Positions 1 to 59,815 of a stretch of 59,815 nt of DNA are shown piece after piece; position 1 is the first letter of the stretch, and the number at the start of each line of letters is the position of its first letter. The notes under the pieces are model-generated. The model did not search any database and was not told where the DNA came from. It saw only the letters and a program-made list of their open reading frames with translations. This stretch comes from a virus, in the IMG/VR virus record IMGVR_UViG_3300026078_000032, positions 1 through 59,815 of that record; one strand, written 5' to 3'. Made by a program: the position numbers and the translations under genes.

Positions 1-54
1 GCCAGCCCCCGTCCACACCCTCATCTTTCGGGTGACATCGGGCGGGGGCTGGCG
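1..54. terminator. Hairpin between converging genes, left copy
   Basis: GCCAGCCCCCG at the left and CGGGGGCTGGC at the right form 11-bp arms. In the circular genome it lies between the rightward gene at 58882-59154 and the leftward gene at 81-398, so it probably stops transcription from both sides. Confidence 0.6.
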
Positions 55-127
55 AGTGAGGTGGTAGCCTGCGGCGGGCCTCAGGCGGGCGTAGGCGTGT
101 CGTCGCCCGGGCTCGGAATGCTGGCAT
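1..127. repeat. Direct terminal repeat, left copy
   Basis: These 127 bases recur at 59164-59290 with no difference seen by eye. They contain a hairpin and the last 15 codons plus stop of the leftward gene at 81-398. After base 127 the two copies diverge completely. The pattern fits a circular genome assembled with overlapping ends. Confidence 0.95.
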
Positions 128-398
128 TCCGGGCTTGCCCTACCCGCTCCTCGAGCAGCCTCGTGGCCTCGGTCAGCTTGTCCTGGGCGCTCCCGAATTC
201 CTGGAAGCGTGAGGCCACCACCTGCGCGGCCCGCATGAGTGCCTCACCATCCGCCTGGTCGAGCAACAGCACCAGCTGAGAGCCCTGTACGGCCTCCTGA
301 AGAACCTCGGCAGTCTGGTAATCGGGGCAAACGACCCCGACCTTGCGGTTGCCCATGGTCCACACCACCACGTGGGTGTAGGGCGTCACCGTGCCCAT
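81..398 (-). CDS. Hypothetical protein (left allele of a variable locus)
   Basis: 105 residues, starting MGTVTPYTHVVVWTMG; no family recognised. The first 45 residues look globular, the middle (about 50-90) is helix-rich and the tail is Pro/Ser/Asp-rich. It lies 3 bases downstream of the 402-719 gene and is probably co-transcribed with it. The right-hand copy of this locus keeps only its last 15 codons and has a homing endonuclease gene in place of the rest, so the gene is dispensable or swapped between strains. Confidence 0.6.
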   Translation of the reverse strand: MGTVTPYTHVVVWTMGNRKVGVVCPDYQTAEVLQEAVQGSQLVLLLDQADGEALMRAAQVVASRFQEFGSAQDKLTEATRLLEERVGQARNASIPSPGDDTPTPA

Positions 399-401
399 AC
401 C

Positions 402-719
402 CTAGCCCTCCTGCTTGGGCACGACGATGAACGTCTCCCCGGTCAGCTCGAGCTCTTCGTGATGGCTGCGAAACGTTGGTCGGCTGCGTCGCACCGCGGC
501 CTGGAATTGGCGGCTCTTGACTTTCTCCGCGTGAGCCAGCTTCCGCCCGAGTCGCTGCACCTTCCTGCGGTTGGCCCTCGAGTCCGAGCCCCTCACCGGG
601 GACTTGTCCGGCCCGGCCACAGGCTCCCACACCAGCCGATCCGCCTCGGGCCGAGCGCCCTTGGTGGATCCCTCCGACCGCATGAGCGCGCTGATCTTCA
701 CTCTTTGCTCCCTTCGCAT
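402..719 (-). CDS. Small basic hypothetical protein
   Basis: 105 residues if it starts at the ATG at 719; an internal ATG at 683 is possible. Rich in Arg and Lys in the middle (RANRRKVQRLGRKLAHAEK, about residues 49-67), suggesting nucleic-acid contact, but no family is recognised. Its 3' part recurs at the right end of the window with a different C-terminus: ...TGETFIVVPKQEG here, ...TGETRKEG there. A promoter-like pair (TTGCTC, 18 bp, TATACT) lies just upstream on this strand. Confidence 0.55.
   Translation of the reverse strand: MRREQRVKISALMRSEGSTKGARPEADRLVWEPVAGPDKSPVRGSDSRANRRKVQRLGRKLAHAEKVKSRQFQAAVRRSRPTFRSHHEELELTGETFIVVPKQEG
433..531. repeat. Second direct terminal repeat, left copy
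   Basis: Identical by eye to 59717-59815, the last 99 bases of the window. With the 1-127 repeat it brackets a segment that differs between the two ends (305 bases here, 426 at the right end). Confidence 0.95.
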
Positions 720-1077
720 CGTCCAACACTTCAGTATATCATCCCACCTCGGGGAAGAGCAAGATCAAGTCATTTTCCGATCCCCCCGCACGAAAAGTGC
801 GCCGCAGCTTTCACCAATCTGCCAGCTTCACCAATCTGCAAGACCCCATTCACTGTATACCTATTCACTCTACTGCATACCTAAGCCGGATTTCCGGGCT
901 TGGCATATTTCCGATCATGCCCTGGCGCATTTCCTGTGATCTGTGATGATCAACATCCTCCCTGACGTGCAGTAACAAAATTTCTGATACGTCGGTATGA
1001 ACCCCCCCATATAGACGCGCAACAAAAAAGAGTAATGCTACGTATCAGAAATTTCTGTGACAACCGATCATGAATCC
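720..1077. other. Non-coding, repeat-rich region with operator-like palindromes
   Basis: No convincing gene in about 360 bases. It holds a tandem copy of TTCACCAATCTGC (around 811-836), a related pair CTGTATACCTA/CTGCATACCTA (around 853-885), and two copies of a TTTCTGATACGT-type sequence in opposite orientation (981-992 and 1040-1051). It lies downstream of the primase-helicase gene and upstream of the 402-719 gene. It could hold regulatory sites or an origin; nothing decides which. Confidence 0.5.
1043..1060. promoter_or_regulatory. Operator-like palindrome (16 of 18 match)
   Basis: TATCAGAAATTTCTGTGA matches the perfect palindrome TCACAGAAATTTCTGTGA found twice in the 28.2-28.6 kb control region at 16 of 18 positions. 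A more degenerate relative in the opposite arrangement is at 972-989. Probably a binding site for one regulator. Confidence 0.55.
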
Positions 1078-3552
1078 CTACCCAGCCCGCCTTCCCGACC
1101 ACCTAAACCCCGGAATCATCCTCTTCTTCCCCACCACACCCTGCAGGTTCACGGGCACCCAAGGGTCATCCTTCGCCAATCCTTGCACAATCCCCCTTCT
1201 GCCTAGCTCCCTATTGAATGCCTGCGGCGTCATTTTGCCCCCGACTTCCTCATTCCAGGCCCCCAACAACTCCCCTCTCACTACGACCTCCTCACCCACG
1301 CGAGGGGGAAAGGGCTCGAGTACCTCCTCCAGCCATCGGCCCAGCTCATCCCGCTCGGAACGATATTCCTGGACCTGGTCATCGACTCCCTTGGGTATCT
1401 TAAGGGCTCCCTTGTCGCCTCCGTCGGCAAGCCACGCCTTGGCTCCCTCGGCTGCCCACCGCAGAATTGCCGGGCCTTCGGCCTCGAGAATGCGCTCGCC
1501 CAGTCGGGGGATCTGAGCATGCACTGGCACAACCCCGTTGGTGTGGAGGACGATCACGCGGTTCCATAGAGCATCGTCGCCGTGCCTAAGATTCGGCGCG
1601 TGGTTCGTATCCATCCACAGGGTCATTTGCGGGGTCATGTCATAGGCTTTTTCATACTTCCTCGAGACTTTCTTGGGCAGGCCTGTACCGTCAGTGAGGT
1701 CCTTCAGGAGTGCCTCGTCCACACGCAGACCGTCCTTCGTCTCCGACCACATGGCAAATCGGGCGCCGGTCAGAGCAGCCAGGCCGTCCTGGTTATTTCG
1801 CTCGAATTTCGTGTAAGCAAAGGTGTCCCGCTTGACTGTGCCAGAGTAATCACCCATGAGACCATGGAGGACTCGTTGGAGCTGGCTCTTGCCCGAGTCG
1901 GTGGGCCCCTGGAGGGTGATGAACCACTTCTTCGCCACACCCACGAGAGTAGATCCTACGAGGCGTTGCATGAGGTCTAGATTCTCTGCCCCGATGGTCT
2001 CAGTCAAGAATTTCAGCCACCATGATGGCTTAGCTCCCCCTTCTGACCACGGTATCGTGGTTCGCTTGGTAATGAGATCCTCTGGCTCGGCCTTTCGTGC
2101 CTCACCAGTGCGGAGGTCGAGCACCATTCCGCCGCCCACACCCAGCAGGTAGCCGTCGGCGTCGAGCTCTGGTGCGAGCACCACGACACCAGGGAGAGCT
2201 TTGGCTTGGGTGAGGCAGTTATTACCCGCACTGGCTGATAGGCTCGCAGAGGCCCATTTGAGCGTGGCCAGGCGGGAGCGACCATCGGTGATATCCACAC
2301 CAGATCTCATGAGATCCTTGGCGAGTTCAATGGCTTTGCCGCGGACGGCGTTACGGTCATCGCGGACCCACACCCCAGTATCTGGGTCCCAGACAATCCA
2401 GGTCATCCACTCCGCCACCCAGCGGATTTCGCGGCCCCATTTCTCCACTAGGCGTACGGCATTACCCGTGTCCGTGAGGCTGGCGAGTTCCTCGATATCC
2501 GCGGCGGGCTCTTGGAGGTTAACCTCACCAGTAGTCGTTTCGGTCCGACGCCAGCCCTCGCGGCTTAGGCTACGGAGAGCGGCTTCTATCTCCCTCCTCA
2601 CCTGCCCGGCGATGTCCCTCCTTCCGCCGAATTTCTCGTGGAATGCGACGGAGTCGGCGACGAGCATGGCGGCAGCCTGGTCAGCGGAGAGTCCGGCTTT
2701 GAGCAATTCCTTCGCCGTCGCGTGGACATGCTCCGATCGATCACCCGTGCGGCCCTCATCATCGCGGAGCATGGCACGAGCGGTAGCGGTGAGACGGCTC
2801 CTCGCGGCCTCCAGCATGTCCCTGGTGCTCTGCCCAGCCTCGCCTGAGGTAACGGGCAGTAGGACGGCTGGGTCGAACGCTTCGAGCTCCTCAGGCTCTG
2901 GGAGAGCTAGCCACTCAGAGCGTTCGGAGGGATCGACCGCCTCATCCCTCTTCCACCGGAGAAACCTCCCAGGAGCTCCCTGTGGTCCATACTTACGGAC
3001 CCGAGTAGGCTTGTAGTTCCTGCGGCCCGGGACACGGATTGGATGGGGCATGTCCCAGCATCCTCGATCCGCTCCTAGTCCTCGAGTGAGACGGCGGCTC
3101 AGCCGCTCCCATTCCTCCAGAGCCAGCGGCTCCTGTAGGACATGGAGACCCTGCCAAGAGCCCGGGCTGGTTTCCCACACCAGCTGAGGGATCAGGGCGG
3201 GTGAGAATCCGCGGGGATCCACTGCGTCATAGTCCGCGTGGACGATCCGACTCGGGGTTGTGTTGGCTTTGGTGCGGTGCCCCCGTCGCGCGTAGATAAC
3301 GGGGCTGAAGTAGATATCCTTGTCCCCTCGGGTGTGGAGGAAAGAGGAGATTTCGGCGATCGTATCCTCAGTGAGTTCCCGTCCTTGCCTGGCGAACCAT
3401 CGGTCCCGCCAGGCTACCTTGGTGCCGTCGGTACCTCGATCCATCCATCCCATCCAGACCCATCCGTCGGAGGGCGGTTGCTGGCCCCACACCCACGTGA
3501 TGACCCGGATTTGGAGCTCGACAGATAGCTCTTTCCCATCCACCTGGTTCAC
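1078..3552 (-). CDS. Primase-helicase (PrimPol plus D5/SF3 helicase)
   Basis: 824 residues from a GTG at 3552 that overlaps the TGA of the upstream gene (GTGA), which decides the start. The N-terminal part carries archaeo-eukaryotic primase marks: DYD at 107-109, a Ser...His segment (SPGSWQGLH, His137) and RVPGRRNYK at 173-181. The C-terminal part is a superfamily 3 helicase of the phage D5/P4 type, with Walker A GPTDSGKS at 549-556 followed by acidic and sensor-like segments (WSETKDG, WMDTNHAP). It should open the origin and lay primers in the cytoplasm for the phage polymerase encoded at 17.9-20.5 kb. Length fits the family. Confidence 0.85.
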   Translation of the reverse strand: MNQVDGKELSVELQIRVITWVWGQQPPSDGWVWMGWMDRGTDGTKVAWRDRWFARQGRELTEDTIAEISSFLHTRGDKDIYFSPVIYARRGHRTKANTTPSRIVHADYDAVDPRGFSPALIPQLVWETSPGSWQGLHVLQEPLALEEWERLSRRLTRGLGADRGCWDMPHPIRVPGRRNYKPTRVRKYGPQGAPGRFLRWKRDEAVDPSERSEWLALPEPEELEAFDPAVLLPVTSGEAGQSTRDMLEAARSRLTATARAMLRDDEGRTGDRSEHVHATAKELLKAGLSADQAAAMLVADSVAFHEKFGGRRDIAGQVRREIEAALRSLSREGWRRTETTTGEVNLQEPAADIEELASLTDTGNAVRLVEKWGREIRWVAEWMTWIVWDPDTGVWVRDDRNAVRGKAIELAKDLMRSGVDITDGRSRLATLKWASASLSASAGNNCLTQAKALPGVVVLAPELDADGYLLGVGGGMVLDLRTGEARKAEPEDLITKRTTIPWSEGGAKPSWWLKFLTETIGAENLDLMQRLVGSTLVGVAKKWFITLQGPTDSGKSQLQRVLHGLMGDYSGTVKRDTFAYTKFERNNQDGLAALTGARFAMWSETKDGLRVDEALLKDLTDGTGLPKKVSRKYEKAYDMTPQMTLWMDTNHAPNLRHGDDALWNRVIVLHTNGVVPVHAQIPRLGERILEAEGPAILRWAAEGAKAWLADGGDKGALKIPKGVDDQVQEYRSERDELGRWLEEVLEPFPPRVGEEVVVRGELLGAWNEEVGGKMTPQAFNRELGRRGIVQGLAKDDPWVPVNLQGVVGKKRMIPGFRWSGRRAG

Positions 3553-3779
3553 GCCGCAGACTCGCCGAGCTGGACATAGACCTCGTCCCCGAGGACGCGG
3601 ATGTGGCTTTTTATCCCGCGTCGATGTGCCCACGCGCGAGCAGCCGATCGGACGGAATAGGGCCGGCAAGAGAAGTCTCGGCCCTTGACCAATTTCCTGA
3701 CTTGGCCATCAGCCATATCCTCCCAGTTGTAGACGGACCGCCCATCGGTGGCCGGCATCTCATCGATGATCTCTGGCAT
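3549..3779 (-). CDS. Small basic hypothetical protein, probable DNA contact
   Basis: 76 residues from the ATG at 3779, with GGGAG five bases upstream. The C-terminal half (YSVRSAARAWAHRRGIKSH) looks like a short helix-turn-helix followed by strands. The gene overlaps the start of the primase-helicase by GTGA, so the two are translationally coupled. No family recognised; a helper of the primase or a regulator is possible. Confidence 0.65.
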   Translation of the reverse strand: MPEIIDEMPATDGRSVYNWEDMADGQVRKLVKGRDFSCRPYSVRSAARAWAHRRGIKSHIRVLGDEVYVQLGESAA

Positions 3780-3847
3780 CGTCTCCCTTTCACGCGCGGT
3801 GACGTCGCATAATGATGATAACATGTGCAGACAAAGTTGAGACACCG

Positions 3848-3876
3848 TTGAGATTCTCTGTGTTCGGGTGACATGA
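3848..3876 (+). promoter_or_regulatory. Probable promoter of the rightward early block
   Basis: TTGAGA at 3848-3853, 18 bp, then CATGAT. A copy of GTTGAGA occurs twice in the preceding 20 bases. It sits in the divergent gap between the primase operon and the gene at 3909. Confidence 0.4.
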
Positions 3877-3908
3877 TAGACTTGTCGCACAATCATCCAG
3901 GAGGGCTA

Positions 3909-4397
3909 ATGACCATGGTGGGCAACAAGCGGGGGACGAATGTGCGCCCGCATATCATTGCCTATTTTGCCTCACACCAGAACCGGTCCATTCATCTCTC
4001 AGAGCTGGCGAACAAACTCGAGGACGATCCAAGCCGTATCCGGGTGTCGATCGCCACCCTGATTCGCCACGACCGTCAGACGTCGGCGGGTATCCTCGAC
4101 ACGCGCGTGCCGGGTGAATCGTGGATAATGCTCACGTGCCATCAGGGTGACCCAGAGTGTGACTGCGCGATCCCGATCCTCGGCGAGGTCAAAGAGCATC
4201 CATATCCGCGGGTGACGCCCACCAAGGAGAGCAAGGGCCCCGGCAACCTCACTGACCTGTTGACTTGGATGGGGGACAAGCCACGCGGCGCGTTCGACAA
4301 TCCCGAGCGTCTGTTCCAGCAAATTGGCAAAGCCAGGGGCAACGCCATCATCCTCAAGTGCGAGGATGGAACGATCTGGCGAGCGGAGCAGGTGTGA
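3909..4397 (+). CDS. Winged-helix-like protein
   Basis: 162 residues; ATG at 3909 with AGGAGG upstream. Residues about 30-55 (SIHLSELANKLEDDPSRIRV) have the shape of a winged-helix DNA-binding segment. A CDC pair near residue 92 and the C-terminal half are not assignable. First gene of the rightward block; its TGA overlaps the GTG of the next gene. It may be an early transcription factor, which is inference only. Confidence 0.65.
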   Translation: MTMVGNKRGTNVRPHIIAYFASHQNRSIHLSELANKLEDDPSRIRVSIATLIRHDRQTSAGILDTRVPGESWIMLTCHQGDPECDCAIPILGEVKEHPYPRVTPTKESKGPGNLTDLLTWMGDKPRGAFDNPERLFQQIGKARGNAIILKCEDGTIWRAEQV

Positions 4398-4576
4398 GCC
4401 ACACCATAAGGCTGACTGACGAGGAAGCCGACGCTCTCGCCGTATCGATTGCCGCCCGTGTAGCCACCTCTCCTCGCCGTCTGATCGACCCCACTGGCTA
4501 CGAGGAGCGCACTCGGCTTCTCGAGGGTGTGGTGAAGAAAATTAGCGAATCCGAATGGAGCCCCGATGACCTTTGA
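4394..4576 (+). CDS. Hypothetical protein
   Basis: 60 residues from a GTG overlapping the previous stop (GTGA). Acidic and helical (LTDEEADALAVSIAARV), no family recognised. It overlaps the next start by 11 bases, so the three genes from 3909 to 5132 form a coupled unit. Confidence 0.6.
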   Translation: MSHTIRLTDEEADALAVSIAARVATSPRRLIDPTGYEERTRLLEGVVKKISESEWSPDDL

Positions 4577-5132
4577 GATTCCTCGGCCGCCGATCCTGGC
4601 CGGGATTCCTACCCTCGAGAACCTGGTGTCCGAGCAGGGCTGGCTCTCGATGATGAAGCAGGCACCGAGGCTACCGAAGAATCTCCGACATGAGGGTCAG
4701 ACACCGTGGACGTTGTGGGCGTGTGTCGCCCGCCGTACCCCCACACCGCCTCAGAAGGTGATGTGGACATGGGCGAAGTCAGCTCATCCCACATACGCCC
4801 AGGCGTTCAATGCGTGGGTGGCCTCGCGGAAGGCGAACCAGGTCAGAATTGACGCCGGGGCGGTTGGCCCCATCATCGTGGATTGGTCGATCGTGTGCGG
4901 TCCCCGACTCTGGGACCAGCCCATTGACCGGACTTTGCCCGTCGGCACCTCGTGGTGCCCGCGATGCCGTCGCCCAGTGGTGTGGCGATTCATTGGTCGG
5001 CATCACGCCATCCAAGGCCTGTCTGAGTTGTCGCCCCTGCACCGCTGCCCATGGTGCGGTATCCGCGAGGACTCGGCATGGCCACACCAAGCCAGTCAGG
5101 TCCGGGCTCGAGTGGAGAAGAAAGCCGCATGA
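4566..5132 (+). CDS. Hypothetical protein with C-terminal zinc ribbon
   Basis: 188 residues. Two Cys pairs, CPRC (near 130) and CPWC (near 160), frame a probable zinc ribbon. The N-terminal part is Trp-rich (WTLWACVARRT, WTWAKSAHPTYAQAF). Such ribbons often bind nucleic acid or protein, but no named family fits. It overlaps the next gene by ATGA. Confidence 0.65.
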   Translation: MTFEIPRPPILAGIPTLENLVSEQGWLSMMKQAPRLPKNLRHEGQTPWTLWACVARRTPTPPQKVMWTWAKSAHPTYAQAFNAWVASRKANQVRIDAGAVGPIIVDWSIVCGPRLWDQPIDRTLPVGTSWCPRCRRPVVWRFIGRHHAIQGLSELSPLHRCPWCGIREDSAWPHQASQVRARVEKKAA

Positions 5133-5314
5133 GCAAAGCCAGAGTGGTGCTCTTCAAGGCAAGCGGCAAATACTATACCGAGGAGGAGTGGGAGATACCC
5201 GCGAATGCTATCACTCCACATGATATGCTCGCCAGCCCGGACTTTCGTCGTCTTGAGGGGGGCAAGGTTCTGGTGGAAGCCCAAGAGCCTTGGGGCTACC
5301 CACACCTACTCTAG
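5129..5314 (+). CDS. Hypothetical protein
   Basis: 61 residues starting MSKARVVLFKASGKYY, from an ATG that overlaps the upstream TGA. Strand-rich N-terminus followed by EEEW. No family recognised; part of the 3909-5546 operon by spacing. Confidence 0.6.
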   Translation: MSKARVVLFKASGKYYTEEEWEIPANAITPHDMLASPDFRRLEGGKVLVEAQEPWGYPHLL

Positions 5315-5333
5315 CCTGAGGAGGCCGAAAGCG

Positions 5334-5546
5334 ATGGATCTACCAGAAGCCGTCCGGATCGTGGAGGACGCCATCGACAAGAATGAGATCTCGGACAAGG
5401 ATGCTGACCTGTTGACCCGGGCTATAGTTGAGCGATGGGGTCGGCGATGCGGTAAAGCCATTGCCGCTGCAATGGCCCAGATGATGGGTAACACCAGCAT
5501 GGCTGCGAAGATCCTCAGTGACATCCCAAAGCAAGACGAGGTGTAG
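5334..5546 (+). CDS. Hypothetical helical protein
   Basis: 70 residues starting MDLPEAVRIVEDAI. Probably all-helical with an Ala-rich second half (GKAIAAAMAQMMG). Last gene of the first rightward operon; a new promoter follows at 5600. Confidence 0.6.
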   Translation: MDLPEAVRIVEDAIDKNEISDKDADLLTRAIVERWGRRCGKAIAAAMAQMMGNTSMAAKILSDIPKQDEV

Positions 5547-5579
5547 CGGCCAAGGCTGCACCCCCGCGCGACACGTAGG

Positions 5580-5629
5580 AAAAGATCTTGCTCGATGTGT
5601 TGACAGTACCCCCTACGGGCCGGTATAGT
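5580..5629 (+). promoter_or_regulatory. AAAAGATCTTG-box promoter for the gene at 5675
   Basis: AAAAGATCTTG at 5580-5590, then TTGACA at 5600-5605, 18 bp, TATAGT at 5624-5629. Strongest -35/-10 match of the family. Confidence 0.75.
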
Positions 5630-5674
5630 CTTCACGACGCACCACCCACTGACCCCCACGAAAGGGAGCCCGAC

Positions 5675-6121
5675 ATGACCGAGCCCACCGACGCGCTGCT
5701 CGACGAGGTCGAGGAGATCGCCGTCGACGAGTCCGCCGAGACCGAGGCGGCTCCGAAGGCGAAGAAGGAGAAGGCGCCGGCCAAGCCGAAGATCGAGTTC
5801 GGTGCGCCGTGGCTCGCCGAGCACGTCAAGGAGGTCACCAGCCAGGAGCTCGACGCCAAGGGTGTGCGGATGCTGCTGCGCAAGCTGAACTCCGAGGGCA
5901 AGCTCGGCGACCGTGAGCACGGCGCGCGGTATGACTTCACCGGCCCCGAGGACCCGCGTGTGATCGCCGTGGTCGACTCGGTCAAGGAGAAGGCCGCGAA
6001 GGCGTCCGAGCCGAAGGCACCTCGGGCGAAGAAGGCCCAGGGTGCGACGGCGTCTGCTGATGAGCCTGTGGTCGAGGACGAGGACGCCGTGGTCGAGGAT
6101 CTCGACGATCTCGACGCCTGA
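5675..6121 (+). CDS. Lys/Ala/Glu-rich protein with a short globular core
   Basis: 148 residues; ATG at 5675 after GGGAGCCCGAC. Acidic N-terminus, a Lys/Pro/Ala stretch (about 25-42), then a compact core around residues 45-105 (WLAEHVKEV...RMLLRKLNSEGKLG...RYDF) that resembles a small winged-helix module, and an acidic tail rich in Glu, Asp and Val. It has its own strong promoter and a strong hairpin terminator, so it is probably made in large amounts early. A DNA-binding or DNA-mimic role is possible, not shown. Confidence 0.7.
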   Translation: MTEPTDALLDEVEEIAVDESAETEAAPKAKKEKAPAKPKIEFGAPWLAEHVKEVTSQELDAKGVRMLLRKLNSEGKLGDREHGARYDFTGPEDPRVIAVVDSVKEKAAKASEPKAPRAKKAQGATASADEPVVEDEDAVVEDLDDLDA

Positions 6122-6144
6122 TCGCGTTTCGCTCCGCCCGGCCA

Positions 6145-6174
6145 CCAGCCCCGCCACATGTGTGGCGGGGCTGG
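6145..6174. terminator. Intrinsic terminator hairpin
   Basis: 14-bp arms CCAGCCCCGCCACA and TGTGGCGGGGCTGG around a TG loop, 24 bases after the 5675-6121 gene. Confidence 0.75.
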
Positions 6175-6190
6175 TCCATGGATAGGCTCC

Positions 6191-6286
6191 TTGTTTTTCA
6201 CTCTGGACCTTGGTACAATGGGGGTGATGGACAACCGAGTTTACTCTAGAGATCACCTTGCAGAATCGGCTTGAGAGAGATAGGGT
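6191..6286 (+). promoter_or_regulatory. Tandem promoters for 6321-6802
   Basis: Two candidates: TTGTTT (6191-6196), 17 bp, TACAAT (6214-6219); and TTGCAG (6258-6263), 17 bp, TAGGGT (6281-6286). The second is nearest the gene and leaves a leader of about 30 bases. Confidence 0.55.
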
Positions 6287-6320
6287 TGCCTTAACACTGC
6301 ATCACACCTAGGGACTCGAA

Positions 6321-6521
6321 ATGTTCACTCGCGCACAGCTCGACACCTTCACCGATCAGCAACTTGCCCTGATAGGTGACGCCCTTGAGCGGCATCACGA
6401 GGACGTTGCCGAGGAGCCTGACCAGTACGAGTGGTATACTCCAGCCGAGGTCGTTACAGCCGCTAACGAGATCAACTTCGAGCAGCGCCGTCGCGCTGCT
6501 CTCGATGGGGAGTCCTCATGA
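6321..6521 (+). CDS. Hypothetical acidic protein
   Basis: 66 residues starting MFTRAQLDTFTDQQLALIGD; helical and acidic, no family recognised. It overlaps the next gene by ATGA and is expressed with it. Confidence 0.65.
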   Translation: MFTRAQLDTFTDQQLALIGDALERHHEDVAEEPDQYEWYTPAEVVTAANEINFEQRRRAALDGESS

Positions 6522-6802
6522 TCGCTATCGGTGCCACCTTTGATCAAGTTTACTGGGCAGCCGTGGCAGTCGTTGCCATCTGTAAGACACAAGGGGTCGA
6601 CCCGATCGAGCTGGCCCAGGCTCCCCTGGACGACGGCTACACCACCAACGAGATCAAGGTGTGGACTGGTGAGGCCCGGGACAACATGCTGGCCTGCCAG
6701 GCTACCACACCACGCGCGCTCGAGCAGATCGATTACACCCTAACCCTTGCCGATGCCGAGACCGTGCTGTGCTTCGTGACCTTGGTCGCCTCGGGTCGAT
6801 AA
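6518..6802 (+). CDS. Hypothetical protein
   Basis: 94 residues starting MIAIGATFDQVYWAAVAVV. A hydrophobic helix near the N-terminus (about 8-22) is probably part of a soluble fold, as it holds Tyr and Trp and no basic flank. No family recognised. Its stop lies just before the next AAAAGATCTTG box. Confidence 0.65.
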   Translation: MIAIGATFDQVYWAAVAVVAICKTQGVDPIELAQAPLDDGYTTNEIKVWTGEARDNMLACQATTPRALEQIDYTLTLADAETVLCFVTLVASGR

Positions 6803-6850
6803 AAGATCTTGGCACTACGCCTTGACGACGCCTCGGGCATGGGATAGGTT
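6801..6850 (+). promoter_or_regulatory. AAAAGATCTTG-box promoter for 6878
   Basis: Box at 6801-6811, TTGACG at 6822-6827, 17 bp, TAGGTT at 6845-6850, followed by the TTATCTCAACGAC leader shared by several genes of this block. Confidence 0.75.
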
Positions 6851-6877
6851 TATCTCAACGACACTGAGGAGCTCGAA

Positions 6878-7096
6878 ATGGCTAGCAAACTGGTTGCCCG
6901 CATGAAGATCCGCCAGCAGGCTCAGCCTTACATTAACGAGATCAACAACTCCCAGATTAACATCGCCAGCTGGCAGACATTGCCTCTGCCCGACGATGTT
7001 CGGGAGCCGATCGTCCGCGCCGTCGCGGAGCTCGAGGCTGCCAAAGCTTCGCTTGCTGAGGCGCTCGAGGCGGCGAATCGTTGGGAGATCGGCTGA
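6878..7096 (+). CDS. Hypothetical helical protein
   Basis: 72 residues; ATG after GGAGCTCGAA. The second half is a run of helix (VRAVAELEAAKASLAEALE), possibly a short coiled coil. No family recognised. Single-gene unit with its own promoter. Confidence 0.65.
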   Translation: MASKLVARMKIRQQAQPYINEINNSQINIASWQTLPLPDDVREPIVRAVAELEAAKASLAEALEAANRWEIG

Positions 7097-7145
7097 AAAG
7101 ATCTTGAGGTCCTTCCTTGACCGACGCCGACACATGAGATAGGTT
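7096..7145 (+). promoter_or_regulatory. AAAAGATCTTG-box promoter for 7179
   Basis: Box at 7096-7106, TTGACC at 7117-7122, 17 bp, TAGGTT at 7140-7145. Confidence 0.75.
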
Positions 7146-7178
7146 CATCTCAACGCACCAACGACCAGGGAGCCGAAA

Positions 7179-7487
7179 ATGACCACCGACGCCAAGGCCA
7201 CCGCAAGCGAAGTCGCCGCGATGTTGGGCACGACCCCGAAGATCTTCCGTCGTTTCCTCCGCGACGAGACCTCAACCTTCCGCCCAGTTGGCCAGGGTAA
7301 GCGGTACGAATTCGGCCCGCGTGACATCGCCGCGGCGAAGCGCCTGTTCCCGATCTGGCAGGCCGCCCACACCCGCAAGCCGAAGGGCGAGGCCGCAGTG
7401 CCCGCGCAGGACGGCCAGGCCCGCGCCGAGGCGCTCGACACCGCACTCAAGGCCGCTGGGCTTCACGTGAGCCAGCACGCCGCCTGA
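7179..7487 (+). CDS. Helix-turn-helix DNA-binding protein
   Basis: 102 residues. SEVAAMLGTTPKIFRRFLR (about 10-28) followed by a strand pair reading PVGQGKRYEFG and DIAAAKRLF is the usual layout of small MerR/AlpA-like winged HTH proteins of actinophages. The C-terminus is Ala-rich. It could bind one of the repeated promoter boxes in this region; that is inference. Own promoter, own terminator. Confidence 0.7.
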   Translation: MTTDAKATASEVAAMLGTTPKIFRRFLRDETSTFRPVGQGKRYEFGPRDIAAAKRLFPIWQAAHTRKPKGEAAVPAQDGQARAEALDTALKAAGLHVSQHAA

Positions 7488-7497
7488 CGATCGACCG

Positions 7498-7524
7498 CCG
7501 CCCCGGGCTCATCCCCCGGGGCGG
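7498..7524. terminator. Intrinsic terminator hairpin
   Basis: CCGCCCCGGG and CCCGGGGCGG, loop of 7, just after the 7179-7487 gene. Confidence 0.7.
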
Positions 7525-7532
7525 TTCGGCGG

Positions 7533-7582
7533 AAAAAATCTTGGCGACGTGCCTTGCCATCATCTCGGTAAAGGGATAGTGT
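7533..7582 (+). promoter_or_regulatory. Box promoter for 7628 (variant AAAAAATCTTG)
   Basis: AAAAAATCTTG at 7533-7543, TTGCCA at 7554-7559, 17 bp, TAGTGT at 7577-7582. Confidence 0.65.
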
Positions 7583-7627
7583 TACTTCAACGCCACCAAC
7601 CAGGGGGCTGAGCCCGAGGAGGGCCAC

Positions 7628-7852
7628 ATGACTCACCACATCTTCGTTAACAAGACCTCCGCCGAATTGATCGAGGCGTACAACTCGAATCACAACTCCT
7701 GGACGGTGCCCGCGCCGCAACTCGCCAAGGAAGGCGACGGGGTGCTCATGACCAGCAAGGATGGTGTTAACTTCCTGTGCTGGGTTGCCGGGGTGCACGA
7801 GATCATCGCGCCAGGTCAGGCGCAGGAGATGACGATCCGCATCAGCGGTTGA
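7628..7852 (+). CDS. Hypothetical protein
   Basis: 74 residues starting MTHHIFVNKTSAELIEAYN. Mixed helix and strand, ends in a strand pair (QEMTIRISG). No family recognised. Leader with GAGGAGGGCC before the ATG; hairpin terminator after it. Confidence 0.65.
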   Translation: MTHHIFVNKTSAELIEAYNSNHNSWTVPAPQLAKEGDGVLMTSKDGVNFLCWVAGVHEIIAPGQAQEMTIRISG

Positions 7853-7867
7853 TCTTCACTCACCAGG

Positions 7868-7887
7868 CCCCAGCCCTCGGGCTGGGG
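7868..7887. terminator. Intrinsic terminator hairpin
   Basis: CCCCAGCC and GGCTGGGG with a CTCG loop, 15 bases after the 7628-7852 gene. Confidence 0.7.
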
Positions 7888-7909
7888 TCGGCTGGTGGAG
7901 GGGAGGCTC

Positions 7910-7969
7910 ATGCACGACGCGCGCACGTACGCGAGACAGCGTCGTAAGGGCCTCCAGAATCGACGCTGA
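7910..7969 (+). CDS. Possible 19-residue Arg-rich peptide
   Basis: ATG at 7910 with GGGGAGG three bases upstream opens a 19-codon frame, MHDARTYARQRRKGLQNRR. It lies between a terminator and the next promoter, so a transcript would have to read through. The Shine-Dalgarno match is very strong, which is why it is listed; it could also be chance. Confidence 0.3.
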   Translation: MHDARTYARQRRKGLQNRR

Positions 7970-8054
7970 CGATCCGACATACGTCTTGAGGGTCATCTAT
8001 CGAACGAGCGATACGGGCTCGTTAGCGTCTCGCTGGGACGCTCGAAATTCGTCC

Positions 8055-8083
8055 TTGACACCCTCATGGCGCCCAGATACAGT
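8055..8083 (+). promoter_or_regulatory. Leaderless promoter for 8090
   Basis: TTGACA at 8055-8060, 17 bp, TACAGT at 8078-8083, then six bases to the ATG at 8090, so transcription should begin at or next to the A of the start codon. Confidence 0.7.
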
Positions 8084-8089
8084 CATCCC

Positions 8090-8569
8090 ATGACAACGAC
8101 AACCGATCCCTGGGAGCCCCTGATGACCGAATATGGCTTTACCCCCGAGGAGCTTCGGGATGATCATTCGGCTCCCTTCCGTCACGACTGTGGTCACATG
8201 GTCGTTACGTGGCCCGAGACTGGGGTGCTCGAAGACGCCAACGATGATGGCCCGATGGGCACCGAGCACGAGTGCAGCCGCACTGACGACATCCCGGACT
8301 CTGTGGCTCCAACCCTCGCCGAGCTGCTCGCCAAGGTCAACGCTCTGATCCCGACCGAGCCTGACCACACCTCCGAGCCCGGCGAGGCCCCTGGCTGGCC
8401 CAGCCCGGCCCGTGACCGCGTTCGGCAGCTCGAGCAGGACGTCGACCGCGAGATCGTCGAGCGAGGCACGATCGCCGCTCCGCGCCGAGCGAACTCAAGC
8501 CACGCCAACTGCTCTCACCCTGCGACCAAGGCCGCGCGAGCCAAGTGCCGTCGCGATCGTAGCCGCTGA
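8090..8569 (+). CDS. Small protein with C-terminal HxxCxH zinc knuckle
   Basis: 159 residues. ATG at 8090, six bases after a -10 box and without a ribosome site, so read as leaderless. The middle is acidic (EPDHTSEPGEAP). The end carries SHANCSHPATKAARAKCRR, a copy of the H-x2-C-x-H-x9-C-R motif found in ten small proteins of this genome; the His, Cys, His, Cys spacing suggests a zinc knuckle. An earlier H...CGH (near 34-38) may add another site. Function unknown. Confidence 0.65.
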   Translation: MTTTTDPWEPLMTEYGFTPEELRDDHSAPFRHDCGHMVVTWPETGVLEDANDDGPMGTEHECSRTDDIPDSVAPTLAELLAKVNALIPTEPDHTSEPGEAPGWPSPARDRVRQLEQDVDREIVERGTIAAPRRANSSHANCSHPATKAARAKCRRDRSR

Positions 8570-8580
8570 TCTTCACCAGG

Positions 8581-8600
8581 CCCTGCCCTTCGGGGCAGGG
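8581..8600. terminator. Intrinsic terminator, TTCG tetraloop
   Basis: CCCTGCCC-TTCG-GGGCAGGG, a very stable hairpin, 11 bases after the previous stop. Confidence 0.75.
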
Positions 8601-8613
8601 TCGAGGAGTGGCT

Positions 8614-8663
8614 AAAAGATCTTGACCTCGATCCTTGAGATCACCTGAGGTGTGGGATATCGT
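8614..8663 (+). promoter_or_regulatory. AAAAGATCTTG-box promoter for 8698
   Basis: Box at 8614-8624, TTGAGA at 8635-8640, 17 bp, TATCGT at 8658-8663. Confidence 0.75.
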
Positions 8664-8697
8664 TGTCTCAACGACGAACACAACGAAGGAGCTCAAA

Positions 8698-9087
8698 ATG
8701 ACCACCACCGCCCCCAGCCACCGCATCTGCCTTGACTGCGACGCCAGGCTCACCCGAAAGAACCACCACGCGGTGGGCCTGTCCCTCTGCGATTCCTGCG
8801 CCGAGCGGGCGGGCCACGAGAACGCCCACGAAGATGGTCACCACGCCGGGACCTTTGTTGAGGGCTGCCCGATGTGCGACGATGCCGAGGCCCCGGTCGA
8901 GATCATCCTGCCCTCCACCGATGGCAGCCGTGACCACATCGTGTCCGAGCCGACCGGGCGTAAGAACATCGACCACTCCGCGTGCCCGCACCCCGCGACC
9001 AAGGCGGCCAGGGCAAAGTGCCGCAAGGCTATCGCTCAGACCATGGCTGAGATCAAGGGCCTGAGCAACATTCACGACCACGAGTGA
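8698..9087 (+). CDS. Zinc-finger protein with HxxCxH knuckle
   Basis: 129 residues; ATG after AAGGAGCTCAAA. The first half has paired cysteines (CLDCDARL, CDSCAERAGHENAH) that look like a treble-clef or ribbon finger, then a CPMCDD pair near residue 60. The second half holds DHSACPHPATKAARAKCRK, the shared knuckle. Probably binds several zinc ions. Function unknown; early promoter type. Confidence 0.7.
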   Translation: MTTTAPSHRICLDCDARLTRKNHHAVGLSLCDSCAERAGHENAHEDGHHAGTFVEGCPMCDDAEAPVEIILPSTDGSRDHIVSEPTGRKNIDHSACPHPATKAARAKCRKAIAQTMAEIKGLSNIHDHE

Positions 9088-9103
9088 TCGACTCCCGCCA
9101 CGT

Positions 9104-9121
9104 GCCCGGCTTCGGCCGGGC
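9104..9121. terminator. Intrinsic terminator, TTCG tetraloop
   Basis: GCCCGGC-TTCG-GCCGGGC, 17 bases after the previous stop. Confidence 0.7.
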
Positions 9122-9133
9122 TTCGTGGTGGAT

Positions 9134-9183
9134 AAAAGATCTTGGCCGAATGCCTTGAGACGAGGTGTGGCATGGGGTATATT
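9134..9183 (+). promoter_or_regulatory. AAAAGATCTTG-box promoter for 9220
   Basis: Box at 9134-9144, TTGAGA at 9155-9160, 17 bp, TATATT at 9178-9183. Confidence 0.75.
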
Positions 9184-9219
9184 TATCTCACACCACAACG
9201 ACAAGCCAAGGAGCCCGAA

Positions 9220-9489
9220 ATGACCACCACCACAAAGGCCGTGACCATCCTCCTCTTCGGCCTCAACTTCCAGGGCAGCCAGGAGCTCGAGATCATCGTC
9301 GACCTTGACGACCTGCATGACGTGCTCACCGCGAAGGGCTTCGGCTACAGCTCGACCGAGGAGGACGACCACTGCGACATCGAGTCGTACTACGCGGCGA
9401 ACGGCCAGAACGTCGATCTGTACGTGTGGCACATCGTGCCCAAGGGCTTCTCGCCAATCAATGCGCAGCCCCTCGAGATCCTCGCGTAA
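9220..9489 (+). CDS. Hypothetical acidic protein, paralogue of 58882-59154
   Basis: 89 residues; ATG after AAGGAGCCCGAA. It aligns along most of its length with the protein encoded at 58882-59154: VLTAKGF / LLTTRGF, STEEDD / TTEEGDD, VDLYVWHIVPKGF / VDVMVWHDTPKGF. The pair have the same promoter type and are near each other on the circular map, so they come from duplication. Strongly acidic with alternating strands; a DNA-mimic inhibitor is one possibility, unproven. Confidence 0.7.
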   Translation: MTTTTKAVTILLFGLNFQGSQELEIIVDLDDLHDVLTAKGFGYSSTEEDDHCDIESYYAANGQNVDLYVWHIVPKGFSPINAQPLEILA

Positions 9490-9504
9490 CCTCCCTACTC
9501 TCCC

Positions 9505-9527
9505 GCCCCGGCCACACCGGCCGGGGC
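9505..9527. terminator. Intrinsic terminator hairpin
   Basis: GCCCCGGCC and GGCCGGGGC arms, ACACC loop; 16 bases after the previous stop. The rest of the gap to 9650 shows no gene. Confidence 0.7.
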
Positions 9528-9649
9528 TGCTTGGTGGTGTGAGGCGCTCAGCGCGAGCGTGCGCGACGTTCCCGGCCCAGGATAGCCAGCATACCTACCC
9601 CGCAGCGCGACGCCACACAGGGCGTCTCCGGCTGTCAGGCAATTCGGCT

Positions 9650-9698
9650 AAAAGATCTTGCCATAACCCTTGAGACACCCTCAGGCGTGAGATACGAT
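9650..9698 (+). promoter_or_regulatory. AAAAGATCTTG-box promoter for 9735
   Basis: Box at 9650-9660, TTGAGA at 9670-9675, 17 bp, TACGAT at 9693-9698. Confidence 0.75.
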
Positions 9699-9734
9699 GG
9701 TACCATCGAAACAACAACAACCGAGGAGCCCACC

Positions 9735-10220
9735 ATGACCACCGCCACGATCGCCGCCCACGACATGTCCGACGAGGCGCTGACCCTCGCCCTCCACACC
9801 GCCGAGGAGATCGTCGCAGGCCGCATGCCCGCTGGTTCGTTCGACGTCAGCGACGTCATCACCAGCCACCGCGCCCTTGCCGCCGAGGCCGCCCGTCGTC
9901 GTCGCCAGCCGATCGTGAAGGAGATCACCGTGACCGAGCCCCAGGACCGCGCCACCAGCCACATCACCTGCACCCACCCTCGCACCAAGGTCGCGCGTGC
10001 CGCCTGCCGTCGGGCTCGTGCCCGTGCCGCGGAGCCCCAGGCGCCCGCGTACTCGCTGATCAAGACCGAGGCGCAGCTCGCCGAGGCCCGCTCGAAGATC
10101 GCCGCGAAGGGCTGCCAGGGCGAGGTCAAGTCGGGGGCTCGTAAGGGTCAGCGTTGCGGGCGTCCAACCGCCCAGGGCCAGATCGTTTGCTCCGGCCACG
10201 CCCGAAGCTTCAAGATCTAA
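9735..10220 (+). CDS. Small protein with HxxCxH knuckle and a C-terminal Cys/His segment
   Basis: 161 residues; ATG after GAGGAGCCCACC. A helical N-terminus, then SHITCTHPRTKVARAACRR near residues 74-92, an Arg/Ala linker, and a C-terminal segment with single cysteines and histidine (KGCQGEVKSGARKGQRCGR, VCSGH) that resembles a small Cys/His finger of the sort seen in DNA-tethering proteins. Probably nucleic-acid binding. Function unknown. Confidence 0.65.
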   Translation: MTTATIAAHDMSDEALTLALHTAEEIVAGRMPAGSFDVSDVITSHRALAAEAARRRRQPIVKEITVTEPQDRATSHITCTHPRTKVARAACRRARARAAEPQAPAYSLIKTEAQLAEARSKIAAKGCQGEVKSGARKGQRCGRPTAQGQIVCSGHARSFKI

Positions 10221-10234
10221 CCACCTCACCGCGA

Positions 10235-10259
10235 CGGCCCGGCCACACCAGCCGGGCCG
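10235..10259. terminator. Intrinsic hairpin
   Basis: CGGCCCGGC and GCCGGGCCG arms; lies between 9735-10220 and the gene at 10283, so it may weaken rather than block read-through. Confidence 0.6.
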
Positions 10260-10282
10260 TTGCCATCCCTAGGGAGCCTGAC

Positions 10283-10900
10283 ATGAAAGCCGTACCGACC
10301 GAGCTGGAAAGCCTCGAGTCGAGCCGCCAGCTCGTCCGATTCGCCCTCGCGCTGGGTGTGGCCGCGTCGTTGGCGGCGAACGTGCTCCATGCCGACACCA
10401 ACGTGATCTCTCGCATCATCGCCGCGTGGCCGCCTACCGCACTGATCGTCACGGTTGAGATCATCACGCGCATTCCCGGGCGAAGCGGGGTGATGAGCGG
10501 AATCCGCATCGCCGCAACGTCGATCGTAGCAGCCATCGCCGCCTGGGTGTCATACTGGCACATGGCTGGTGTGGCTCGTCGGTACGGCGAGACCTACATC
10601 AGCGCGCACATGATCCCGTTCTCGGTCGATGGGTTGATCGTCGTGGCGTCGATCTCTTTGGTCGAGGTGAACCGACGACTCGCTGTGTTGCTCACGGCTG
10701 AGAGCGTCGTAGAGGCGCCTCAGATTGACACTGACGCACCGAATAACGTCCCGCAGATGATTGCTCAGGTGACGCCTCGAGAGCCCTCACAGCGCGTCTC
10801 ACACCGTGTGGGCAACCACCAGCACTGCGATCATGACAACACCCGTGCAGCTCGGGCTGCGTGCCGTCGCACTCGGGCCGAGGCACTTACGCCCGCCTGA
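10283..10900 (+). CDS. DUF2637-like membrane protein fused to an HxxCxH knuckle
   Basis: 205 residues; ATG after AGGGAGCCTGAC. Four hydrophobic segments at about 20-38, 48-64, 78-97 and 115-134, with the layout of the actinobacterial DUF2637/SpdB-type membrane family (plasmid-spread proteins of Streptomyces). The cytoplasmic tail ends in NHQHCDHDNTRAARAACRR, the shared knuckle. So the module is fused here to a membrane anchor. It may tether the knuckle, or what it binds, to the cell membrane; inference. Confidence 0.7.
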   Translation: MKAVPTELESLESSRQLVRFALALGVAASLAANVLHADTNVISRIIAAWPPTALIVTVEIITRIPGRSGVMSGIRIAATSIVAAIAAWVSYWHMAGVARRYGETYISAHMIPFSVDGLIVVASISLVEVNRRLAVLLTAESVVEAPQIDTDAPNNVPQMIAQVTPREPSQRVSHRVGNHQHCDHDNTRAARAACRRTRAEALTPA

Positions 10901-10902
10901 CC

Positions 10903-10931
10903 TTGACCCTCTTGCCCGACCCAGATACAGT
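10903..10931 (+). promoter_or_regulatory. Promoter for 10964-11280
   Basis: TTGACC at 10903-10908, 17 bp, TACAGT at 10926-10931, followed by a 32-base leader with AAAGGAG. No AAGATCTT box. Confidence 0.65.
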
Positions 10932-10963
10932 CGAACTACGACACCGAGCCAAAGGAGCAAATC

Positions 10964-11137
10964 ATGAACGCCAGGGCTGGGCACTACGGAGGCGAACGCG
11001 ACAACCGCGGGGGCTACCGCGACCGCTGGGAGCGTGACAGCAGCCGCCGCCACGGGCGGCAGGTCGTGCGTCGCGAGCTTCGCGACATCCACCGCCGGGT
11101 TCGCCTGCAAGGCATCCAAGCCGCTGGAGATCGATGA
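10964..11137 (+). CDS. Small Arg-rich protein
   Basis: 57 residues (MNARAGHYGGERDNRGGYRD...), about one third Arg. AAAGGAG seven bases before the ATG. Likely nucleic-acid binding by charge alone. Overlaps the next frame by ATGA. Confidence 0.55.
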   Translation: MNARAGHYGGERDNRGGYRDRWERDSSRRHGRQVVRRELRDIHRRVRLQGIQAAGDR

Positions 11138-11280
11138 TGTACTCGTTCGAGTACCGCGACCGATGGGTCCGATCCTGCTGTCGGGAGAGATGCAACTGGA
11201 CGAGTGATTACGTTCGGCTCCAGATGGTGGCCAGGTGGCGTTGGCGGAAACATTTCAAGATCGTTCACAAAACTCCTTGA
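11134..11280 (+). CDS. Small basic Cys/Trp-rich protein
   Basis: 48 residues (MMYSFEYRDRWVRSCCRERC...), coupled to the upstream gene by ATGA. Its last codons run into the -35 region of the next promoter (CCTTGA serves as both Pro-stop and -35). No family recognised. Confidence 0.5.
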   Translation: MMYSFEYRDRWVRSCCRERCNWTSDYVRLQMVARWRWRKHFKIVHKTP

Positions 11281-11305
11281 GATGACCTCGGGCTCGAGAT
11301 AGGTT
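11277..11305 (+). promoter_or_regulatory. Promoter for 11338
   Basis: TTGAGA at 11277-11282, 17 bp, TAGGTT at 11300-11305. Only a half box (CAAGATC) upstream at about 11256. Confidence 0.65.
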
Positions 11306-11337
11306 TATCTCAACACCTCAACGACAGGGAGCCCGAA

Positions 11338-11646
11338 ATGACCACTCACGCGAACTGCACCCACCCGGCCACCAAGGCCGCTCGCGCCACCTGCCGCAGG
11401 ATCAACGCCGACCACGCCGCTGCCAAGGCCGCTCTCGAGGCCCTCCCCTACCGCCTCGAATCGATCAACGCCCGGGACGTCACCGAAGGCATGGAGCTCG
11501 TCGTCCCCACCGGCCACGCGATCGTCAAGAAGATCGGCTTTGCCAACGACATCATGCGGCAGGGCTGGCGCTTCAAGATGAGCCAGGGCGACGACCTCGT
11601 CTTCTCCTTCCACAACGAGAAAGTTATCTGCGTGATCCCCAACTGA
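11338..11646 (+). CDS. Small protein with N-terminal HxxCxH knuckle
   Basis: 102 residues; ATG after GGGAGCCCGAA. Begins MTTHANCTHPATKAARATCRR, the clearest copy of the shared knuckle, then a helix and a strand-rich C-terminal domain (about 45-102; VVPTGHAIVKKIGF, GDDLVFSFHNEKVICVI) of about SH3-like size. Function unknown. Confidence 0.7.
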   Translation: MTTHANCTHPATKAARATCRRINADHAAAKAALEALPYRLESINARDVTEGMELVVPTGHAIVKKIGFANDIMRQGWRFKMSQGDDLVFSFHNEKVICVIPN

Positions 11647-11661
11647 TCCCTCGCCGCCGGG

Positions 11662-11683
11662 CCCCTCCCACACCTGGGAGGGG
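11662..11683. terminator. Intrinsic terminator hairpin
   Basis: CCCCTCCCA and TGGGAGGGG with a CACC loop, followed by TTCTT. Confidence 0.75.
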
Positions 11684-11695
11684 TTCTTCGGTGCC

Positions 11696-11724
11696 TTGAC
11701 ATGCCAGTCAGCAGGGGATAGGGT
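11696..11724 (+). promoter_or_regulatory. Leaderless promoter for 11731
   Basis: TTGACA at 11696-11701, 17 bp, TAGGGT at 11719-11724, six bases, ATG. Confidence 0.7.
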
Positions 11725-11730
11725 TGTCTC

Positions 11731-12378
11731 ATGACGACAACGACCCGCACCAACCGCCCGGCCTCAGTACCGCAGATTAACTTCCTGCGCGATCTGCTGG
11801 CTGAGCGCCAGCCCGAGCAGCTCTCACTCCTCGATCGGCTCCTTGCCGACGAGCGCCTCAACACGTTGATGGCTTCGGAAAAGATCAACTACCTCAAGAC
11901 CCTTCCGAAGATCGCGCAAACGGTCTCGAGCCGTCCCGCGACTGAGCGTCAGACCGAGTACGTGATCGACTTGCTCGAGAGCCGCGTTCATGACCTTGAC
12001 GCCGAGGCTGAGATCGCAGGGCTCACGTTCACTCGGGCCCGCGAGATCATCGAACTGCTCAAGGCTGCCAAGAAGAGCACCAAGGCGTGGCACGGTTTGA
12101 TCTCCGGGTACTACGCCGTGCCCGACCCCTCGGACCCGTCGACCACGCTTTTCCGCAAGGTCGACACCAAGGGGCGGGTGTGGATCATCTCAGGCCCGAA
12201 CCACCTGCCCGCCGATCGTACCGACCAGGCCATCCCCCTGATCCAGGTGGACCCGAAGTTCGCCGCCGCTCATTACGGCCAGGTGATCGGACGCTGTGGT
12301 CGTTGCCACACCCGCCTGACCGACAAGGAGAGCCGCGACATCGGTCTCGGCCCCGTGTGCCGCAAGCGCAGCTGGTAA
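11731..12378 (+). CDS. DUF6011-type protein with C-terminal zinc finger
   Basis: 215 residues, leaderless start at 11731. The C-terminus (CGRCHTRLTDKESRDIGLGPVC, about residues 190-211, cysteines spaced as a four-Cys finger) is the DUF6011 signature common in actinophages. The N-terminal 110 residues are helical with repeated RPAT/RPAS-like turns (TNRPASVPQINFL, SSRPATERQTEYV) that look like an internal duplication. The middle is a strand-rich domain. Role unknown; the domain pairing is typical of single-strand DNA or RNA handling proteins. Confidence 0.7.
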   Translation: MTTTTRTNRPASVPQINFLRDLLAERQPEQLSLLDRLLADERLNTLMASEKINYLKTLPKIAQTVSSRPATERQTEYVIDLLESRVHDLDAEAEIAGLTFTRAREIIELLKAAKKSTKAWHGLISGYYAVPDPSDPSTTLFRKVDTKGRVWIISGPNHLPADRTDQAIPLIQVDPKFAAAHYGQVIGRCGRCHTRLTDKESRDIGLGPVCRKRSW

Positions 12379-12428
12379 AAAGATCTTGGCGGGGCGCCTT
12401 GACGCACTCGAGGCGCCCATGCCATAAT
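12378..12428 (+). promoter_or_regulatory. AAAAGATCTTG-box leaderless promoter for 12435
   Basis: Box at 12378-12388, TTGACG at 12399-12404, 18 bp, CATAAT at 12423-12428, then six bases to the ATG. Confidence 0.7.
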
Positions 12429-12434
12429 TAAGGC

Positions 12435-12815
12435 ATGACAACGAGCCACGCGAACTGCACGCACGACGCGACGAAGACCGCCCGTGCGGCATGCCGTCGC
12501 CAGGCCGCCGCGAAGCGCATCCACACCGCCAGGGTTGAGGCCGCGATGATCGCCGTTGACGATCAGTACGTCAGGGCCATCGAGATTGTCGAACTGGGCG
12601 CCATCAGTCGAATCCGGGGCCACCTCTTCAAGATCGTCTCCTCTGACGGCCTGACCACTTACCGCACATCGACGACCGGGCACTGCAACTGCCCGGCTGG
12701 CTTGCACCGATTTCGCGCCGTGCCTCGCACCCTGAAGAACGGCCAGCCCGGCGCCGAGGTTTGCTACCACGTGCTCGCCGCTCGCGTCAAGGCTGCGTCC
12801 TACGTGTCCGTGTGA
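12435..12815 (+). CDS. HxxCxH knuckle fused to a SWIM-type zinc finger
   Basis: 126 residues, leaderless. Begins MTTSHANCTHDATKTARAACRR (knuckle), followed by a helix, then a SWIM-like finger: CNC at about 75 with a CYH at about 109 (C-x-C...C-x-H). SWIM fingers bind DNA or protein. Second case in this block of the knuckle joined to a different domain. Confidence 0.7.
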   Translation: MTTSHANCTHDATKTARAACRRQAAAKRIHTARVEAAMIAVDDQYVRAIEIVELGAISRIRGHLFKIVSSDGLTTYRTSTTGHCNCPAGLHRFRAVPRTLKNGQPGAEVCYHVLAARVKAASYVSV

Positions 12816-12876
12816 CGTCCGCCCCCGATTCGCGCATACACGTGATGAGGGGGCATTTCAAGGGTCGGGCTACGTG

Positions 12877-12917
12877 AAAAAGATCTGTTTGATTGATCGG
12901 TAACACTGTGTTACTAT
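12877..12917 (+). promoter_or_regulatory. Box-containing leaderless promoter for 12924
   Basis: AAAAAGATCTG at 12877-12887, TTGATT at 12889-12894, 17 bp, TACTAT at 12912-12917, six bases, ATG. Confidence 0.65.
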
Positions 12918-12923
12918 GTACGC

Positions 12924-13139
12924 ATGACAACGAACCGTACCCGCATTGACCATCGAAACCACGACCACCCCAACACCAAGCGAGCCCGCGAGCTGTGCCG
13001 TCAGGGGCAGCCAAAGTCGAGCCCCTCCTACACCCCCGCACTCGAGCTGGTGTGGAAGCCGGCCCCAGGTGTGGAGCATGTCGTGGTCGAGGTTCCCCTA
13101 GAGGATCTTGAGTCCGCCTTGAGAAGCCCCGCCGCCTGA
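12924..13139 (+). CDS. Small protein with variant HxxHxH knuckle
   Basis: 71 residues, leaderless. N-terminus DHRNHDHPNTKRARELCRQ keeps the T-K-x-A-R-x2-C-R core but has His where the other copies have the first Cys. C-terminal half strand-rich (VEHVVVEVPLEDLESAL). The next promoter box lies inside its last codons. Confidence 0.6.
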   Translation: MTTNRTRIDHRNHDHPNTKRARELCRQGQPKSSPSYTPALELVWKPAPGVEHVVVEVPLEDLESALRSPAA

Positions 13140-13148
13140 TGATAGGGT
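13101..13148 (+). promoter_or_regulatory. Box-containing leaderless promoter for 13155
   Basis: GAGGATCTTG at 13101-13110 inside the upstream gene, TTGAGA at 13119-13124, 18 bp, TAGGGT at 13143-13148, six bases, ATG. Confidence 0.6.
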
Positions 13149-13154
13149 CATTCT

Positions 13155-13505
13155 ATGACCGATCAACCACCATTTTCTTGGCTTGACTCAGGCCGACCCG
13201 GGCACCCGGGGTGGATTATCAACAACCGAGAAGTGCCTCAGGATCCCCAGCAGGCCCTGTACGTCGATGCCGTCAAGAACGCCATGCTCGGGGTCGTTCT
13301 CCCCTGGCTCACAACGGTCTGCCCCGAGTGTGGACTCGATCTTCTCGAGTATGGGGAAGAAGCACAGGGTGATCATGTGATGCTCGGGCAGTTCGTGATC
13401 GTTGGGTGTGAGGGGTACTTGATCGTGAACCCGAACGCCGTAGGGATCTTCCGCATGAACTGGCACGACTGGCGAGGCGACGCCAACGAGCTGCCCCAGA
13501 CCTAG
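13155..13505 (+). CDS. Hypothetical protein with one CPEC pair
   Basis: 116 residues, leaderless. One CPECG pair near residue 56 and a lone Cys near 85 may hold a metal. The N-terminal part is Pro/Gly-rich, the C-terminal part strand-rich. No family recognised. Confidence 0.6.
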   Translation: MTDQPPFSWLDSGRPGHPGWIINNREVPQDPQQALYVDAVKNAMLGVVLPWLTTVCPECGLDLLEYGEEAQGDHVMLGQFVIVGCEGYLIVNPNAVGIFRMNWHDWRGDANELPQT

Positions 13506-13555
13506 GAAGGATCTTGACTGTACCCCTTGCCTTGCGCCGAGGCATGGGGTATAGT
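13506..13555 (+). promoter_or_regulatory. Box-containing leaderless promoter for 13562
   Basis: AAGGATCTTG from 13507, TTGCCT at 13527-13532, 17 bp, TATAGT at 13550-13555, six bases, ATG. Confidence 0.7.
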
Positions 13556-13561
13556 TGTCTC

Positions 13562-13837
13562 ATGACGAACCACACGAAGTGCAGTCACGAAGCCACGAAG
13601 TCAGCCCGAGCGAAGTGCCGTAAGGATCGCGCGAAATTCAACGCTGAGATTGCCGAGGCGATCAAGACCGGGCCAAAGGTTGATCTTGCTGCCGAGCGAG
13701 CCCGAGAAATCGCGGCAACTCTCCCAGCTGACCCGTTCACCCTGTTTCCTCAGGCTGAAGATGACTGGGCTGACCCCGATCAATGGTACGGCACGGGTGA
13801 CGACTCGGGCCCCGGGGATGCTGACCTGCTCGACTGA
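13562..13837 (+). CDS. Small protein with N-terminal HxxCxH knuckle
   Basis: 91 residues, leaderless. Begins MTNHTKCSHEATKSARAKCRK, then a helix and a Pro/Asp/Trp-rich acidic tail (AEDDWADPDQWYGTGDD). Function unknown; another partner for the shared knuckle. Confidence 0.65.
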   Translation: MTNHTKCSHEATKSARAKCRKDRAKFNAEIAEAIKTGPKVDLAAERAREIAATLPADPFTLFPQAEDDWADPDQWYGTGDDSGPGDADLLD

Positions 13838-13846
13838 CTCTGCTCT

Positions 13847-13874
13847 CCGCCCCGGGCCTAATTGGCCGGGGCGG
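13847..13874. terminator. Intrinsic terminator hairpin
   Basis: CCGCCCCGGGCC and GGCCGGGGCGG around TAATT. Confidence 0.75.
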
Positions 13875-13904
13875 TTGCCGTTCCTACGGATTCCTTGTTA
13901 CGAT
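13875..13904 (+). promoter_or_regulatory. Probable promoter for 13936
   Basis: TTGCCG at 13875-13880 in the trailing edge of the terminator, 18 bp, TACGAT at 13899-13904. Confidence 0.5.
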
Positions 13905-13935
13905 TGGGGTAGCCAACCAAGAAGGAGGAAACCCG

Positions 13936-14133
13936 ATGGTTTCCCATGTGGACTGCAATCACCCCAACACCAAGGCTGGCCGGGCAGCCTGTCGCAAGGT
14001 TGCCGCGGGTGGTGAGGCCCCGAGGCCCAGGGCACCTCGCGCAGAAGCCAAGCCGACCACGGCTCCCGTGGTCGAGTCCACACCGGAGCCGGCCGCTGAG
14101 GAGCCCAAGCGTCGCTTCTTCGGTCGTCGCTGA
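13936..14133 (+). CDS. Small protein with N-terminal HxxCxH knuckle
   Basis: 65 residues; ATG after GGAGGAAACCCG. Begins MVSHVDCNHPNTKAGRAACRK, then a Pro/Ala/Glu-rich linker and a basic end (KRRFFGRR). Looks like a knuckle on a flexible tail. Last gene of the rightward block. Confidence 0.65.
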   Translation: MVSHVDCNHPNTKAGRAACRKVAAGGEAPRPRAPRAEAKPTTAPVVESTPEPAAEEPKRRFFGRR

Positions 14134-14136
14134 CTA

Positions 14137-14178
14137 ACCAGCCCCGACTACGCGTGTCATGCGCGTGTCGGGGCTGGT
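14137..14178. terminator. Terminator at the end of the rightward block
   Basis: ACCAGCCCCGAC and GTCGGGGCTGGT, 12-bp arms, with a smaller inner hairpin. Marks the border with the leftward replication block. Confidence 0.75.
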
Positions 14179-14231
14179 CGGTGGTTAAAGGCACCTAGAA
14201 GCGACGCTGACATGCTCGTGCGTGTCGTGCG

Positions 14232-14597
14232 TCAGTTTGTATCAGCACGATGTTTGGATACTCCTGGGGCTCTTTGAGGCCCTGCAGGAGGTAACCCGAG
14301 GCGAGTCGCGATTGCGTCAATGGCCGAGATCAGTCGATCGGCTTCCTCCTCACTTCGGACTACAACCACTGTTCCGCCTGCCGCCCGGATCTGCCCGTGG
14401 ACGTGTTTTTGGATCTGAGAAACCTGGCCGCTGGGGAGCTTGGTCTCGACCCCGAGGAAAAGCCCTCGGTAGCAAATGATGATATCAGGGACCCCGGCCA
14501 TCATGGTTGGCCCTCCCTGGATCTTGAAAGCGAACCCTCCCCGGTCTCGAATCTTTGCAATGATCTTTCGACTAAGCTGGGATTCTGGCTGACTCAT
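14232..14597 (-). CDS. VRR-NUC-type nuclease
   Basis: 121 residues from ATG 14597 (GAAGGA six bases upstream; an ATG at 14612 is also possible). GVPD at 35-38 and ETK at 51-53 fit the G-x-PD...(E/Q)-x-K core of VRR-NUC nucleases, related to Holliday-junction resolvases. It should cut branched DNA late in replication, before packaging. Last gene of the leftward replication operon. Confidence 0.8.
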   Translation of the reverse strand: MSQPESQLSRKIIAKIRDRGGFAFKIQGGPTMMAGVPDIIICYRGLFLGVETKLPSGQVSQIQKHVHGQIRAAGGTVVVVRSEEEADRLISAIDAIATRLGLPPAGPQRAPGVSKHRADTN

Positions 14598-14615
14598 AAC
14601 CATTCCTTCCATGAA

Positions 14616-14656
14616 CCAGCCCCGGTCGGCGTCACGTGAGACACCGCCGGGGCTGG
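14616..14656. terminator. Hairpin inside the leftward operon
   Basis: CCAGCCCCGG and CCGGGGCTGG, between the ssDNA-binding-like gene and the VRR nuclease gene. May reduce expression of the latter. Confidence 0.6.
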
Positions 14657-14667
14657 CTGCTCATGAC

Positions 14668-15189
14668 CTACAGGTCGACGCCGGCCAGGTCGTCGTCCGT
14701 CACCTGCTGCTCGTCCGGGGGCGTGTCGTAGTCCTCGTCCGTCGCGACGTCGGAGCCATCCGTGTCACTCTGTCCCATGACGTCACTGACTGGCAGCACC
14801 TGGACGATCTTCGAGCGGACTCGGCCCTCGTATTCCTCCTCCTCGAGCACCACACCCACCTGGCGGCCGACGATGCGGTTCGGGTCCAGGCTCATCTTGC
14901 GCTTCGGCACCTGGAATCCCGCCGCGAGGCACAGACCACGAACCTTCCAGAGGCTCTTCTCGTCGAGCACGCAGTGGTAGGGGTAGATCGCGCGGGCAGC
15001 CGACGGGACGGGGGGCTTCACGAACTGGAGCCCGAACACCCACATGGGGTTGTCGTTCTTGCTTTTCTGATCCACGACGGACACGATCTTCATCACGTAC
15101 TCACCCGGCTCCACCTGGACCGGGTTGAAGTCTCCCCTTTCCTTGACGTTGGTGAAGTCGAGCATCTGAGCCTGGGCCTTCTCAACCAT
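14668..15189 (-). CDS. ssDNA-binding-like protein (DUF669-type)
   Basis: 173 residues from the ATG at 15189 (AAGGGTG upstream). A strand-rich core (residues about 20-130) with GEYVMKIVSV and NPMWVFGLQFV, followed by a very acidic tail (DGSDVATDEDYDTPPDEQQ). That layout, a barrel-like core plus acidic tail next to a Sak4-type ATPase, is usual for phage single-strand-binding partners in annealing systems. Assigned by context and layout. Confidence 0.6.
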   Translation of the reverse strand: MVEKAQAQMLDFTNVKERGDFNPVQVEPGEYVMKIVSVVDQKSKNDNPMWVFGLQFVKPPVPSAARAIYPYHCVLDEKSLWKVRGLCLAAGFQVPKRKMSLDPNRIVGRQVGVVLEEEEYEGRVRSKIVQVLPVSDVMGQSDTDGSDVATDEDYDTPPDEQQVTDDDLAGVDL

Positions 15190-16033
15190 TGTCGGCACCC
15201 TTCGTGGAGTTCAACTGCGAGGGAATCTGAGGGGTAGAGGCGTTGTTCTTGGTGGTTGTAACTGGGCGCCCCGTACGGATCAGCTGTTCCAGCCGGGGCA
15301 CGGTGGGTTGACGGAGAAGATCCGGGAGGTTGTACTCCGAGCGGAATCCCGTGTCGTACTTGGTTGAGGGTGACAGCCAGAGCCGACGCTCGATCAACTC
15401 CTTGGTCGGATCCTGCTGGCTTTGGATCTTCACCGTGTAGATTCGACCGATGACGTCCACGACCGCGTTCACCGCCGCGCGGGTACCCTTGGGTAGATCG
15501 GGCACGAAGAGATAGGCACCAGATTCATCATCCGGGTCATCGGAGTCATCCGCTTCTACCTCGATCATCCGCTCCTGAGAGGTGATGACCATGCCCACGT
15601 TGGTCAGGGCATGAAGGTTGTGGAGGAAGCCCTTGAGAAGCTCCCCAGCCTTCCCGTAGTCGGGTGTGGTGACCGCTTCGGGCTTCCTGGTGAGACTGCT
15701 CTCCGTGGCCTTGCCTCGGACCCAAGTCAGCGCGAGGTTGTGGATCTTCGTGAATCCGTCGAGTGAGATCCACTCATATGGTTCACCAGTCGGGCTCTTG
15801 CCCCAGTTCTTCATGAACTCGTAGAATGCCTGGATATCGTCCCAGGACGAGGCGTGCCAAACGTCAGGGTTGATCTTCTTCTCGTAGTCCGTACCAGCCT
15901 CGGGATCGAGGATGAGGACATTAGGGGCAGTCGCGGAGAAGCGGGTCTTGCCTTTCTTGTTCCGTCCGTAGATCAGGAACCTGGGCCTTCGTTCAGCCCG
16001 CTTCTCTGGTGTAGTGATTCTCGCCGCTGCCAT
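15182..16033 (-). CDS. Sak4-like RecA-fold ATPase (strand annealing)
   Basis: 283 residues. Walker A GRNKKGKT at 23-30, Walker B-like YEWISLDGF near residue 90, then VGMVITSQE. This is the phage Sak4/AAA family that promotes single-strand annealing with a partner SSB, here the overlapping downstream gene. The ATG at 16033 is used, but an in-frame ATT 21 bases upstream (reading IPIDYAA) sits four bases after GGGAGCCTGAG, so an unusual ATT start is possible. It acts in phage recombination and replication. Confidence 0.8.
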   Translation of the reverse strand: MAAARITTPEKRAERRPRFLIYGRNKKGKTRFSATAPNVLILDPEAGTDYEKKINPDVWHASSWDDIQAFYEFMKNWGKSPTGEPYEWISLDGFTKIHNLALTWVRGKATESSLTRKPEAVTTPDYGKAGELLKGFLHNLHALTNVGMVITSQERMIEVEADDSDDPDDESGAYLFVPDLPKGTRAAVNAVVDVIGRIYTVKIQSQQDPTKELIERRLWLSPSTKYDTGFRSEYNLPDLLRQPTVPRLEQLIRTGRPVTTTKNNASTPQIPSQLNSTKGADNG

Positions 16034-16250
16034 GGCGGCATAGTCAATAGGAATCTCAGGCTCCCTTGGTGTAGGTGTGGTGTAGGTGTGGTATAAGTGT
16101 GGTGTAGGCGAGGAGCCAACGGGATGAGGGCCGGCGAGTAATCAACCCAGATTACTGACCCTCAAACCGCCGCGGCTGGTGAGACCGTACCTCGTATCCC
16201 CGGTAACGGGAGCGAAGTAGTATCAATGTACGCTTTGTATCCGGGGAAAG
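16034..16250. other. Gene-free stretch with an 11-base tandem repeat
   Basis: 217 bases without a gene inside the replication block. At 16069-16110 a unit close to GTGTAGGTGTG repeats about four times in tandem. The rest has a CCCCGGTAACGGGA segment and no strong promoter. Could be iterons of an origin or a regulatory spacer. Confidence 0.45.
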
Positions 16251-16445
16251 TCAAACTGGCTTTCTCGACCGAACCCGCCCGCGAAGCCCTACTCGATCCG
16301 CTTTTTCCCTTGCTTCACGGGAATTCGGGGCAGGAGCTCGATCGGTACAGAATTGTTCATGGATCTTGAGCATCTGATCTCGCTCAGCCTTGGTAGCGAA
16401 AGGGTCCGACCTCGCTCCACACCGACAATGGTAATGATAGCTCAT
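16251..16445 (-). CDS. Small zinc-finger protein
   Basis: 64 residues. H-x-HCRC near the N-terminus and H-x2-FC at about 29-32 give a four-ligand finger (MSYHYHCRCGARSDPFATKA). The C-terminal half is basic. Overlaps the exonuclease gene by ATGA and is made with it. Function unknown. Confidence 0.65.
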   Translation of the reverse strand: MSYHYHCRCGARSDPFATKAERDQMLKIHEQFCTDRAPAPNSREAREKADRVGLRGRVRSRKPV

Positions 16446-17524
16446 GTGATCTCCCTCCGATCCTTCAGGTCCTCGTAGTAGTCGAGCGGGTCGCCAACTG
16501 TGAAGTTCAGGCGACGGACGTTGTCTGCGTTTCCTCCGAAGATCTCGGTCGAGCAGAGATCGGTGAATGAGCAGCGGAACTTACAATCCCGCGACGTTAC
16601 TCGTTCGACCATATCAGGCTCATCCCAAGGATACTCTGTGATCCTGAGAGCAGTGTAGAGAGCTGACATGGCCATACGCTCGAGATCCTCGTCCGTACGA
16701 TCCACAAACTCACGACGGAAGAACGGGCTGGTCTGAATCATCCCCGGTTGCCAACGTTGCCTCTGGAGAGCAACCAACCAACGATTGATGGTCGGGTGTT
16801 TGATTGAGAGACCATACTCGTCGACCGCGCGACGAGCGGTGGGATAATCCGTCTCAACCGCTTTTGCCGAAAGCCTGGATCCATCTTTGATCATCTGAGG
16901 CTTGGTTGGAGCCTTGGTACGAAGGTAGTTCCACACAAACCGATGGACGTCGTATCCTGACTTCCTCAGAGCCCAGAGGTACAGGAGACTCTGGCTATCG
17001 GCGATACGGTAAGAGAGATCAGGGAGGGTCTTGTGGCTCTTGTGGTCAATGACGATGAGTTGGCCATTCTCATCCTCGGCAAGAACGTCGATCCTGCAGC
17101 GGTAAAGGCGACCATCTGGAAGGGGGACCTCGAGTTTCATCTCGGTCTCGATGGTCTTCCACTTTGGATCACTCTCGCGACCGTAGGGACCCTCCCTCCA
17201 GTGCCAAAGATAGGATCGCATGATCCGATCGCACTCAGTTGGAAGATCCCCGAGGGCGTCCTGCTCTTCATCGAACAGGGTACCGTAATCAGCGCTGTAG
17301 GCGTCGTGAACGGCTTCCCACGACTCCCCTTTGTAATGGGCCTCGAGCAGCGCGTGGAGCCACGTACCGCGCCGTAGGGGCGCACCAACGCGCCGTGGCT
17401 TGAGTCGCTCGACATACTTGTAGGCGAACTGCTGAGGACATCTCCTCATGGTGGTCATCATCGAGTGCGTAAAAACCTCGAGACCACTCTCAGGGTCCTG
17501 ATAGATGGACTGTTTCACAGTCAC
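16442..17524 (-). CDS. Cas4/RecB-like PD-(D/E)xK exonuclease
   Basis: 360 residues. His57 (TWLHALLE), Asp146 (YRCRIDVLAE) and the Asp160-His-Lys162 segment (IVIDHKSHK) form the nuclease core; a later Q (DSQSLLYLWA) fits the RecB-family QxxxY motif. Cys29 and three cysteines near the end (CKFRCSFTDLC) have the spacing of the Cas4/AddB iron-sulphur cluster. Acts on DNA ends in recombination with the Sak4-like ATPase. Overlaps both neighbours by four bases. Confidence 0.85.
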   Translation of the reverse strand: MTVKQSIYQDPESGLEVFTHSMMTTMRRCPQQFAYKYVERLKPRRVGAPLRRGTWLHALLEAHYKGESWEAVHDAYSADYGTLFDEEQDALGDLPTECDRIMRSYLWHWREGPYGRESDPKWKTIETEMKLEVPLPDGRLYRCRIDVLAEDENGQLIVIDHKSHKTLPDLSYRIADSQSLLYLWALRKSGYDVHRFVWNYLRTKAPTKPQMIKDGSRLSAKAVETDYPTARRAVDEYGLSIKHPTINRWLVALQRQRWQPGMIQTSPFFRREFVDRTDEDLERMAMSALYTALRITEYPWDEPDMVERVTSRDCKFRCSFTDLCSTEIFGGNADNVRRLNFTVGDPLDYYEDLKDRREIT

Positions 17525-17937
17525 GGCAGATATTCCGGGATCGGGAGATCCTCTATCATCGTTCGACCACGAGCCCGCAGTGCTCGGGCTCCTTCGGTCC
17601 CCAGCGAAGACCGATCGACAAGTTCCCCCAGCTCATCAGTTAGTGCCCGATCAAAAACCCGAGTATTTGCCTGGCGGGTCTCAGCCAGCTTCTCCTCGTC
17701 AGGTTGCCCACACCTACGGACGTATGAGAGATCAAGGGCGGGCCAACCGAACGGGCGCCAACAGACGATTGTAGGTACCTTGAGAGGGACGCCGTCCTCA
17801 TCAGTGTATCGACTGTTGCCTCCCTTACCCACGCGATTGTCCCAGGTTGACTGCTCTGATGGCTTATTGTAGAGAACGTCATGCTTGGGGAGCACCACAT
17901 TCTCTCTACGCCAAGGGGTGTTCGGTGAGTGGGTCAT
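17521..17937 (-). CDS. Hypothetical protein
   Basis: 138 residues, starting MTHSPNTPWRREN. Contains VPTIVCWRPFGWPALDL (about 54-70) and a helical, charged C-terminus. No family recognised. Coupled by ATGA overlap to the polymerase gene upstream and the exonuclease downstream, so a helper of DNA replication or modification is plausible. Confidence 0.65.
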   Translation of the reverse strand: MTHSPNTPWRRENVVLPKHDVLYNKPSEQSTWDNRVGKGGNSRYTDEDGVPLKVPTIVCWRPFGWPALDLSYVRRCGQPDEEKLAETRQANTRVFDRALTDELGELVDRSSLGTEGARALRARGRTMIEDLPIPEYLP

Positions 17938-20465
17938 GCCGCCTCCATGATTCTTGGGTCCCAGTTCAAAGCTTGCTCGGTAGTGAGTTCCTTTGTATCA
18001 CCAGCCCAGTGGCGCCCGACAGTAATGTCCGCAACTAGGGGGACTCTCATTGTGTAGCCGAACAACTTCTCGAGCGGCGGGTTCTCCATGTGTTGCTTGA
18101 TAAGAACCAGTGCTCGAGCCATCTCCTCCTCGGGGATCTCGAATAGGATCGAGTCGTGAACGGTGCCCACCACAATCGAACGCATCCCGATGGTGCGGAA
18201 AAGGCGTGAGATATTGGTCAATGCAAGTAGTGTAATGTCCGAGGCGAGAGATTGAACAGGTGAGTTGATCGCCTGACGTTCTGCTTCCGCCTGCACCTCA
18301 CGGTTGGGTGAGAGAATATCGGGCAGGTGGCGGACCCGACCAAGTGGGGATTCTACTCGATGGTACTTGTAAACGAGGCGCTTTTGCTTGGCATGCCACG
18401 CGACAAGATCAGGCCACATCTCGAAGAAAGCCTGGCGACTGGCTTGGGCTTCTGCATTCGTAAATCGGAGCCCGTAATTAAGCCAAGCAATATCTTGGAA
18501 TTTCCCCCAAGAAGCCCCGTATAGGTATCCGAAGTTTACGGGCTTGGCGTGCTTCCTAATCTCCTTCCACTGCACAGCGAGGATTGGATCGGCTAGGATC
18601 TCAGCCTTACTCTTCCCCATCATCCGCTCAGCCATGGCGGTGTGGAGGTCGAGCCCATTCTGGTAGTGCCAGATCATGTTCCGCTCGCCAGACGCCTCGG
18701 CAGCAATGCGGAGTTCAACCTGGCTCTGGTCGCCCTGGACAAACCACCACCCAGGTCTTGATCCGAAACATCCCCGCATAAGCGGGTCTCGAGGCACCTG
18801 CTGCATGTTGAACCCGCGAACCTGCTTCTTCGCCGTTACCTTTTCCTCATCAGGCTTCCCTGAGGAAAGACGCCCGGTAACCGTCCCAGTGAGTTTAAAG
18901 GTAGTGTGGAGGCGACTTTCTTCGGTGAGCTGCTCAGACCAGGGCTCAAAGAAAGACCCACATTTCCTAGCCCAGTTGGTTCGCTCGAGCAAGAGCTTAG
19001 GTACCTCATGCTGCTCAGCCAACTCCATCATAACGCCTTCAGAGACGCTCGGGTCACCTGGCCTACCATCATCCTTTGGCTTACCCCGAGCTAGTACTGG
19101 AAGGCCTAGATGCTCGAAGAGGAACCAACGGAGGAACTTTGATGGGTTGAAGTTTACTGGGAAAGGTAGTTCCTTGGGGAGCCAGGGATGGAGCTGGTCT
19201 TCAATGGCATGCAGATTCTCCTCCGCCTTTTTCCAATTAGCTCGAAGCAAACGAGAATCCACATAAATGGCATTGATCTCAGCTGTGGTAATCTCCTCCG
19301 AAGCTCCCACCAATAGGTGAGCCATGAGCTTGGCAAGCCTCGGCTGCTTAATGAGGTCTTTCTTGAGGTGATCATAGAGCCGCAATGTCCAATAGGTGTC
19401 TAGGCCATTGTACTCGAGCACCTCGGGCAACGGGGTTCGGAGCAGGTCATGGGTATCAATACCCCACGGCTCTGCCCCCAAGAGCTGCTGGCATAGCGGC
19501 TTAAGAGCCTTTGTGCGGGTTTCGTCCAACAGATGAGCAGCCAGCATAGTGTCGAACGTGAGGGGGAAATCAGCATCCACATGAGCGAACTGGCGCATCC
19601 AGCGAAGGTCGAACTTCCCATTGTGAGCGACTCGCTTACGGATCCGTTGGAGGATTCGACAGACAAATCGGAGAACCTTTTCCCAGTCACGGCGGAATGG
19701 ACTCTGAGGGTGGTAGAGAGGGACCGCATAGTTGACTATTTCTCCCCCGGGCATCTTCACCGAGATTGAAATAGACACCAGCTTTGAGTCAGCCTCCCAC
19801 TCATTGAACCCTGTAGACTCGACATCGAACGAAGCGAGCTCCACACCGGAGACGATGTCAGCGTCCATCGCCTTGAGCCCGGCCAAAGTCATTACGTGGC
19901 GAACCTCTATAGGCTCGCGCTCAGCCACTTTACCCGTTACCAACGCCGCGAAGTAGGACAAGTCTGCGGTAAAGCCATCGGCCATCCGCGGGTTTCGGAT
20001 CATCATGCTCGGCGAGATGGTCGCGAATACCTTGGCACCAGAAGGATGATCGAACGTCTTCCCGCGGTACTTCATGATGCCACTGTGTCCGGTCAAGGAC
20101 AGCAACGCCTCATTCCCGAGGGCAATGATCCACCCAGGCTTGACTACCCCGATCTCACGGTCGAGGAAGGTGCGGCAAGCCTTGACATCTCGAGCCGACG
20201 GGTCCGTATCCCACACCCGACACTTCACCGCTGCGGTGTGGAACATGTCCCGATAGTCGAGCCCAGCTCGAGAAAAGCCCTCAGAGAGGGCCTGGTGGTA
20301 TGCCTTACCTCCCGCGGATTTACTGACTACCAGGACCGAGGCTGTCTCAAGCCCCGACCCAGTAACGCAGATGTCAAGGGAGTCATTGGTCAAACCCGAC
20401 AGCCGACACCCAGTACAAGCGGCATCCCTAACTTGGAGACGAACCCTCTTGTTCATCTCGACCAC
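17934..20465 (-). CDS. DNA polymerase I with N-terminal uracil-DNA-glycosylase-like domain
   Basis: About 843 residues. Start taken at GTG 20465 (AGAGGAAG six bases upstream); ATG 20456 is nearly as good. Residues about 10-165: family-4 UDG-like fold, with CTGC, two further cysteines (VKCRVWD, ACRTFL) that complete an iron-sulphur set, and IIALGNEALLSLTG. Then a 3'-5' exonuclease (FDVESTG; RVAHNGKFDL; EYNGLDTYW) with its acidic residues intact, and a family A polymerase with motif A GDQSQVELRIAA, motif B RKHAKPVNFGYLYG and motif C VGTVHDSILFE. No 5' nuclease. UDG-like domains on phage PolA are known, for example in SPO1, which has hydroxymethyluracil DNA. Replicates phage DNA. Confidence 0.9.
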   Translation of the reverse strand: MVEMNKRVRLQVRDAACTGCRLSGLTNDSLDICVTGSGLETASVLVVSKSAGGKAYHQALSEGFSRAGLDYRDMFHTAAVKCRVWDTDPSARDVKACRTFLDREIGVVKPGWIIALGNEALLSLTGHSGIMKYRGKTFDHPSGAKVFATISPSMMIRNPRMADGFTADLSYFAALVTGKVAEREPIEVRHVMTLAGLKAMDADIVSGVELASFDVESTGFNEWEADSKLVSISISVKMPGGEIVNYAVPLYHPQSPFRRDWEKVLRFVCRILQRIRKRVAHNGKFDLRWMRQFAHVDADFPLTFDTMLAAHLLDETRTKALKPLCQQLLGAEPWGIDTHDLLRTPLPEVLEYNGLDTYWTLRLYDHLKKDLIKQPRLAKLMAHLLVGASEEITTAEINAIYVDSRLLRANWKKAEENLHAIEDQLHPWLPKELPFPVNFNPSKFLRWFLFEHLGLPVLARGKPKDDGRPGDPSVSEGVMMELAEQHEVPKLLLERTNWARKCGSFFEPWSEQLTEESRLHTTFKLTGTVTGRLSSGKPDEEKVTAKKQVRGFNMQQVPRDPLMRGCFGSRPGWWFVQGDQSQVELRIAAEASGERNMIWHYQNGLDLHTAMAERMMGKSKAEILADPILAVQWKEIRKHAKPVNFGYLYGASWGKFQDIAWLNYGLRFTNAEAQASRQAFFEMWPDLVAWHAKQKRLVYKYHRVESPLGRVRHLPDILSPNREVQAEAERQAINSPVQSLASDITLLALTNISRLFRTIGMRSIVVGTVHDSILFEIPEEEMARALVLIKQHMENPPLEKLFGYTMRVPLVADITVGRHWAGDTKELTTEQALNWDPRIMEAA

Positions 20466-20589
20466 TTTCGTCTTCCTCTCTTGGCTCCCCACAGTCAAGG
20501 CAATTATCTACAGGTTCTCCATTTTGGATGAAGCAATGCCCGTACATCTGACACGAGGTCCAAGTGCTATAATCTTCATCCCCAGTCAT
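20428..20589 (-). CDS. Small zinc-finger protein overlapping the polymerase start
   Basis: 53 residues (MTGDEDYSTWTSCQMYGHCF...NCLDCGE). The Cys at 13, HC at 18-19 and CLDC pair fit a small zinc ribbon. ATG at 20589 overlaps the TGA of the upstream gene (ATGA), and its 3' end overlaps the polymerase start in another frame. The coupling and Cys pattern are why it is called. Function unknown. Confidence 0.6.
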   Translation of the reverse strand: MTGDEDYSTWTSCQMYGHCFIQNGEPVDNCLDCGEPREEDESGRDEQEGSSPS

Positions 20590-20963
20590 GACGGTGGGGT
20601 TTTCTTCTCTCTCTCACTCTCAGAGATCAAGCTGGTGACATTCTTGAGTCCCCAGGCACGGAAATCGGCGATGATGCTGGTGGAGTCTGGCGAGGCATCC
20701 CGTTCAACTTGATAGACCTCGGACACGAGATCCACTTGCATGAGATGACGATGTTTACCGGGCTCATCGACCTGGCATTCCTCAACCACGGCATTCACAG
20801 CATGCTGGAGCCCGGTGGCTTGTACCACGAACGCGATTGGTTGACCCAGGTTATCCCGACCTTGGACGAGAAAGAGACGGAAAAAGGTAGGGACTCGCTG
20901 ATACGAGATCCCATACTTCGGGTCGGTGATGATCTCTGGGTTTCCCAGCCATTCATCGGTCAT
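20586..20963 (-). CDS. Hypothetical protein
   Basis: 125 residues starting MTDEWLGNPEIITDPK; strand-rich core with a charged C-terminus. Leaderless start: TATGAT at 20970-20975 is six bases upstream. No family recognised. First gene of the polymerase transcript. Confidence 0.6.
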   Translation of the reverse strand: MTDEWLGNPEIITDPKYGISYQRVPTFFRLFLVQGRDNLGQPIAFVVQATGLQHAVNAVVEECQVDEPGKHRHLMQVDLVSEVYQVERDASPDSTSIIADFRAWGLKNVTSLISESEREKKTPPS

Positions 20964-20969
20964 GACTTA

Positions 20970-20999
20970 ATCATATCCCTGAGTATAGGAGAACGTCAG
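20970..20999 (-). promoter_or_regulatory. Leaderless promoter for 20963
   Basis: On the minus strand CTGACG, 18 bp, TATGAT, six bases, ATG. It lets the polymerase operon be read separately from the nucleotide-metabolism genes. Confidence 0.55.
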
Positions 21000-21096
21000 C
21001 GACGCCGAGTTCGAGCAGTTACTCGGAACTTCGGCCAGATAGTAATGGTATAGGTGGTGTTTCCACTACGCCACGAATAACTCCAGCGAACTCGTC

Positions 21097-21528
21097 TCAT
21101 ATCAACCTCAAGACTTCAAGTGAGGCGGACATGAGGAGCTCCAACCCGTCCATGACTCGGTGTTCCTCATACCACACCACACGAACTACTCCGGCATTGA
21201 TGATGAGTTGGGCGCAGGCCCGACAAGGTACTCGAGTAGTGTGGAGCTCAGAGGACTCGAGGGCTACCCCATTGCGAGCAGCCCAGGCGATGCCGTTTGC
21301 CTCTGCGTGGACTGAGATGTGACAACCATCCTTACCGAGGTAGTAAGACTGAGCATCCTGTGAATGGTCGCAGTGAGCCATCCCAGCAGGTGCACCGTTG
21401 TATCCAGTTGAAAGAATGCGGCCTGCCTTGGAGAAGACTGCACCGACCTGCGCGCGACTGCATGTCGAACGTTGCGCGAAAATGCGGGCAGTATCCATGA
21501 GAGTGATGTCACGCGATGGTCGGGTCAC
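21097..21528 (-). CDS. dCMP deaminase
   Basis: 143 residues from GTG 21528, overlapping the upstream stop (GTGA). Zinc and catalytic residues are intact: His74-Ala-Glu76 (SVHAEAN) and PCRAC with Cys102 and Cys105. GYNGAP near residue 43 is usual for the deoxycytidylate deaminase family. Converts dCMP to dUMP, feeding pyrimidine supply. Sits directly downstream of two thymidylate-synthase-family genes, as in phages that remodel their pyrimidines. Confidence 0.9.
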   Translation of the reverse strand: MTRPSRDITLMDTARIFAQRSTCSRAQVGAVFSKAGRILSTGYNGAPAGMAHCDHSQDAQSYYLGKDGCHISVHAEANGIAWAARNGVALESSELHTTRVPCRACAQLIINAGVVRVVWYEEHRVMDGLELLMSASLEVLRLI

Positions 21529-22295
21529 AGATCCCCCTCGAGAAGGTGAAGTGAGGTGATGTGGAGGATTACTCGAGCGGGCTCCACTGGGCCATATGAG
21601 TCTCGCCAGGTTGTTTCCTCACAAACCCACTGGAGGAGCCGAGCTGCCATGTAGATGTCATCGCGGAGATGCCGGGTGAACTCACAGGACCTCATGAAGT
21701 AGCGGACCGTCATGAAGTTGTTCCGCACCATGAAGTGGTACCCAAGTGAGCAGGGGACCCGAGCTTTCACATTCGCCGCGGCGAGGTCTTCTGGGAACCA
21801 CACAGGGAGATAAGCCTGGCGAGTGAGAGGGTTTCGCTCAAAGAGGCGGAGAACATCCTCCAGATCCCCATACTCGAAGCGGATACCTCGGTTAGCCCAT
21901 TCTGGCCCCTGAGTATACTTCGGCCAGAATCGCTCAGGGTAGGTGTGGCTAAAAGCCTGCCCAGTCTGATGCCGAGTTGTGTCCCCATAGGGCCATCGTT
22001 CATGACTCGGCGGCGGGTTGAGGGGCCGGCCTGAGACGCGCTCAGCGAAGTGCTCATCGGCCCAGGGTAGGGTAGGCTGGGCTCGGCGCTGTAACTCGCT
22101 CGGGGGCTCACCTGGGACCACTGGGAAGGCAATAGTCACGTCTTCAAGCTCGCGCGTAACGTGGGCAGGCGAGCCCGAAACATCCTGGGCGTGCCACTCC
22201 CCTACCTCAACCCTCTGGGCATGCCTCAAGTCGGCTTTGATGATGGAGTACATGTCAGGGAAGAATGCCGCCCCCGCCGAGTAATCCCGCATCAT
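21525..22295 (-). CDS. Thymidylate-synthase-family protein, probable dCMP hydroxymethylase
   Basis: 256 residues. The fold is clear from RGIRFEYGDLEDVLRLFERN, the nucleophile Cys182 (RVPCSLGYHF), Arg202-Ser203 (RS-x-D/E) and a conserved downstream block. Eleven residues after Arg202, where thymidylate synthase has Asn (E. coli Asn177, in FNIAS), this protein has Asp213 (RDDIYMA). In T4 gp42 the equivalent Asp179 sets preference for dCMP. So the likely reaction is dCMP to 5-hydroxymethyl-dCMP with methylene-tetrahydrofolate. Reads from an ATG coupled to the small membrane gene upstream. Confidence 0.75.
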   Translation of the reverse strand: MMRDYSAGAAFFPDMYSIIKADLRHAQRVEVGEWHAQDVSGSPAHVTRELEDVTIAFPVVPGEPPSELQRRAQPTLPWADEHFAERVSGRPLNPPPSHERWPYGDTTRHQTGQAFSHTYPERFWPKYTQGPEWANRGIRFEYGDLEDVLRLFERNPLTRQAYLPVWFPEDLAAANVKARVPCSLGYHFMVRNNFMTVRYFMRSCEFTRHLRDDIYMAARLLQWVCEETTWRDSYGPVEPARVILHITSLHLLEGDL

Positions 22296-22384
22296 TCCCT
22301 CCAGGCCCGAATGAACCAGGTAACCAAGGTGATGAGAGAGCCGATTCCAGCAAATATCATGAAGATCAGGATTGCCAACTCCAT
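22292..22384 (-). CDS. 30-residue single-helix membrane peptide
   Basis: MELAILIFMIFAGIGSLITL... then WFIRAWRE: one membrane helix with a basic end. ATG three bases after the upstream stop; TGA inside the next ATGATG, so it is tightly coupled on both sides. Function unknown. Confidence 0.5.
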   Translation of the reverse strand: MELAILIFMIFAGIGSLITLVTWFIRAWRE

Positions 22385-22386
22385 GA

Positions 22387-23370
22387 CTACCCTTCTCCGG
22401 CCATCACGGCAGTCATATCCAGTGCTTCCTCGTCCTCCTCGGCATACGCCACGAGGTCCGAGACCAGATCCATCCGGGGCCTGGCCAGCTTGCCAAAGTC
22501 GAGTGTGGACAGCATGCGCGAGGGTAGGGGCTGGAATGCCTTCCGCTGGCTACCGACGGAATGGTCACCCCCCGCGTATGGGTTGGTCTCCGGGTCGATG
22601 CCGAGGAGCTCGGAGTGCATGCGCTTGCGGATGCGTCGGACCTGCCCGAACTTCATATCCCCGTAGAGCTTACCCTCGGCGTCCTCCTTCTGCATGGAGA
22701 GAAGCCACTTCTTGGTGATTCGGACGCCAGGCTTACTGCGATCATTCGGGTCCCAGTTCTCGATGAGCTCTCGGTGCTCGGGGTCCATGAGAGTCGCAGC
22801 CATCGACTTGAATCCGTGGTACTGGGCCATGTCGACGACCCACACGAAGGACATGTCCTCGACTTCGATACCGAGCCGCTCGCCGATGAGCTCTCCGATG
22901 TGCTGCGCCACGCGGATGTCAAGGGCGGCAATGTACCCGATGTACGAGGTGCGTGAGTGCAGGGTGATCTGAGGTGTGGGATTGCGGCGGAAGGTGACCG
23001 CGAGCATACACGATCCCCACTTCCGCCACTCGCGGCTCGCGTTCTGATGGACGGCGACCATGTTGGTCCGCAGCGTTGCCACACCACGAGAAGTGCGTCG
23101 GGGCATCCTGGCCTGGATGGCATTGAGAAAGTTTTCGAGGGCGACCGGGTCGATGTACTGGCGAATGAGCATGTTCCAGCGGAACTCGCCGAGCCACATG
23201 CTCTTGAGGTCCATGTCGAACTGGAAGCTCTTGGCGTGGCACATCACATTGTGGAGCTGAGTGTCCACTGACGTCGCGACGTCGAGCGTCTCAGCGTCAC
23301 CTGTGGCGAGCCGACGGAGCAGCCCCGAGTGCATCTGGTCGACGGTCCCAAAGCGATATGCGTGGAGCAT
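22387..23370 (-). CDS. Second thymidylate-synthase-family protein (paralogue)
   Basis: 327 residues. Middle part aligns with the thymidylate-synthase core: Cys121 (WGSCMLAVTF) as nucleophile, Arg140 (HSRTSY) 19 residues later, and Asp151 (AALDIRVAQH) exactly 11 after that Arg, again at the Asn position of true thymidylate synthase. VWVVDMAQYH matches the late His block. The N-terminal 110 and C-terminal 130 residues have no clear match. Could be a hydroxymethylase for a second base, a tailoring enzyme or a non-catalytic partner of the 21525-22295 protein. Confidence 0.65.
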   Translation of the reverse strand: MLHAYRFGTVDQMHSGLLRRLATGDAETLDVATSVDTQLHNVMCHAKSFQFDMDLKSMWLGEFRWNMLIRQYIDPVALENFLNAIQARMPRRTSRGVATLRTNMVAVHQNASREWRKWGSCMLAVTFRRNPTPQITLHSRTSYIGYIAALDIRVAQHIGELIGERLGIEVEDMSFVWVVDMAQYHGFKSMAATLMDPEHRELIENWDPNDRSKPGVRITKKWLLSMQKEDAEGKLYGDMKFGQVRRIRKRMHSELLGIDPETNPYAGGDHSVGSQRKAFQPLPSRMLSTLDFGKLARPRMDLVSDLVAYAEEDEEALDMTAVMAGEG

Positions 23371-23969
23371 CAGGCCTTCTCTCCCAGAACTCGAACGTAC
23401 TCGGCGTGGAGCCGTTCCTGGCGAAGCTCACAGTCGAGCGAGTGGTACACGGTACCACGGATGTTCACGTTCTGCCCAGGGTAGTCATCCAGTGCCCGGC
23501 CACACGGGCACTTGCCTTCGCTGGCGTTGTAGGACTCGCCGGGCTTCATGTGGCGGTTCCAGTTGACGTCGTTCTTCTCCATGAAGACCTGGAAGAACTC
23601 ATCCGAGGTGCAACCAGCGGCGAGAATGAGGTTCACCAGGAAGTGCGTGGCATCTACGCCTTCGCGGATGTAGGCGTCGCGGTTGAACTTGGTCTTGTCC
23701 GAGGACCAAGGCTTCCACGCCATCTCGGCGAGCATCTCGTGGAGCTCGTCCATGAGCGCGAGCATCTGGTCTTTGATGTATCGCGACCGCTCCTCGGGCT
23801 CGAAATCGGCCGGGTCCACACCCCCGTGGAGGTGGGCCTGGAGGGCCCGCTGACGGTGGAAGATCGTGGAGAGCCGATCGCGCGTGGTGAGCTTGAGTGT
23901 CGGTTCGAGAAGATCCGTGACATCCTCGCCACCGATCTGAACCTTACCATGTGAGCCAATCAGGGTCAT
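23370..23969 (-). CDS. All-alpha dUTPase/dCTPase (MazG-like)
   Basis: 199 residues; ATG 23969 after AGGAGATCTCA. ELHEMLAEMAW (E-x2-E) and EGVDATHFLVNLILAAG (D-x2-HF-x2-N) are the metal and substrate motifs of the all-alpha NTP pyrophosphatase family, to which dimeric dUTPases and T4 dCTPase gp56 belong. A Cys/His C-terminal piece (KCPCGRAL ... HSLDC) is an added zinc site. In this context it may remove dCTP (and dUTP) so that normal cytosine is not incorporated; the substrate cannot be told from sequence. Confidence 0.75.
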   Translation of the reverse strand: MTLIGSHGKVQIGGEDVTDLLEPTLKLTTRDRLSTIFHRQRALQAHLHGGVDPADFEPEERSRYIKDQMLALMDELHEMLAEMAWKPWSSDKTKFNRDAYIREGVDATHFLVNLILAAGCTSDEFFQVFMEKNDVNWNRHMKPGESYNASEGKCPCGRALDDYPGQNVNIRGTVYHSLDCELRQERLHAEYVRVLGEKA

Positions 23970-23978
23970 TGAGATCTC

Positions 23979-24200
23979 CTACTGGGCGTGTGCGTGGAAG
24001 TAGCCGGACCAGAAGTGGGCAAAGCACTTGTCCTCGTCGGACAAGTCGTTGCTCAGATAGATGGTGTGCTGGGCCTTGCGCACCTCATCGGCATTGGCTG
24101 GGTTGAACTTCACAATCTCCTGCTCAGTACCTTCTTCAAACAGTACTACCTCCTCGCCAATCTGTTGGATGAGGAACCTCTCACTCGGGAGCCGAGCCAT
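23979..24200 (-). CDS. Hypothetical protein
   Basis: 73 residues starting MARLPSERFLIQQIGEEVVLFEEGTE; strands then helix, ends with Trp, His, Tyr. Sits between the dUTPase-like and kinase genes with overlap to the latter. No family recognised. Confidence 0.6.
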   Translation of the reverse strand: MARLPSERFLIQQIGEEVVLFEEGTEQEIVKFNPANADEVRKAQHTIYLSNDLSDEDKCFAHFWSGYFHAHAQ

Positions 24201-24754
24201 CAGAACCTCCAGGACTTGATGTGAGAATCGATCATCGAGACGGTAGAGAGAATGGACTGGGGATTACTACGGATGAACGTCGTGGCCTTGCCTGTCCAAG
24301 ACAAACTCAAGGTACGATAAGCCATCCAGATCGCGTGGGCGTTGTCGACTACCCCGTCCATCTGGCCTTTCGGGTCGCTGGTAACGGCGTCCTTAACCGC
24401 GTCCCACCCCGGGTCGACAAACACCACGAGAGCCTGATGGCGAATGGTGTTGAGTCGAGAGCGGTACCAACTGGAGAGGAATGCCTGACTGAGAGAGCCC
24501 CTAATGAGAGTACCATAGATCGGCTCGGAGATCAGCGGGTAACGGTCATAGATGCGAGGACCATAGCCTTCCTTAGCCCAGTCCCCAATCTCATTGTCCA
24601 CCCACCTGGTGAGACCATCAAGACCGTGGTGGCTCACCCCGCCGATGCTAGTGGAAGCCCTCGGGCCGAGCTGCAGGTTTCGGAAGAACCTGGTTCGGAG
24701 AAGCTTGATCAGATAGGACTTGCCAGCCCCGTCGCATCCCTCAACGAGAATCAT
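24200..24754 (-). CDS. dNMP kinase (thymidylate-kinase-like)
   Basis: 184 residues. P-loop EGCDGAGKS at 5-13 and a DRYP segment (IYDRYPLISEP, near 70) are those of thymidylate kinase-like enzymes. Would phosphorylate deoxynucleoside monophosphates, including a modified one, toward triphosphates. Start overlaps the upstream TGA (ATGA). Confidence 0.75.
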   Translation of the reverse strand: MILVEGCDGAGKSYLIKLLRTRFFRNLQLGPRASTSIGGVSHHGLDGLTRWVDNEIGDWAKEGYGPRIYDRYPLISEPIYGTLIRGSLSQAFLSSWYRSRLNTIRHQALVVFVDPGWDAVKDAVTSDPKGQMDGVVDNAHAIWMAYRTLSLSWTGKATTFIRSNPQSILSTVSMIDSHIKSWRF

Positions 24755-25233
24755 ACCTTGACCTCCGTATCGAGAGGGGGGACGCAGATGGAGGCTGCTA
24801 CCACCCCGTAGCTATTACTCAGAAAATTGGCCGTACCTCGCCACACCCAGAAACGGGGCTTGGTAACTGGGGCTACACCCTTCTCATGGGCAGTATCCCA
24901 GATCCGCTGAGCGATGAGCGTCCGCCAGAGAGGGGCAAGCTCCTCCTCGAGAATGAGCTCCGCTGGGACATCACCCATCACGGAGATCATCGACACATTC
25001 TCGAAGGTATCTCGAGGATCCTTCCCAACGCTCCCCCAAGGCGCACCCGCGGCGAGCTCCCGGAAAAATGGAAAGAATCGGGCTCGCTCGTTCTCGAACC
25101 AGTTGGTGAGATCAGGCGGTGTGGGGGCGGGGAACCAGAACCGAGACTTAGGAACATAACGTTCACTGTCCCAGTAGACAGGCAAGTGAGTCTCGGGAGG
25201 GGGCTGGTCAGACGTTGTCATAGTCGATATCAT
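24751..25233 (-). CDS. Hypothetical protein in the nucleotide block
   Basis: 160 residues from ATG 25233, or 156 from ATG 25221; no ribosome site seen, so a leaderless start is possible (TTGACA lies upstream at the helicase stop). Acidic and helical, contains ILEEELAPLWRTLIAQRIW. No family recognised. Its position between a dNMP kinase and a helicase suggests a role in the same DNA metabolism. Confidence 0.55.
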   Translation of the reverse strand: MISTMTTSDQPPPETHLPVYWDSERYVPKSRFWFPAPTPPDLTNWFENERARFFPFFRELAAGAPWGSVGKDPRDTFENVSMISVMGDVPAELILEEELAPLWRTLIAQRIWDTAHEKGVAPVTKPRFWVWRGTANFLSNSYGVVAASICVPPLDTEVKV

Positions 25234-25254
25234 CACATACAGAATCGGGGACTG

Positions 25255-26808
25255 TCAAAGCTCGTCTGGATGATCCACAATCCAACGTCCGACTTGTCCA
25301 TCTCCCTGTAGTGCCCGAAGGTGTGCGATATCGACTGTGCCACGGGCCAGGATGTGGACCATGTCCACTGTACGGTTCAAAGCCACGCGGTCCGAGCATT
25401 GTTTGTAGTTAGTCCAACTCAGATCGAGGGTATACCACACGAAGCGGGCGGCCGATGATAGATCAATCCCAACCCCTCCCGCCTTGGGCTGGATAACGAA
25501 GATGGCAGGCCCGGACTCCTCTCGGAATTGCTTGAGCTCCGCGTGCATCTGCTCAGCTGGGATGGTCCCGTCCAGTCGATACGCGGAAGCCTGGGGCCAT
25601 CGCTCATCCACCATTTTCAGGATCGAGACAATATCCGCTCGGAATCGAGCTGCAACCACTACTTTCTCATCGTGCCCGAACCACTCATCCAGCAATTCCC
25701 CGAGGGCGTCCAACTTCTCTCGACCCACCCGGACCAAGCGGTCTCGACCAGTCGGGCTATTCTCAGCGTCGATCTTCGCCACACCAGCGGCAATCTGGCT
25801 AAGCCGAAGGCTCTTCACGGCTGCAGTGGAGGCCACGATCTGCCCGGACTTAATCCCAGCAATCATCTCCTCCTTGAGCGTGTCGTATACTTTACGTGTT
25901 CGCGGAGCAAGCGTCACGAGGACATCGCGTGGTGTGGGGTCAGGCATATCGAAACACTCGTGACGGGTAATTGAGAAGGAATCCCTCTTGATCCGACGCT
26001 TAATATCCTCCAACCCTGGCTCACGGTATCGGACGATCTTTCTTATGGGCCCGATATTCCTCCAGAGCCCATAGTGGTTCCGAAAATCTTCATCGGTCCT
26101 TAGGTCCTTAAAGCGGTTAGGGTTGAGGAATAGCCACTGCATTCTCAGATCCGCGATCCGCTCTGCCCCTGTGACCGGGGTCCCAGTCATGATCATTCGC
26201 CTGGCAAACAGAGGCCCCAGGGAAACCAACATCCGAGCTGCTTGAGCAGTTGGATTCTTGATAAGATGGCTTTCGTCCAAGATCATCCCAACTGGGGATT
26301 CTGGGGCTACCACACCAGCCGGTGCAATTGTCCTGCGACGTCCTCGGCGCGCCCGCGGCTTCTTTGCTGGTACCTTAACCCCCATCCAAGCCAGCAAAGC
26401 CTTTACTGTTTTCTCGGAAGAAGCACCCACGAAAGCCTCGTAGTTAACCACAACTATCGAGAGATCCCGGACACTAGCCGGAGCCCTGGGTGGACCTTCC
26501 CTACGCTTCTCAGCATCCCAAAGCTGGACTTGGATATTCAGGCGACGCTTAGTCCCGTCCTCATCCACTCTCCATCCACGATGGACTCGAATCTCCTCCC
26601 TCCACACCCCCATGACTCGTTTGGGTGAGACAACCACCCAGCGCTTGACTCCGTGTTGGAGGGCCTCCACGCACATCCAGTCCACGGCCACTTTCGTCTT
26701 GCCTGTTCTCGGCTCCATTAGGAGCGCACCACCGAAACCGCCGCGTCGCATCTTCGCGAGCGCGGCGGCCTGGTGGCGGTACGGTTTCGTAGCGAACTCG
26801 TACCGCAT
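25255..26808 (-). CDS. SNF2-like superfamily 2 helicase
   Basis: 517 residues. Walker A EPRTGKT at 32-38, DESH box at 178-181, and the second RecA domain with VGIDLSSA and a QCSDRVAL segment (degenerate motif VI). Resembles compact phage SNF2/DEAH helicases. An ATP-driven DNA translocase, probably for replication or recombination. GGACTAGAGG precedes its ATG. Confidence 0.85.
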   Translation of the reverse strand: MRYEFATKPYRHQAAALAKMRRGGFGGALLMEPRTGKTKVAVDWMCVEALQHGVKRWVVVSPKRVMGVWREEIRVHRGWRVDEDGTKRRLNIQVQLWDAEKRREGPPRAPASVRDLSIVVVNYEAFVGASSEKTVKALLAWMGVKVPAKKPRARRGRRRTIAPAGVVAPESPVGMILDESHLIKNPTAQAARMLVSLGPLFARRMIMTGTPVTGAERIADLRMQWLFLNPNRFKDLRTDEDFRNHYGLWRNIGPIRKIVRYREPGLEDIKRRIKRDSFSITRHECFDMPDPTPRDVLVTLAPRTRKVYDTLKEEMIAGIKSGQIVASTAAVKSLRLSQIAAGVAKIDAENSPTGRDRLVRVGREKLDALGELLDEWFGHDEKVVVAARFRADIVSILKMVDERWPQASAYRLDGTIPAEQMHAELKQFREESGPAIFVIQPKAGGVGIDLSSAARFVWYTLDLSWTNYKQCSDRVALNRTVDMVHILARGTVDIAHLRALQGDGQVGRWIVDHPDEL

Positions 26809-26811
26809 CCT

Positions 26812-26979
26812 CTAGTCCTCCCGAAGGGCCTTCCTGGCCTCACGGATGCCCTGCTGAACGTCCTCAGGCAGCCTGTTGAGGTTGGTTCCTGAGGAATCCG
26901 CGAGACGGACGATCTGCTGGTTGGTCGTGCGGATCTGAGATTGGAGTTCAAGCTCCTCCCGGGATGGTAGCCTATCCAT
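26812..26979 (-). CDS. Small helical protein
   Basis: 55 residues (MDRLPSREELELQSQIRTTN...), probably a coiled coil. ATG 26979 lies seven bases after GGAGG. Ends four bases before the helicase start. Function unknown. Confidence 0.6.
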   Translation of the reverse strand: MDRLPSREELELQSQIRTTNQQIVRLADSSGTNLNRLPEDVQQGIREARKALRED

Positions 26980-27151
26980 TACCATTCCTCCGATCCCGGG
27001 CAGCCCGAGAGCGGTGAACGGCGTCCTGGACCTGCTGGGGAAGAATGCTCAGATCAGCCCCGAAGGCTTCGGCGGTATCGGCAGTGTTGGCCACGTTGTC
27101 CTCATGGGCTTCACGGATCTGTTGATCCCGTTCCCCCTGGTTACTTTCCAT
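26972..27151 (-). CDS. Small acidic helical protein
   Basis: 59 residues (MESNQGERDQQIREAHEDNV...). GAAGGAG six bases before the ATG; overlaps the next start. No family recognised. Confidence 0.6.
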   Translation of the reverse strand: MESNQGERDQQIREAHEDNVANTADTAEAFGADLSILPQQVQDAVHRSRAARDRRNGNG

Positions 27152-27332
27152 CGGGATCTCCTTCCATCTGGCTATGGGGCTTTGGCAGACCGGCTTCCGC
27201 GGCGGATCGGGATCGTCGGAGCCCGGGCATACCATCCCCCCGGATATAGGGCTCCATGAGCCCGGCGTTTACGAGGGCTCCGACCTCCTCCCGAATCTGA
27301 CCCTCATTCGAGACCCCAGACCACCAGCCCAT
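27141..27332 (-). CDS. Small hypothetical protein
   Basis: 63 residues from ATG 27332 (GTG 27344 also possible). Contains IREEVGALVNAGLMEPYIR, possibly a small helical DNA-binding unit. No family recognised. Confidence 0.55.
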   Translation of the reverse strand: MGWWSGVSNEGQIREEVGALVNAGLMEPYIRGDGMPGLRRSRSAAEAGLPKPHSQMEGDPDGK

Positions 27333-27333
27333 C

Positions 27334-27570
27334 TCACGCCTCACCAGCCAAGTGCCCTGTCTGGCAGCACCGGCACCTGGTCATGTTGGTGACGGGCTTT
27401 CCCGTCCAGTGCTTGCAGTTGGCACAGATATCGAACTTGGCCCCGCCCTGGCTTTCGACTTGGACGACCACCTGCTCGGTCACTGTAGGCTGGCGCTTTA
27501 GTACTCTCGGCTCCTTGTCCCGTCCGTTGGTCTTCTTCTCCCAGTCGGTCTTGTCACTGAAAAACCCCAT
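27334..27570 (-). CDS. Small zinc-ribbon protein
   Basis: 78 residues. CANC (near 49) and CRCC (near 66) give a four-Cys ribbon after a basic, strand-rich N-terminus. Function unknown; same run of small genes. Confidence 0.65.
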   Translation of the reverse strand: MGFFSDKTDWEKKTNGRDKEPRVLKRQPTVTEQVVVQVESQGGAKFDICANCKHWTGKPVTNMTRCRCCQTGHLAGEA

Positions 27571-27609
27571 GGTCGGCTCCCTGTGGTTCAGATGATGGTC
27601 AGATGATGG

Positions 27610-27777
27610 TCAGTGGGTGGGCTTGCCGCGGCCTCGAAGAACGGTGTGGGCAGAGCTGGTTCCCTGGCTTCGGTCGTCGGTCAGGCGCGACTGGAGAGTA
27701 TCCGTGCTCTCCGTGGAGTCGAGCTCCACACACGAAGGGCAGCCGCACTCGAGGTCGTGGCCGTTGCTCTTTGCCAT
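27610..27777 (-). CDS. Small protein with CGCPSC motif
   Basis: 55 residues (MAKSNGHDLECGCPSCVELD...). ATG overlaps the upstream stop (TAATG). The Cys cluster may bind metal. Function unknown. Confidence 0.6.
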   Translation of the reverse strand: MAKSNGHDLECGCPSCVELDSTESTDTLQSRLTDDRSQGTSSAHTVLRGRGKPTH

Positions 27778-28040
27778 TAGGCCCTCGCCCAGGGATGATC
27801 GGGAGGAAGCGGAGGGAGTGATTCTCCCGAGGGATTCGCCGGGTCGGCCGCGATCATGAACGCCCGGATGGATTCCAGGGGCACCATCAGTGACCCAGTG
27901 TCAACCGCCCGTGTGGCGAAGAAGCAGGTAACTGCCTCGGTACCAAAAGCCATCACCTGAATGGTGGCATTTCGGACCTCGTACCAGTCCCCATCGGTGA
28001 GGAGTATCTTGTTGACATTGCCCCAGTTGACTTGCCTCAT
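27777..28040 (-). CDS. Hypothetical protein
   Basis: 87 residues starting MRQVNWGNVNKILLTDGDWYEV; strand-rich, ends in a Pro-rich tail. Three bases after the upstream stop. No family recognised. Confidence 0.65.
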   Translation of the reverse strand: MRQVNWGNVNKILLTDGDWYEVRNATIQVMAFGTEAVTCFFATRAVDTGSLMVPLESIRAFMIAADPANPSGESLPPLPPDHPWARA

Positions 28041-28043
28041 CGG

Positions 28044-28196
28044 TCAGACCTTCTTCGGCGTTTCGGGTCGCCAGAACTTGGCGTTATTCGCTGGCTCCCC
28101 CGTCCTCTTCAGGCGCGGATTCTTTGCGCGAAAGTCCGCTGCATCCCGCCGAGCTTCTCTGAGTGGATGGCTCGTCGTCTTGCCGAACTTGCCCAT
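28044..28196 (-). CDS. Small basic protein, first of the leftward block
   Basis: 50 residues (MGKFGKTTSHPLREARRDAA...). Very basic. AGGAG four bases before the ATG. Opens the long leftward transcript that runs to 14 kb. Function unknown. Confidence 0.6.
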   Translation of the reverse strand: MGKFGKTTSHPLREARRDAADFRAKNPRLKRTGEPANNAKFWRPETPKKV

Positions 28197-28454
28197 TGCG
28201 TCTCCTCCACACCCTCGGGATTCGTCGTTCGGGGGTGAGTCACACTATATCGCCCCTGTCGCGGGAAGGGCGAAGAGCTCAAATCGCCTGTAACGTGCCG
28301 AGATAGTTCACCGGTGTGATGACCCTCGAACGCTCGTTAGGCATGTCAGCGTTGCCGCTGGCATCCTCTATGGCGGTGAGATTCGTGTCATGACGCGACG
28401 TCGCGATACGACGTGCGTAGGTTGGGGCTGCAGCCAGCTGGTTGGATCCCTCCA

Positions 28455-28472
28455 TCACAGAAATTTCTGTGA
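28455..28472. promoter_or_regulatory. Perfect 18-bp palindrome, copy 1
   Basis: TCACAGAAATTTCTGTGA reads the same on both strands. The identical site is at 28544-28561 and a 16/18 match is at 1043-1060. Typical of a dimeric repressor or activator site. Confidence 0.75.
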
Positions 28473-28543
28473 ATTGGCTAGAACTTCGTTCATCACACGC
28501 GCTCACACACACATACGCGCGTAAGGCCACTTTCATAGCCGAA

Positions 28544-28561
28544 TCACAGAAATTTCTGTGA
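28544..28561. promoter_or_regulatory. Perfect 18-bp palindrome, copy 2
   Basis: Same sequence as 28455-28472; ends seven bases upstream of the -35 hexamer of the 28604 promoter, a position suited to an activator or to looping with copy 1. Confidence 0.75.
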
Positions 28562-28568
28562 CGCGACG

Positions 28569-28597
28569 TTGACGCTCTCCCAACCCAGTCATATGAT
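28569..28597 (+). promoter_or_regulatory. Leaderless promoter for 28604
   Basis: TTGACG at 28569-28574, 17 bp, TATGAT, six bases, ATG at 28604. Confidence 0.65.
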
Positions 28598-28603
28598 CCA
28601 AGC

Positions 28604-28906
28604 ATGACCGACGATGATTGGCGAACCAGGTACGAGGCTATCCGAGCCGCATTCCCTGACAAGAACCTCCCCTTGCACCTCAACCCGCCCAATGAGCAGA
28701 TCGGGTATCCTCATCTCTTCTCGGGGCACGAGTACTGGCACCTGCAGCCTACCTTCCTCGTAAAGTACAACCAGGAGAAGAACCGCAGCATCTACTACTA
28801 CCCGAGTGGGGATGCTATCGCAGTTCGAGAGCCCCCGATGCTGCCTCAACTCGTAACCGATGACAAGATCGACCGATGGGAGGAAGAGAATCGTGGCCAG
28901 GACTGA
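28604..28906 (+). CDS. Hypothetical protein
   Basis: 100 residues starting MTDDDWRTRYEAIRAAFPD, leaderless. Aromatic-rich middle (YPHLFSGHEYWHLQPTF) with a strand pair. No family recognised. Controlled by the palindromes just upstream. Confidence 0.65.
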   Translation: MTDDDWRTRYEAIRAAFPDKNLPLHLNPPNEQIGYPHLFSGHEYWHLQPTFLVKYNQEKNRSIYYYPSGDAIAVREPPMLPQLVTDDKIDRWEEENRGQD

Positions 28907-29330
28907 ACTCTGGCTCATCCGCATGCCTGCGGGAATGCCTGCTTCAGCGATGCAGAATGCCATCGACCTCGCCTACCTTAACGCCTCGGACGATGAGATA
29001 GGCCGGGACACCAATCGCCCCCAGATCTGTGGGGTGTGGAGAGAACCGTCCTCATTCTGCAAGTGCCCTCGCGGAGGCGATACGAGGAAGGGCGGATTTA
29101 CTCTCGGGCAGAAGTTCGGTTGGTGGGTGCATTCCGCATGTCGTAAGCCCACTGAGTACTGGAATCGAACCCTCGGCTCTGGTCTTTTTCACGTTCTTGG
29201 TCGAAACCAGCTACCAGATCCGCCTGAGGAGTTCAAATACGAACCCCGCCCCAGTAGGGAGATGTTGACCCATGTCGGAGTCCAGCTACGGATCGGGGAA
29301 GAACTTAGAGAGGGCGGCTATCGGCGATGA
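28893..29330 (+). CDS. Hypothetical protein with zinc-ribbon core
   Basis: 145 residues from GTG 28893 (GGAGGAAGAGAATC before it), overlapping the previous gene by 14 bases. CGVWREPSSFCKC and WVHSACRKP give a Cys/His set (about 45-85) typical of small phage ribbons. Function unknown. Confidence 0.65.
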   Translation: MARTELWLIRMPAGMPASAMQNAIDLAYLNASDDEIGRDTNRPQICGVWREPSSFCKCPRGGDTRKGGFTLGQKFGWWVHSACRKPTEYWNRTLGSGLFHVLGRNQLPDPPEEFKYEPRPSREMLTHVGVQLRIGEELREGGYRR

Positions 29331-29416
29331 ACCGAGGGGACTGGCTCCTATTGATAGGAGTGGTCCTGTGGATCCTGGCCATGCTGACTATCTCGATCCT
29401 ATCCATCCATCTCTGA
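29327..29416 (+). CDS. 29-residue membrane peptide
   Basis: MNRGDWLLLIGVVLWILAML... is one hydrophobic helix after a short charged start. ATG overlaps the preceding TGA (ATGA), and its 3' part overlaps the UDG-like gene in another frame. Similar in size to the peptide at 22292-22384. Confidence 0.45.
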   Translation: MNRGDWLLLIGVVLWILAMLTISILSIHL

Positions 29417-29976
29417 TCCCCACCCAGCGACCCCTCATCTTGGGCGCGTGTCCATCAGAGGAGCAGGAGACCAAACGGCCTTTCTCGGGGAAGTCAGGTC
29501 GACAGATCACTAACTTACTCCCCGAAGCATTCCACTTGGATTCGTTGGACCAGATTTTCGACCTGGCTTACCTAATCCCTCAGTACTCAACGGATCGATT
29601 CAATCGCCATAAGGCGAGGGTTGGTGTGGCAAACCTCATCCGGGCTGGCCAGATTCGCCCAGGTCGTTTGGTGGTTGCCATGGGCAGCAATGTGGTGAAA
29701 ACCACCTGTGCTTCAGGCCAACAACCCCACGGGCTCTTCCACGCCCGCCAAGTCCAAGCCCCGAGTCTACACCTGAAAGTCCAGGCCCGCGCTGGCGCCC
29801 GTAGCTGGGGCATGATGGCGGGCGAATTCTGGCTCGTTTCATTCCCCACACCCCCACAGCTTCGGTCTCAAGCTCGGCTGGTTCGAGAAGCCTTGGCTTG
29901 CTTGGTAGCTGGTGATTACCTTGCCCTCGAGCAGGGGACCGGGTGTACTCGTTGCCGATCAGAGCCTAGGTTGTAA
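29368..29976 (+). CDS. Uracil-DNA-glycosylase superfamily protein
   Basis: 202 residues from GTG 29368 (AGGAG seven bases upstream); an in-frame ATG at 29272 would add 32 poorly conserved residues. ILGACPSEEQ at 24-33 and RPFSGKSGRQI at 37-47 match the glycosylase pocket motif of UDG families 4-6 (G-x-x-P-x2-E...PF-x-G-x-x-G), and VVAMGSNV fits the later strand. The iron-sulphur cysteines of family 4 are not present. A second UDG-like protein beside the one fused to the polymerase; its target base is unknown. Converges on the tail gene with an 11-base overlap. Confidence 0.6.
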   Translation: MDPGHADYLDPIHPSLIPTQRPLILGACPSEEQETKRPFSGKSGRQITNLLPEAFHLDSLDQIFDLAYLIPQYSTDRFNRHKARVGVANLIRAGQIRPGRLVVAMGSNVVKTTCASGQQPHGLFHARQVQAPSLHLKVQARAGARSWGMMAGEFWLVSFPTPPQLRSQARLVREALACLVAGDYLALEQGTGCTRCRSEPRL

Positions 29977-30406
29977 CATCGACCCAGCCCTGCCCTTGGA
30001 TAATGTCACCTGACGCCCACGTGAATGGTGTGGTACCATTCCATCCCACGGTATTGCTCGGGCCTCCGAACCTGTCGAAGTTCGGTCCACCACCATTCTG
30101 GAGGACGGCCACACCTGAGTAGTATCCAGAGGCACTGGAGTCGAATGCCCATACTGGCAGGGTCTGCCGCAAGGTGCCCTCTCCAGACAAACCACCGGGT
30201 ATGGTGACCCCTAGGTTCCCGGTAACTGAACCACCAGTGCCAAGAGTTAGCTGAAACCTCAAGAGAATCATGAAGTCAGCGACTCTACGCCATTTACCCG
30301 TTACTGTGGCTCCTGTACCGAGAGTAACATTCAGGAAAGTTGGAGTGTAGGTCGTCCACGAGGTGAAGGCATCACCGACGCGCACTTCCTGCCCAGCGAA
30401 TACCAT
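29966..30406 (-). CDS. Minor tail protein
   Basis: 146 residues. WTTYTPTFLNVTLGTGATVTG followed by a Gly/Thr-rich beta-sheet is the small fibre or baseplate protein often found last in siphovirus tail operons. Virion component near the tail tip, by position and composition. Confidence 0.6.
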   Translation of the reverse strand: MVFAGQEVRVGDAFTSWTTYTPTFLNVTLGTGATVTGKWRRVADFMILLRFQLTLGTGGSVTGNLGVTIPGGLSGEGTLRQTLPVWAFDSSASGYYSGVAVLQNGGGPNFDRFGGPSNTVGWNGTTPFTWASGDIIQGQGWVDVTT

Positions 30407-30409
30407 TAC

Positions 30410-33400
30410 TCACTCTCCGTAGTAGACTCGGTTGAACAGGTTTACTGGCTCGTTGGCTTGGTGGCTCTTAACAATGCCGTTTACCGACCTAGTCACGGTA
30501 AGAGTCTGCTGAGCACCTGCACCTGACACGCCTGTCACGGTCATCCGTTCACCTGCGATATTGATGTCAAAGTCTCCGTCTACATGCGTCCACACCGGGC
30601 CTGATGGAGTGAAGACAGAGAGTGAGGTGCTGACCGTGTTGACTGGGCCTACGAGGACACAACCCATGGTGTTGTACCGCGAGTTAGTGTTGTCATATAC
30701 CGCAATATGCCACGGCTTCTCAGGTTGACAGGTGACCTGGAAGGTGTGGAGGAAATTCCACAGAGTTTCAGTAAACCCAATGGCTAGCTGCTCGACATCC
30801 TCGGGTGGCATCCAAGCCGGCATGTGCTGGATGACAATCTTGTCTCCGACATTAAGGTTACGGATGGCCTTGGTGAGACTACTGCTCTGGACAAAGGGGT
30901 TTCGGGCAAGTTCCACTGTGATGGATGGGTACCGGGCCTCATCTACTGTACCTAGGTGTAGGTTCCAGTTGGCCTTATCCACAAGCTGAGAGTCCAGCTG
31001 GACATTTGAGGTAATGGTGGTTGAGAACCGACCTATTTCCCCAATGGATAGAGAAGATCCATCATCTAGGGTCTGCCTTGCCGAGCCCCCATCCTCTCGT
31101 TTTGCCGTTACATCATTCTTGGTAAGTTGATCGTCATCCACTGGTTTGATGGATGAGAGATGAGCCGAGGAGTAGTCTAGGGTTACCGTTGGGCCGCCTA
31201 GTTCTCCTTGCCGATACATTGAGCTTCGAGTACGATAGGAGAAGCCCACGAAGTTCCTAGGCTCCGTGAGGATACCCCCATCAGTAGTCTCGCACTCCTT
31301 TAGCAAATCGAGGAGAGCTTTTGGTCGCTGAGGACCCATAGGTGTGGTATCAGCAATCAGGCCTGTAACCTCGTAGCCTATACCTTCTTGATTGCATAGC
31401 CGGGCAACACGAGCCGCTGCTGTTTCTCCTACCCAGGCAACGGTTTCTTGCTTGAAGCTAAAGAGTCCGAGGATGGGGCAGTTTACCGAGACCTGCCCGA
31501 GTGAGACATCGTCAAGGGTACCATCTTGGCCAAAGTCCAACCTTACACACTTACCCAGAGTGGCTGTATTGAGGGTCCCACTGAAGAATAGACCTGATGG
31601 GTCCCCTGGCTGGTAAGTAAGAAAGGCCCAGTCGATGTTAGCCCCGTTTTGCCTCAATTCAAGAGATATTCGGAGGTGTTGCCCATTGACCCCGAAGCCT
31701 ATAGCTCCCGTATCCAGGAGGAGATTCAAGAAAGGCCCTACCGCGATCAGCCTGAGGTTGCCCGCGTTATCCACAGAGAGTTGCCAGATAGGCGTGTCAG
31801 GGGAGTTGCACCACACCCGCATGAGCGGGGTATCAGCAGCCACTGGAGTGTTGATGTGGACAAGGAACCAGGCATTGAACTCATTGTTTTGGCTATTGTC
31901 GTAGTCGGGAACTGTCCCACTCCATGAGCTCAACTTGAATTGAGGGATGGGCTGAGAACAGGCAAAACCGCTATCCGAGGCAAACTTCACTAGGGTCTGG
32001 CCAGCTGTCACCGTCATTGCGGGCTTACCAGGCAACGCTGAGGCCATCTGTGTGGCGCTTGAGTCGTCCTCACACGGCCAATAGGCTTTGACCTGTGAGT
32101 TATGAGTCATCGCATACCAGAGAGTCGAGTGAAGGCTTGAGGTCCCCTGGTTAAGTCGTCTTAGAACTCCACCCGCGGCAATCTGGCTGTAGACATCCTT
32201 CCCCGTATTGTCCCAAGCGATTGGCCACTCATACACTTCACCTGAGAAGCGCCAGTCTTGGTCAGTGATCTCAGAAGATCCGGCTAGGAACCATTGGTTA
32301 CCGGGTCCATCCGTAATCATTCTCGAGCCCGCGGCGGCAAGAGTGAAATCAGGGTTGGCTACCGAGCTACCACCGATAGAGTTCTTCATGTCGAAACCGT
32401 AGAACTTACGGAAGGGAGGTCCCTGGTTTGACCATCCACCGAGAACAATCTCGGAAGTACTGTCAAAGATGGATGTGGTACCCGAGTTTACAATACTAGA
32501 GCCGAGTTGAGTCCAAGTCCCTGAGATCGAGTCCGAGGTATAGAAGGTAACGGTGTTCCCACCGGCACCGTTGTTGACGTCGTGAGTTACCCGAACGGCC
32601 TTCCGCCCGTGGCTAGGACGAGGAATCGGGATGGAGGTGACTGTTGTGGTGTTAGTACCATCAGAACTCCACAGCCAGAGTAGCTGATTATTCACCACCA
32701 GAAAAAGCCAACTCGATTGCCCAGAGAAACTCTTCATGGCAAGAGTTGTGGAGACACTTCCCCAAGCAGAGAGATCTACATCTACTCGGATATCTTGGTC
32801 ACCAGTGAGAGATACCCCTGCTGAGTCATAGCAGAAGGCAAAGTCATATTGCGGTTGCTTCATGGTGAGTACAGATGAGCCCGCTCCCACACCCACCCTG
32901 ATTGGGGTAGCTCGGTTCAGCACCCCATAATACGGGCTAAGGGGGTTCCTCGGGCTATACTTCCCTGCAGTATTGGCCAACTCGAGATGACACGATGTTG
33001 GATCCGAGGTACTAGTCTCGTTCGGGCGACCACGTTTGATCTGGATCTTCCCGCGTTCGTTGACGTCGCTCGTAATATCCACGTAGTCTCGAGTAATGAC
33101 TGAATCCCCAGTGAGACGCCAGATGGTCCCGTTAATGTCCGTAAACTGGGTGACCCCGGGATCCTGCTGGTTAAACCGAGGTGCGGCAATGATTGAGCCA
33201 GCACCAATTCCATTCAACAGAACAACTGCGTAGATCCCACCAATGAAGTTAGTCAACCCTACGGCGTAGCCTGGTTTACTATCATTGGTAGTTCCGATCT
33301 CTATCTCTGCTGCCGTGATGGCAATAGAGGTTGTACCACCTGAGGTTACAGCAGAACCCAGCTGTGTCCACGGGCCGCTGTCGATATCACTTGAAGTGTA

Positions 33401-33841
33401 GAACGTGACCGTGCAACCACCGAAGCCATTGTCCGCGTCCATCGTCACCCGGACACTATGCCTAGAGCCGTTAGTAAATCCAGTACTTACAGTTGAGGTA
33501 GCCGATCGGGCACTTGCAAAAGTCCCGTTGGGTGACCAGGTAAGTTGTAGAGTTCCGTTTGCCTTAAGGACCAGGTACCAGGATAGGTTGTTGGTGACAA
33601 GGCCGAAGCTTCGGTTCTTCCCTATTAGGACTTGATCAACTGGGGGTGTCCAGTCAGTGGCTGCAACGTCGATCTTTAGATCAAAGTCACCAGTGATCGC
33701 GTCAAAGAGTCCAGTTTCATAGGCCCAGCAGCCACCACCGCAGAAGACATTTACTTGACTGGGGACTGACCCAGAGACCATATAGGTGTTCCCAACCCCC
33801 AGATCTACCTCAAGGTCTAGGGGTGTCTGGGGGAAAGCCAC
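30410..33841 (-). CDS. Large minor tail protein with duplicated lectin-like domains
   Basis: 1143 residues from GTG 33841. Two similar beta-rich modules at about 40-210 and 340-510 (HSVRVTMDADNGFGGCTVTFY and AVRVTHDVNNGAGGNTVTFY lines, each with TWTQLGS) look like concanavalin-type domains from a duplication. The C-terminal 400 residues resemble tail-tip (Tal-like) domains, including VTKNDVTAKRED-type segments. Follows the tape measure, so it is expected at the distal tail for host recognition. Only position and composition support the exact role. Confidence 0.7.
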   Translation of the reverse strand: MAFPQTPLDLEVDLGVGNTYMVSGSVPSQVNVFCGGGCWAYETGLFDAITGDFDLKIDVAATDWTPPVDQVLIGKNRSFGLVTNNLSWYLVLKANGTLQLTWSPNGTFASARSATSTVSTGFTNGSRHSVRVTMDADNGFGGCTVTFYTSSDIDSGPWTQLGSAVTSGGTTSIAITAAEIEIGTTNDSKPGYAVGLTNFIGGIYAVVLLNGIGAGSIIAAPRFNQQDPGVTQFTDINGTIWRLTGDSVITRDYVDITSDVNERGKIQIKRGRPNETSTSDPTSCHLELANTAGKYSPRNPLSPYYGVLNRATPIRVGVGAGSSVLTMKQPQYDFAFCYDSAGVSLTGDQDIRVDVDLSAWGSVSTTLAMKSFSGQSSWLFLVVNNQLLWLWSSDGTNTTTVTSIPIPRPSHGRKAVRVTHDVNNGAGGNTVTFYTSDSISGTWTQLGSSIVNSGTTSIFDSTSEIVLGGWSNQGPPFRKFYGFDMKNSIGGSSVANPDFTLAAAGSRMITDGPGNQWFLAGSSEITDQDWRFSGEVYEWPIAWDNTGKDVYSQIAAGGVLRRLNQGTSSLHSTLWYAMTHNSQVKAYWPCEDDSSATQMASALPGKPAMTVTAGQTLVKFASDSGFACSQPIPQFKLSSWSGTVPDYDNSQNNEFNAWFLVHINTPVAADTPLMRVWCNSPDTPIWQLSVDNAGNLRLIAVGPFLNLLLDTGAIGFGVNGQHLRISLELRQNGANIDWAFLTYQPGDPSGLFFSGTLNTATLGKCVRLDFGQDGTLDDVSLGQVSVNCPILGLFSFKQETVAWVGETAAARVARLCNQEGIGYEVTGLIADTTPMGPQRPKALLDLLKECETTDGGILTEPRNFVGFSYRTRSSMYRQGELGGPTVTLDYSSAHLSSIKPVDDDQLTKNDVTAKREDGGSARQTLDDGSSLSIGEIGRFSTTITSNVQLDSQLVDKANWNLHLGTVDEARYPSITVELARNPFVQSSSLTKAIRNLNVGDKIVIQHMPAWMPPEDVEQLAIGFTETLWNFLHTFQVTCQPEKPWHIAVYDNTNSRYNTMGCVLVGPVNTVSTSLSVFTPSGPVWTHVDGDFDINIAGERMTVTGVSGAGAQQTLTVTRSVNGIVKSHQANEPVNLFNRVYYGE

Positions 33842-33843
33842 GA

Positions 33844-36024
33844 TCAGCCTCCAGAGAGAACAAGTTGGGCGTCTCCGCCTCGAATTCGGATAGCCCTTCG
33901 CAGGATCATCAGAAGGGCCTCATCAACGTCCGAGCCGGAAGAACGAATCTCCAGAACAACCCGGCCCCCTCCACCGCCCGAGTTCTGCTGGATATACCGC
34001 TCGGTGTCTTCATGGCTGTAGACCTTTGAGCCAGTCGGGAGAGAAACAATCTCACCACCGCGCTCATTGATCTGGGTAAAGTTACCCCGTACACCACCTT
34101 CGGCAGCATGCCCGACAATACCACCTGTGGCCAAACCAAGAAGACCCTTGACTGCTCCCACACCAGGGATACTATTGATCATCCCAGTGACCTTGTCTAC
34201 AATACCCTTGACACTGGTTACCATCCCGCCCAGTGTTCTACCCACGAAGTCCACAGCAGCCTTGACACCACCAGTGATAGCTCCCCACAATCCGGTAAAG
34301 AAACCGGTGATGGTGCTAATGGCGGTCCTAAAGGCTCCTACCACAGCGTTGAATGTGGTGGTGATAAAACCAGTGGTGGTACTCCAAGCTGTCCTAACCC
34401 ACCCGGCGAAAGTATTCCAGGCCAGGGTAAGGAACCCAGTAACAGCATTCCAGACAGCCTTGAGGTCATTCCACTGGAGGAGAAAGAATGCTTGAACGGT
34501 ATTCCAGGTAGCTACGAAGAAACTGGCTACTGCATTCCAGCCAGCCTTAAGGCCATCATTGAAGAGCCATTGTACGAAGAAGTCCCACATCCAATGGCCA
34601 AAGTCTGAGGCAGCCTGCTTAACCCAGTTCCAAGCTGCGACTGCAGCTCCCCAAGTGGCATTCCAAGCCGCCTCAAGACCATCGTGGAATAGCCATTGGA
34701 CAAAGAAATCCCACATCCAGTGACCGAAGTCAGATGCCGCCTGCTTCATGAAGTCCCAGACGGTACCCCAGTGCTTGTAAAGTTCATAGATCCCAACTAC
34801 CACCGCGGCAATGGCGGCGATGATCAGAAGGATTTCCCAGGTTGCGGCAATTACTGATACTGCCCAAGCGGTGAAAGCCGCGACAAGGAGAACACCAACC
34901 ACAACACAGAGGGCCTCAAAGACCCCCTTATGGTTAGCCAAGTAACTCAAGACCTTCTCTACCACCGGGATAAGCTTTTCACCAATGGTGATCATCAAAG
35001 CCTTAAAAGAGCCCTCGACCTCGTCCAGTTGTTGCTTCATGGTCTTCTGGGTGCCATCCCAGGCTTTCCCGAAGTTACCAGCGCCCTCGGCAAGAGCCGG
35101 GTATTTAGACTCTAGGCGATCGTATTGGCCGAGAAGGATCTGGATACCAGCACCAGCTTTCTTACCAAACATCTCGGTCAGGATCTGACCCTGCTGGTTT
35201 GCCGAGATCCCCATTTTGTCCATGCGGTCATGCAAGTCAGTAATGGCTTTGTTCAAACCACCTGTCTGCATGTCCTTGGCAAGAGTATCAGAAGAAAGGC
35301 CCAGCTTTTCGAGAGCGGCTTTACCTGAAGCAGCGGGCACGGCCAAGGATTGAACGGCAAGCCTTAGTTTATCACCAGCCTTAGCCCCTCGGATGTTGTT
35401 GTCACCAAAGACCGCGAGGGCCGCACCAACGTCTGTGATGGACAAGCCGTAGCCCTTAACGGAGGCCACCACACCAGTACCGAATGCCTTGGCCAGGTCG
35501 GACATAGACATGTCACCCACACCGACAGTGGCGTTAAGGGCACCCATGGCTTGATCAAAATTCTGTACGCCTGGGATACCCGAGGCAACCGAGGCGGTAA
35601 GGGCGTTGGTGACGTCGACGAGATCGGCGCCTCCGATTTTCGCCCCTTTTGCCGCTGTAGCCACGAGGCTAAGAGCCTTATCGGAGCTAATCCCCATGGA
35701 CTCGAAGTTCGATTCCACATGGAATAGAGATTCAGCAAGAGAGTTTGGATCAGCCCCCACTGAGCCTGCTAGCTTAAGGACTCCAGAGTTGAGCTTCCCC
35801 ATCTCACCCTGAGAGACACCCGCCTGTGTGGTGAGTTTTGTCATCTCAGCCTCAAAGCTGGAGCCCATCTTTACAGCTTCCACGCCAATGCCGACCAAAG
35901 CGGCTCCGGCAAGTCCGCCTACCTTGGTCATGGTAGAACCAAGGGATGAGGCATCCCGCTCAGCCTCAGAGAACCCCGCTTTCGCCATGTTCTTGGAGGT
36001 GACGATGATCTCGACTACGTTCAC
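33844..36024 (-). CDS. Tape measure protein (TP901 type)
   Basis: 726 residues from GTG 36024. The N-terminal 350 residues match the TP901 tail-tape-measure core (MGSSFEAEMTKLTTQAGVSQ). Two hydrophobic stretches near 375-430 (VVVGVLLVAAFTAWAVSVI, LLIIAAIAAVVVGIYEL) are followed by a tandem Trp-rich repeat of about 45 residues containing KQAASDFGHWMWDFFVQWLF twice. Sets tail length and is injected with the DNA. Short for the family, predicting a tail of roughly 100-110 nm by the usual 0.15 nm per residue rule. Confidence 0.9.
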   Translation of the reverse strand: MNVVEIIVTSKNMAKAGFSEAERDASSLGSTMTKVGGLAGAALVGIGVEAVKMGSSFEAEMTKLTTQAGVSQGEMGKLNSGVLKLAGSVGADPNSLAESLFHVESNFESMGISSDKALSLVATAAKGAKIGGADLVDVTNALTASVASGIPGVQNFDQAMGALNATVGVGDMSMSDLAKAFGTGVVASVKGYGLSITDVGAALAVFGDNNIRGAKAGDKLRLAVQSLAVPAASGKAALEKLGLSSDTLAKDMQTGGLNKAITDLHDRMDKMGISANQQGQILTEMFGKKAGAGIQILLGQYDRLESKYPALAEGAGNFGKAWDGTQKTMKQQLDEVEGSFKALMITIGEKLIPVVEKVLSYLANHKGVFEALCVVVGVLLVAAFTAWAVSVIAATWEILLIIAAIAAVVVGIYELYKHWGTVWDFMKQAASDFGHWMWDFFVQWLFHDGLEAAWNATWGAAVAAWNWVKQAASDFGHWMWDFFVQWLFNDGLKAGWNAVASFFVATWNTVQAFFLLQWNDLKAVWNAVTGFLTLAWNTFAGWVRTAWSTTTGFITTTFNAVVGAFRTAISTITGFFTGLWGAITGGVKAAVDFVGRTLGGMVTSVKGIVDKVTGMINSIPGVGAVKGLLGLATGGIVGHAAEGGVRGNFTQINERGGEIVSLPTGSKVYSHEDTERYIQQNSGGGGGRVVLEIRSSGSDVDEALLMILRRAIRIRGGDAQLVLSGG

Positions 36025-36032
36025 GGCACCCC

Positions 36033-36694
36033 TTACCAGGGCTGATCAGGAATCTCTGGAGCTTCTTGTTGCTTAGTCCCGAGTTGCTCAATCATCATTA
36101 GTTGGACTAGTTCGGCATCCTCCCTATACAATTGGCTCGGCAGGCAACCAAATCTCTCACATGCCCCGAGAATGAATTCTGCCCTCACCAGCTCTGCGGG
36201 TTTGGTTACGCGACTTCCATCGGAAGCGATAGCTCCTGGAAGATCTCGCCAGAGGGTGAGGCGTCGGGCAAAGGGTCGTTGACTCCGGAGACAGCATCAG
36301 TCCAAGCCATGATGATAGCCATGACGAAGTCAGGGTCCTGAGCAAGTAGACCATCTCGGGTAGGAGGTACTGGTTGATCCACCTTAGTACCATCCGAAAG
36401 CTCTACTTCCTCCTCCACATTCCACGAGATAAGCACCCCAGCGAACTTGTCCACAAGCATCGAGAACTTCTCGATCCCCCCGGAGATGTCCTGGTTTGCA
36501 GCCAGGGCCCTGGCTATCTCCTCCCTACTGGAACTAGAGGTGAGTCCTGGGGTCTCCTGCCGGGCCTCAGCCGCCAAAGCCTGAAACTCGAGCAATGTTC
36601 CAGTGGAGACTGATTTGGCCATCACCTCCAACCCCTCATATTGCTCATCCGCGAACTTGAGTCTGAATACCCTCTTTTGCGGCTTGTAACCCAT
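36033..36694 (-). CDS. Tail assembly chaperone, -1 frameshift product
   Basis: The first chaperone frame contains CCCTTTG (minus strand; 36269-36275 on the plus strand) read as gac-cct-ttg, a textbook X-XXY-YYZ slippery site. After a -1 slip the frame stays open for about 80 codons to the TAA at 36033, giving a 220-residue fusion that ends ...EIPDQPW. This is the usual G/GT arrangement of siphoviruses, lying just before the tape measure. Confidence 0.8.
36206..36694 (-). CDS. Tail assembly chaperone, unshifted product
   Basis: 162 residues, helical and acidic, ATG 36694 after AGGGAGCCAACC. Position directly upstream of the tape measure and the frameshift site within it identify it. Binds and protects the tape measure during tail assembly. 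Confidence 0.8.
   Translation of the reverse strand: MGYKPQKRVFRLKFADEQYEGLEVMAKSVSTGTLLEFQALAAEARQETPGLTSSSSREEIARALAANQDISGGIEKFSMLVDKFAGVLISWNVEEEVELSDGTKVDQPVPPTRDGLLAQDPDFVMAIIMAWTDAVSGVNDPLPDASPSGEIFQELSLPMEVA
36269..36275 (-). promoter_or_regulatory. Slippery heptamer CCCTTTG
   Basis: Zero frame ...gaC-CCT-TTG; both tRNAs can re-pair in the -1 frame (CCC, TTT). The -1 frame is open from here to 36033. Confidence 0.75.
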
Positions 36695-36712
36695 GGTTGG
36701 CTCCCTATGGAA

Positions 36713-37123
36713 TTAGGACCAGGTTGGCACAGTGCCGTCGGCCAGTACGCCTGTGGACTTCCAGGTCAGTTCACCCTTGTCCGATCGGGTAATTCCGTAG
36801 TCAGTGAAGAGAAGCTCCCCGACGAGAGTGGCGCCCCCAACCGTCAGGGTCGTGGTACGAGCCACTGAGGTCGACGGCACGGTCTTCAGCACCGCGTGGC
36901 TGCTCGTGGTCGCCGCGGTGTTCACCACACCGGTAAGGTCGAGTGAGAAGTCGGCCAGGAGCAGAAGGCGCTCGATCGCCGACTTGTCCACACCAGTGAC
37001 TTCCTGCACACCGCGGGGTGTGGCGAAGTTGAAACTGGTGATGTCATTCCTGATGTCTCGAGGGGTACCCCCCGAGTCATCGACACTCAGCGTGGTCCAC
37101 GCAAGACCAGTGATCTTGGCCAT
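36713..37123 (-). CDS. Major tail-type protein, paralogue 1
   Basis: 136 residues. DIRNDITSFNFATPRGVQEVTG and TDYGITRSDKGELTWKSTG are lines of actinophage major tail tube proteins. Shares the segment TRSDKGE plus following strands, and the VTGVDKSA/MTGINKSA line, with the 37875-38630 protein, so the two are related. Either could form the tube; this shorter copy is directly upstream of the chaperones. Confidence 0.65.
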   Translation of the reverse strand: MAKITGLAWTTLSVDDSGGTPRDIRNDITSFNFATPRGVQEVTGVDKSAIERLLLLADFSLDLTGVVNTAATTSSHAVLKTVPSTSVARTTTLTVGGATLVGELLFTDYGITRSDKGELTWKSTGVLADGTVPTWS

Positions 37124-37135
37124 TCTGTCTCCGTT

Positions 37136-37591
37136 CTAACCACGCCGAAGGATTTCGGCGAGCCTGTCCTGGTGAGTTGAGAAGTGGTCTTTCCAATCTC
37201 CCGCGGCATTCTGCCCGGTGAATTGGCGAAGACCACCCGTGCGGTTTCGGCTATCACCGTCACGGACGATGTAAAGCTCCGGCCGGTCAAGCCTGAGCCG
37301 ATGGTCAGCGGACTTGAAACAGCGCTGCCCGGGCTCAAAGGTGAACTCGGCCATGATACCGTTTGGTCCAGATCGGATGACTGAGAACCGTCGACCGCTA
37401 TTCCGAAGGATGTAGTTGTGCTGGGCCTGCCCCAGATCGGTGCTCAAATCGAGAGTCGTAGTCCAGCCCCGGAGATAGGCAGGGCATTCAACCTCGGCAC
37501 ACGTCGCTGCCCGCCAGTGGCTGGGTGTGGGGGCAAGGATCTGGTACGTCTGATACGCCTGAGATGGCATCCTCGGCGGAATCCTGTTCAT
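37136..37591 (-). CDS. Tail-region hypothetical protein
   Basis: 151 residues; strand-rich with CFKSADHRLRLDRPELYIVRD. Lies between the two tail-tube-like genes. No named family; structural or assembly role by position. Confidence 0.55.
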   Translation of the reverse strand: MNRIPPRMPSQAYQTYQILAPTPSHWRAATCAEVECPAYLRGWTTTLDLSTDLGQAQHNYILRNSGRRFSVIRSGPNGIMAEFTFEPGQRCFKSADHRLRLDRPELYIVRDGDSRNRTGGLRQFTGQNAAGDWKDHFSTHQDRLAEILRRG

Positions 37592-37630
37592 CTACCCCCA
37601 CACCCTCTTCCCGTCGGCTCAGCGTCGTTC

Positions 37631-37810
37631 TCAGGCGCTCTGGCTCGGCTTCACGAAGGTCAGGACGAGGACGACGATCGAGCCGACTACACCCACGATC
37701 GCCTGCTGCTGGGCGCTGTTGAGAGCCACCGCGCCGAGCATGGTTCCAGCACCAAGGATGGTACGGGTGAAATCGGCGGCGGACTTCCAATTCAGGTGGA
37801 GCTTGAACAT
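37631..37810 (-). CDS. Small one-helix membrane protein
   Basis: 59 residues from ATG 37810 (AGGGAGGCCGTAC upstream). One clear membrane helix (AIVGVVGSIVVLVLTFV). A holin-like part is possible but it sits among tail genes, away from the lysozyme. Confidence 0.55.
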   Translation of the reverse strand: MFKLHLNWKSAADFTRTILGAGTMLGAVALNSAQQQAIVGVVGSIVVLVLTFVKPSQSA

Positions 37811-37874
37811 GTACGGCCTCCCTAGCGATAAGGGGATCAATCCCCTGTATGTCGCATCGTACGCTGGGGAGATG

Positions 37875-38630
37875 CTAAAAGGCTACTGCCGTCATATTTC
37901 TTATAGCCATTACGGCAAAGGTAAAAGAACTGAAAGTTCCAGTGACATTCACCCGAAGCCAGCGCTTGATGGAGGCGTTACCTGCGGTGGCAATTCGCTG
38001 GGAACCAGGGGTGGCGGTCACCGCCGTGAATACCGCACCAGCGATGTTAGCCCATGGATCGGTGCCACCATTGTCGTTGCTGTGCTGAATGGCTACGGTC
38101 GCTGAGGTACCGGAGAAGGCGAACGCCTGGAGGTATGCCTGGAGCCCGAAAGCAGTCGGCATTCCTGTGGCCCCGTAGTCGAGGCTGGTCTGGGCACCGG
38201 CGCCGACGATATTGGTGCTGCCCGGCGTGAGCTGCTCACCCCACTCGAGCGGGAACTGGTCGTTCTCCCCATGCAGTTTGAGGGTGATCTCTCCCTTGTC
38301 AGACCTGGTGGGGTCATAGTTCACCTGCTTACACTGCAGTGACGCCGCGATCTGGCCCACCGCTGGAGCGTGGAAATAGGAGGCGATTCGACTGGTGAGG
38401 GGGAGAGTCGAGAGAGCTGGGTGAGCAGCTCCAGCAGCGGTGTTGAAGAAGGACACCCATTCCAGCTCACCAGTGAGTTGGCCTCCCTGACGTTCATAAG
38501 CCGACTTGTTGATCCCGGTCATGGTGAGCGGGCTATTTCCGCCTTTGGCACTGCTGATCGATCCGACGTCCCCGCTCAGGTCATAACCATCGATGTAGAA
38601 GTTATCCCCAAGCCCAGTTTCCTTACCCAC
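37875..38630 (-). CDS. Major tail protein, paralogue 2
   Basis: 251 residues from GTG 38630 (GGAGGCTCCT upstream). N-terminal 150 residues like actinophage tail tube proteins (GLGDNFYIDGYDLSGDVGSI); the C-terminal about 95 residues form an added strand-rich domain (SATVAIQHSNDNGGTDPWAN). Related to 36713-37123 through the RSDKGEITLKLHGEND line. Most likely the main tail tube subunit with a surface domain. Confidence 0.7.
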   Translation of the reverse strand: MGKETGLGDNFYIDGYDLSGDVGSISSAKGGNSPLTMTGINKSAYERQGGQLTGELEWVSFFNTAAGAAHPALSTLPLTSRIASYFHAPAVGQIAASLQCKQVNYDPTRSDKGEITLKLHGENDQFPLEWGEQLTPGSTNIVGAGAQTSLDYGATGMPTAFGLQAYLQAFAFSGTSATVAIQHSNDNGGTDPWANIAGAVFTAVTATPGSQRIATAGNASIKRWLRVNVTGTFSSFTFAVMAIRNMTAVAF

Positions 38631-38639
38631 AGGAGCCTC

Positions 38640-39098
38640 CTAGAATGCCTGGTCAAAGGCGTCATTGACCACCACTGGGATATTGATGGTCATAACCCGG
38701 TACATCTGCGTGTCTACCTTGACGTAACCAGCTCTGGCGACGAGCCCCTCACCAAAGGCACCAAGGACATCCACATTCTTCACCAATGCACCGAGACCAA
38801 GATCAGAGCTCAGTTCTTGCATGATGGAGAAGGTAGCTTGGATGACATTCGGGTCAATCGCATCCTGTGGTTCCTGGAGCATGTTGGTGTAGATCCGCAT
38901 CATGAACATCACGCGGAGGGATGTAGAATCGACCCCCGATACCGAGCCCACAGGGTCAATGCGATCAACCCAGAGGGCAGCCGATAGCCCATTCCCCGGT
39001 GGTTGCTTCGGTTCGTGGTTCTGGACTCGGTCAAACCAGCCAGTCGCTAGGCTATGACTGATGATGGAGTCCATTACCGCCTGAGGGTCGAATGCCAC
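38640..39098 (-). CDS. Tail terminator-like protein
   Basis: 152 residues from GTG 39098. Size, position before the tail tube gene, and pattern (ALWVDRIDPV, LRVMFMMRIYTNML, VDTQMYRVMTINIPVVVND) fit the tail terminator of HK97/lambda-type phages, which caps the tail and joins it to the head. Confidence 0.65.
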   Translation of the reverse strand: MAFDPQAVMDSIISHSLATGWFDRVQNHEPKQPPGNGLSAALWVDRIDPVGSVSGVDSTSLRVMFMMRIYTNMLQEPQDAIDPNVIQATFSIMQELSSDLGLGALVKNVDVLGAFGEGLVARAGYVKVDTQMYRVMTINIPVVVNDAFDQAF

Positions 39099-39107
39099 AC
39101 CACACCT

Positions 39108-39524
39108 CTACTCGTTCATCCGGGCGAGAAAAGAGCCGCGAAGGAGGCTGAGACAGATCTCGGCGGCCTTCTTTTGGATCTGAGGATATGAATCTCGGAA
39201 GGTGTGGTAACCAGGGAACTTGGTAACCGGGGAGTTTCTCGACCCCACACCCTCTAGCCACGGGCCATAGACGACGCCACCATCTCCAATGACCGTCTCA
39301 ATGCCCTCATGGTCGTACTGGATCTGAGAGCGGTAGTAGCCGGTAGGGTGCTGGAGGACTTGATCGAGAGAAGATTGGATGATGGACACCCCTTCCTTCC
39401 CGATTTCTTCCTTCGCCGCCTCCGTAAGGGCTTCACAGGCGGCTAAAGCTCGTCCATCGAACACTGGACCACTAAATCGGACACTATTTCCGTCAACGTC
39501 CGAAATGAAAGATGCACCGGCCAC
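39108..39524 (-). CDS. HK97 gp10-like connector protein
   Basis: 138 residues from GTG 39524. Helical N-terminus (LTEAAKEEIGKEGVSIIQ) and YGPWLEGVGSRNSP, a segment typical of the HK97 gp10 / head-tail connector group. Virion assembly at the neck. Confidence 0.65.
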   Translation of the reverse strand: MAGASFISDVDGNSVRFSGPVFDGRALAACEALTEAAKEEIGKEGVSIIQSSLDQVLQHPTGYYRSQIQYDHEGIETVIGDGGVVYGPWLEGVGSRNSPVTKFPGYHTFRDSYPQIQKKAAEICLSLLRGSFLARMNE

Positions 39525-39537
39525 TCCACACCTCCGA

Positions 39538-39972
39538 TCAGATCAACTCGTTGGCGATACTGCGCTTGTGAGGGCAGCCCTCGAGAGTGAGACTAGCCAC
39601 CTGGCAGTTAAAACAGGTCAGCACGAAGTTGTCGGGGTATCTCTGCTTCTTCAGGGTGGACCAAAGACCGGGCCCATCGATGATTTCCCGGATATTGTCT
39701 GGGTCATCGATCGTGAGAAAGGCTAGTTCACCCTCGCCACAGCAGTGGCATATCGCCCCATAGGCGGAAAAGACCTCAGCCTTGAGCCCCAGATCCCTTG
39801 CCTTGAGCGCCTCAGGACGCGCCTGGAGGCCGCGAACGACTCCTTCGCGCACATACTGAGCGAGCTTTTCTCGGTCGTTTCTGGCCATCCTGGCCTTCCA
39901 CCGCCGCTCGGCGACCTCAGTACTCCGATTGATGACATAGGAGGATGCAGCTCGAGTCTGTACCTTGGGCAT
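39538..39972 (-). CDS. Degenerate HNH-like protein
   Basis: 144 residues. The frame of an HNH nuclease is clear: YGAICHCCGEGELAFLTIDD, a YPDNFVLTCFNCQVAS line, and a basic N-terminus. But the catalytic IDH is IDD and the NCN is NCQ, so key residues are changed. It may keep DNA binding and zinc only. Placed between connector genes; other phages have active HNH genes near the terminase. AGGGAGCCGAA precedes the ATG. Confidence 0.6.
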   Translation of the reverse strand: MPKVQTRAASSYVINRSTEVAERRWKARMARNDREKLAQYVREGVVRGLQARPEALKARDLGLKAEVFSAYGAICHCCGEGELAFLTIDDPDNIREIIDGPGLWSTLKKQRYPDNFVLTCFNCQVASLTLEGCPHKRSIANELI

Positions 39973-39981
39973 TTCGGCTCC

Positions 39982-41052
39982 CTATACAGCGTACTTTCGG
40001 CCTTTTCGGCCTACGGCGTTGTAACAACTGTCCTTGACTGCTTGAAGAGCGCCTCCTGTAGCCAAATTGGTGTTCTTGTTCCCGCCACCAGAGCTCTTTG
40101 CCGGGCCTGGGCCGATGGTACGAGAATATCCGGAGATTTCCTGAAGCACCGTATCCACGGCTATCGCTATGGTGCAGGTGTGGACTTGATCGGGTGGGCA
40201 CCAGCGCTGAATAACCGTAGGTAGGTCATGAGATTGGGCAGTTGTGCCTTGAGCCCCTCTAGTTACATTCAGCGTCCAGCCTACAACGTAAATGGCGGCT
40301 CCGTTGGCATGCGCTGCAAGCGGAGAGCCATCCCACGAGCGCTTTACCACTAGAGTATTTCCCGCTATATCCAGAACCAACATACGTTCACCATCGACAA
40401 GCAGGATCTCGTCCTGGTGAAACTCTTCTCCATCTGCCACGCTAAGAGTGTTAGCGGCGATGTTGGAGGCGACAGAGATGAGGAGAGTTTGCCCAGAGTT
40501 TCGGGCAGCCTTACCAGTTACAGTCATCCGCTCCTGGTTTACGACTAGGGTGTCACCAACCCCAATATTTTCGCTGTTGTCGACATCGATCGATGTTGAG
40601 GTAGATGTTACAGGCGAAACCAGGCTCGCGACAGACTCCTGGTTATCGGAGTATCCCCACAATCCAGTAATGGCAATCGAGCGTTGGAAAGTAGTCGATG
40701 CCGTAAATGATGCCTGAGAACCGAGGTTGATCTCCACTCGGTCAAACGGCGGGTCGTTGACGGGCTCGAGAAAGTACTCCGACTGATCAAGCAGCACACC
40801 CCCAGTGGTGATGGAGGTGACTTGGAGGAGCTCGAATTCATCCAACCACAGGCGCCAGGGCCGAGCATAGGTGAGATTGGGCCAGGAGAAGTACCTTGTG
40901 GCCAAGCCTGGAGAGAATTCTCGGTGGCACATATCCGCGACGGCAGCCGTAGCCGAGGCGATGGCTCGGTCAATCTGTCGAGAGTTCCTCGCCGACTCTT
41001 TGAAGTCGGGCGCAGACATCACGTCTTCACGAGTGCAATACCAGGCTCTCAC
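39982..41052 (-). CDS. Head-tail adaptor-like protein with extra beta-domain
   Basis: 356 residues from GTG 41052, overlapping the upstream TGA (GTGA). N-terminal 100 residues (WYCTREDVMSAPDFKES, DRAIASATAAVADMCHREF) match the helical head-tail adaptor (gp6-like) of siphoviruses. Residues about 155-265 are a strand-rich insert with repeated ERMTVTG / ERMLVLD lines. Joins portal to tail. Confidence 0.65.
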   Translation of the reverse strand: MRAWYCTREDVMSAPDFKESARNSRQIDRAIASATAAVADMCHREFSPGLATRYFSWPNLTYARPWRLWLDEFELLQVTSITTGGVLLDQSEYFLEPVNDPPFDRVEINLGSQASFTASTTFQRSIAITGLWGYSDNQESVASLVSPVTSTSTSIDVDNSENIGVGDTLVVNQERMTVTGKAARNSGQTLLISVASNIAANTLSVADGEEFHQDEILLVDGERMLVLDIAGNTLVVKRSWDGSPLAAHANGAAIYVVGWTLNVTRGAQGTTAQSHDLPTVIQRWCPPDQVHTCTIAIAVDTVLQEISGYSRTIGPGPAKSSGGGNKNTNLATGGALQAVKDSCYNAVGRKGRKYAV

Positions 41053-41234
41053 CACGGACTCCAATCATCTCGAGGCCACTGCCAGCCATCATTCTGGCAA
41101 TACCTGCCTAGGCCATCAGGAGTCGGCAGCAAAGGTTCGCCGTCTTTAGGGCATGCTTGAGGTGCTCGAGCCTTCTCTTCTTGTCTGATGTCCATTGTAT
41201 CGTGGACAATTTCGACCAATTCTTCCCAACCCAC
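41049..41234 (-). CDS. Small protein with CxxDGEPL zinc knuckle
   Basis: 61 residues from GTG 41234 (GGGGAGG eight bases upstream). The end ACPKDGEPLLPTPDGLG...YCQNDGW is nearly the same as the end of the repeat fibre protein encoded upstream (ACPHDGEPLTQTNPEGIEH, CRYDGY). Probably a small zinc knuckle that lets the two proteins share a partner. Confidence 0.6.
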   Translation of the reverse strand: MGWEELVEIVHDTMDIRQEEKARAPQACPKDGEPLLPTPDGLGRYCQNDGWQWPRDDWSPW

Positions 41235-41296
41235 CTCTTGCACCTCCCCTACTATCTGGCTTTACCCATCGTATCATCAGGTTTTGATCTCGTCAC

Positions 41297-42622
41297 TCAC
41301 TCCTTTGTATAACCATCATAGCGGCAATGTTCGATGCCTTCGGGGTTAGTCTGGGTCAGTGGTTCACCATCATGCGGGCAAGCAATAGTTGGAAGCTGAT
41401 TTTGGGTATTTGCCCAGTACCTAACCTCTGCCGAAACCGCCAAAGCCGAGCCCCATCCCCCACTTCCCGAGTGTTTCGGAGCTCCGATTGAGACTTTCAT
41501 GCTTTCGAGGCAGGAGCCCGCATCCAAAATGGTAAGGACTTTGCCACCGAAAGTAACGTCAACAGTATCAGCAGCCAAGCCAGATTCTAGGAGGGCGATT
41601 GCCGCCGCCACAACGGAATCTTCCACACCTGCGGCGGTGTCGGCAAGCGTTAGGGCTGCAGATTCTACCGTGGATTCTACGGCCGAGGCTGTTTCACCCA
41701 GAGAGAGTACCGCGGAGATAGAAATCGCTTCGGTAGCAGCCCCAGTCTCCCCAAAGGAGATATTCTGGGACATTTGGAGCAAATCAGTAGCCGAGCCAGT
41801 ATCATTGAGACTTAGGGAGGCAGCAATAGAAACCGAATCAGCAGCCGAGCCAGTATCGCCAGCACTTGTAGTGGCATTCGCCCCACTTGAATCACTAGCC
41901 GTAGACGTTTCGGCCAGTTGTACGGTGGCAGCCACTGAGGATGATTCGGCTGCCGAAGCAGTATCCGAAAGAGTCAGAGCAACAGTGATCGAGATGGTCT
42001 CGAGGGCTGACCCTACTTCACCCAGTGGGATCGAGGCGGTGAGAGAAATAGCCTCGGAGGATGTGCCGGTCTCTCCCAATCCCGCCGCAGCGGCAACAGA
42101 TACGGCGTCACTTCCGCTGGCTGCCTCAGCAAGTCCCACAGCCGCAGCAACAGTTGAGCTATCAGCAGCCGAGCCAGTGTCACTCAGCGGGTTATCGATA
42201 GCCCTAGTGATGACGTCAGCCGCGGTCGCAGTGTCAGCTAGAGGTACAGCTGCGGCGACAGTCGAGGTATCGGCTGCTGAAGCAGTATCGGCTAGAGGTA
42301 CAGCCGCCGCAACGGCAGATGAATCGGCTCCTGAGCCGGTATCTGTTACGGTGAGGGTTGCACTAACGGTCGAAGTATCGGCAGCCGAGGCGGTCTCTGA
42401 GGCGCTTGTGGTAGCCGTTTCGGAAGTAGTGTCAGCAGCCGAGCCAGTTTCACCCAGGGTGAGGGTAACCGTGATAGAGATACCCTCGGATGCCGAGGCT
42501 GTCTCAGAGAGCGAGATCGAGGATGAGGATGAGCCTGATTGCCTTAGAACCATAGGCTGCCCAGTGGGGTTAGCATCTGGTCCGTAGGGTGTGGAAGGCT
42601 GAAAACGCCCGAATCTCGCCAT
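41297..42622 (-). CDS. Fibre-like protein with 18 tandem 18-residue repeats
   Basis: 441 residues. From residue 40 to 363 the chain is 18 units of exactly 18 residues, consensus near DTASAADSSTVAAAVPLA. Ser, Thr and Ala dominate and an acidic residue opens each unit. C-terminal 75 residues form a small domain ending in the CPHDGEPL...C knuckle shared with 41049-41234. A long regular stalk or surface fibre on the head or neck is likely; no named family is claimed. Confidence 0.7.
   Translation of the reverse strand: MARFGRFQPSTPYGPDANPTGQPMVLRQSGSSSSSISLSETASASEGISITVTLTLGETGSAADTTSETATTSASETASAADTSTVSATLTVTDTGSGADSSAVAAAVPLADTASAADTSTVAAAVPLADTATAADVITRAIDNPLSDTGSAADSSTVAAAVGLAEAASGSDAVSVAAAAGLGETGTSSEAISLTASIPLGEVGSALETISITVALTLSDTASAAESSSVAATVQLAETSTASDSSGANATTSAGDTGSAADSVSIAASLSLNDTGSATDLLQMSQNISFGETGAATEAISISAVLSLGETASAVESTVESAALTLADTAAGVEDSVVAAAIALLESGLAADTVDVTFGGKVLTILDAGSCLESMKVSIGAPKHSGSGGWGSALAVSAEVRYWANTQNQLPTIACPHDGEPLTQTNPEGIEHCRYDGYTKE
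41534..42505 (-). repeat. 54-base coding tandem repeat
   Basis: Eighteen in-frame units of 54 bases coding the 18-residue repeat of the fibre-like protein. The antisense strand is also open here because of the repeat's base bias. Confidence 0.8.
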
Positions 42623-42626
42623 CAGA

Positions 42627-43283
42627 TCACCACGAGAAGGATCGATCGACTGCAGACTGGATCAATTGGTTTGGGTTGGGCTGACGTACACGTACCCAAT
42701 CCACAAGACCAGTATTAGCCGGGTACCCACTCCCGGGGTTTCCCGCCCCTGTAACCAATCCCCACTTCAGCAAGGTGAAGGTAATCGAGCCCGAGAATCG
42801 CTGAGTCCAGGAAACACCATCTGAAGACTCAGACCATGTCCACGTAGTGCCTGAGCGCTGCATACGGAGGTATCGAGAAGAGGAACCATTCGTAACGAGA
42901 GCTGCCCCGTTATCCTTGAGGTTCTCAGCCCCTCCGACTGTGATGTCTGAGAAATACCGTTGAGGTGACCCAGACCAGTAATTATCAGCCCGAAGGAATC
43001 TGGTTGTACTCTCCCAGAAGGCGAAACCCGTAATCTGGTAGTTGGCACTCAGTACGGTATCGAATTTGGCTTGGATGTCAAAGGTCTGTACATCCCCCAC
43101 GGTCTGCACAATGCGAGAACCGTTTGCTCCAGTGGTATACATGTCTCGGTCACCAGAGGCATTGGAAGAGAAAGCCATTGACACCTGAGTGCCTGTTACC
43201 GAGAACGTGGTGCTACCAATGGGGTCTTCAGTGGTCCAAGTCCCAGTGTCGAGGGCGCTGGCATTGAACTCGTCACTCTTCAT
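42627..43283 (-). CDS. Concanavalin-like structural protein
   Basis: 218 residues from ATG 43283 (GTG 43289 also possible). FDTVLSANYQITGFAFWES, RYLRMQRSGTTWTWSES and DGVSWTQ are lines of concanavalin-type sugar-binding sheets. Probably a surface protein of the virion that touches host glycans; by fold and place. Confidence 0.6.
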   Translation of the reverse strand: MKSDEFNASALDTGTWTTEDPIGSTTFSVTGTQVSMAFSSNASGDRDMYTTGANGSRIVQTVGDVQTFDIQAKFDTVLSANYQITGFAFWESTTRFLRADNYWSGSPQRYFSDITVGGAENLKDNGAALVTNGSSSRYLRMQRSGTTWTWSESSDGVSWTQRFSGSITFTLLKWGLVTGAGNPGSGYPANTGLVDWVRVRQPNPNQLIQSAVDRSFSW

Positions 43284-43313
43284 AGGCACGGCGCCAGCAC
43301 CCCTTCTAGGAGA

Positions 43314-43787
43314 TTAGCCCTCTCGCCACGCGATATAGCAAAGGGCGTTCACCGTTACCGCTGCTGTGACTCGGATTCGGACTACCTGGCTCACGTCCAC
43401 CACAGGCTCATACCCGAGTGGCCACTGCTTGACGTAGGTGTTTGCCGAGAGAACCGGGTTGTCGAACACGCGGCATGTTGCCACGACCGATCCCTCTGAG
43501 CTTGGCGAGAATCCCGCTGTCGCCAATGAAGGAGGCCCACCAGGAGTAAGAACCGAGGGGGTCACAGCAGTAGGCGTACCTCCAGCGACAGTCGTAGTGT
43601 TGATGAGTTCTGTCTTGATCGCTGATGGGTTTCCGTCGAACGAAATACCCCACTCGAGGATCAGAAGCTGGCGTGTAGAAGGAGCGGTGAGCTGGAGAAG
43701 GGTCTTGATGGATGTTCCTGTGGCGACTGGAGACATTGCCGCAGTAGTCGGAACCGCCGCATTGTAGGCAATATAGTTGACCGTCAT
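43314..43787 (-). CDS. Virion structural protein
   Basis: 157 residues from ATG 43787, two bases after the upstream stop. Thr/Val/Pro-rich beta protein (TRQLLILEWGISFDGNPSA). No family named; head decoration or fibre part by position. Confidence 0.55.
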   Translation of the reverse strand: MTVNYIAYNAAVPTTAAMSPVATGTSIKTLLQLTAPSTRQLLILEWGISFDGNPSAIKTELINTTTVAGGTPTAVTPSVLTPGGPPSLATAGFSPSSEGSVVATCRVFDNPVLSANTYVKQWPLGYEPVVDVSQVVRIRVTAAVTVNALCYIAWREG

Positions 43788-43789
43788 AC

Positions 43790-44053
43790 TCACGACGAGC
43801 ACCCCCACACCAGCAGGTAACCCGCGTCGGCGTTGGCCCCGGCCGGGATTGCTATCCCGGTGCCATTCACCGATACCTGCGCGGCCGCGTTCACGGTAGT
43901 ACCGAGGAGGACTGCTCGCTTGAGCACTGAGAAGTCATTGGAGAGGTCCAGAGTATCGCCAGCGCTCACGTTCTTGAGAGCATAGAGCCCGACTCGCTCC
44001 GCCCGACCGTCATCCCACACCCGCGTGAAGTGAGTGCCATCCAGTGCTGCCAT
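43790..44053 (-). CDS. Small virion protein
   Basis: 87 residues; GGAGG seven bases before the ATG. Short beta protein (VGLYALKNVSAGDTLDLSNDF). No family recognised. Confidence 0.55.
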   Translation of the reverse strand: MAALDGTHFTRVWDDGRAERVGLYALKNVSAGDTLDLSNDFSVLKRAVLLGTTVNAAAQVSVNGTGIAIPAGANADAGYLLVWGCSS

Positions 44054-44054
44054 G

Positions 44055-44225
44055 TCAATCCTCCGCTATCGCGATGAGGACAGCCTGGACCGAAGCGATC
44101 CAAGCCCCCTGGATTTTCTCGGGCAGCTCGTCCCACTTGGGCATCGGATTGCCCTGGAAGTTCTTGAAGTCCGTAACCCGCCCATATGCCGTGTAGGCAA
44201 TGAGAGCCAGCTCTCTTTCGTCCAT
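44055..44225 (-). CDS. Small helical protein
   Basis: 56 residues (MDERELALIAYTAYGRVTDF...); AGGA lies a few bases upstream of the ATG. Helical with WDELPEKIQGAWI. Its stop is two bases before the next ATG. No family recognised. Confidence 0.55.
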   Translation of the reverse strand: MDERELALIAYTAYGRVTDFKNFQGNPMPKWDELPEKIQGAWIASVQAVLIAIAED

Positions 44226-44233
44226 CCCAGTTC

Positions 44234-44821
44234 CTAGGAGAACGTGAAGGTAACGGTGGCTGTCCAAACCTGACCCGACACCTTGGTGCCCTGGTCCGAG
44301 ATGGCATGATTGAGCAGTGGCGAGGTGGAAGCGGCCGTACCATCGGCGGTCCCCTGGTCCACACCCCACTCCTGCCAGTGGTAGTTGCCCTCCGCGGACT
44401 GGAACGCAGCCGACCAGGAAAGGGTCCTCGTGCCGAGGGATCCCGCACCAGAGACGAGCTTCCACTGGCGGTGAGTCGAACCGGTCAGTGCCCCGAGGTC
44501 AGTGTCACCGTACGCGGCTGCCGTGTTGGTGTCCCCAGTACCAATGCGGGTGTGGGTCGCGTCATACGCCTGGGTGGCGCCCTGGTTGGTGAGAAGGTTC
44601 ATGAGCCGAGTCCAGCCCACGTTGGTGATGAGGTTTCCCTCATGCACCGTCGTGAGGTAGGATTTCAGCCCGGCCCGCTCGAAGTGCTCGAGGTGCAGAT
44701 CGCCGTGGTATCCCACACCAGCGAGTCGACGGGTGAGGTAGTTCACCTGGTCTTCATCAAACCGGTGGAATGTGGTCACGGACCACATGTGCATGCTTTC
44801 CTGGGCCTGCATTTCAGTCAT
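44234..44821 (-). CDS. Virion structural protein
   Basis: 195 residues. HEGNLITNVGWTRLMNLL followed by RIGTGDTNTAA and TDLGAL is a line seen in many phage structural proteins of unknown exact place. Probably on the head surface or neck. Confidence 0.55.
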   Translation of the reverse strand: MTEMQAQESMHMWSVTTFHRFDEDQVNYLTRRLAGVGYHGDLHLEHFERAGLKSYLTTVHEGNLITNVGWTRLMNLLTNQGATQAYDATHTRIGTGDTNTAAAYGDTDLGALTGSTHRQWKLVSGAGSLGTRTLSWSAAFQSAEGNYHWQEWGVDQGTADGTAASTSPLLNHAISDQGTKVSGQVWTATVTFTFS

Positions 44822-44990
44822 CCTTCCTGAATCCGGGCGGAGGCACTGGGCCTTCAGTAAGATTCTCGTCGGATTCCGATGGGGGGAAGATCCAGACTTG
44901 AGGCTGGATGACTTGAGGAACTACCAGAGCCTCGGCGACGGGAGTTCCCTCACCGTCGCCGAGGTCTTCGGTCTCAGGGCTAGTAGCCAC
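44814..44990 (-). CDS. Small Pro/Glu-rich protein
   Basis: 58 residues from GTG 44990 (MATSPETEDLGDGEGTPVAE...), in a different frame from and overlapping the end of the gene at 44980 and the start of that at 44821. No ribosome site better than a G-run. It could be a linker-type virion protein or an extension of the 44980 product by a frameshift. Confidence 0.45.
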   Translation of the reverse strand: MATSPETEDLGDGEGTPVAEALVVPQVIQPQVWIFPPSESDENLTEGPVPPPGFRKDD

Positions 44991-45387
44991 TGCCCCCGCC
45001 CGACGGGCGTTGTGTACGTGAGCCCTGGCTCTTAGAGGCTCCTGATGGCCTCCCTGAGCGCCTGGGCTCGTCCGGCATGGAGATGACTACAGACATGCCC
45101 TCGGACGCCGTACCGTGCTCCACAGGAGCCTGTGGCTCTACTGGCAGGGCTTCCCGTTCCACCGGTGGCTCCGGCTTCGCCGCGATCATGTCGTTGGTCA
45201 CCCGAACCCCGAGGATCCCGAGCACCTCGTGAGGCTGGATGGTGTCGGCATCCGTGGCATAGCCGTTGGTGCCTTCAGCCATCCGCTCGAGACAGAGGCT
45301 CACCAGCCGGTCCCGAACGTTACCGATGACCAGATGCTGTTCCTGGTCAGACGGCTCCTCGTGATTCGCGAGGTTCTTCGGGCCCAT
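44980..45387 (-). CDS. Hypothetical head-region protein
   Basis: 135 residues from ATG 45387. Helical N-terminal half (LVIGNVRDRLVSLCLERMAEG), then a long Pro/Glu and Ser/Gly/Arg-rich tail. Overlaps the decoration-type gene upstream in order. No family recognised. Confidence 0.55.
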   Translation of the reverse strand: MGPKNLANHEEPSDQEQHLVIGNVRDRLVSLCLERMAEGTNGYATDADTIQPHEVLGILGVRVTNDMIAAKPEPPVEREALPVEPQAPVEHGTASEGMSVVISMPDEPRRSGRPSGASKSQGSRTQRPSGGGSGY

Positions 45388-45389
45388 GA

Positions 45390-45851
45390 CTAGTTCGCCA
45401 CCACCGACGCGCCCGCGTCCAGCGGGACGTAGGTCAGGGTCCACTGGATGGACCCGGTCGCGTCCGCCGCCGACACGTTCACACCGATAGTACCGATGGG
45501 AACGATGATGGGAGCGGACAACAGGTTGGCCGCACCAGCGTTCTTGACGACCGTGGCCGCACCGAAGGAACCGATGGTGACGTGCCCGCCGACCTCGGTC
45601 GTGCCCAGCGACGTGGTCGTGGTCAGGTCAACCGCGGTGCCAGTCGTGGGTGTGGAGGTGAACTTGCAGTTCGGGGTCGTTCCGGCCATGATGACCGTCA
45701 CCACACCGAACAGGCTGGTGACGGCGATCCGACCGCCCGACACGGTGAAGAGGGTCTGGGTGGCGTTCTGCGGGACCGCCTTCGCCGTACCGGCGACCTT
45801 GACACCGAACAGGTAGGGTTGGAACGTGGAGGGGTTGACGTATGCCGTCAT
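45390..45851 (-). CDS. Probable head decoration protein
   Basis: 153 residues, nearly all beta (FTVSGGRIAVTSLFGVVTVI). Such Thr/Val/Gly-rich proteins next to the capsid gene are often head decoration or fibre subunits. By composition and position only. Confidence 0.55.
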   Translation of the reverse strand: MTAYVNPSTFQPYLFGVKVAGTAKAVPQNATQTLFTVSGGRIAVTSLFGVVTVIMAGTTPNCKFTSTPTTGTAVDLTTTTSLGTTEVGGHVTIGSFGAATVVKNAGAANLLSAPIIVPIGTIGVNVSAADATGSIQWTLTYVPLDAGASVVAN

Positions 45852-45892
45852 TTGGGGCTCCTTTCAGCCTTGACAGCTTGAGGTAGGGCTGA

Positions 45893-46327
45893 CTAGGCGA
45901 TGTTGGAGCGCAGGTTCGGCGCGAACCGCTGGACGTGTAGCCCGCCCTGGAGGATGACGAACGACGCCGAGGCGTGGCTCGCCGAAAGGTACTTGTACCC
46001 GTCGGAGAGCATCGGCGCGGTGATCTCGCAGCAGGCGAGGCCGCCAGTGCCGAGCGTGAACGTTGCCGCTGCCGCCTGGGTGATCTTGGTCCAAAGCCCG
46101 TTGTTCCAGCGGTAGTACTCGGTGATGCCGTCACCGTGAGCCGCGTCCGAGCCGTCGAAGTTGACGGCCGTGCCACCCGACGCCGCGGTCAGCTGCTGGA
46201 CGGTCACGTTGCCCGAGGTCGCGCCGATCGCCAGGATGCTGATCGTCTCGCAGTCCTGCAGCGAAATCGGCGTAGCCGCGGTGGTGGCCGAGGTCATGGC
46301 ATTGAAAGTTCTGCCGAGAGCCTTCAT
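45893..46327 (-). CDS. Probable head decoration protein
   Basis: 144 residues, Ala/Thr/Gly-rich beta protein just downstream of the capsid gene (NVTVQQLTAASGGTAVNFDG). Placed where HK97-like phages keep decoration proteins. A strong hairpin separates it from the capsid gene. Confidence 0.55.
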   Translation of the reverse strand: MKALGRTFNAMTSATTAATPISLQDCETISILAIGATSGNVTVQQLTAASGGTAVNFDGSDAAHGDGITEYYRWNNGLWTKITQAAAATFTLGTGGLACCEITAPMLSDGYKYLSASHASASFVILQGGLHVQRFAPNLRSNIA

Positions 46328-46368
46328 GTGCCTTCCTTCCTTGGGGTATGAATGCCTTGGGAGGCGAA

Positions 46369-46410
46369 GTCCCGGGCAGGGGGCCGGGTTTCCGATGCCC
46401 TGCCCGGGAC
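46369..46410 (-). terminator. Strong hairpin after the capsid gene
   Basis: GTCCCGGGCAGGG and CCCTGCCCGGGAC, perfect 13-bp arms. Lies 12 bases past the capsid stop; likely sets the capsid mRNA 3' end while some transcription continues. Confidence 0.7.
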
Positions 46411-46421
46411 GGCGAAGGGAA

Positions 46422-47777
46422 CTACGGGCGGGTCGCGAGCTTCACGAACGGCGACAGCGTGTTGCTGCCCTGGTTCGGGGTGATCGCGTTCTGCAGCCAC
46501 GGCCGACCGTCGACGCGCTCGATCACGCGGACGGCGGTCTTGTCGTTGCCGAACTGGTAGTGCGTGCTGGTCTCGCTCTGGACGGTCTGACGGTCACCGA
46601 TCAGGTAATAGCCCGGGTCCACCAGGTTGATGTCCCCGGCGTTGCCGACCGAGTTGACCTTCTCGGTGAAGATGACAGGCCGGCCCAGGATCGTCACGGG
46701 CGGGGTCTGCGACCCATCCGCAGCAGCCCCGGCACCGATCCAGACGGCCGAACCACCGGTGCCGACGGACAGCGCCATCGTCGCCAGCTGCTTGAACGTG
46801 TCGATGTTGGCGATCCACACACAGCGGCTGAGTGAGCTGGGGATCATCCGCGAGAACATGCCCGCGAGGTTCTCCCAGACGATGGTGCCGCTGGCCTGGC
46901 CGGTCTCCGCGGCAACGCTCACCGCGGCTGCCGCGTTGAGGAAGCCCTGCGGCTCACCGACGCCGCTTCCGCGGATGAACGCCACGTCCTCGAAGAAGGA
47001 CAGGGCCTCCGGGAAGGACTGGTCCATGAAGGACTGGAGCGAGATGAGCGAGTCGGTGAAGAGCTCGTTCGGGATCTCGGCGTAGACCGTGAGCTTCTTC
47101 GCCGTGAGGGTGATCCGACCGAACTTCGGCGCGGATTCGGTGAGCTTCGCACCCTCCTCGGTCCAGTACCCGGTGACACCGCCGAAGACGGAGCCCGAGT
47201 TCGTGACCGAGTCGATGGTCGGGTAGGGGACGGTCAGCGTCTCCATCGGGACGACCCGGGCACGGGAGCGCATCACGGAGGTCTCGAGGGCGACCCGCAG
47301 CAGTTCGGAACGCAGACTCTCGGGGATGAGGAACCCACCGTCGCTCGGCACGGTCGACCCGAACGAGTTCATGATCTGCTTGATCTCGGCCCGGGCCTGG
47401 AGACCCTCGGCGGTGACGTTCCCCGACCAGATGGCTCCGTAGTAGTCAGCCCAGTTGCCGTACTTGTCGTCCAGCCGAGCGCCCGGCGCCTTCGCGTTGT
47501 AGTGCTTGTTGAATGGCCGAGCAGGCGTCAGGTCCGGGCGAACCATGTTGGCGTTCAGGATCCCGGCGCGGATCATCTCGCCGTAGGCCTTCTGCGCCTC
47601 GTTGCGAATCTGGTCGCCGATCCCGGAGTCGCGGCTGGCGATCGCCTCGGCGTAGCCCTTCATGAAAGCACCGAACTCGGGCTTCGGCTTCCCACCCTGG
47701 AAGAACTGGTCGAGGTTCTTCTCATCATTCAGGAAAGCCTCGAACTCATCCGCGGTGCGCGGGAGAACGTCAGTCAT
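46422..47777 (-). CDS. Major capsid protein (HK97 fold)
   Basis: 451 residues. Helical N-terminal segment of about 130 residues, which in this family is removed by the prohead protease, then the HK97 core (GGFLIPESLRSELLRVALE, EIPNELFTDS, AFIRGSGVGEPQGFLN). Start overlaps the protease stop (ATGA). Builds the icosahedral shell. Confidence 0.9.
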   Translation of the reverse strand: MTDVLPRTADEFEAFLNDEKNLDQFFQGGKPKPEFGAFMKGYAEAIASRDSGIGDQIRNEAQKAYGEMIRAGILNANMVRPDLTPARPFNKHYNAKAPGARLDDKYGNWADYYGAIWSGNVTAEGLQARAEIKQIMNSFGSTVPSDGGFLIPESLRSELLRVALETSVMRSRARVVPMETLTVPYPTIDSVTNSGSVFGGVTGYWTEEGAKLTESAPKFGRITLTAKKLTVYAEIPNELFTDSLISLQSFMDQSFPEALSFFEDVAFIRGSGVGEPQGFLNAAAAVSVAAETGQASGTIVWENLAGMFSRMIPSSLSRCVWIANIDTFKQLATMALSVGTGGSAVWIGAGAAADGSQTPPVTILGRPVIFTEKVNSVGNAGDINLVDPGYYLIGDRQTVQSETSTHYQFGNDKTAVRVIERVDGRPWLQNAITPNQGSNTLSPFVKLATRP

Positions 47778-48733
47778 CGGAAGAAAGCTCCTTTCAGCGC
47801 CTCGCGGATGGACGCATAGTCCACACCCTCGGCTTCGGGTTTTTCGACGGCCGTCGGTTCCTCCGCCGGCTCTGGTGTGGTAGAATCCTTCACGTCTGAT
47901 CGTACATCGTTGGAAATATCCGCGTCATCCCCTGCGACAGCCGAATTATCATCAGAATCCGTCTGGGGAAGCTCAGGGGTGTCTTCTGGCTGCTCGATCT
48001 GGGCCTTCACAGGCTCCTTCTCACGCCGAACAGGAGGCAGGGGGATGATTGCGGTCGCCTGCGGGCCCTTTTTCGGCAGCAAACCAGGTGGTGTGTGGCG
48101 GAAGATCGACAGGTCCCAGGAAGCCGCGACAGCCGCCTCGGTGTCCTCCTGGGTAGTATCACCCTGGGCCGGCCCGATTCGGTCTGCCAGACCTGCCTCA
48201 ACGGCCGCAGCAGCCCCGTACCAGGTCTCCTCCAGCATCGCCTCGCGCCACGTATTGGCAGGCGTCCCAGTGCGGGCCGCGTACACTGAGGCGATAGTAT
48301 CGGAGATCATGTCCAGTTCATCAGCCATTTTCCGCATGTCAGCGGCGTTGCCCCGGGCCAATCCGAAGGCATCATGGATCATGATCTGCCCGAATGGGCC
48401 GATCTCGATCTCGTTACCAGACATCGCGATGAACGACGCGGCCGACGCGGCAAGGCTGTCAATCTTGACCACGACATTGGCCGGGTGACTCACCAATGCC
48501 TGGTAAATGGCGATGCCGTCGAAGACGTCACCACCAGGTGAATTCAGGTGGAGCTCAATCTGGCTCGCGTTCACCTGATTTAGGGCCGCCACGAAGTCCG
48601 AGGCAGTCACACCCCAATACCCGATCTCGTCGTAGATGTAAATGGCCGCCGTTCCTGGCTGCCCAACAAGATCCTGGATGCGGAACCACTCACGGTTGGG
48701 CTTGAGTGACAACCGCCCCCTCTTATCAGTCAC
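47774..48733 (-). CDS. Prohead protease (ClpP type)
   Basis: 319 residues from GTG 48733, overlapping the portal stop (GTGA). HLNSPGGDVFDGIAIYQAL, catalytic Ser97 (SLAASAASF) and His120 (IMIHDAF) are those of the S14 family. The last 100 residues are a Pro/Asp/Glu-rich extension that may serve as scaffold, as no other scaffold gene is seen. Confidence 0.9.
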   Translation of the reverse strand: MTDKRGRLSLKPNREWFRIQDLVGQPGTAAIYIYDEIGYWGVTASDFVAALNQVNASQIELHLNSPGGDVFDGIAIYQALVSHPANVVVKIDSLAASAASFIAMSGNEIEIGPFGQIMIHDAFGLARGNAADMRKMADELDMISDTIASVYAARTGTPANTWREAMLEETWYGAAAAVEAGLADRIGPAQGDTTQEDTEAAVAASWDLSIFRHTPPGLLPKKGPQATAIIPLPPVRREKEPVKAQIEQPEDTPELPQTDSDDNSAVAGDDADISNDVRSDVKDSTTPEPAEEPTAVEKPEAEGVDYASIREALKGAFFR

Positions 48734-50121
48734 CCCACACCTGCCCACTTCCGCCTCACGGCCTCGATTTGACGGCGTTCACGAGACGCCGTATTGAATA
48801 CGGACTGCAGCAATGCCTCAGCTACTGCATCCGTATCGACCTGATCTGGGTCTGACTGCTTCGAGTCTGGCTGCTTCGAGTCTGGCTGCTTCGGGTCTTG
48901 CCCGGGCTGGAAAGGAGCAAGTGGCGCCGGGACCGGCTTCTCCTTCCACTTCATCTTCGGCAACCCGACGGTGTCCAGGGCGTCCTGAGCATCGAACCCG
49001 GCATTGACGAGAGCCACTACCGCATTCGCCTTCGCCGTGAGGACCAGTGCATCAGTCTGCTTGTCCTCAGGAATCGGGCTCGCGTAGTCGAACTCAAGGC
49101 CCCTTGCTGAATCCCCAAACATGGGTAGGAAGACAGTGTTCAGTGCCTCACGGATTCGCTCAAGCCGGGGTACGAGCAGCCAGCGAGCGAATACCACTTC
49201 CGCAGCCTCAGCATTTGCCCGGTTCACATCCTCGACAGTACCAAGCATAGGCTTCGGGAAGGTGAATGCCTGGCGGATCATCTCGGAAGAGAGAGCACGC
49301 AGCTCAGGGAATTGCATTTCTTGCATGGTGTACTTGCGGTCGACCCACTTACCTTCCTCAAGGATCGCCACACGATGGGCATTGGAAACGCCCTTGTGTT
49401 GTTCCTCCCACCGGTCGCGCATCTGGCGCCACTCGCGGTCACCTAGCTCCCGGCCTATCTCGACAATGCCACCGGGTTGCGCAGAGTTGAGGAAGAAGTT
49501 TCGGTTCCACTCGGCCGCATACTTCGCCGACTCGAGGTCAATCAGCACCGACTGGACAGGTCCAAGTCCGCGGTAAGGATCCCACGGGCACGGGATCTTC
49601 AACTGAATGACTTGGCTAGTCTCGAGGGGCACTGACTCGATTGGTGACAGATACTGCCAGCCCTGGAGGAAGTTATCCTTGTTGGGTACCGGGTGCATCC
49701 GGTCCGGTCTTACCGGCCAGAGCTCAACAGGCGGCCCGACATTGCCCCCAGCCCGTGAAACAATCCAGTACGCCTCCCCCGTCAGATCGAGGTGCTGCTG
49801 GATGGTCTCGACGAATGACTGTCGGGTGTAGAAGTTGTTGGGCTTATTCCACACCGTCAGAGCAAGATGGCTCTTGACCTCGTCGCGTTCCTCGTCGGGG
49901 TCATCGTTGGACTTGTAGAGGTGCCAGCGGACCTGTGAGGCGGCCTCAGAGTTACGGTGGACGATCGCGTAGAGCGTCCCCACACCGCCCATGGCACGCA
50001 TGAACGTCTCAGTGCCGGGAGGTGACCCGATGGGCAACCCACCAGCACTGGTACCGCGAGGGATCGGCGACTGAGGCGTTCGGCTAACCGCATCACGGAC
50101 AGCTCGACCAAGGGACCTCAT
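48730..50121 (-). CDS. Portal protein
   Basis: 463 residues. HK97-type portal lines: SQVIQLKIPCPWDPYRGLGP, WNRNFFLNSAQPGGIVEI, GTVEDVNRANAEAAE. Short repeated KQPDSKQPDSKQ segment near residue 425. Forms the dodecameric entry ring at one capsid vertex. Confidence 0.9.
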   Translation of the reverse strand: MRSLGRAVRDAVSRTPQSPIPRGTSAGGLPIGSPPGTETFMRAMGGVGTLYAIVHRNSEAASQVRWHLYKSNDDPDEERDEVKSHLALTVWNKPNNFYTRQSFVETIQQHLDLTGEAYWIVSRAGGNVGPPVELWPVRPDRMHPVPNKDNFLQGWQYLSPIESVPLETSQVIQLKIPCPWDPYRGLGPVQSVLIDLESAKYAAEWNRNFFLNSAQPGGIVEIGRELGDREWRQMRDRWEEQHKGVSNAHRVAILEEGKWVDRKYTMQEMQFPELRALSSEMIRQAFTFPKPMLGTVEDVNRANAEAAEVVFARWLLVPRLERIREALNTVFLPMFGDSARGLEFDYASPIPEDKQTDALVLTAKANAVVALVNAGFDAQDALDTVGLPKMKWKEKPVPAPLAPFQPGQDPKQPDSKQPDSKQSDPDQVDTDAVAEALLQSVFNTASRERRQIEAVRRKWAGVG

Positions 50122-50351
50122 TCATGCCACCTAGCCGTCGGCGTATGCTCCGATTCAGGCAATTCCGGCTTGTCATCCCGCATGAAATCAATGAGAAGGA
50201 GTGAGGCACCAGATCCAAGCAAGCCCCAGAGGAGTCCAATAGTGAAAAGGCCAGCACATAGGCAGGCGAATCCACCAACGCTCAGCAATCCGCGACTTCG
50301 GGCAATGGCAAACAATGCCCTGACTGTTGCTTGGAAACTCTTACGAGCCAC
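50118..50351 (-). CDS. Small membrane protein between terminase and portal
   Basis: 77 residues from GTG 50351 (GGAGG upstream). One long or two short hydrophobic helices (LLSVGGFACLCAGLFTIGLL, WGLLGSGASLLLIDF). An odd place for a membrane protein; superinfection or lysis functions are possible. Overlaps the portal by ATGA. Confidence 0.6.
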   Translation of the reverse strand: MARKSFQATVRALFAIARSRGLLSVGGFACLCAGLFTIGLLWGLLGSGASLLLIDFMRDDKPELPESEHTPTARWHE

Positions 50352-50408
50352 GATCCACCTCCTCTAGGGGATCGTATATCGTTGGTAATACCTACGTCAA
50401 TCTAGTGA

Positions 50409-51854
50409 TCACATGAAACGGACACTACCATTGCCTCGCCAATCGCGGTGGGCAATGATATAGCGAGCGGCGTCCATTCCGTGGTCATTCTCTTTCAGGG
50501 GCTCATCCTTGAGCTCTCCGTCTTCAGATCGACGGCCCTTATTAGCCCAGACGTAGGCGGGGAATTCCTCTAGGGTACAAGTCGGTTTGTTGGCATCGAG
50601 AAGAGCTTGGTCCACATCAACCAGAGCTTCCTCACAAACCAGAATCCGTTCCTCGTGGACCCGGGCTTGCATGAGGGTAATACCCCCAATGACTTTCTTG
50701 TTAGCAGCAATGGTCCCTCGACCAAGTTCACGGGTTAGTGTGGCCCGATCCTCGGCATCATGGTCACAGACAATGGCGTCGGGCTCTGGCCATCCCTCTG
50801 ATTTCATGATCTCTTGGATCTGCTTAGCATGATCTGAGACAATCCGCCCGGTACGGTAGATCTCTCGAGCTAGGATCAGTCGACCATCTGGGTCCTCGGC
50901 CCACATTTGCCACACGAACGGGTTGTTATACCCGAAGTCTATTGCCCACCAGAACCGCCAATTCTCGTACTTGGTCTCAGCTTTCTTGCCTAGTTCTTTG
51001 GGTGTGGGTAGATGACCCGGGAAGACATTGGTTGCCTCGTTCCACTCCTCGTAGATAACCCCCTCGGCAGCCGCCCACATTCCCTTAAGCAGCCTGAGCC
51101 GACGGACACCCGTAAGCTTACCCAACTTACCCTGGATATAATCCCGTCCAGCTTCGGTGAAGGTAACGCCGTCGGCTTGGTAGTAGATGGGATTATCTCG
51201 GTGGAGCGAGACCATCATCCGCATACTACCACTCTCACACCGAAGTTTGATCCAATGCTTCGGGTGGTCGGGGTTACAGGCGAGGATGATCTGGCGGTAC
51301 ATCCCAGCTGTCCCTCGGAGGCGGGTGATCAAGATCTCGAAAGCCGTCTTAGTGATCTGGTTTGCCTCATCCACGAAGATGAGATCCAGCTCAGCCGAGA
51401 GGAACTTGTCGGGCTTGTCCAGACCTCCGACAATGATCTGAGAGCCGTTCTGGTAGATGTAGGCCGGCGGCTCGTGGGCGTTTCCCCCGAACCACCGCAC
51501 GATCCCAGAATCCAGTGCGGTACGGATAACGGCTTTCTCAAACAACTTCAGTGTGGTAGAAGCCAGGGATAGGTGAGTCTGCCTGACCATGAGGGCTTGG
51601 ACCCCTGGGACCCCAGCACAAGCCAGGTGGATCTTCCAGAGAGCAGCGAGGCTTTTCCCCGTACCAGCGGGCCCAGCAATGCAGATCTCCGCATCCCGGG
51701 CAGTAAGGAGCTTCTGGGCTGCTCCACGAGGAGCGTACTTAACTTTCCGCCGCTTACGAGTTCTACCACCGGCATCAGGGTCCCTTACCTTAAAGACATC
51801 CTGATGTTCTCGCCCGGGCAAAAGAACGGCAGCTCGAGGATCCTTAAAGCTCAC
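50409..51854 (-). CDS. Terminase large subunit
   Basis: 481 residues from GTG 51854, overlapping the small subunit stop (GTGA). Walker A GPAGTGKS at 61-68, Walker B IFVDEAN at 159-165, and nuclease acids in WAIDFGYNN, IVCDHDAED and HGMDAARY. Pumps DNA through the portal and cuts it. Belongs to the group with a RNase-H-like nuclease, near PBSX/Terminase_6. Confidence 0.9.
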   Translation of the reverse strand: MSFKDPRAAVLLPGREHQDVFKVRDPDAGGRTRKRRKVKYAPRGAAQKLLTARDAEICIAGPAGTGKSLAALWKIHLACAGVPGVQALMVRQTHLSLASTTLKLFEKAVIRTALDSGIVRWFGGNAHEPPAYIYQNGSQIIVGGLDKPDKFLSAELDLIFVDEANQITKTAFEILITRLRGTAGMYRQIILACNPDHPKHWIKLRCESGSMRMMVSLHRDNPIYYQADGVTFTEAGRDYIQGKLGKLTGVRRLRLLKGMWAAAEGVIYEEWNEATNVFPGHLPTPKELGKKAETKYENWRFWWAIDFGYNNPFVWQMWAEDPDGRLILAREIYRTGRIVSDHAKQIQEIMKSEGWPEPDAIVCDHDAEDRATLTRELGRGTIAANKKVIGGITLMQARVHEERILVCEEALVDVDQALLDANKPTCTLEEFPAYVWANKGRRSEDGELKDEPLKENDHGMDAARYIIAHRDWRGNGSVRFM

Positions 51855-52345
51855 GCCCCGCTCTCCTCGTCCTGGTCGTCCTCCTCCTCATCCGAGGGGG
51901 GTGCAGGCGGGTAAATCTGACCGACATCCACACCCACGATCTCGTACATGACTTGCTTGAGCAGACCATCGCCCTGGAGCTTGGGCATGGCCTGGCCGAG
52001 TACCTCAGCAGCATGCTTCAGCGCGGCGTGCTTCACGCGCAGCAGATCTGCGGAGGGCATACCAGACTCGCCGAAAGTATCATTGATAAACTCGACGTCC
52101 GCCTGGAGTTCGGCAAGGCGATCCACTAGCTTGGCAATCCAGAGAGAGCTTAGCTCATCCCCAGGATCCAGGCGAAGGGCGAAAATCTCCTCCTGATGCC
52201 GGCCGGCAAAGAAGTCAACCTGCCTCAGGGGCATATCGAACCGCTCGGCCAGCTGCTCGTGAGTTTCATCCCCAGCAGCCAAGGCCCTCAATAGAGCCTG
52301 TTTGGTGTGGCCGGCAATGTATGGTTGCCCACCCATTTGGATCAC
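51851..52345 (-). CDS. Terminase small subunit-like protein
   Basis: 164 residues. Helix-turn-helix at about 15-40 (LLRALAAGDETHEQLAERFD), a helical centre, and an acidic tail. Immediately upstream of and coupled to the large subunit. Recognises the packaging start on DNA. Confidence 0.7.
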   Translation of the reverse strand: MIQMGGQPYIAGHTKQALLRALAAGDETHEQLAERFDMPLRQVDFFAGRHQEEIFALRLDPGDELSSLWIAKLVDRLAELQADVEFINDTFGESGMPSADLLRVKHAALKHAAEVLGQAMPKLQGDGLLKQVMYEIVGVDVGQIYPPAPPSDEEEDDQDEESGA

Positions 52346-52525
52346 CTCCCGTCAGTTAAGAACCGGCCGGGCTGGAGGCGGGGAGCCGACGCCCTGCTCA
52401 ACCCGACCGGCTATTGACATCGTACGCGAGGGCATATCCTACACGCAATAGAGCGTCTGTGGTCGCCGTACACACGCCAAAACGTGCCCCGAGGGTATCT
52501 TCCCCGGAGCACGCGTTGGGCTTGC

Positions 52526-52840
52526 TCAGCGATCGATGGGGCTATCCCACAGGATCCCAACCGAACCAAGCCAGAGTTGGTCAAGAACGGAGCAGATCTT
52601 CATCCGCTCAGGCAGCTCAGGCAGCTCCGACTCGTTTCGCCGCGGCAGAGGCTCGACGGCTGGACGACTAACCAGCTTGAGTTCCCGGACATGGCTAGAA
52701 CGCCATCCACTGTCCGGGCGTCGGATCACGCGGATGACCTCACCCGAAGAATCGGCCTGCTCGAGGAGCCCACAGTGATGGCATTCCCAGCGTTCACTCT
52801 CACTGTGCCACGCCATGTAGTGGATGTCGTAACGAGCCAT
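52526..52840 (-). CDS. Hypothetical protein with CHHC pair
   Basis: 104 residues starting MARYDIHYMAWHSESERWECHHCG. One C-x2-C pair near residue 20; the rest basic and Pro/Glu-rich. No family recognised. Sits between the lysozyme and the terminase. Confidence 0.55.
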   Translation of the reverse strand: MARYDIHYMAWHSESERWECHHCGLLEQADSSGEVIRVIRRPDSGWRSSHVRELKLVSRPAVEPLPRRNESELPELPERMKICSVLDQLWLGSVGILWDSPIDR

Positions 52841-52841
52841 C

Positions 52842-52922
52842 TCACCTACTGAGGTAAAAAGAAGTCACGAGGATCACTCCAGTCACCAGGGAAAGGACGC
52901 CCATCCAGGCGTTAGCTCCCAT
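52842..52922 (-). CDS. 26-residue membrane peptide after the lysozyme
   Basis: MGANAWMGVLSLVTGVILVT... is one membrane helix. AAAGGAG lies just before its ATG, and it overlaps the lysozyme stop by 11 bases. Such tiny peptides may help lysis; not shown. Confidence 0.5.
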   Translation of the reverse strand: MGANAWMGVLSLVTGVILVTSFYLSR

Positions 52923-54162
52923 CGTTCTCCTTTCCACACCCACAGTCGACAATCGGGTAGTGGCCGTCGGGGCCTGTTGCGGGGGTCTGTACGGGGTGAG
53001 GGCACAGCGTCCCGTCCTGGTGGGCGTACATTTCCCCAGGCGGGGGCGTGCCCGGGCGCCTCGGCAGCAGGATCTCAGCCGTGCGCTCCGCCTCGTCCCC
53101 CAGAGGTGTGGCATCCTGTGGCATTGGTGTGGTATTCGGCCAGGGATTGTGTGGTACCATCACTGCCGGTGGAGCACCTGCCACGAGTCGAGCAGCAAGT
53201 CGATCGACGACCTTGTCCGCGAGCAGATCATAGTCGATCTGAGCCTGAGGCAGGGTCGTCAAGGCCGTGAGGATGAGGGCGATATCCGCGCGGGCAGCAC
53301 CCACGGCGGCACCTACTAGGCCAACCTGCTGATTACTGGCGACCACACCCTGGTCAATGTTGAGCCCGAGCTGGTTGTAGATCGCCCGGACCATCTCGAT
53401 CAGACCGTCAGGCTTGCGGGCGAGCTGGTCACGCCAGTCGGTGAACCCCTCCGCGAGGGCTCTTGGCTGGTTGAGTGCGTCGTTCACGTCCTGAACAGAC
53501 ACAGTGCCTCCCCGGGCTGTCTCGAGCCATTCAGCGTCAATGTGGGATATATCCAGGGCCGTTGTCGCCCCAGATACGACCGCGGAACTGGTAAATTGCC
53601 TCGCCACTACTTGCGATCGGCTCCACTGCGGAGGAAGTGGGATCTGCTCATCGGGCGTAGCGTTGTAGTTGGCAATGTGGAGGAACCGCCAACCCTCCGG
53701 GAGGTCCGAAGGCCAAAGCCCAGACCACGTGATATAGGGCGCGGAGGCGTAAATAACCCCTCGAGTCCAGCCCGATTTGACCATTTGCTGGGCGAATAAG
53801 ATGGCATGTAGCTTCGCCGTAGAAGCCGCACCAGCAGATTTCTGGTCCAGGCGAGGATCCTCCATGTCATAGCAGGACCAAGTACGAGCCAAGTTGATGG
53901 ATGGCCCGAAGACCCCACGAAGAACGGCGGTGTGGAATGAGGCCTCGGTAGTCCCATCGTGAGCAGAGGGCCGGGCGAAGTGGTAAGCCCCGATCTTCTT
54001 GTCCAACCCGATGGCCTGCCGCACGAATCCGGGGAAGGAAAGATCCGCGGTTAGCCCCTCCGAGGCTTTGAGCAACACCCGATCTGAGCCCAAAGCCCGA
54101 AGGATCCCCACAAGGTCAGATCCATTTTGCCAGTTGCTCAGATCAGGGAATGGTGAGGCCAT
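52912..54162 (-). CDS. Endolysin, glycoside hydrolase family 25
   Basis: 416 residues; GGAGG eight bases before the ATG. N-terminal about 215 residues: GH25 fold with FPDLSNWQNG, LLKASEG, CYDMEDPRL (catalytic Asp/Glu) and DISHIDAEWL. The C-terminal part holds helices with repeated Asp/Ala and a Pro-rich tail with a CGC near the end, likely for wall or partner binding. Cuts the glycan strands of peptidoglycan. Confidence 0.85.
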   Translation of the reverse strand: MASPFPDLSNWQNGSDLVGILRALGSDRVLLKASEGLTADLSFPGFVRQAIGLDKKIGAYHFARPSAHDGTTEASFHTAVLRGVFGPSINLARTWSCYDMEDPRLDQKSAGAASTAKLHAILFAQQMVKSGWTRGVIYASAPYITWSGLWPSDLPEGWRFLHIANYNATPDEQIPLPPQWSRSQVVARQFTSSAVVSGATTALDISHIDAEWLETARGGTVSVQDVNDALNQPRALAEGFTDWRDQLARKPDGLIEMVRAIYNQLGLNIDQGVVASNQQVGLVGAAVGAARADIALILTALTTLPQAQIDYDLLADKVVDRLAARLVAGAPPAVMVPHNPWPNTTPMPQDATPLGDEAERTAEILLPRRPGTPPPGEMYAHQDGTLCPHPVQTPATGPDGHYPIVDCGCGKENDGS

Positions 54163-54174
54163 CGCATGGCCCTC

Positions 54175-54453
54175 CTAGTTCTGCCCGGGAACGATCAGTC
54201 CCTTGGGAATGTGTCGGGCGACGGAGGGCTTTCCTGCGACCCCCTTGGCATGCTGAGCCAGTGCCTCACCAATTCCGGCGGCACTGTAAGGGTCGAGAAA
54301 CAGTACGGTTTCACCCGTGAGCATGCCCACCCGGATGACGACCAGCTTTTCCCCCTCCTGAGTGTCGGCCTCGCCGAGGTCGAATGTCACGGGCGTCGGC
54401 TGGGGTGTCACTCGATTCGGGACGGGCTGCCCCTCCAACGGGTCCATACTCAT
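54175..54453 (-). CDS. Hypothetical protein in the lysis cassette
   Basis: 92 residues; central strand pair KLVVIRVGMLTGETVLFLDP then helix IGEALAQHAKG. No named family. Gene lies just upstream of the lysozyme. Confidence 0.6.
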   Translation of the reverse strand: MSMDPLEGQPVPNRVTPQPTPVTFDLGEADTQEGEKLVVIRVGMLTGETVLFLDPYSAAGIGEALAQHAKGVAGKPSVARHIPKGLIVPGQN

Positions 54454-54578
54454 CGGCTTTTGCCTCTCTCACTTGGGTACAAAGTCCTCTCGGGTGGTGC
54501 CGCCACCAAGGACAGCCACACCCGAGAATCTGTGCTTCAGTGGACACGGGGTAATTCTACGTGCTCACTGTAAGAACG

Positions 54579-55562
54579 TCAGCTTTTCCCCGCCACCCAG
54601 TGATTCATGACGTCATCCATCGCAGAATCGAGCACAGTACGCTGCCGACGGTATTCGCTATACGCCGCCACCAGTTGCTGGTCCGTGACGGAGGGACCGG
54701 GCGGGGGCGTGGGCCCGGGGGTGATGACGGGAAACGGGCGGCCGGTCAAGCTGGTGAATGCCGCCGCGAAGGAGCTGAGGTTGTAGCCGGCCCGGAAGTC
54801 GGGACGCCTAGCCAGATCCATTGGAATGATGAAGTACACCTCCTCCACCTGCTTGGTGAAGAAAAGGGGCGTAACCAGAGTAGAAGAACCCCAGGTAACC
54901 ACCCGGAAAAGGTCCCTCACCCGGCCCGCGGAATCCCCGTAGGCATTGGTACAAGTGGCATGCCCACCCCACACCGGGGAACCCTTGACGTAATCCCACA
55001 CCTGCTGGGTCTGCTGGGCGACGTCGAGCACCTCGCCTGTGACGTTGGCCAGCCCAAGATACGCCGCCGCCTTCATCTCCTCCTCGTTGGTGTGGTCGAC
55101 CAGACCGAACGCGAGGATCGTACCCTCCTTGACCAGGTAATTGAGGAAGTCCTGGATCACCATACCGTTGTCGTTCGGACCACCCGCGTCGGACCATGAC
55201 TTGAACCCGGGGTTCTGGGTCTGGTAGTAGGCGAGAATCTGGTCGTCGGTCCAGTTCGTCCGACCCGTGCCGAGAAGGGTGGAGATGGCCTGGAGGGCGT
55301 GGTCGACAGCCGCCACTACGCAGTCACCGACTTGGTCATTCCTGTCCATCGGCCAGGTGGTAGCCGCAATGGGCCACAGATCTGTGAGCGGGTGAGCCGG
55401 GATGGTCTCGAGCCCAGCCGAAAACCTCAGGATGGGCTTCTCGGGATCGCGCGGGATCCAGCCCGTCTTCTTCTGGGGATGGCCCTTTCCATAGGCCACG
55501 TGGCTGACTCCGTCGAGGAAGGACTCGTCCTTCCAATCCATTCGATCGCGTTCGTCACTCAC
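54579..55562 (-). CDS. Papain-like cysteine peptidase
   Basis: 327 residues from GTG 55562, overlapping the upstream stop. DQVGDCVVAAVDHALQ places Gln77 and nucleophile Cys81; WGGHATC gives His201, and TWGSS (223-227) fits the later Asn/Trp region of papain-fold peptidases. About 75 residues precede the domain and a Pro-rich linker and helix follow. In the lysis cassette it may cut peptide cross-links beside the GH25 glycosidase. The nearest named family is uncertain (C1/C39-like). Confidence 0.65.
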   Translation of the reverse strand: MSDERDRMDWKDESFLDGVSHVAYGKGHPQKKTGWIPRDPEKPILRFSAGLETIPAHPLTDLWPIAATTWPMDRNDQVGDCVVAAVDHALQAISTLLGTGRTNWTDDQILAYYQTQNPGFKSWSDAGGPNDNGMVIQDFLNYLVKEGTILAFGLVDHTNEEEMKAAAYLGLANVTGEVLDVAQQTQQVWDYVKGSPVWGGHATCTNAYGDSAGRVRDLFRVVTWGSSTLVTPLFFTKQVEEVYFIIPMDLARRPDFRAGYNLSSFAAAFTSLTGRPFPVITPGPTPPPGPSVTDQQLVAAYSEYRRQRTVLDSAMDDVMNHWVAGKS

Positions 55563-55861
55563 TTTGGCTCCATATTCTCGTTCTCAAGCATAACGGGCAA
55601 AGGCTTCGGGCACTTCAATCCAGTAGGCCCATAGGCCTCCAGGAGATCTCCTCGGGTTTCCGCCTGGGCCGGTGTGGTGGGAGGATGGCTTAGGGCCGTA
55701 TACATCACGGCGCAAATGGGCTGGCGAATCCTATCCACCTGGCGATGAGTACGCTGGCTCTCAGTGAAGGTACGGCCCAGTAGGTAACCGGATACAGCGA
55801 TCAGAGCCACGATGGAAATCACCATCCAGCGCCTTTGCCACCATTGCTTAAACACTCTCAT
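55559..55861 (-). CDS. Membrane-anchored small protein of the lysis cassette
   Basis: 100 residues from ATG 55861. One signal-anchor helix (WMVISIVALIAVSGYLLG), then a helical, mostly outside domain with two Cys. Size and layout are those of a spanin-like or Rz-like partner, though actinobacteria lack a classic outer membrane. Confidence 0.6.
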   Translation of the reverse strand: MRVFKQWWQRRWMVISIVALIAVSGYLLGRTFTESQRTHRQVDRIRQPICAVMYTALSHPPTTPAQAETRGDLLEAYGPTGLKCPKPLPVMLENENMEPK

Positions 55862-56126
55862 TGCCTTCACCCCCAGAGGAAGAAGCCGAGGACTCCGCCC
55901 GCGACGATGAAGAGCCAGAGGAATGTGACCGCATAGTCCCGGAAGAACGCTTTCTTTCTCTGCGCATTTCGTCCAGCCCGATGGCGCCAGGAATGCCCAT
56001 GAGAGCCACGGCGGCCCCGACGAAAATGGGAATGGGCCGATTCTCTACTACGAGAAACCCGAATGTCGCCGCCCCTAGAAACCAGCATAGAGGATCCCGA
56101 GCGGTCGCCCAGGTCGGCCGCTTCAC
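55848..56126 (-). CDS. Holin-like membrane protein (first frame)
   Basis: 92 residues from GTG 56126. N-terminal membrane segments (PLCWFLGAATFGFLVV, IPIFVGAAVALMGIPGAIGL), then a Ser-rich tail that looks like out-of-frame coding. A parallel frame, open to 55867, codes RDYAVTFLWLFIVAGGVLGF just after, a clear second or third helix, and ends five bases before the next ATG. So the functional product may need a -1 shift near 55960, or two genes overlap. Confidence 0.55.
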   Translation of the reverse strand: MKRPTWATARDPLCWFLGAATFGFLVVENRPIPIFVGAAVALMGIPGAIGLDEMRRERKRSSGTMRSHSSGSSSSRAESSASSSGGEGNESV

Positions 56127-56130
56127 TCAT
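55867..56130 (-). CDS. Parallel frame with a C-terminal membrane helix
   Basis: From ATG 56130 (overlapping the upstream TGA). Its first 60 residues are Arg/Ser-rich and unlike a real domain, but its end (RDYAVTFLWLFIVAGGVLGF) is a strong membrane helix. Listed as the other half of the frame-switch problem at 55848-56126. Confidence 0.3.
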   Translation of the reverse strand: MSEAADLGDRSGSSMLVSRGGDIRVSRSRESAHSHFRRGRRGSHGHSWRHRAGRNAQRKKAFFRDYAVTFLWLFIVAGGVLGFFLWG

Positions 56131-56306
56131 CACTCACCTTTAAGGTCAGGTCGGAGCTTCAAGAGCTCATCCAAAAGATGGTCGCATTCGGTATACTCGG
56201 CTATCACTTCGGACAGGTCATCCGCGGCACGCGCGTCTATTACCTTCTGAGAATGCCAAGCTAACCGACGCTTTACCTGACCCTCTTTCCACACCATCGT
56301 AGTCAT
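56130..56306 (-). CDS. Small hypothetical protein
   Basis: 58 residues from ATG 56306, after AGGAGG. Helical (SEVIAEYTECDHLLDELLKL). Stop overlaps the downstream ATG. No family recognised. Confidence 0.6.
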   Translation of the reverse strand: MTTMVWKEGQVKRRLAWHSQKVIDARAADDLSEVIAEYTECDHLLDELLKLRPDLKGE

Positions 56307-56311
56307 GGGGA

Positions 56312-56863
56312 TCAGCCTCCTGTAGAGGTAGAGCCACCCGACGGGCTTACCCAACTTAGCTCTGGCAGGGGCAAGGAAGGCGAAGGGCTGGAGCTCGGCG
56401 AGGGGCTGGGAGTAGGCGTAAGGCTAGCCTCGGGAGATGGCTCCGGGCTAGGGCTGGCAACCACGGGAGGGGGCGTTGCCCGTTGCTGCGGAATCGCTGA
56501 CGGCGTCCGTATCGTGCCGAGTCGTACCGGTATTGTCGTCACTGTAAGGGCGTGTGTCGGCATGTCAGTGGCGAGGCCAGACGTCTCTATGGCTGTAGGT
56601 TGTGTCTGTGTCGCGTATGACGACGTCGCGATTGACGGCGGAACGTCAAGGGTTGGGGGCAGGGAAAAGGATAGCTGAAGTAGCAGGCCAGTTCCCGCAG
56701 CCGCACACGACAAGCCGGCGACGGCGAAGAATGAGGGGCTGGTGATCACCGCTCGAGTCTTGGCGAATCGACGGGGGCCGCGGTGGACGTGGCGGCGCTG
56801 AATGGGCAGCGTGGGGTTCGTTTGATCCGCCCGGTATGCTGGCATACCCCGATCGCCACTCAC
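56312..56863 (-). CDS. Membrane-anchored Pro/Ser-rich protein
   Basis: 183 residues from GTG 56863 (GGAGG nine bases upstream). A basic N-terminus, one helix (FFAVAGLSCAAAGTGLLLQL, about 50-70) and a long Pro/Ser/Thr-rich outer part (SPSPEPSPEASLTPTPSPSP). Looks like a signal-anchored stalk in the cell envelope. First gene of the lysis transcript. Confidence 0.6.
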   Translation of the reverse strand: MSGDRGMPAYRADQTNPTLPIQRRHVHRGPRRFAKTRAVITSPSFFAVAGLSCAAAGTGLLLQLSFSLPPTLDVPPSIATSSYATQTQPTAIETSGLATDMPTHALTVTTIPVRLGTIRTPSAIPQQRATPPPVVASPSPEPSPEASLTPTPSPSPSSSPSPSLPLPELSWVSPSGGSTSTGG

Positions 56864-56918
56864 CCGTTTTACGCCTCCCTGAGCGCCCCACCCCTCTAGG
56901 TGAGGCAAGGTTGTCACG

Positions 56919-56947
56919 ATCGTACGTCGACAAATTACTCCTTGACA
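56919..56947 (-). promoter_or_regulatory. Probable promoter of the lysis cassette
   Basis: On the minus strand TTGTCA, about 18 bp, TACGAT, followed by about 55 bases to the GTG at 56863. Confidence 0.45.
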
Positions 56948-57021
56948 AGGGGGATGACGGGCCGTGACAGGGTAATCACCATACGCAGAATGACGGCAAA
57001 TATCGCACAACGTAACCACAA

Positions 57022-57056
57022 CGCTGCCCCTATCACGTACTGTGACAGGGGCAGCG
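57022..57056. terminator. Terminator after 57066-57251
   Basis: CGCTGCCCCT and AGGGGCAGCG with an inner TCAC/GTG(A) pair; ten bases past the stop of the leftward zinc gene. Confidence 0.7.
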
Positions 57057-57065
57057 CGTTCGGTG

Positions 57066-57251
57066 TCAAACCCACTCGATAACCTGTCGGCGGCAGCCCT
57101 TGCACAGCCATCGGATTTTCTCGATCAGATCGACCTTTTGGACATCGTCGATCATGGTCCCGCAATGCCCGCACTCGAGGTGCTCGATTGCCTTGTCCTC
57201 GGGCCCGAAATAGGCATCGCGCTTATTCACTTCGTCAGGATCGCGCGTCAT
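57066..57251 (-). CDS. Small zinc-ribbon protein
   Basis: 61 residues, leaderless. CGHC (near 28) and CKGC (near 51) form a four-Cys ribbon. Own promoter and terminator. Function unknown. Confidence 0.7.
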   Translation of the reverse strand: MTRDPDEVNKRDAYFGPEDKAIEHLECGHCGTMIDDVQKVDLIEKIRWLCKGCRRQVIEWV

Positions 57252-57257
57252 GGATCA

Positions 57258-57305
57258 ATTATATCCCCTCGCCCCGGGCATATCAAGATCAACTCGAAGA
57301 TCTTT
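57258..57305 (-). promoter_or_regulatory. Box-containing leaderless promoter for 57251
   Basis: Minus strand: AAAGATCTTC (57296-57305), TTGATA, 17 bp, TATAAT (57258-57263), six bases, ATG. Confidence 0.75.
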
Positions 57306-57334
57306 CTCTGCCGTGTGGGGAGCAGGGGCGCGAG

Positions 57335-57372
57335 GAGGTGATCGGCTTTAGGAAAATTCAGCCGATCACCTC
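57335..57372. terminator. Terminator after 57386-57682
   Basis: GAGGTGATCGGCT and AGCCGATCACCTC, perfect 13-bp arms, just past the stop of the leftward gene. Confidence 0.75.
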
Positions 57373-57385
57373 GCCCGTGCGTGGC

Positions 57386-57682
57386 TCAGTTGTGGTGGCA
57401 GCGGCTGTGATCATCCCCATCGTGGATGGGCTCGTTGCAGCACTGGCTGTAGCTCTGGTTGTACTCGTTGGGCGGCCCGGTGAGACCGCCGCACAGTTCG
57501 CAGTGGTAGGCGGCGTCACGGGCCGCGTTGCGTGCCTCGAGCTCGGCAGCCACCTTGTCCCATTCGCGGCGGGCCTTGAGCTCGGCAGTATCGGTGGCTG
57601 CAACAGCCTTCGCCTGCGCCCTACGGCACGCAGCACGCGCGGCCTTGGTGTTGTCGTGATCGCAGTTCGCGTGGTTTGTCAT
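57386..57682 (-). CDS. Small protein with N-terminal HxxCxH knuckle
   Basis: 98 residues, leaderless. Begins MTNHANCDHDNTKAARAACRR, then a helical linker and a C-terminal CELCGG...CCNE finger with several His. Same build as 8698-9087 in reverse order. Function unknown. Confidence 0.7.
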   Translation of the reverse strand: MTNHANCDHDNTKAARAACRRAQAKAVAATDTAELKARREWDKVAAELEARNAARDAAYHCELCGGLTGPPNEYNQSYSQCCNEPIHDGDDHSRCHHN

Positions 57683-57688
57683 GCCTTA

Positions 57689-57737
57689 ATTATAGCCTAC
57701 CCTGGGCGGCATGTCGAGGCTGGGCAGCAAGATCTTT
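57689..57737 (-). promoter_or_regulatory. Box-containing leaderless promoter for 57682
   Basis: Minus strand: AAAGATCTTG (57728-57737), a weak -35 (CTCGACA region), 17 bp, TATAAT (57689-57694), six bases, ATG. Confidence 0.65.
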
Positions 57738-57775
57738 CCACACCAACGGGCGTGTGGGCGTCGTGGAGCGCCCCG

Positions 57776-57787
57776 TATGCCAGCATT
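57776..57787. repeat. 12-mer ATGCCAGCATTC, copy 1
   Basis: Same 12 bases at 58259-58270 and, reversed, at 116-127 and 59279-59290. Lies in the loop of an imperfect hairpin (AACGGGCGTG... and CACGCCCGTT). Confidence 0.7.
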
Positions 57788-57845
57788 CTGCCCACGCCCG
57801 TTACCCCGTCAGCGGGCCGTACAGGCTCATACCTCACCTGTCAGG

Positions 57846-57875
57846 GCCGTGCGCGCGGGGCAGGGCGCGCACGGC
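57846..57875. terminator. Terminator after 57884-58186
   Basis: GCCGTGCGCGC and GCGCGCACGGC, 11-bp arms. A second, longer imperfect hairpin follows at about 57745-57803. Confidence 0.7.
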
Positions 57876-57883
57876 GGGCAAGG

Positions 57884-58186
57884 TCAGTTGTCGCGTGTCG
57901 GGTGGATCATGCGCACGGCACGGCATTCGTGATCATCATCGTCGAAGCAGATCATGTAATCGACGAGGTGCACGGGGCACACGGACAGGTCGAGGCACGC
58001 GCGCGTGAGCAGTTCACGATCGGCGGCGTCGAGCGTGCGCGTCGATTCGATCGGCTGGTCGATGATCATCTCGCGGAGGTATTCGCGAAGATCGGTCATG
58101 TCGATCATCGGGTCAGTCGCGTCAGCGGCGTAGAAGGCGTCGATTTCGTCGATCAGTTCGGGCCTGTCGCGTTCGTTGTTCGTCAT
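57884..58186 (-). CDS. Hypothetical acidic protein
   Basis: 100 residues from the leaderless ATG at 58186. Very acidic (DEIDAFYAADATDPMIDMTD), helical, with CPVHLVDYMICFDDDDHEC near the end. No family recognised. Confidence 0.65.
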   Translation of the reverse strand: MTNNERDRPELIDEIDAFYAADATDPMIDMTDLREYLREMIIDQPIESTRTLDAADRELLTRACLDLSVCPVHLVDYMICFDDDDHECRAVRMIHPTRDN

Positions 58187-58192
58187 GAGATA

Positions 58193-58242
58193 AATATATC
58201 CCACGCGCGGCGATATGGCAAGGTGATCGAGCAAGATCTTTT
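58193..58242 (-). promoter_or_regulatory. Box-containing leaderless promoter for 58186
   Basis: Minus strand: AAAAGATCTTG (58232-58242), TTGCCA, 17 bp, TATATT (58193-58198), six bases, ATG. Confidence 0.75.
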
Positions 58243-58258
58243 CTCTCCGCCACACCAT

Positions 58259-58270
58259 ATGCCAGCATTC
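58259..58270. repeat. 12-mer ATGCCAGCATTC, copy 2
   Basis: Identical to 57776-57787; lies upstream of the 58186 promoter. Confidence 0.7.
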
Positions 58271-58365
58271 CCGTCGGCAGCGATCTTGCTCCTACGCCCC
58301 GCTCAGGGCCGCCAGCCTCGTCCCTCGCCGGGGAGAGGGCGCCCCGTAGGACGCCCCCTCGGGAA

Positions 58366-58515
58366 TCAGCCGACGAGGATGATGATCCAGGCGGAGATGA
58401 TCATGGTCAGGGCGACAATGAAGAACATGATCACAGCCCCCATGCCCCCCTCGGCCTGGGCACGACGACGGGCAGCACGGCGGCTATGGCTGGCGGGCTT
58501 ACGTGTTTTCGTCAT
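58366..58515 (-). CDS. 49-residue membrane protein
   Basis: Basic N-terminus (MTKTRKPASHSRRAARRRAQ) then one or two helices (AVIMFFIVALTMII, AWIIILVG). Leaderless, divergent from the similar-sized membrane protein at 58636. Function unknown. Confidence 0.55.
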   Translation of the reverse strand: MTKTRKPASHSRRAARRRAQAEGGMGAVIMFFIVALTMIISAWIIILVG

Positions 58516-58521
58516 GCCCTT

Positions 58522-58551
58522 ACCTTATCCCGTCAGCCAGGCACATGGCAA
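58522..58551 (-). promoter_or_regulatory. Leaderless promoter for 58515
   Basis: Minus strand TTGCCA, 18 bp, TAAGGT, six bases, ATG. No AAGATCTT box. Confidence 0.6.
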
Positions 58552-58600
58552 GGATAACTTTGGGCAAGGAGCCGTCACAGAAAATTACTGGGCAAGGGCC

Positions 58601-58629
58601 TTGCCACGTGCCGAGGCACGGGATATGAT
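58601..58629 (+). promoter_or_regulatory. Leaderless promoter for 58636
   Basis: TTGCCA at 58601-58606, 17 bp, TATGAT at 58624-58629, six bases, ATG. Confidence 0.65.
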
Positions 58630-58635
58630 GATGCC

Positions 58636-58785
58636 ATGAACAAAGCCCGCCGCCAGGCCATATCCGATGGATTTTGGCATCAGCCCACGACGATCTTCCT
58701 CTTCGCCATGTGGATCACCTTCTGCGTGCGCGTCGGGTCATGGCTCGGCTTCACCCTTGAGCTCTGGTTCCATCGCATGTTCTGA
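58636..58785 (+). CDS. 49-residue membrane protein
   Basis: MNKARRQAISDGFWHQPTTI then a helix (FLFAMWITFCVRVGSWLGF). Leaderless. Same length as its divergent neighbour at 58366-58515. Function unknown. Confidence 0.55.
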   Translation: MNKARRQAISDGFWHQPTTIFLFAMWITFCVRVGSWLGFTLELWFHRMF

Positions 58786-58803
58786 TCTACATTGAAGCTG
58801 TGG

Positions 58804-58853
58804 CAAGGATCTTGCCCCGAATCCTTGCCACAGCCTCGGGTATGGCGTATATT
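58804..58853 (+). promoter_or_regulatory. Box-containing promoter for 58882
   Basis: CAAGGATCTTG at 58804-58814, TTGCCA at 58825-58830, 17 bp, TATATT at 58848-58853, then the TTATCTCAACGAC leader. Confidence 0.7.
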
Positions 58854-58881
58854 TATCTCAACGACAACGAAGGAGCCAAAA

Positions 58882-59154
58882 ATGACCGCCATCACCCTCC
58901 GCCTCTCGACCCCGATCACCGACACCCACCGTGACCTCGACATCGACCTGGTGATCGGTGACGACACCAACCTCGACACCCTGCTGACCACCCGGGGCTT
59001 TATCCACCTGACCACCGAGGAGGGTGACGACGTCGACATGATCACCTACCGCCACCCCGTGCTCGGCGACGTCGACGTGATGGTGTGGCACGACACCCCC
59101 AAGGGCTTCATCCCCACCCTGACTGAGGGCCAGCTGATTGCCCTGCTCCCGTAG
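58882..59154 (+). CDS. Hypothetical acidic protein, paralogue of 9220-9489
   Basis: 90 residues; ATG after AAGGAGCCAAAA. Acidic, strand-rich; aligns with the 9220-9489 protein along its C-terminal two thirds (TTEEGDDVDM, VDVMVWHDTPKGFIP). Same leader and promoter class. Function unknown. Confidence 0.7.
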   Translation: MTAITLRLSTPITDTHRDLDIDLVIGDDTNLDTLLTTRGFIHLTTEEGDDVDMITYRHPVLGDVDVMVWHDTPKGFIPTLTEGQLIALLP

Positions 59155-59163
59155 CCTCCGCCA

Positions 59164-59290
59164 GCCAGCCCCCGTCCACACCCTCATCTTTCGGGTGACA
59201 TCGGGCGGGGGCTGGCGAGTGAGGTGGTAGCCTGCGGCGGGCCTCAGGCGGGCGTAGGCGTGTCGTCGCCCGGGCTCGGAATGCTGGCAT
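59164..59290. repeat. Direct terminal repeat, right copy
   Basis: Same as bases 1-127 by eye, including the hairpin (59164-59217) and the last codons of the 81-398 gene, which here has no body. Confidence 0.95.
59244..59290 (-). pseudogene. C-terminal remnant of the 81-398 gene
   Basis: Only the last 15 codons and stop (coding ...ASIPSPGDDTPTPA) remain; upstream sequence is replaced by the homing endonuclease gene. Confidence 0.75.
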
Positions 59291-59296
59291 AGGGGC

Positions 59297-59614
59297 TTAG
59301 GCTCTGCCTCGCTCTGCAAGAGCCACGAGTTTCTCACGCTTGTTCACGGCAAATGGAGTTAACCAAGAAGCGACTACCAGGCTGCCCGCACTCATGCCCA
59401 AACGCCAATACCAGAATGGGCTACCACTCTCGATAATCCGACGAGTACGGGTATATGGCCCGTTAATCCGCCCCCCAAGAATAGATTGAAGCTTCCTCAA
59501 GGGCTCAACTTGATTCTGCTGAATGTGGATAAAGCCCCGAAATACATCCACCGAAGCCTCACCATCCACGAACCCCGCACACCAAGCCAACTCTACATCA
59601 CTAGGCTTATCCAT
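59297..59614 (-). CDS. LAGLIDADG-type homing endonuclease
   Basis: 105 residues with one motif, LAWCAGFVDGEASV (residues 9-22), so it would act as a homodimer. FIHIQQNQVEPLRKLQSILGG and the WYWRLGM strand fit the family. Free-standing, not inside an intron. Leaderless: TATACT six bases before the ATG. It replaces most of the gene seen in the left copy of this locus, as expected of a selfish gene that cuts the empty allele. Confidence 0.8.
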   Translation of the reverse strand: MDKPSDVELAWCAGFVDGEASVDVFRGFIHIQQNQVEPLRKLQSILGGRINGPYTRTRRIIESGSPFWYWRLGMSAGSLVVASWLTPFAVNKREKLVALAERGRA

Positions 59615-59620
59615 ACATTT

Positions 59621-59649
59621 AGTATATCATGAAAGTGTTTGCCCGGCAA
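59621..59649 (-). promoter_or_regulatory. Leaderless promoter of the homing endonuclease
   Basis: Minus strand TTGCCG, 17 bp, TATACT, six bases, ATG. The -35 lies in a 9-bp hairpin (GTGTTTGCC/GGCAAACAC, 59635-59653). Confidence 0.65.
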
Positions 59650-59652
59650 ACA

Positions 59653-59686
59653 CCACGAAGCCCACCGTAGAGAGCGGGCTTCGTGG
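59653..59686. terminator. Hairpin between 59701 gene end and homing endonuclease
   Basis: CCACGAAGCCC and GGGCTTCGTGG, 11-bp arms. Absent from the left copy, so it came with the endonuclease segment. Confidence 0.7.
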
Positions 59687-59700
59687 CATTCCCGCCGCGC

Positions 59701-59815
59701 CTAGCCCTCCTTACGGGTCTCCCCGGTCAGCTCGAGCTCTTCGTGATGGCTGCGAAACGTTGGTCGGCTGCGTCGCACCGCGGCCTGGAATTGGCGGCTC
59801 TTGACTTTCTCCGCG
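59701..59815 (-). CDS. 3' end of the 402-719 gene, right copy (partial)
   Basis: The last 38 codons; the rest lies past the window end. The end reads ...TGETRKEG instead of ...TGETFIVVPKQEG, so the endonuclease segment changed the neighbour's C-terminus without breaking it. Confidence 0.8.
   Translation of the reverse strand, partial: AEKVKSRQFQAAVRRSRPTFRSHHEELELTGETRKEG
59717..59815. repeat. Second direct terminal repeat, right copy
   Basis: Same as bases 433-531 by eye. Confidence 0.95.

What the first reader, a model, noticed from the sequence alone, without database searches (positions are those of the whole stretch)
21097..24754. T4-like gene set for modified pyrimidine DNA in an actinophage
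Within 3.7 kb lie a dCMP deaminase (HAE, PCRAC), a thymidylate-synthase-family protein with the Asn-to-Asp change that marks dCMP hydroxymethylases (Cys182, Arg202, Asp213), a second such protein, an all-alpha dUTPase/dCTPase and a dNMP kinase, read as one coupled operon. T4 uses the same set of activities (cd, 42, 56, 1) to make 5-hydroxymethyl-dCTP and keep normal dCTP out of its DNA. The phage genome may therefore carry 5-hydroxymethylcytosine or a derivative.
Basis: partly seen in the sequence, partly recalled or inferred. Interest (0 to 1): 0.85.

Follow-up and report, generated by a model that had tools for sequence, protein, structure and literature searches.

The report
Phage cytosine-modification operon, unusual enzyme pair
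This virus carries a compact set of genes that most likely swaps its cytosine for an altered version, built around two relatives of the enzyme that normally makes thymidine, one of which forms a previously unrecognised class, so many common phages of soil bacteria may have altered DNA that nobody has looked for.

Summary
Within 21097-24754 (minus strand) lie a dCMP deaminase, a thymidylate-synthase (TS) homologue with Cys182, Arg202 and Asp213 (TS-A), a second protein that is TS-like only by structure prediction (TS-B), a homologue of T4 gp56 (dCTPase/dUTPase) and a TMK-like P-loop kinase. The order kinase, PPase, TS-B, TS-A, deaminase, Pol I recurs in about 100 independent phage loci (actinophages, Serratia, Pseudomonas, Yersinia, Brevundimonas). 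In 19 of 59 records a separate ThyX is present, and two others have a full ThyA, so the pair is not simply the dTMP synthase. Asp213 and the lost His147 match the published signature of TS proteins from cytosine-modified phage DNA.

The specific claim of a T4-type dCMP hydroxymethylase is only partly supported. The residue three before the catalytic Cys separates the known classes: Leu in the TS checked, Asp in T4 gp42 relatives (55/55), Glu in RB69 5-hydroxy-dCMP synthase relatives (14/14), Asn in Xp12-like relatives (7/8). In TS-A it is Arg in 169/169, and TS-A forms its own clade. No TS C-terminal tail and no DHFR argue against methylation. Best reading: a dCMP-modifying module, product probably 5-hydroxymethyl-type but undetermined. 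No DNA chemistry has been measured.

The parts
21097..21528 (-). dCMP deaminase (DCD), HAE and PCRAC zinc motifs
   Evidence: PF00383 5e-19, phrog_174 2.5e-47, ComEB TIGR02571 3e-23 (below its cut-off); downstream of TS-A in 100 of 102 independent loci
21525..22295 (-). TS-A: thymidylate-synthase-family enzyme of a distinct class; Cys182 (codon 21750-21752), Arg179 (21759-21761), Arg202, Asp213 (21657-21659)
   Evidence: phrog_160 3e-24; hhalign to T4/RB69/M6/SPO1/DLP4/GodonK/ThyA profile E 2.7e-18; AF2 pLDDT 86, Z 17.1 to MilA and AfhB; own clade 100/99; Arg at -3 in 169/169
22387..23370 (-). TS-B: second TS-fold protein, Cys121, Arg140, Asp151, plus a C-terminal extension (about residues 198-327) outside the TS match
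   Evidence: AF2 pLDDT 91; VIA-align Z 15.7 to AfhB, 15.2 to MilA, about 11 to ordinary TS; phrog_13667 7.5e-81; Cys/Arg/Asp invariant in 71 relatives
23370..23969 (-). All-alpha NTP pyrophosphatase, dCTPase/dUTPase-like (T4 gp56 relative) with a Cys-rich C-terminal tail
   Evidence: PF08761 1.6e-10, T4 gp56 pairwise E 3e-7, conserved E75/E78/D106/N136 shared with T4 and RB69 gp56
23979..24200 (-). 73-aa protein of unknown function inside the operon
   Evidence: open frame sharing 1 nt with the kinase frame
24200..24754 (-). P-loop kinase resembling thymidylate/dNMP kinase
   Evidence: phrog_761 thymidylate kinase 1.4e-7 over the P-loop only; P-loop and DR motif conserved in 14 relatives; 6 of 14 members match PF02223
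17934..20465 (-). DNA polymerase I with N-terminal UDG-superfamily domain, conserved downstream neighbour
   Evidence: PF00476 8e-68, PF01612 1.3e-14, PF03167 2.3e-12; downstream in 101 of 102 loci

Best explanation
This is a cytosine-replacement module. The gp56-like PPase removes dCTP (and dUTP) and supplies dCMP. TS-A attacks C6 of dCMP with Cys182, reads the cytosine with Asp213, and transfers a one-carbon unit from methylene-tetrahydrofolate to C5. Without the TS tail and without Leu at -3 it does not finish by hydride transfer, so the product is a 5-(substituted-methyl)-dCMP, most likely 5-hydroxymethyl-dCMP. The kinase and host NDP kinase raise it to the triphosphate, and the phage Pol I incorporates it; the deaminase turns leftover dCMP into dUMP for thymidine. 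TS-B, a second TS-fold enzyme with the same Cys-Arg-Asp set, acts with or after TS-A on the same nucleotide pool. Shown here: gene content, fold, active-site residues, synteny, absence of DHFR. Inferred: substrate, product, role of TS-B, presence of modified cytosine in virion DNA.
For: Asp213 (Asn177 equivalent) and Ser/Thr instead of His147 in all TS-A checked, the two residues most associated with cytosine-modified contigs in PMC8670742. T4 gp56 homologue, deaminase and kinase fixed in the same order in about 100 loci. Separate ThyX in 19 of 59 records and full ThyA in two more, so TS-A/TS-B are not simply the dTMP source. No DHFR in 59 records or the window, whereas the Xp12-related phage DLP4 has DHFR beside its TS. 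TS-A has a median of 21 residues after the His207 equivalent (6 in the window), against 64 in the DLP4 class, 31 in T4 and 15 in RB69. Closest folds are cytidine-nucleotide enzymes MilA and AfhB, tied with ordinary TS for TS-A but clearly ahead for TS-B. 5-hydroxymethyl is the commonest known non-reductive outcome (general knowledge).
Against: TS-A lacks the Asp/Glu at -3 that T4 dCH needs (D145N makes no 5hm-dCMP, PMC6400193); it has Arg in 169/169. The Arg127 equivalent is Gln. None of the decorating enzymes searched (carbamoyltransferase in 59 records, TAGT in 24) was found, and no other family recurred near the cassette. No mass spectrometry or digest data were found for any cassette phage. 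The deaminase and PPase also occur in phages with normal DNA.
Confidence: 0.5

Rival explanations
1. TS-A is a dCMP methylase, giving 5-methylcytosine DNA as in Xanthomonas phage Xp12.
For: A single Asn-to-Asp change turns L. casei TS into a dCMP methylase (cited in PMC8670742), and that mutant structure is the best PDB sequence match.
Against: TS-A lacks the long C-terminal tail kept by the DLP4/Xp12-like class, has Arg not Asn at -3, sits outside that clade, and no DHFR is encoded in 59 cassette records.
Confidence: 0.1
2. TS-A or TS-B is a flavin-dependent 5-hydroxylase like RB69/HY126 AfhB, giving 5-hydroxy-dCMP.
For: AfhB (9iqu, 9iqc, with dCMP and FAD) is the top Foldseek hit of TS-A and the best Z for TS-B; same short tail.
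Against: AfhB relatives have Glu at -3 in 14/14, TS-A Arg; for TS-A the Z scores of AfhB, MilA and ordinary TS are tied; Glu85 is invariant in TS-A, a possible Glu58 equivalent (folate-type chemistry); no sugar or glycosyltransferase genes recur nearby.
Confidence: 0.12
3. Ordinary thymidine supply: TS-A makes dTMP from dUMP produced by the deaminase and dUTPase; the DNA is unmodified.
For: Deaminase, dUTPase-like protein and TMK-like kinase are the usual set for dTMP synthesis; annotators call TS-A thymidylate synthase.
Against: Asp at 177, no His147, no tail; ThyX or ThyA present as well in a third of the records.
Confidence: 0.1
4. TS-A and TS-B are obligate halves of one heterodimeric enzyme, each completing the other's active site (compatible with the best explanation as to the product).
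For: TS-B is followed by TS-A in 106 of 107 loci; TS enzymes are dimers that share arginines across the interface (family knowledge).
Against: TS-A stands alone in 14 loci; distances in TS-A and TS-B correlate only weakly (rho 0.31).
Confidence: 0.18

Closest known systems
T4 dCMP hydroxymethylase (gp42)
   Same: TS fold, catalytic Cys, Asp at position 177, Thr/Ser for His147, no long C-terminal tail, works beside gp56, deaminase and dNMP kinase
   Different: Asp at -3 in T4 (55/55 relatives), Arg in TS-A; separate clade; T4 has one such enzyme plus glucosyltransferases, here two TS-fold proteins and no decorating enzyme found
RB69 / HY126 AfhB 5-hydroxy-dCMP synthase
   Same: TS fold, Asp177, Thr147, short tail, top structural hit
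   Different: Glu at -3; FAD; arabinose genes nearby in RB69
Streptomyces MilA CMP hydroxymethylase
   Same: TS fold tied for best Z, Asp for cytosine
   Different: Asp at -3; acts on CMP in antibiotic synthesis
Xp12-like / DLP4 TS (5-methylcytosine phages)
   Same: Asp177, no His147, deaminase and pyrophosphohydrolase adjacent
   Different: Asn at -3, long C-terminal tail, DHFR in the operon
phrog_13667 (unknown function)
   Same: TS-B is a full-length member
   Different: this work assigns it to the TS fold with Cys, Arg and Asp retained

Membership tests
T4-type dCMP hydroxymethylase | TS fold with catalytic Cys | tested here: met
T4-type dCMP hydroxymethylase | Asp at the Asn177 position | tested here: met
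   Asp213, all TS-A relatives
T4-type dCMP hydroxymethylase | Asp or Glu three residues before the Cys | tested here: not met
   Arg179; Arg in 169/169 TS-A, Asp in 55/55 T4 relatives
T4-type dCMP hydroxymethylase | Ser/Thr two residues before the active-site Tyr | tested here: inconclusive
   His117 stands two before invariant Tyr119, but the N-terminal alignment is uncertain
T4-type dCMP hydroxymethylase | No long C-terminal tail | tested here: met
T4-type dCMP hydroxymethylase | dCMP to 5hm-dCMP activity | not testable with these tools
   needs enzyme assay
Thymidylate synthase (ThyA) | Asn177 and His147 | tested here: not met
   Asp213, Ser183
Thymidylate synthase (ThyA) | Conserved C-terminal tail | tested here: not met
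   median 21 residues after the His207 equivalent, 6 in the window
Xp12/DLP4-type dCMP methylase | Asn at -3, long tail, DHFR adjacent | tested here: not met
AfhB-type 5-hydroxy-dCMP synthase | Glu at -3 | tested here: not met
   14/14 in the RB69 class, 0 in TS-A
AfhB-type 5-hydroxy-dCMP synthase | Flavin cofactor | not testable with these tools
   needs purified protein
TS superfamily (for TS-B) | TS fold | tested here: met
   Z 15.7, rmsd 3.9, 189 residues to 9iqu
TS superfamily (for TS-B) | Detectable sequence homology to TS | tested here: not met
   profile comparison with TS-A and reference TS probability under 10%
T4 gp56-like dCTPase/dUTPase | All-alpha NTP-PPase with metal-binding acidic residues | tested here: met
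   PF08761, gp56 match, E75/E78/D106
dNMP kinase (T4 gp1-like or TMK) | P-loop and TMK DR motif above family threshold | tested here: inconclusive
   motifs present but Pfam sub-threshold for the window protein

The most novel reading that the evidence does not exclude
TS-A is a new catalytic class of the TS superfamily: with Arg in place of the water-activating Asp, the methylene intermediate on dCMP is captured by something other than water or hydride (for example an anionic or amine nucleophile), and TS-B carries out a second step, giving a C5-substituted cytosine not yet described in DNA, in a wide range of actinophages and proteobacterial phages.
Probability: 0.17. Interest if true: 0.92.

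Novelty: new variant of a known kind. Interest (0 to 1): 0.66.

Why it matters
At least 85 sequenced phages, including Muddy (used against Mycobacteroides abscessus) and most of the Gordonia phages found, carry this pair with TS-B annotated as hypothetical and TS-A as thymidylate synthase. If the reading is right, their DNA carries altered cytosine that could explain resistance to restriction and Cas9-type attack and would affect how they are engineered and sequenced. The class-specific residue before the catalytic Cys gives a simple way to sort phage TS genes by likely product, and TS-A makes a chemically unexplained active site testable in isolates that already exist.

Tried and rejected
A single-sequence search for TS-B in viral contigs gave nothing; the alignment query gave 71 loci. 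Papers on HY126 AfhB and glycosylated 5-hydroxycytosine are not held. The Yersinia phage paper gave no DNA data on P744. I considered a conserved small membrane protein between TS-B and TS-A (30-aa frame in the window): only 4 of 109 loci have such a frame, against 3 of 145 in a background stretch, so rejected as a conserved feature. TS-A/TS-B co-evolution: rho 0.31, no more than TS-A with Pol I, so no support for a tight complex. Carbamoyltransferase (5cmdC route) and TAGT glycosyltransferase: none found. Kinase kinship to the RB69 kinase: only the P-loop aligns. Tail lengths rest on regular expressions and are approximate.

Full report
What is in the sequence. The record is a 59,815-base virus contig. 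On the minus strand, in transcription order, lie a SNF2-type helicase (25255-26808), a short unknown gene, a P-loop kinase (24200-24754), a 73-aa gene, a dUTPase_2-family pyrophosphatase (23370-23969), TS-B (22387-23370), TS-A (21525-22295), a dCMP deaminase (21097-21528) and Pol I with an N-terminal UDG-superfamily domain (17934-20465).

TS-A. Pfam sees it only weakly (4.7e-4, below cut-off), PHROGs strongly (3e-24). Profile comparison with T4 gp42, RB69 orf48, M6, SPO1, DLP4, GodonK and ThyA gives E 2.7e-18 and pairs the Cys, Arg-Ser and Asp. The AlphaFold2 model (pLDDT 86) is a TS fold, Z about 17 to MilA, AfhB and many TS alike, so the fold alone does not choose the chemistry. Cys182, Arg202 and Asp213 are invariant in 69 relatives.

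TS-B. It has no sequence match to anything named. The model (pLDDT 91) is a TS fold over residues 1-197; AfhB and MilA score Z about 15, ordinary TS about 11. Cys121, Arg140 and Asp151 are invariant in 71 relatives and spaced as in TS (the spacing is read directly from the sequence). The adjacent genes of Serratia, Pseudomonas, Yersinia and Brevundimonas phages are homologous to TS-B (hhalign probability 97, E 9.5e-12). The remaining roughly 130 C-terminal residues have no assigned fold here.

Conservation. tblastn finds TS-A in 115 and TS-B in 85 phage records. There are 109 independent loci with both genes. In the subsets with enough flanking DNA, TS-B is followed by TS-A in 106 of 107, the kinase is upstream in 99 of 104, the PPase in 86 of 104, the deaminase downstream in 100 of 102 and Pol I in 101 of 102. 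TS-A without TS-B occurs in 14 loci, mostly contigs without the cassette. This is a functional unit, not a chance neighbourhood.

Substrate. Position 177 tells uracil from cytosine in this family: Asn in the hydroxymethyl-uracil enzymes of M6 and SPO1, Asp in T4, MilA, RB69 and DLP4 (PMC5175136). TS-A has Asp in every copy. In MetaGPA, Asp177 and a changed residue 147 were the two positions most associated with contigs selected for modified cytosine (PMC8670742); TS-A has Thr or Ser at 147 in 169 of 169. Dedicated dTMP makers coexist: ThyX in 19 of 59 records, full ThyA in two of 24. dCMP is therefore the likely substrate. This is inference from family rules.

Product. The residue three before the Cys separates the classes I could check: Leu in the TS of Huwbert and L. 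casei, Asp in T4 (55/55), M6, SPO1, GodonK and MilA, Glu in RB69 relatives (14/14), Asn in DLP4 relatives (7/8), Arg in TS-A (169/169). In T4 this Asp activates the water that becomes the hydroxyl, and D145N makes no product (PMC6400193). TS-A therefore fails a published defining feature of dCMP hydroxymethylases and should not be filed as one. A tree of the catalytic half puts TS-A in its own clade (100/99), though long branches make its position among the classes unsafe. Two features still favour non-reductive, hydroxymethyl-like chemistry over methylation: the missing C-terminal tail and the absence of DHFR in the window and in 59 cassette records, while the Xp12-related phage DLP4 encodes DHFR beside its TS. 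AXL1, DLP4 and Xp12 belong to the same group, Xp12 with 5-methylcytosine throughout (PMC9206674). Host DHFR could serve, so this is suggestive only.

Context that sharpens the alternatives. RB69's enzyme, formerly taken for a hydroxymethylase, makes 5-hydroxy-dCMP (PMC13390438), and the PDB titles of 9iqu and 9iqc describe a dCMP hydroxylase and a riboflavin-dependent monooxygenase. TS-family genes with Asp177 thus have at least three outcomes. No decorating enzyme was found: no carbamoyltransferase, no TAGT glycosyltransferase in 24 records, and no other family recurs beside the cassette except replication genes and small unknowns. A simple monomer-level base is the parsimonious expectation.

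Verdict. The named product, 5-hydroxymethylcytosine, is the leading single guess but not established.

Noticed in passing
window 22292-22384 (-): A 30-aa hydrophobic frame (MELAILIFMIFAGIGSLITLVTWFIRAWRE) fills the TS-B/TS-A gap, 2 nt after the TS-B stop and overlapping the TS-A start by 4 nt; not conserved in other loci.
   Followed up: yes
window 29368-29976 (+) and 17934-20465 (-): Two UDG-superfamily regions: one fused to Pol I (PF03167 2.3e-12), one stand-alone (PF03167 E 0.0012, below cut-off). A UDG-like frame also recurs in a few related loci.
   Followed up: partly
window 8123-13837 (+) and 57386-57682 (-): Seven otherwise different small proteins share a motif H-x2-C-x-H-x2-T-[KR]-...-R-x2-C-R-[RK], like a zinc-binding tag; an eighth near-match lies in 13936-14133.
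   Followed up: partly
L013 4217-7273: In this contig TS-A is followed by an asparagine-synthetase/glutamine-amidotransferase-like gene and a deaminase, with a cytidylyltransferase-like gene upstream: a possible amide-type decoration (names judged from sequence only).
   Followed up: no
L021 5898-8669: A human-gut phage record has two tandem TS-B-like genes followed by TS-A; L027/L107 also has two TS-B genes.
   Followed up: partly
L022 5755-6639: Gordonia phage GodonK TS has Asp at both -3 and 177, the key residues of the published dCMP-hydroxymethylase signature, so it is a better candidate for 5hmC than the window.
   Followed up: partly
window 23373-23500 (-): The PPase has a Cys-rich C-terminal tail (CPCGRAL...C), with similar tails in KimJongPhill, Shrew and Huwbert but absent from T4 gp56.
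   Followed up: no
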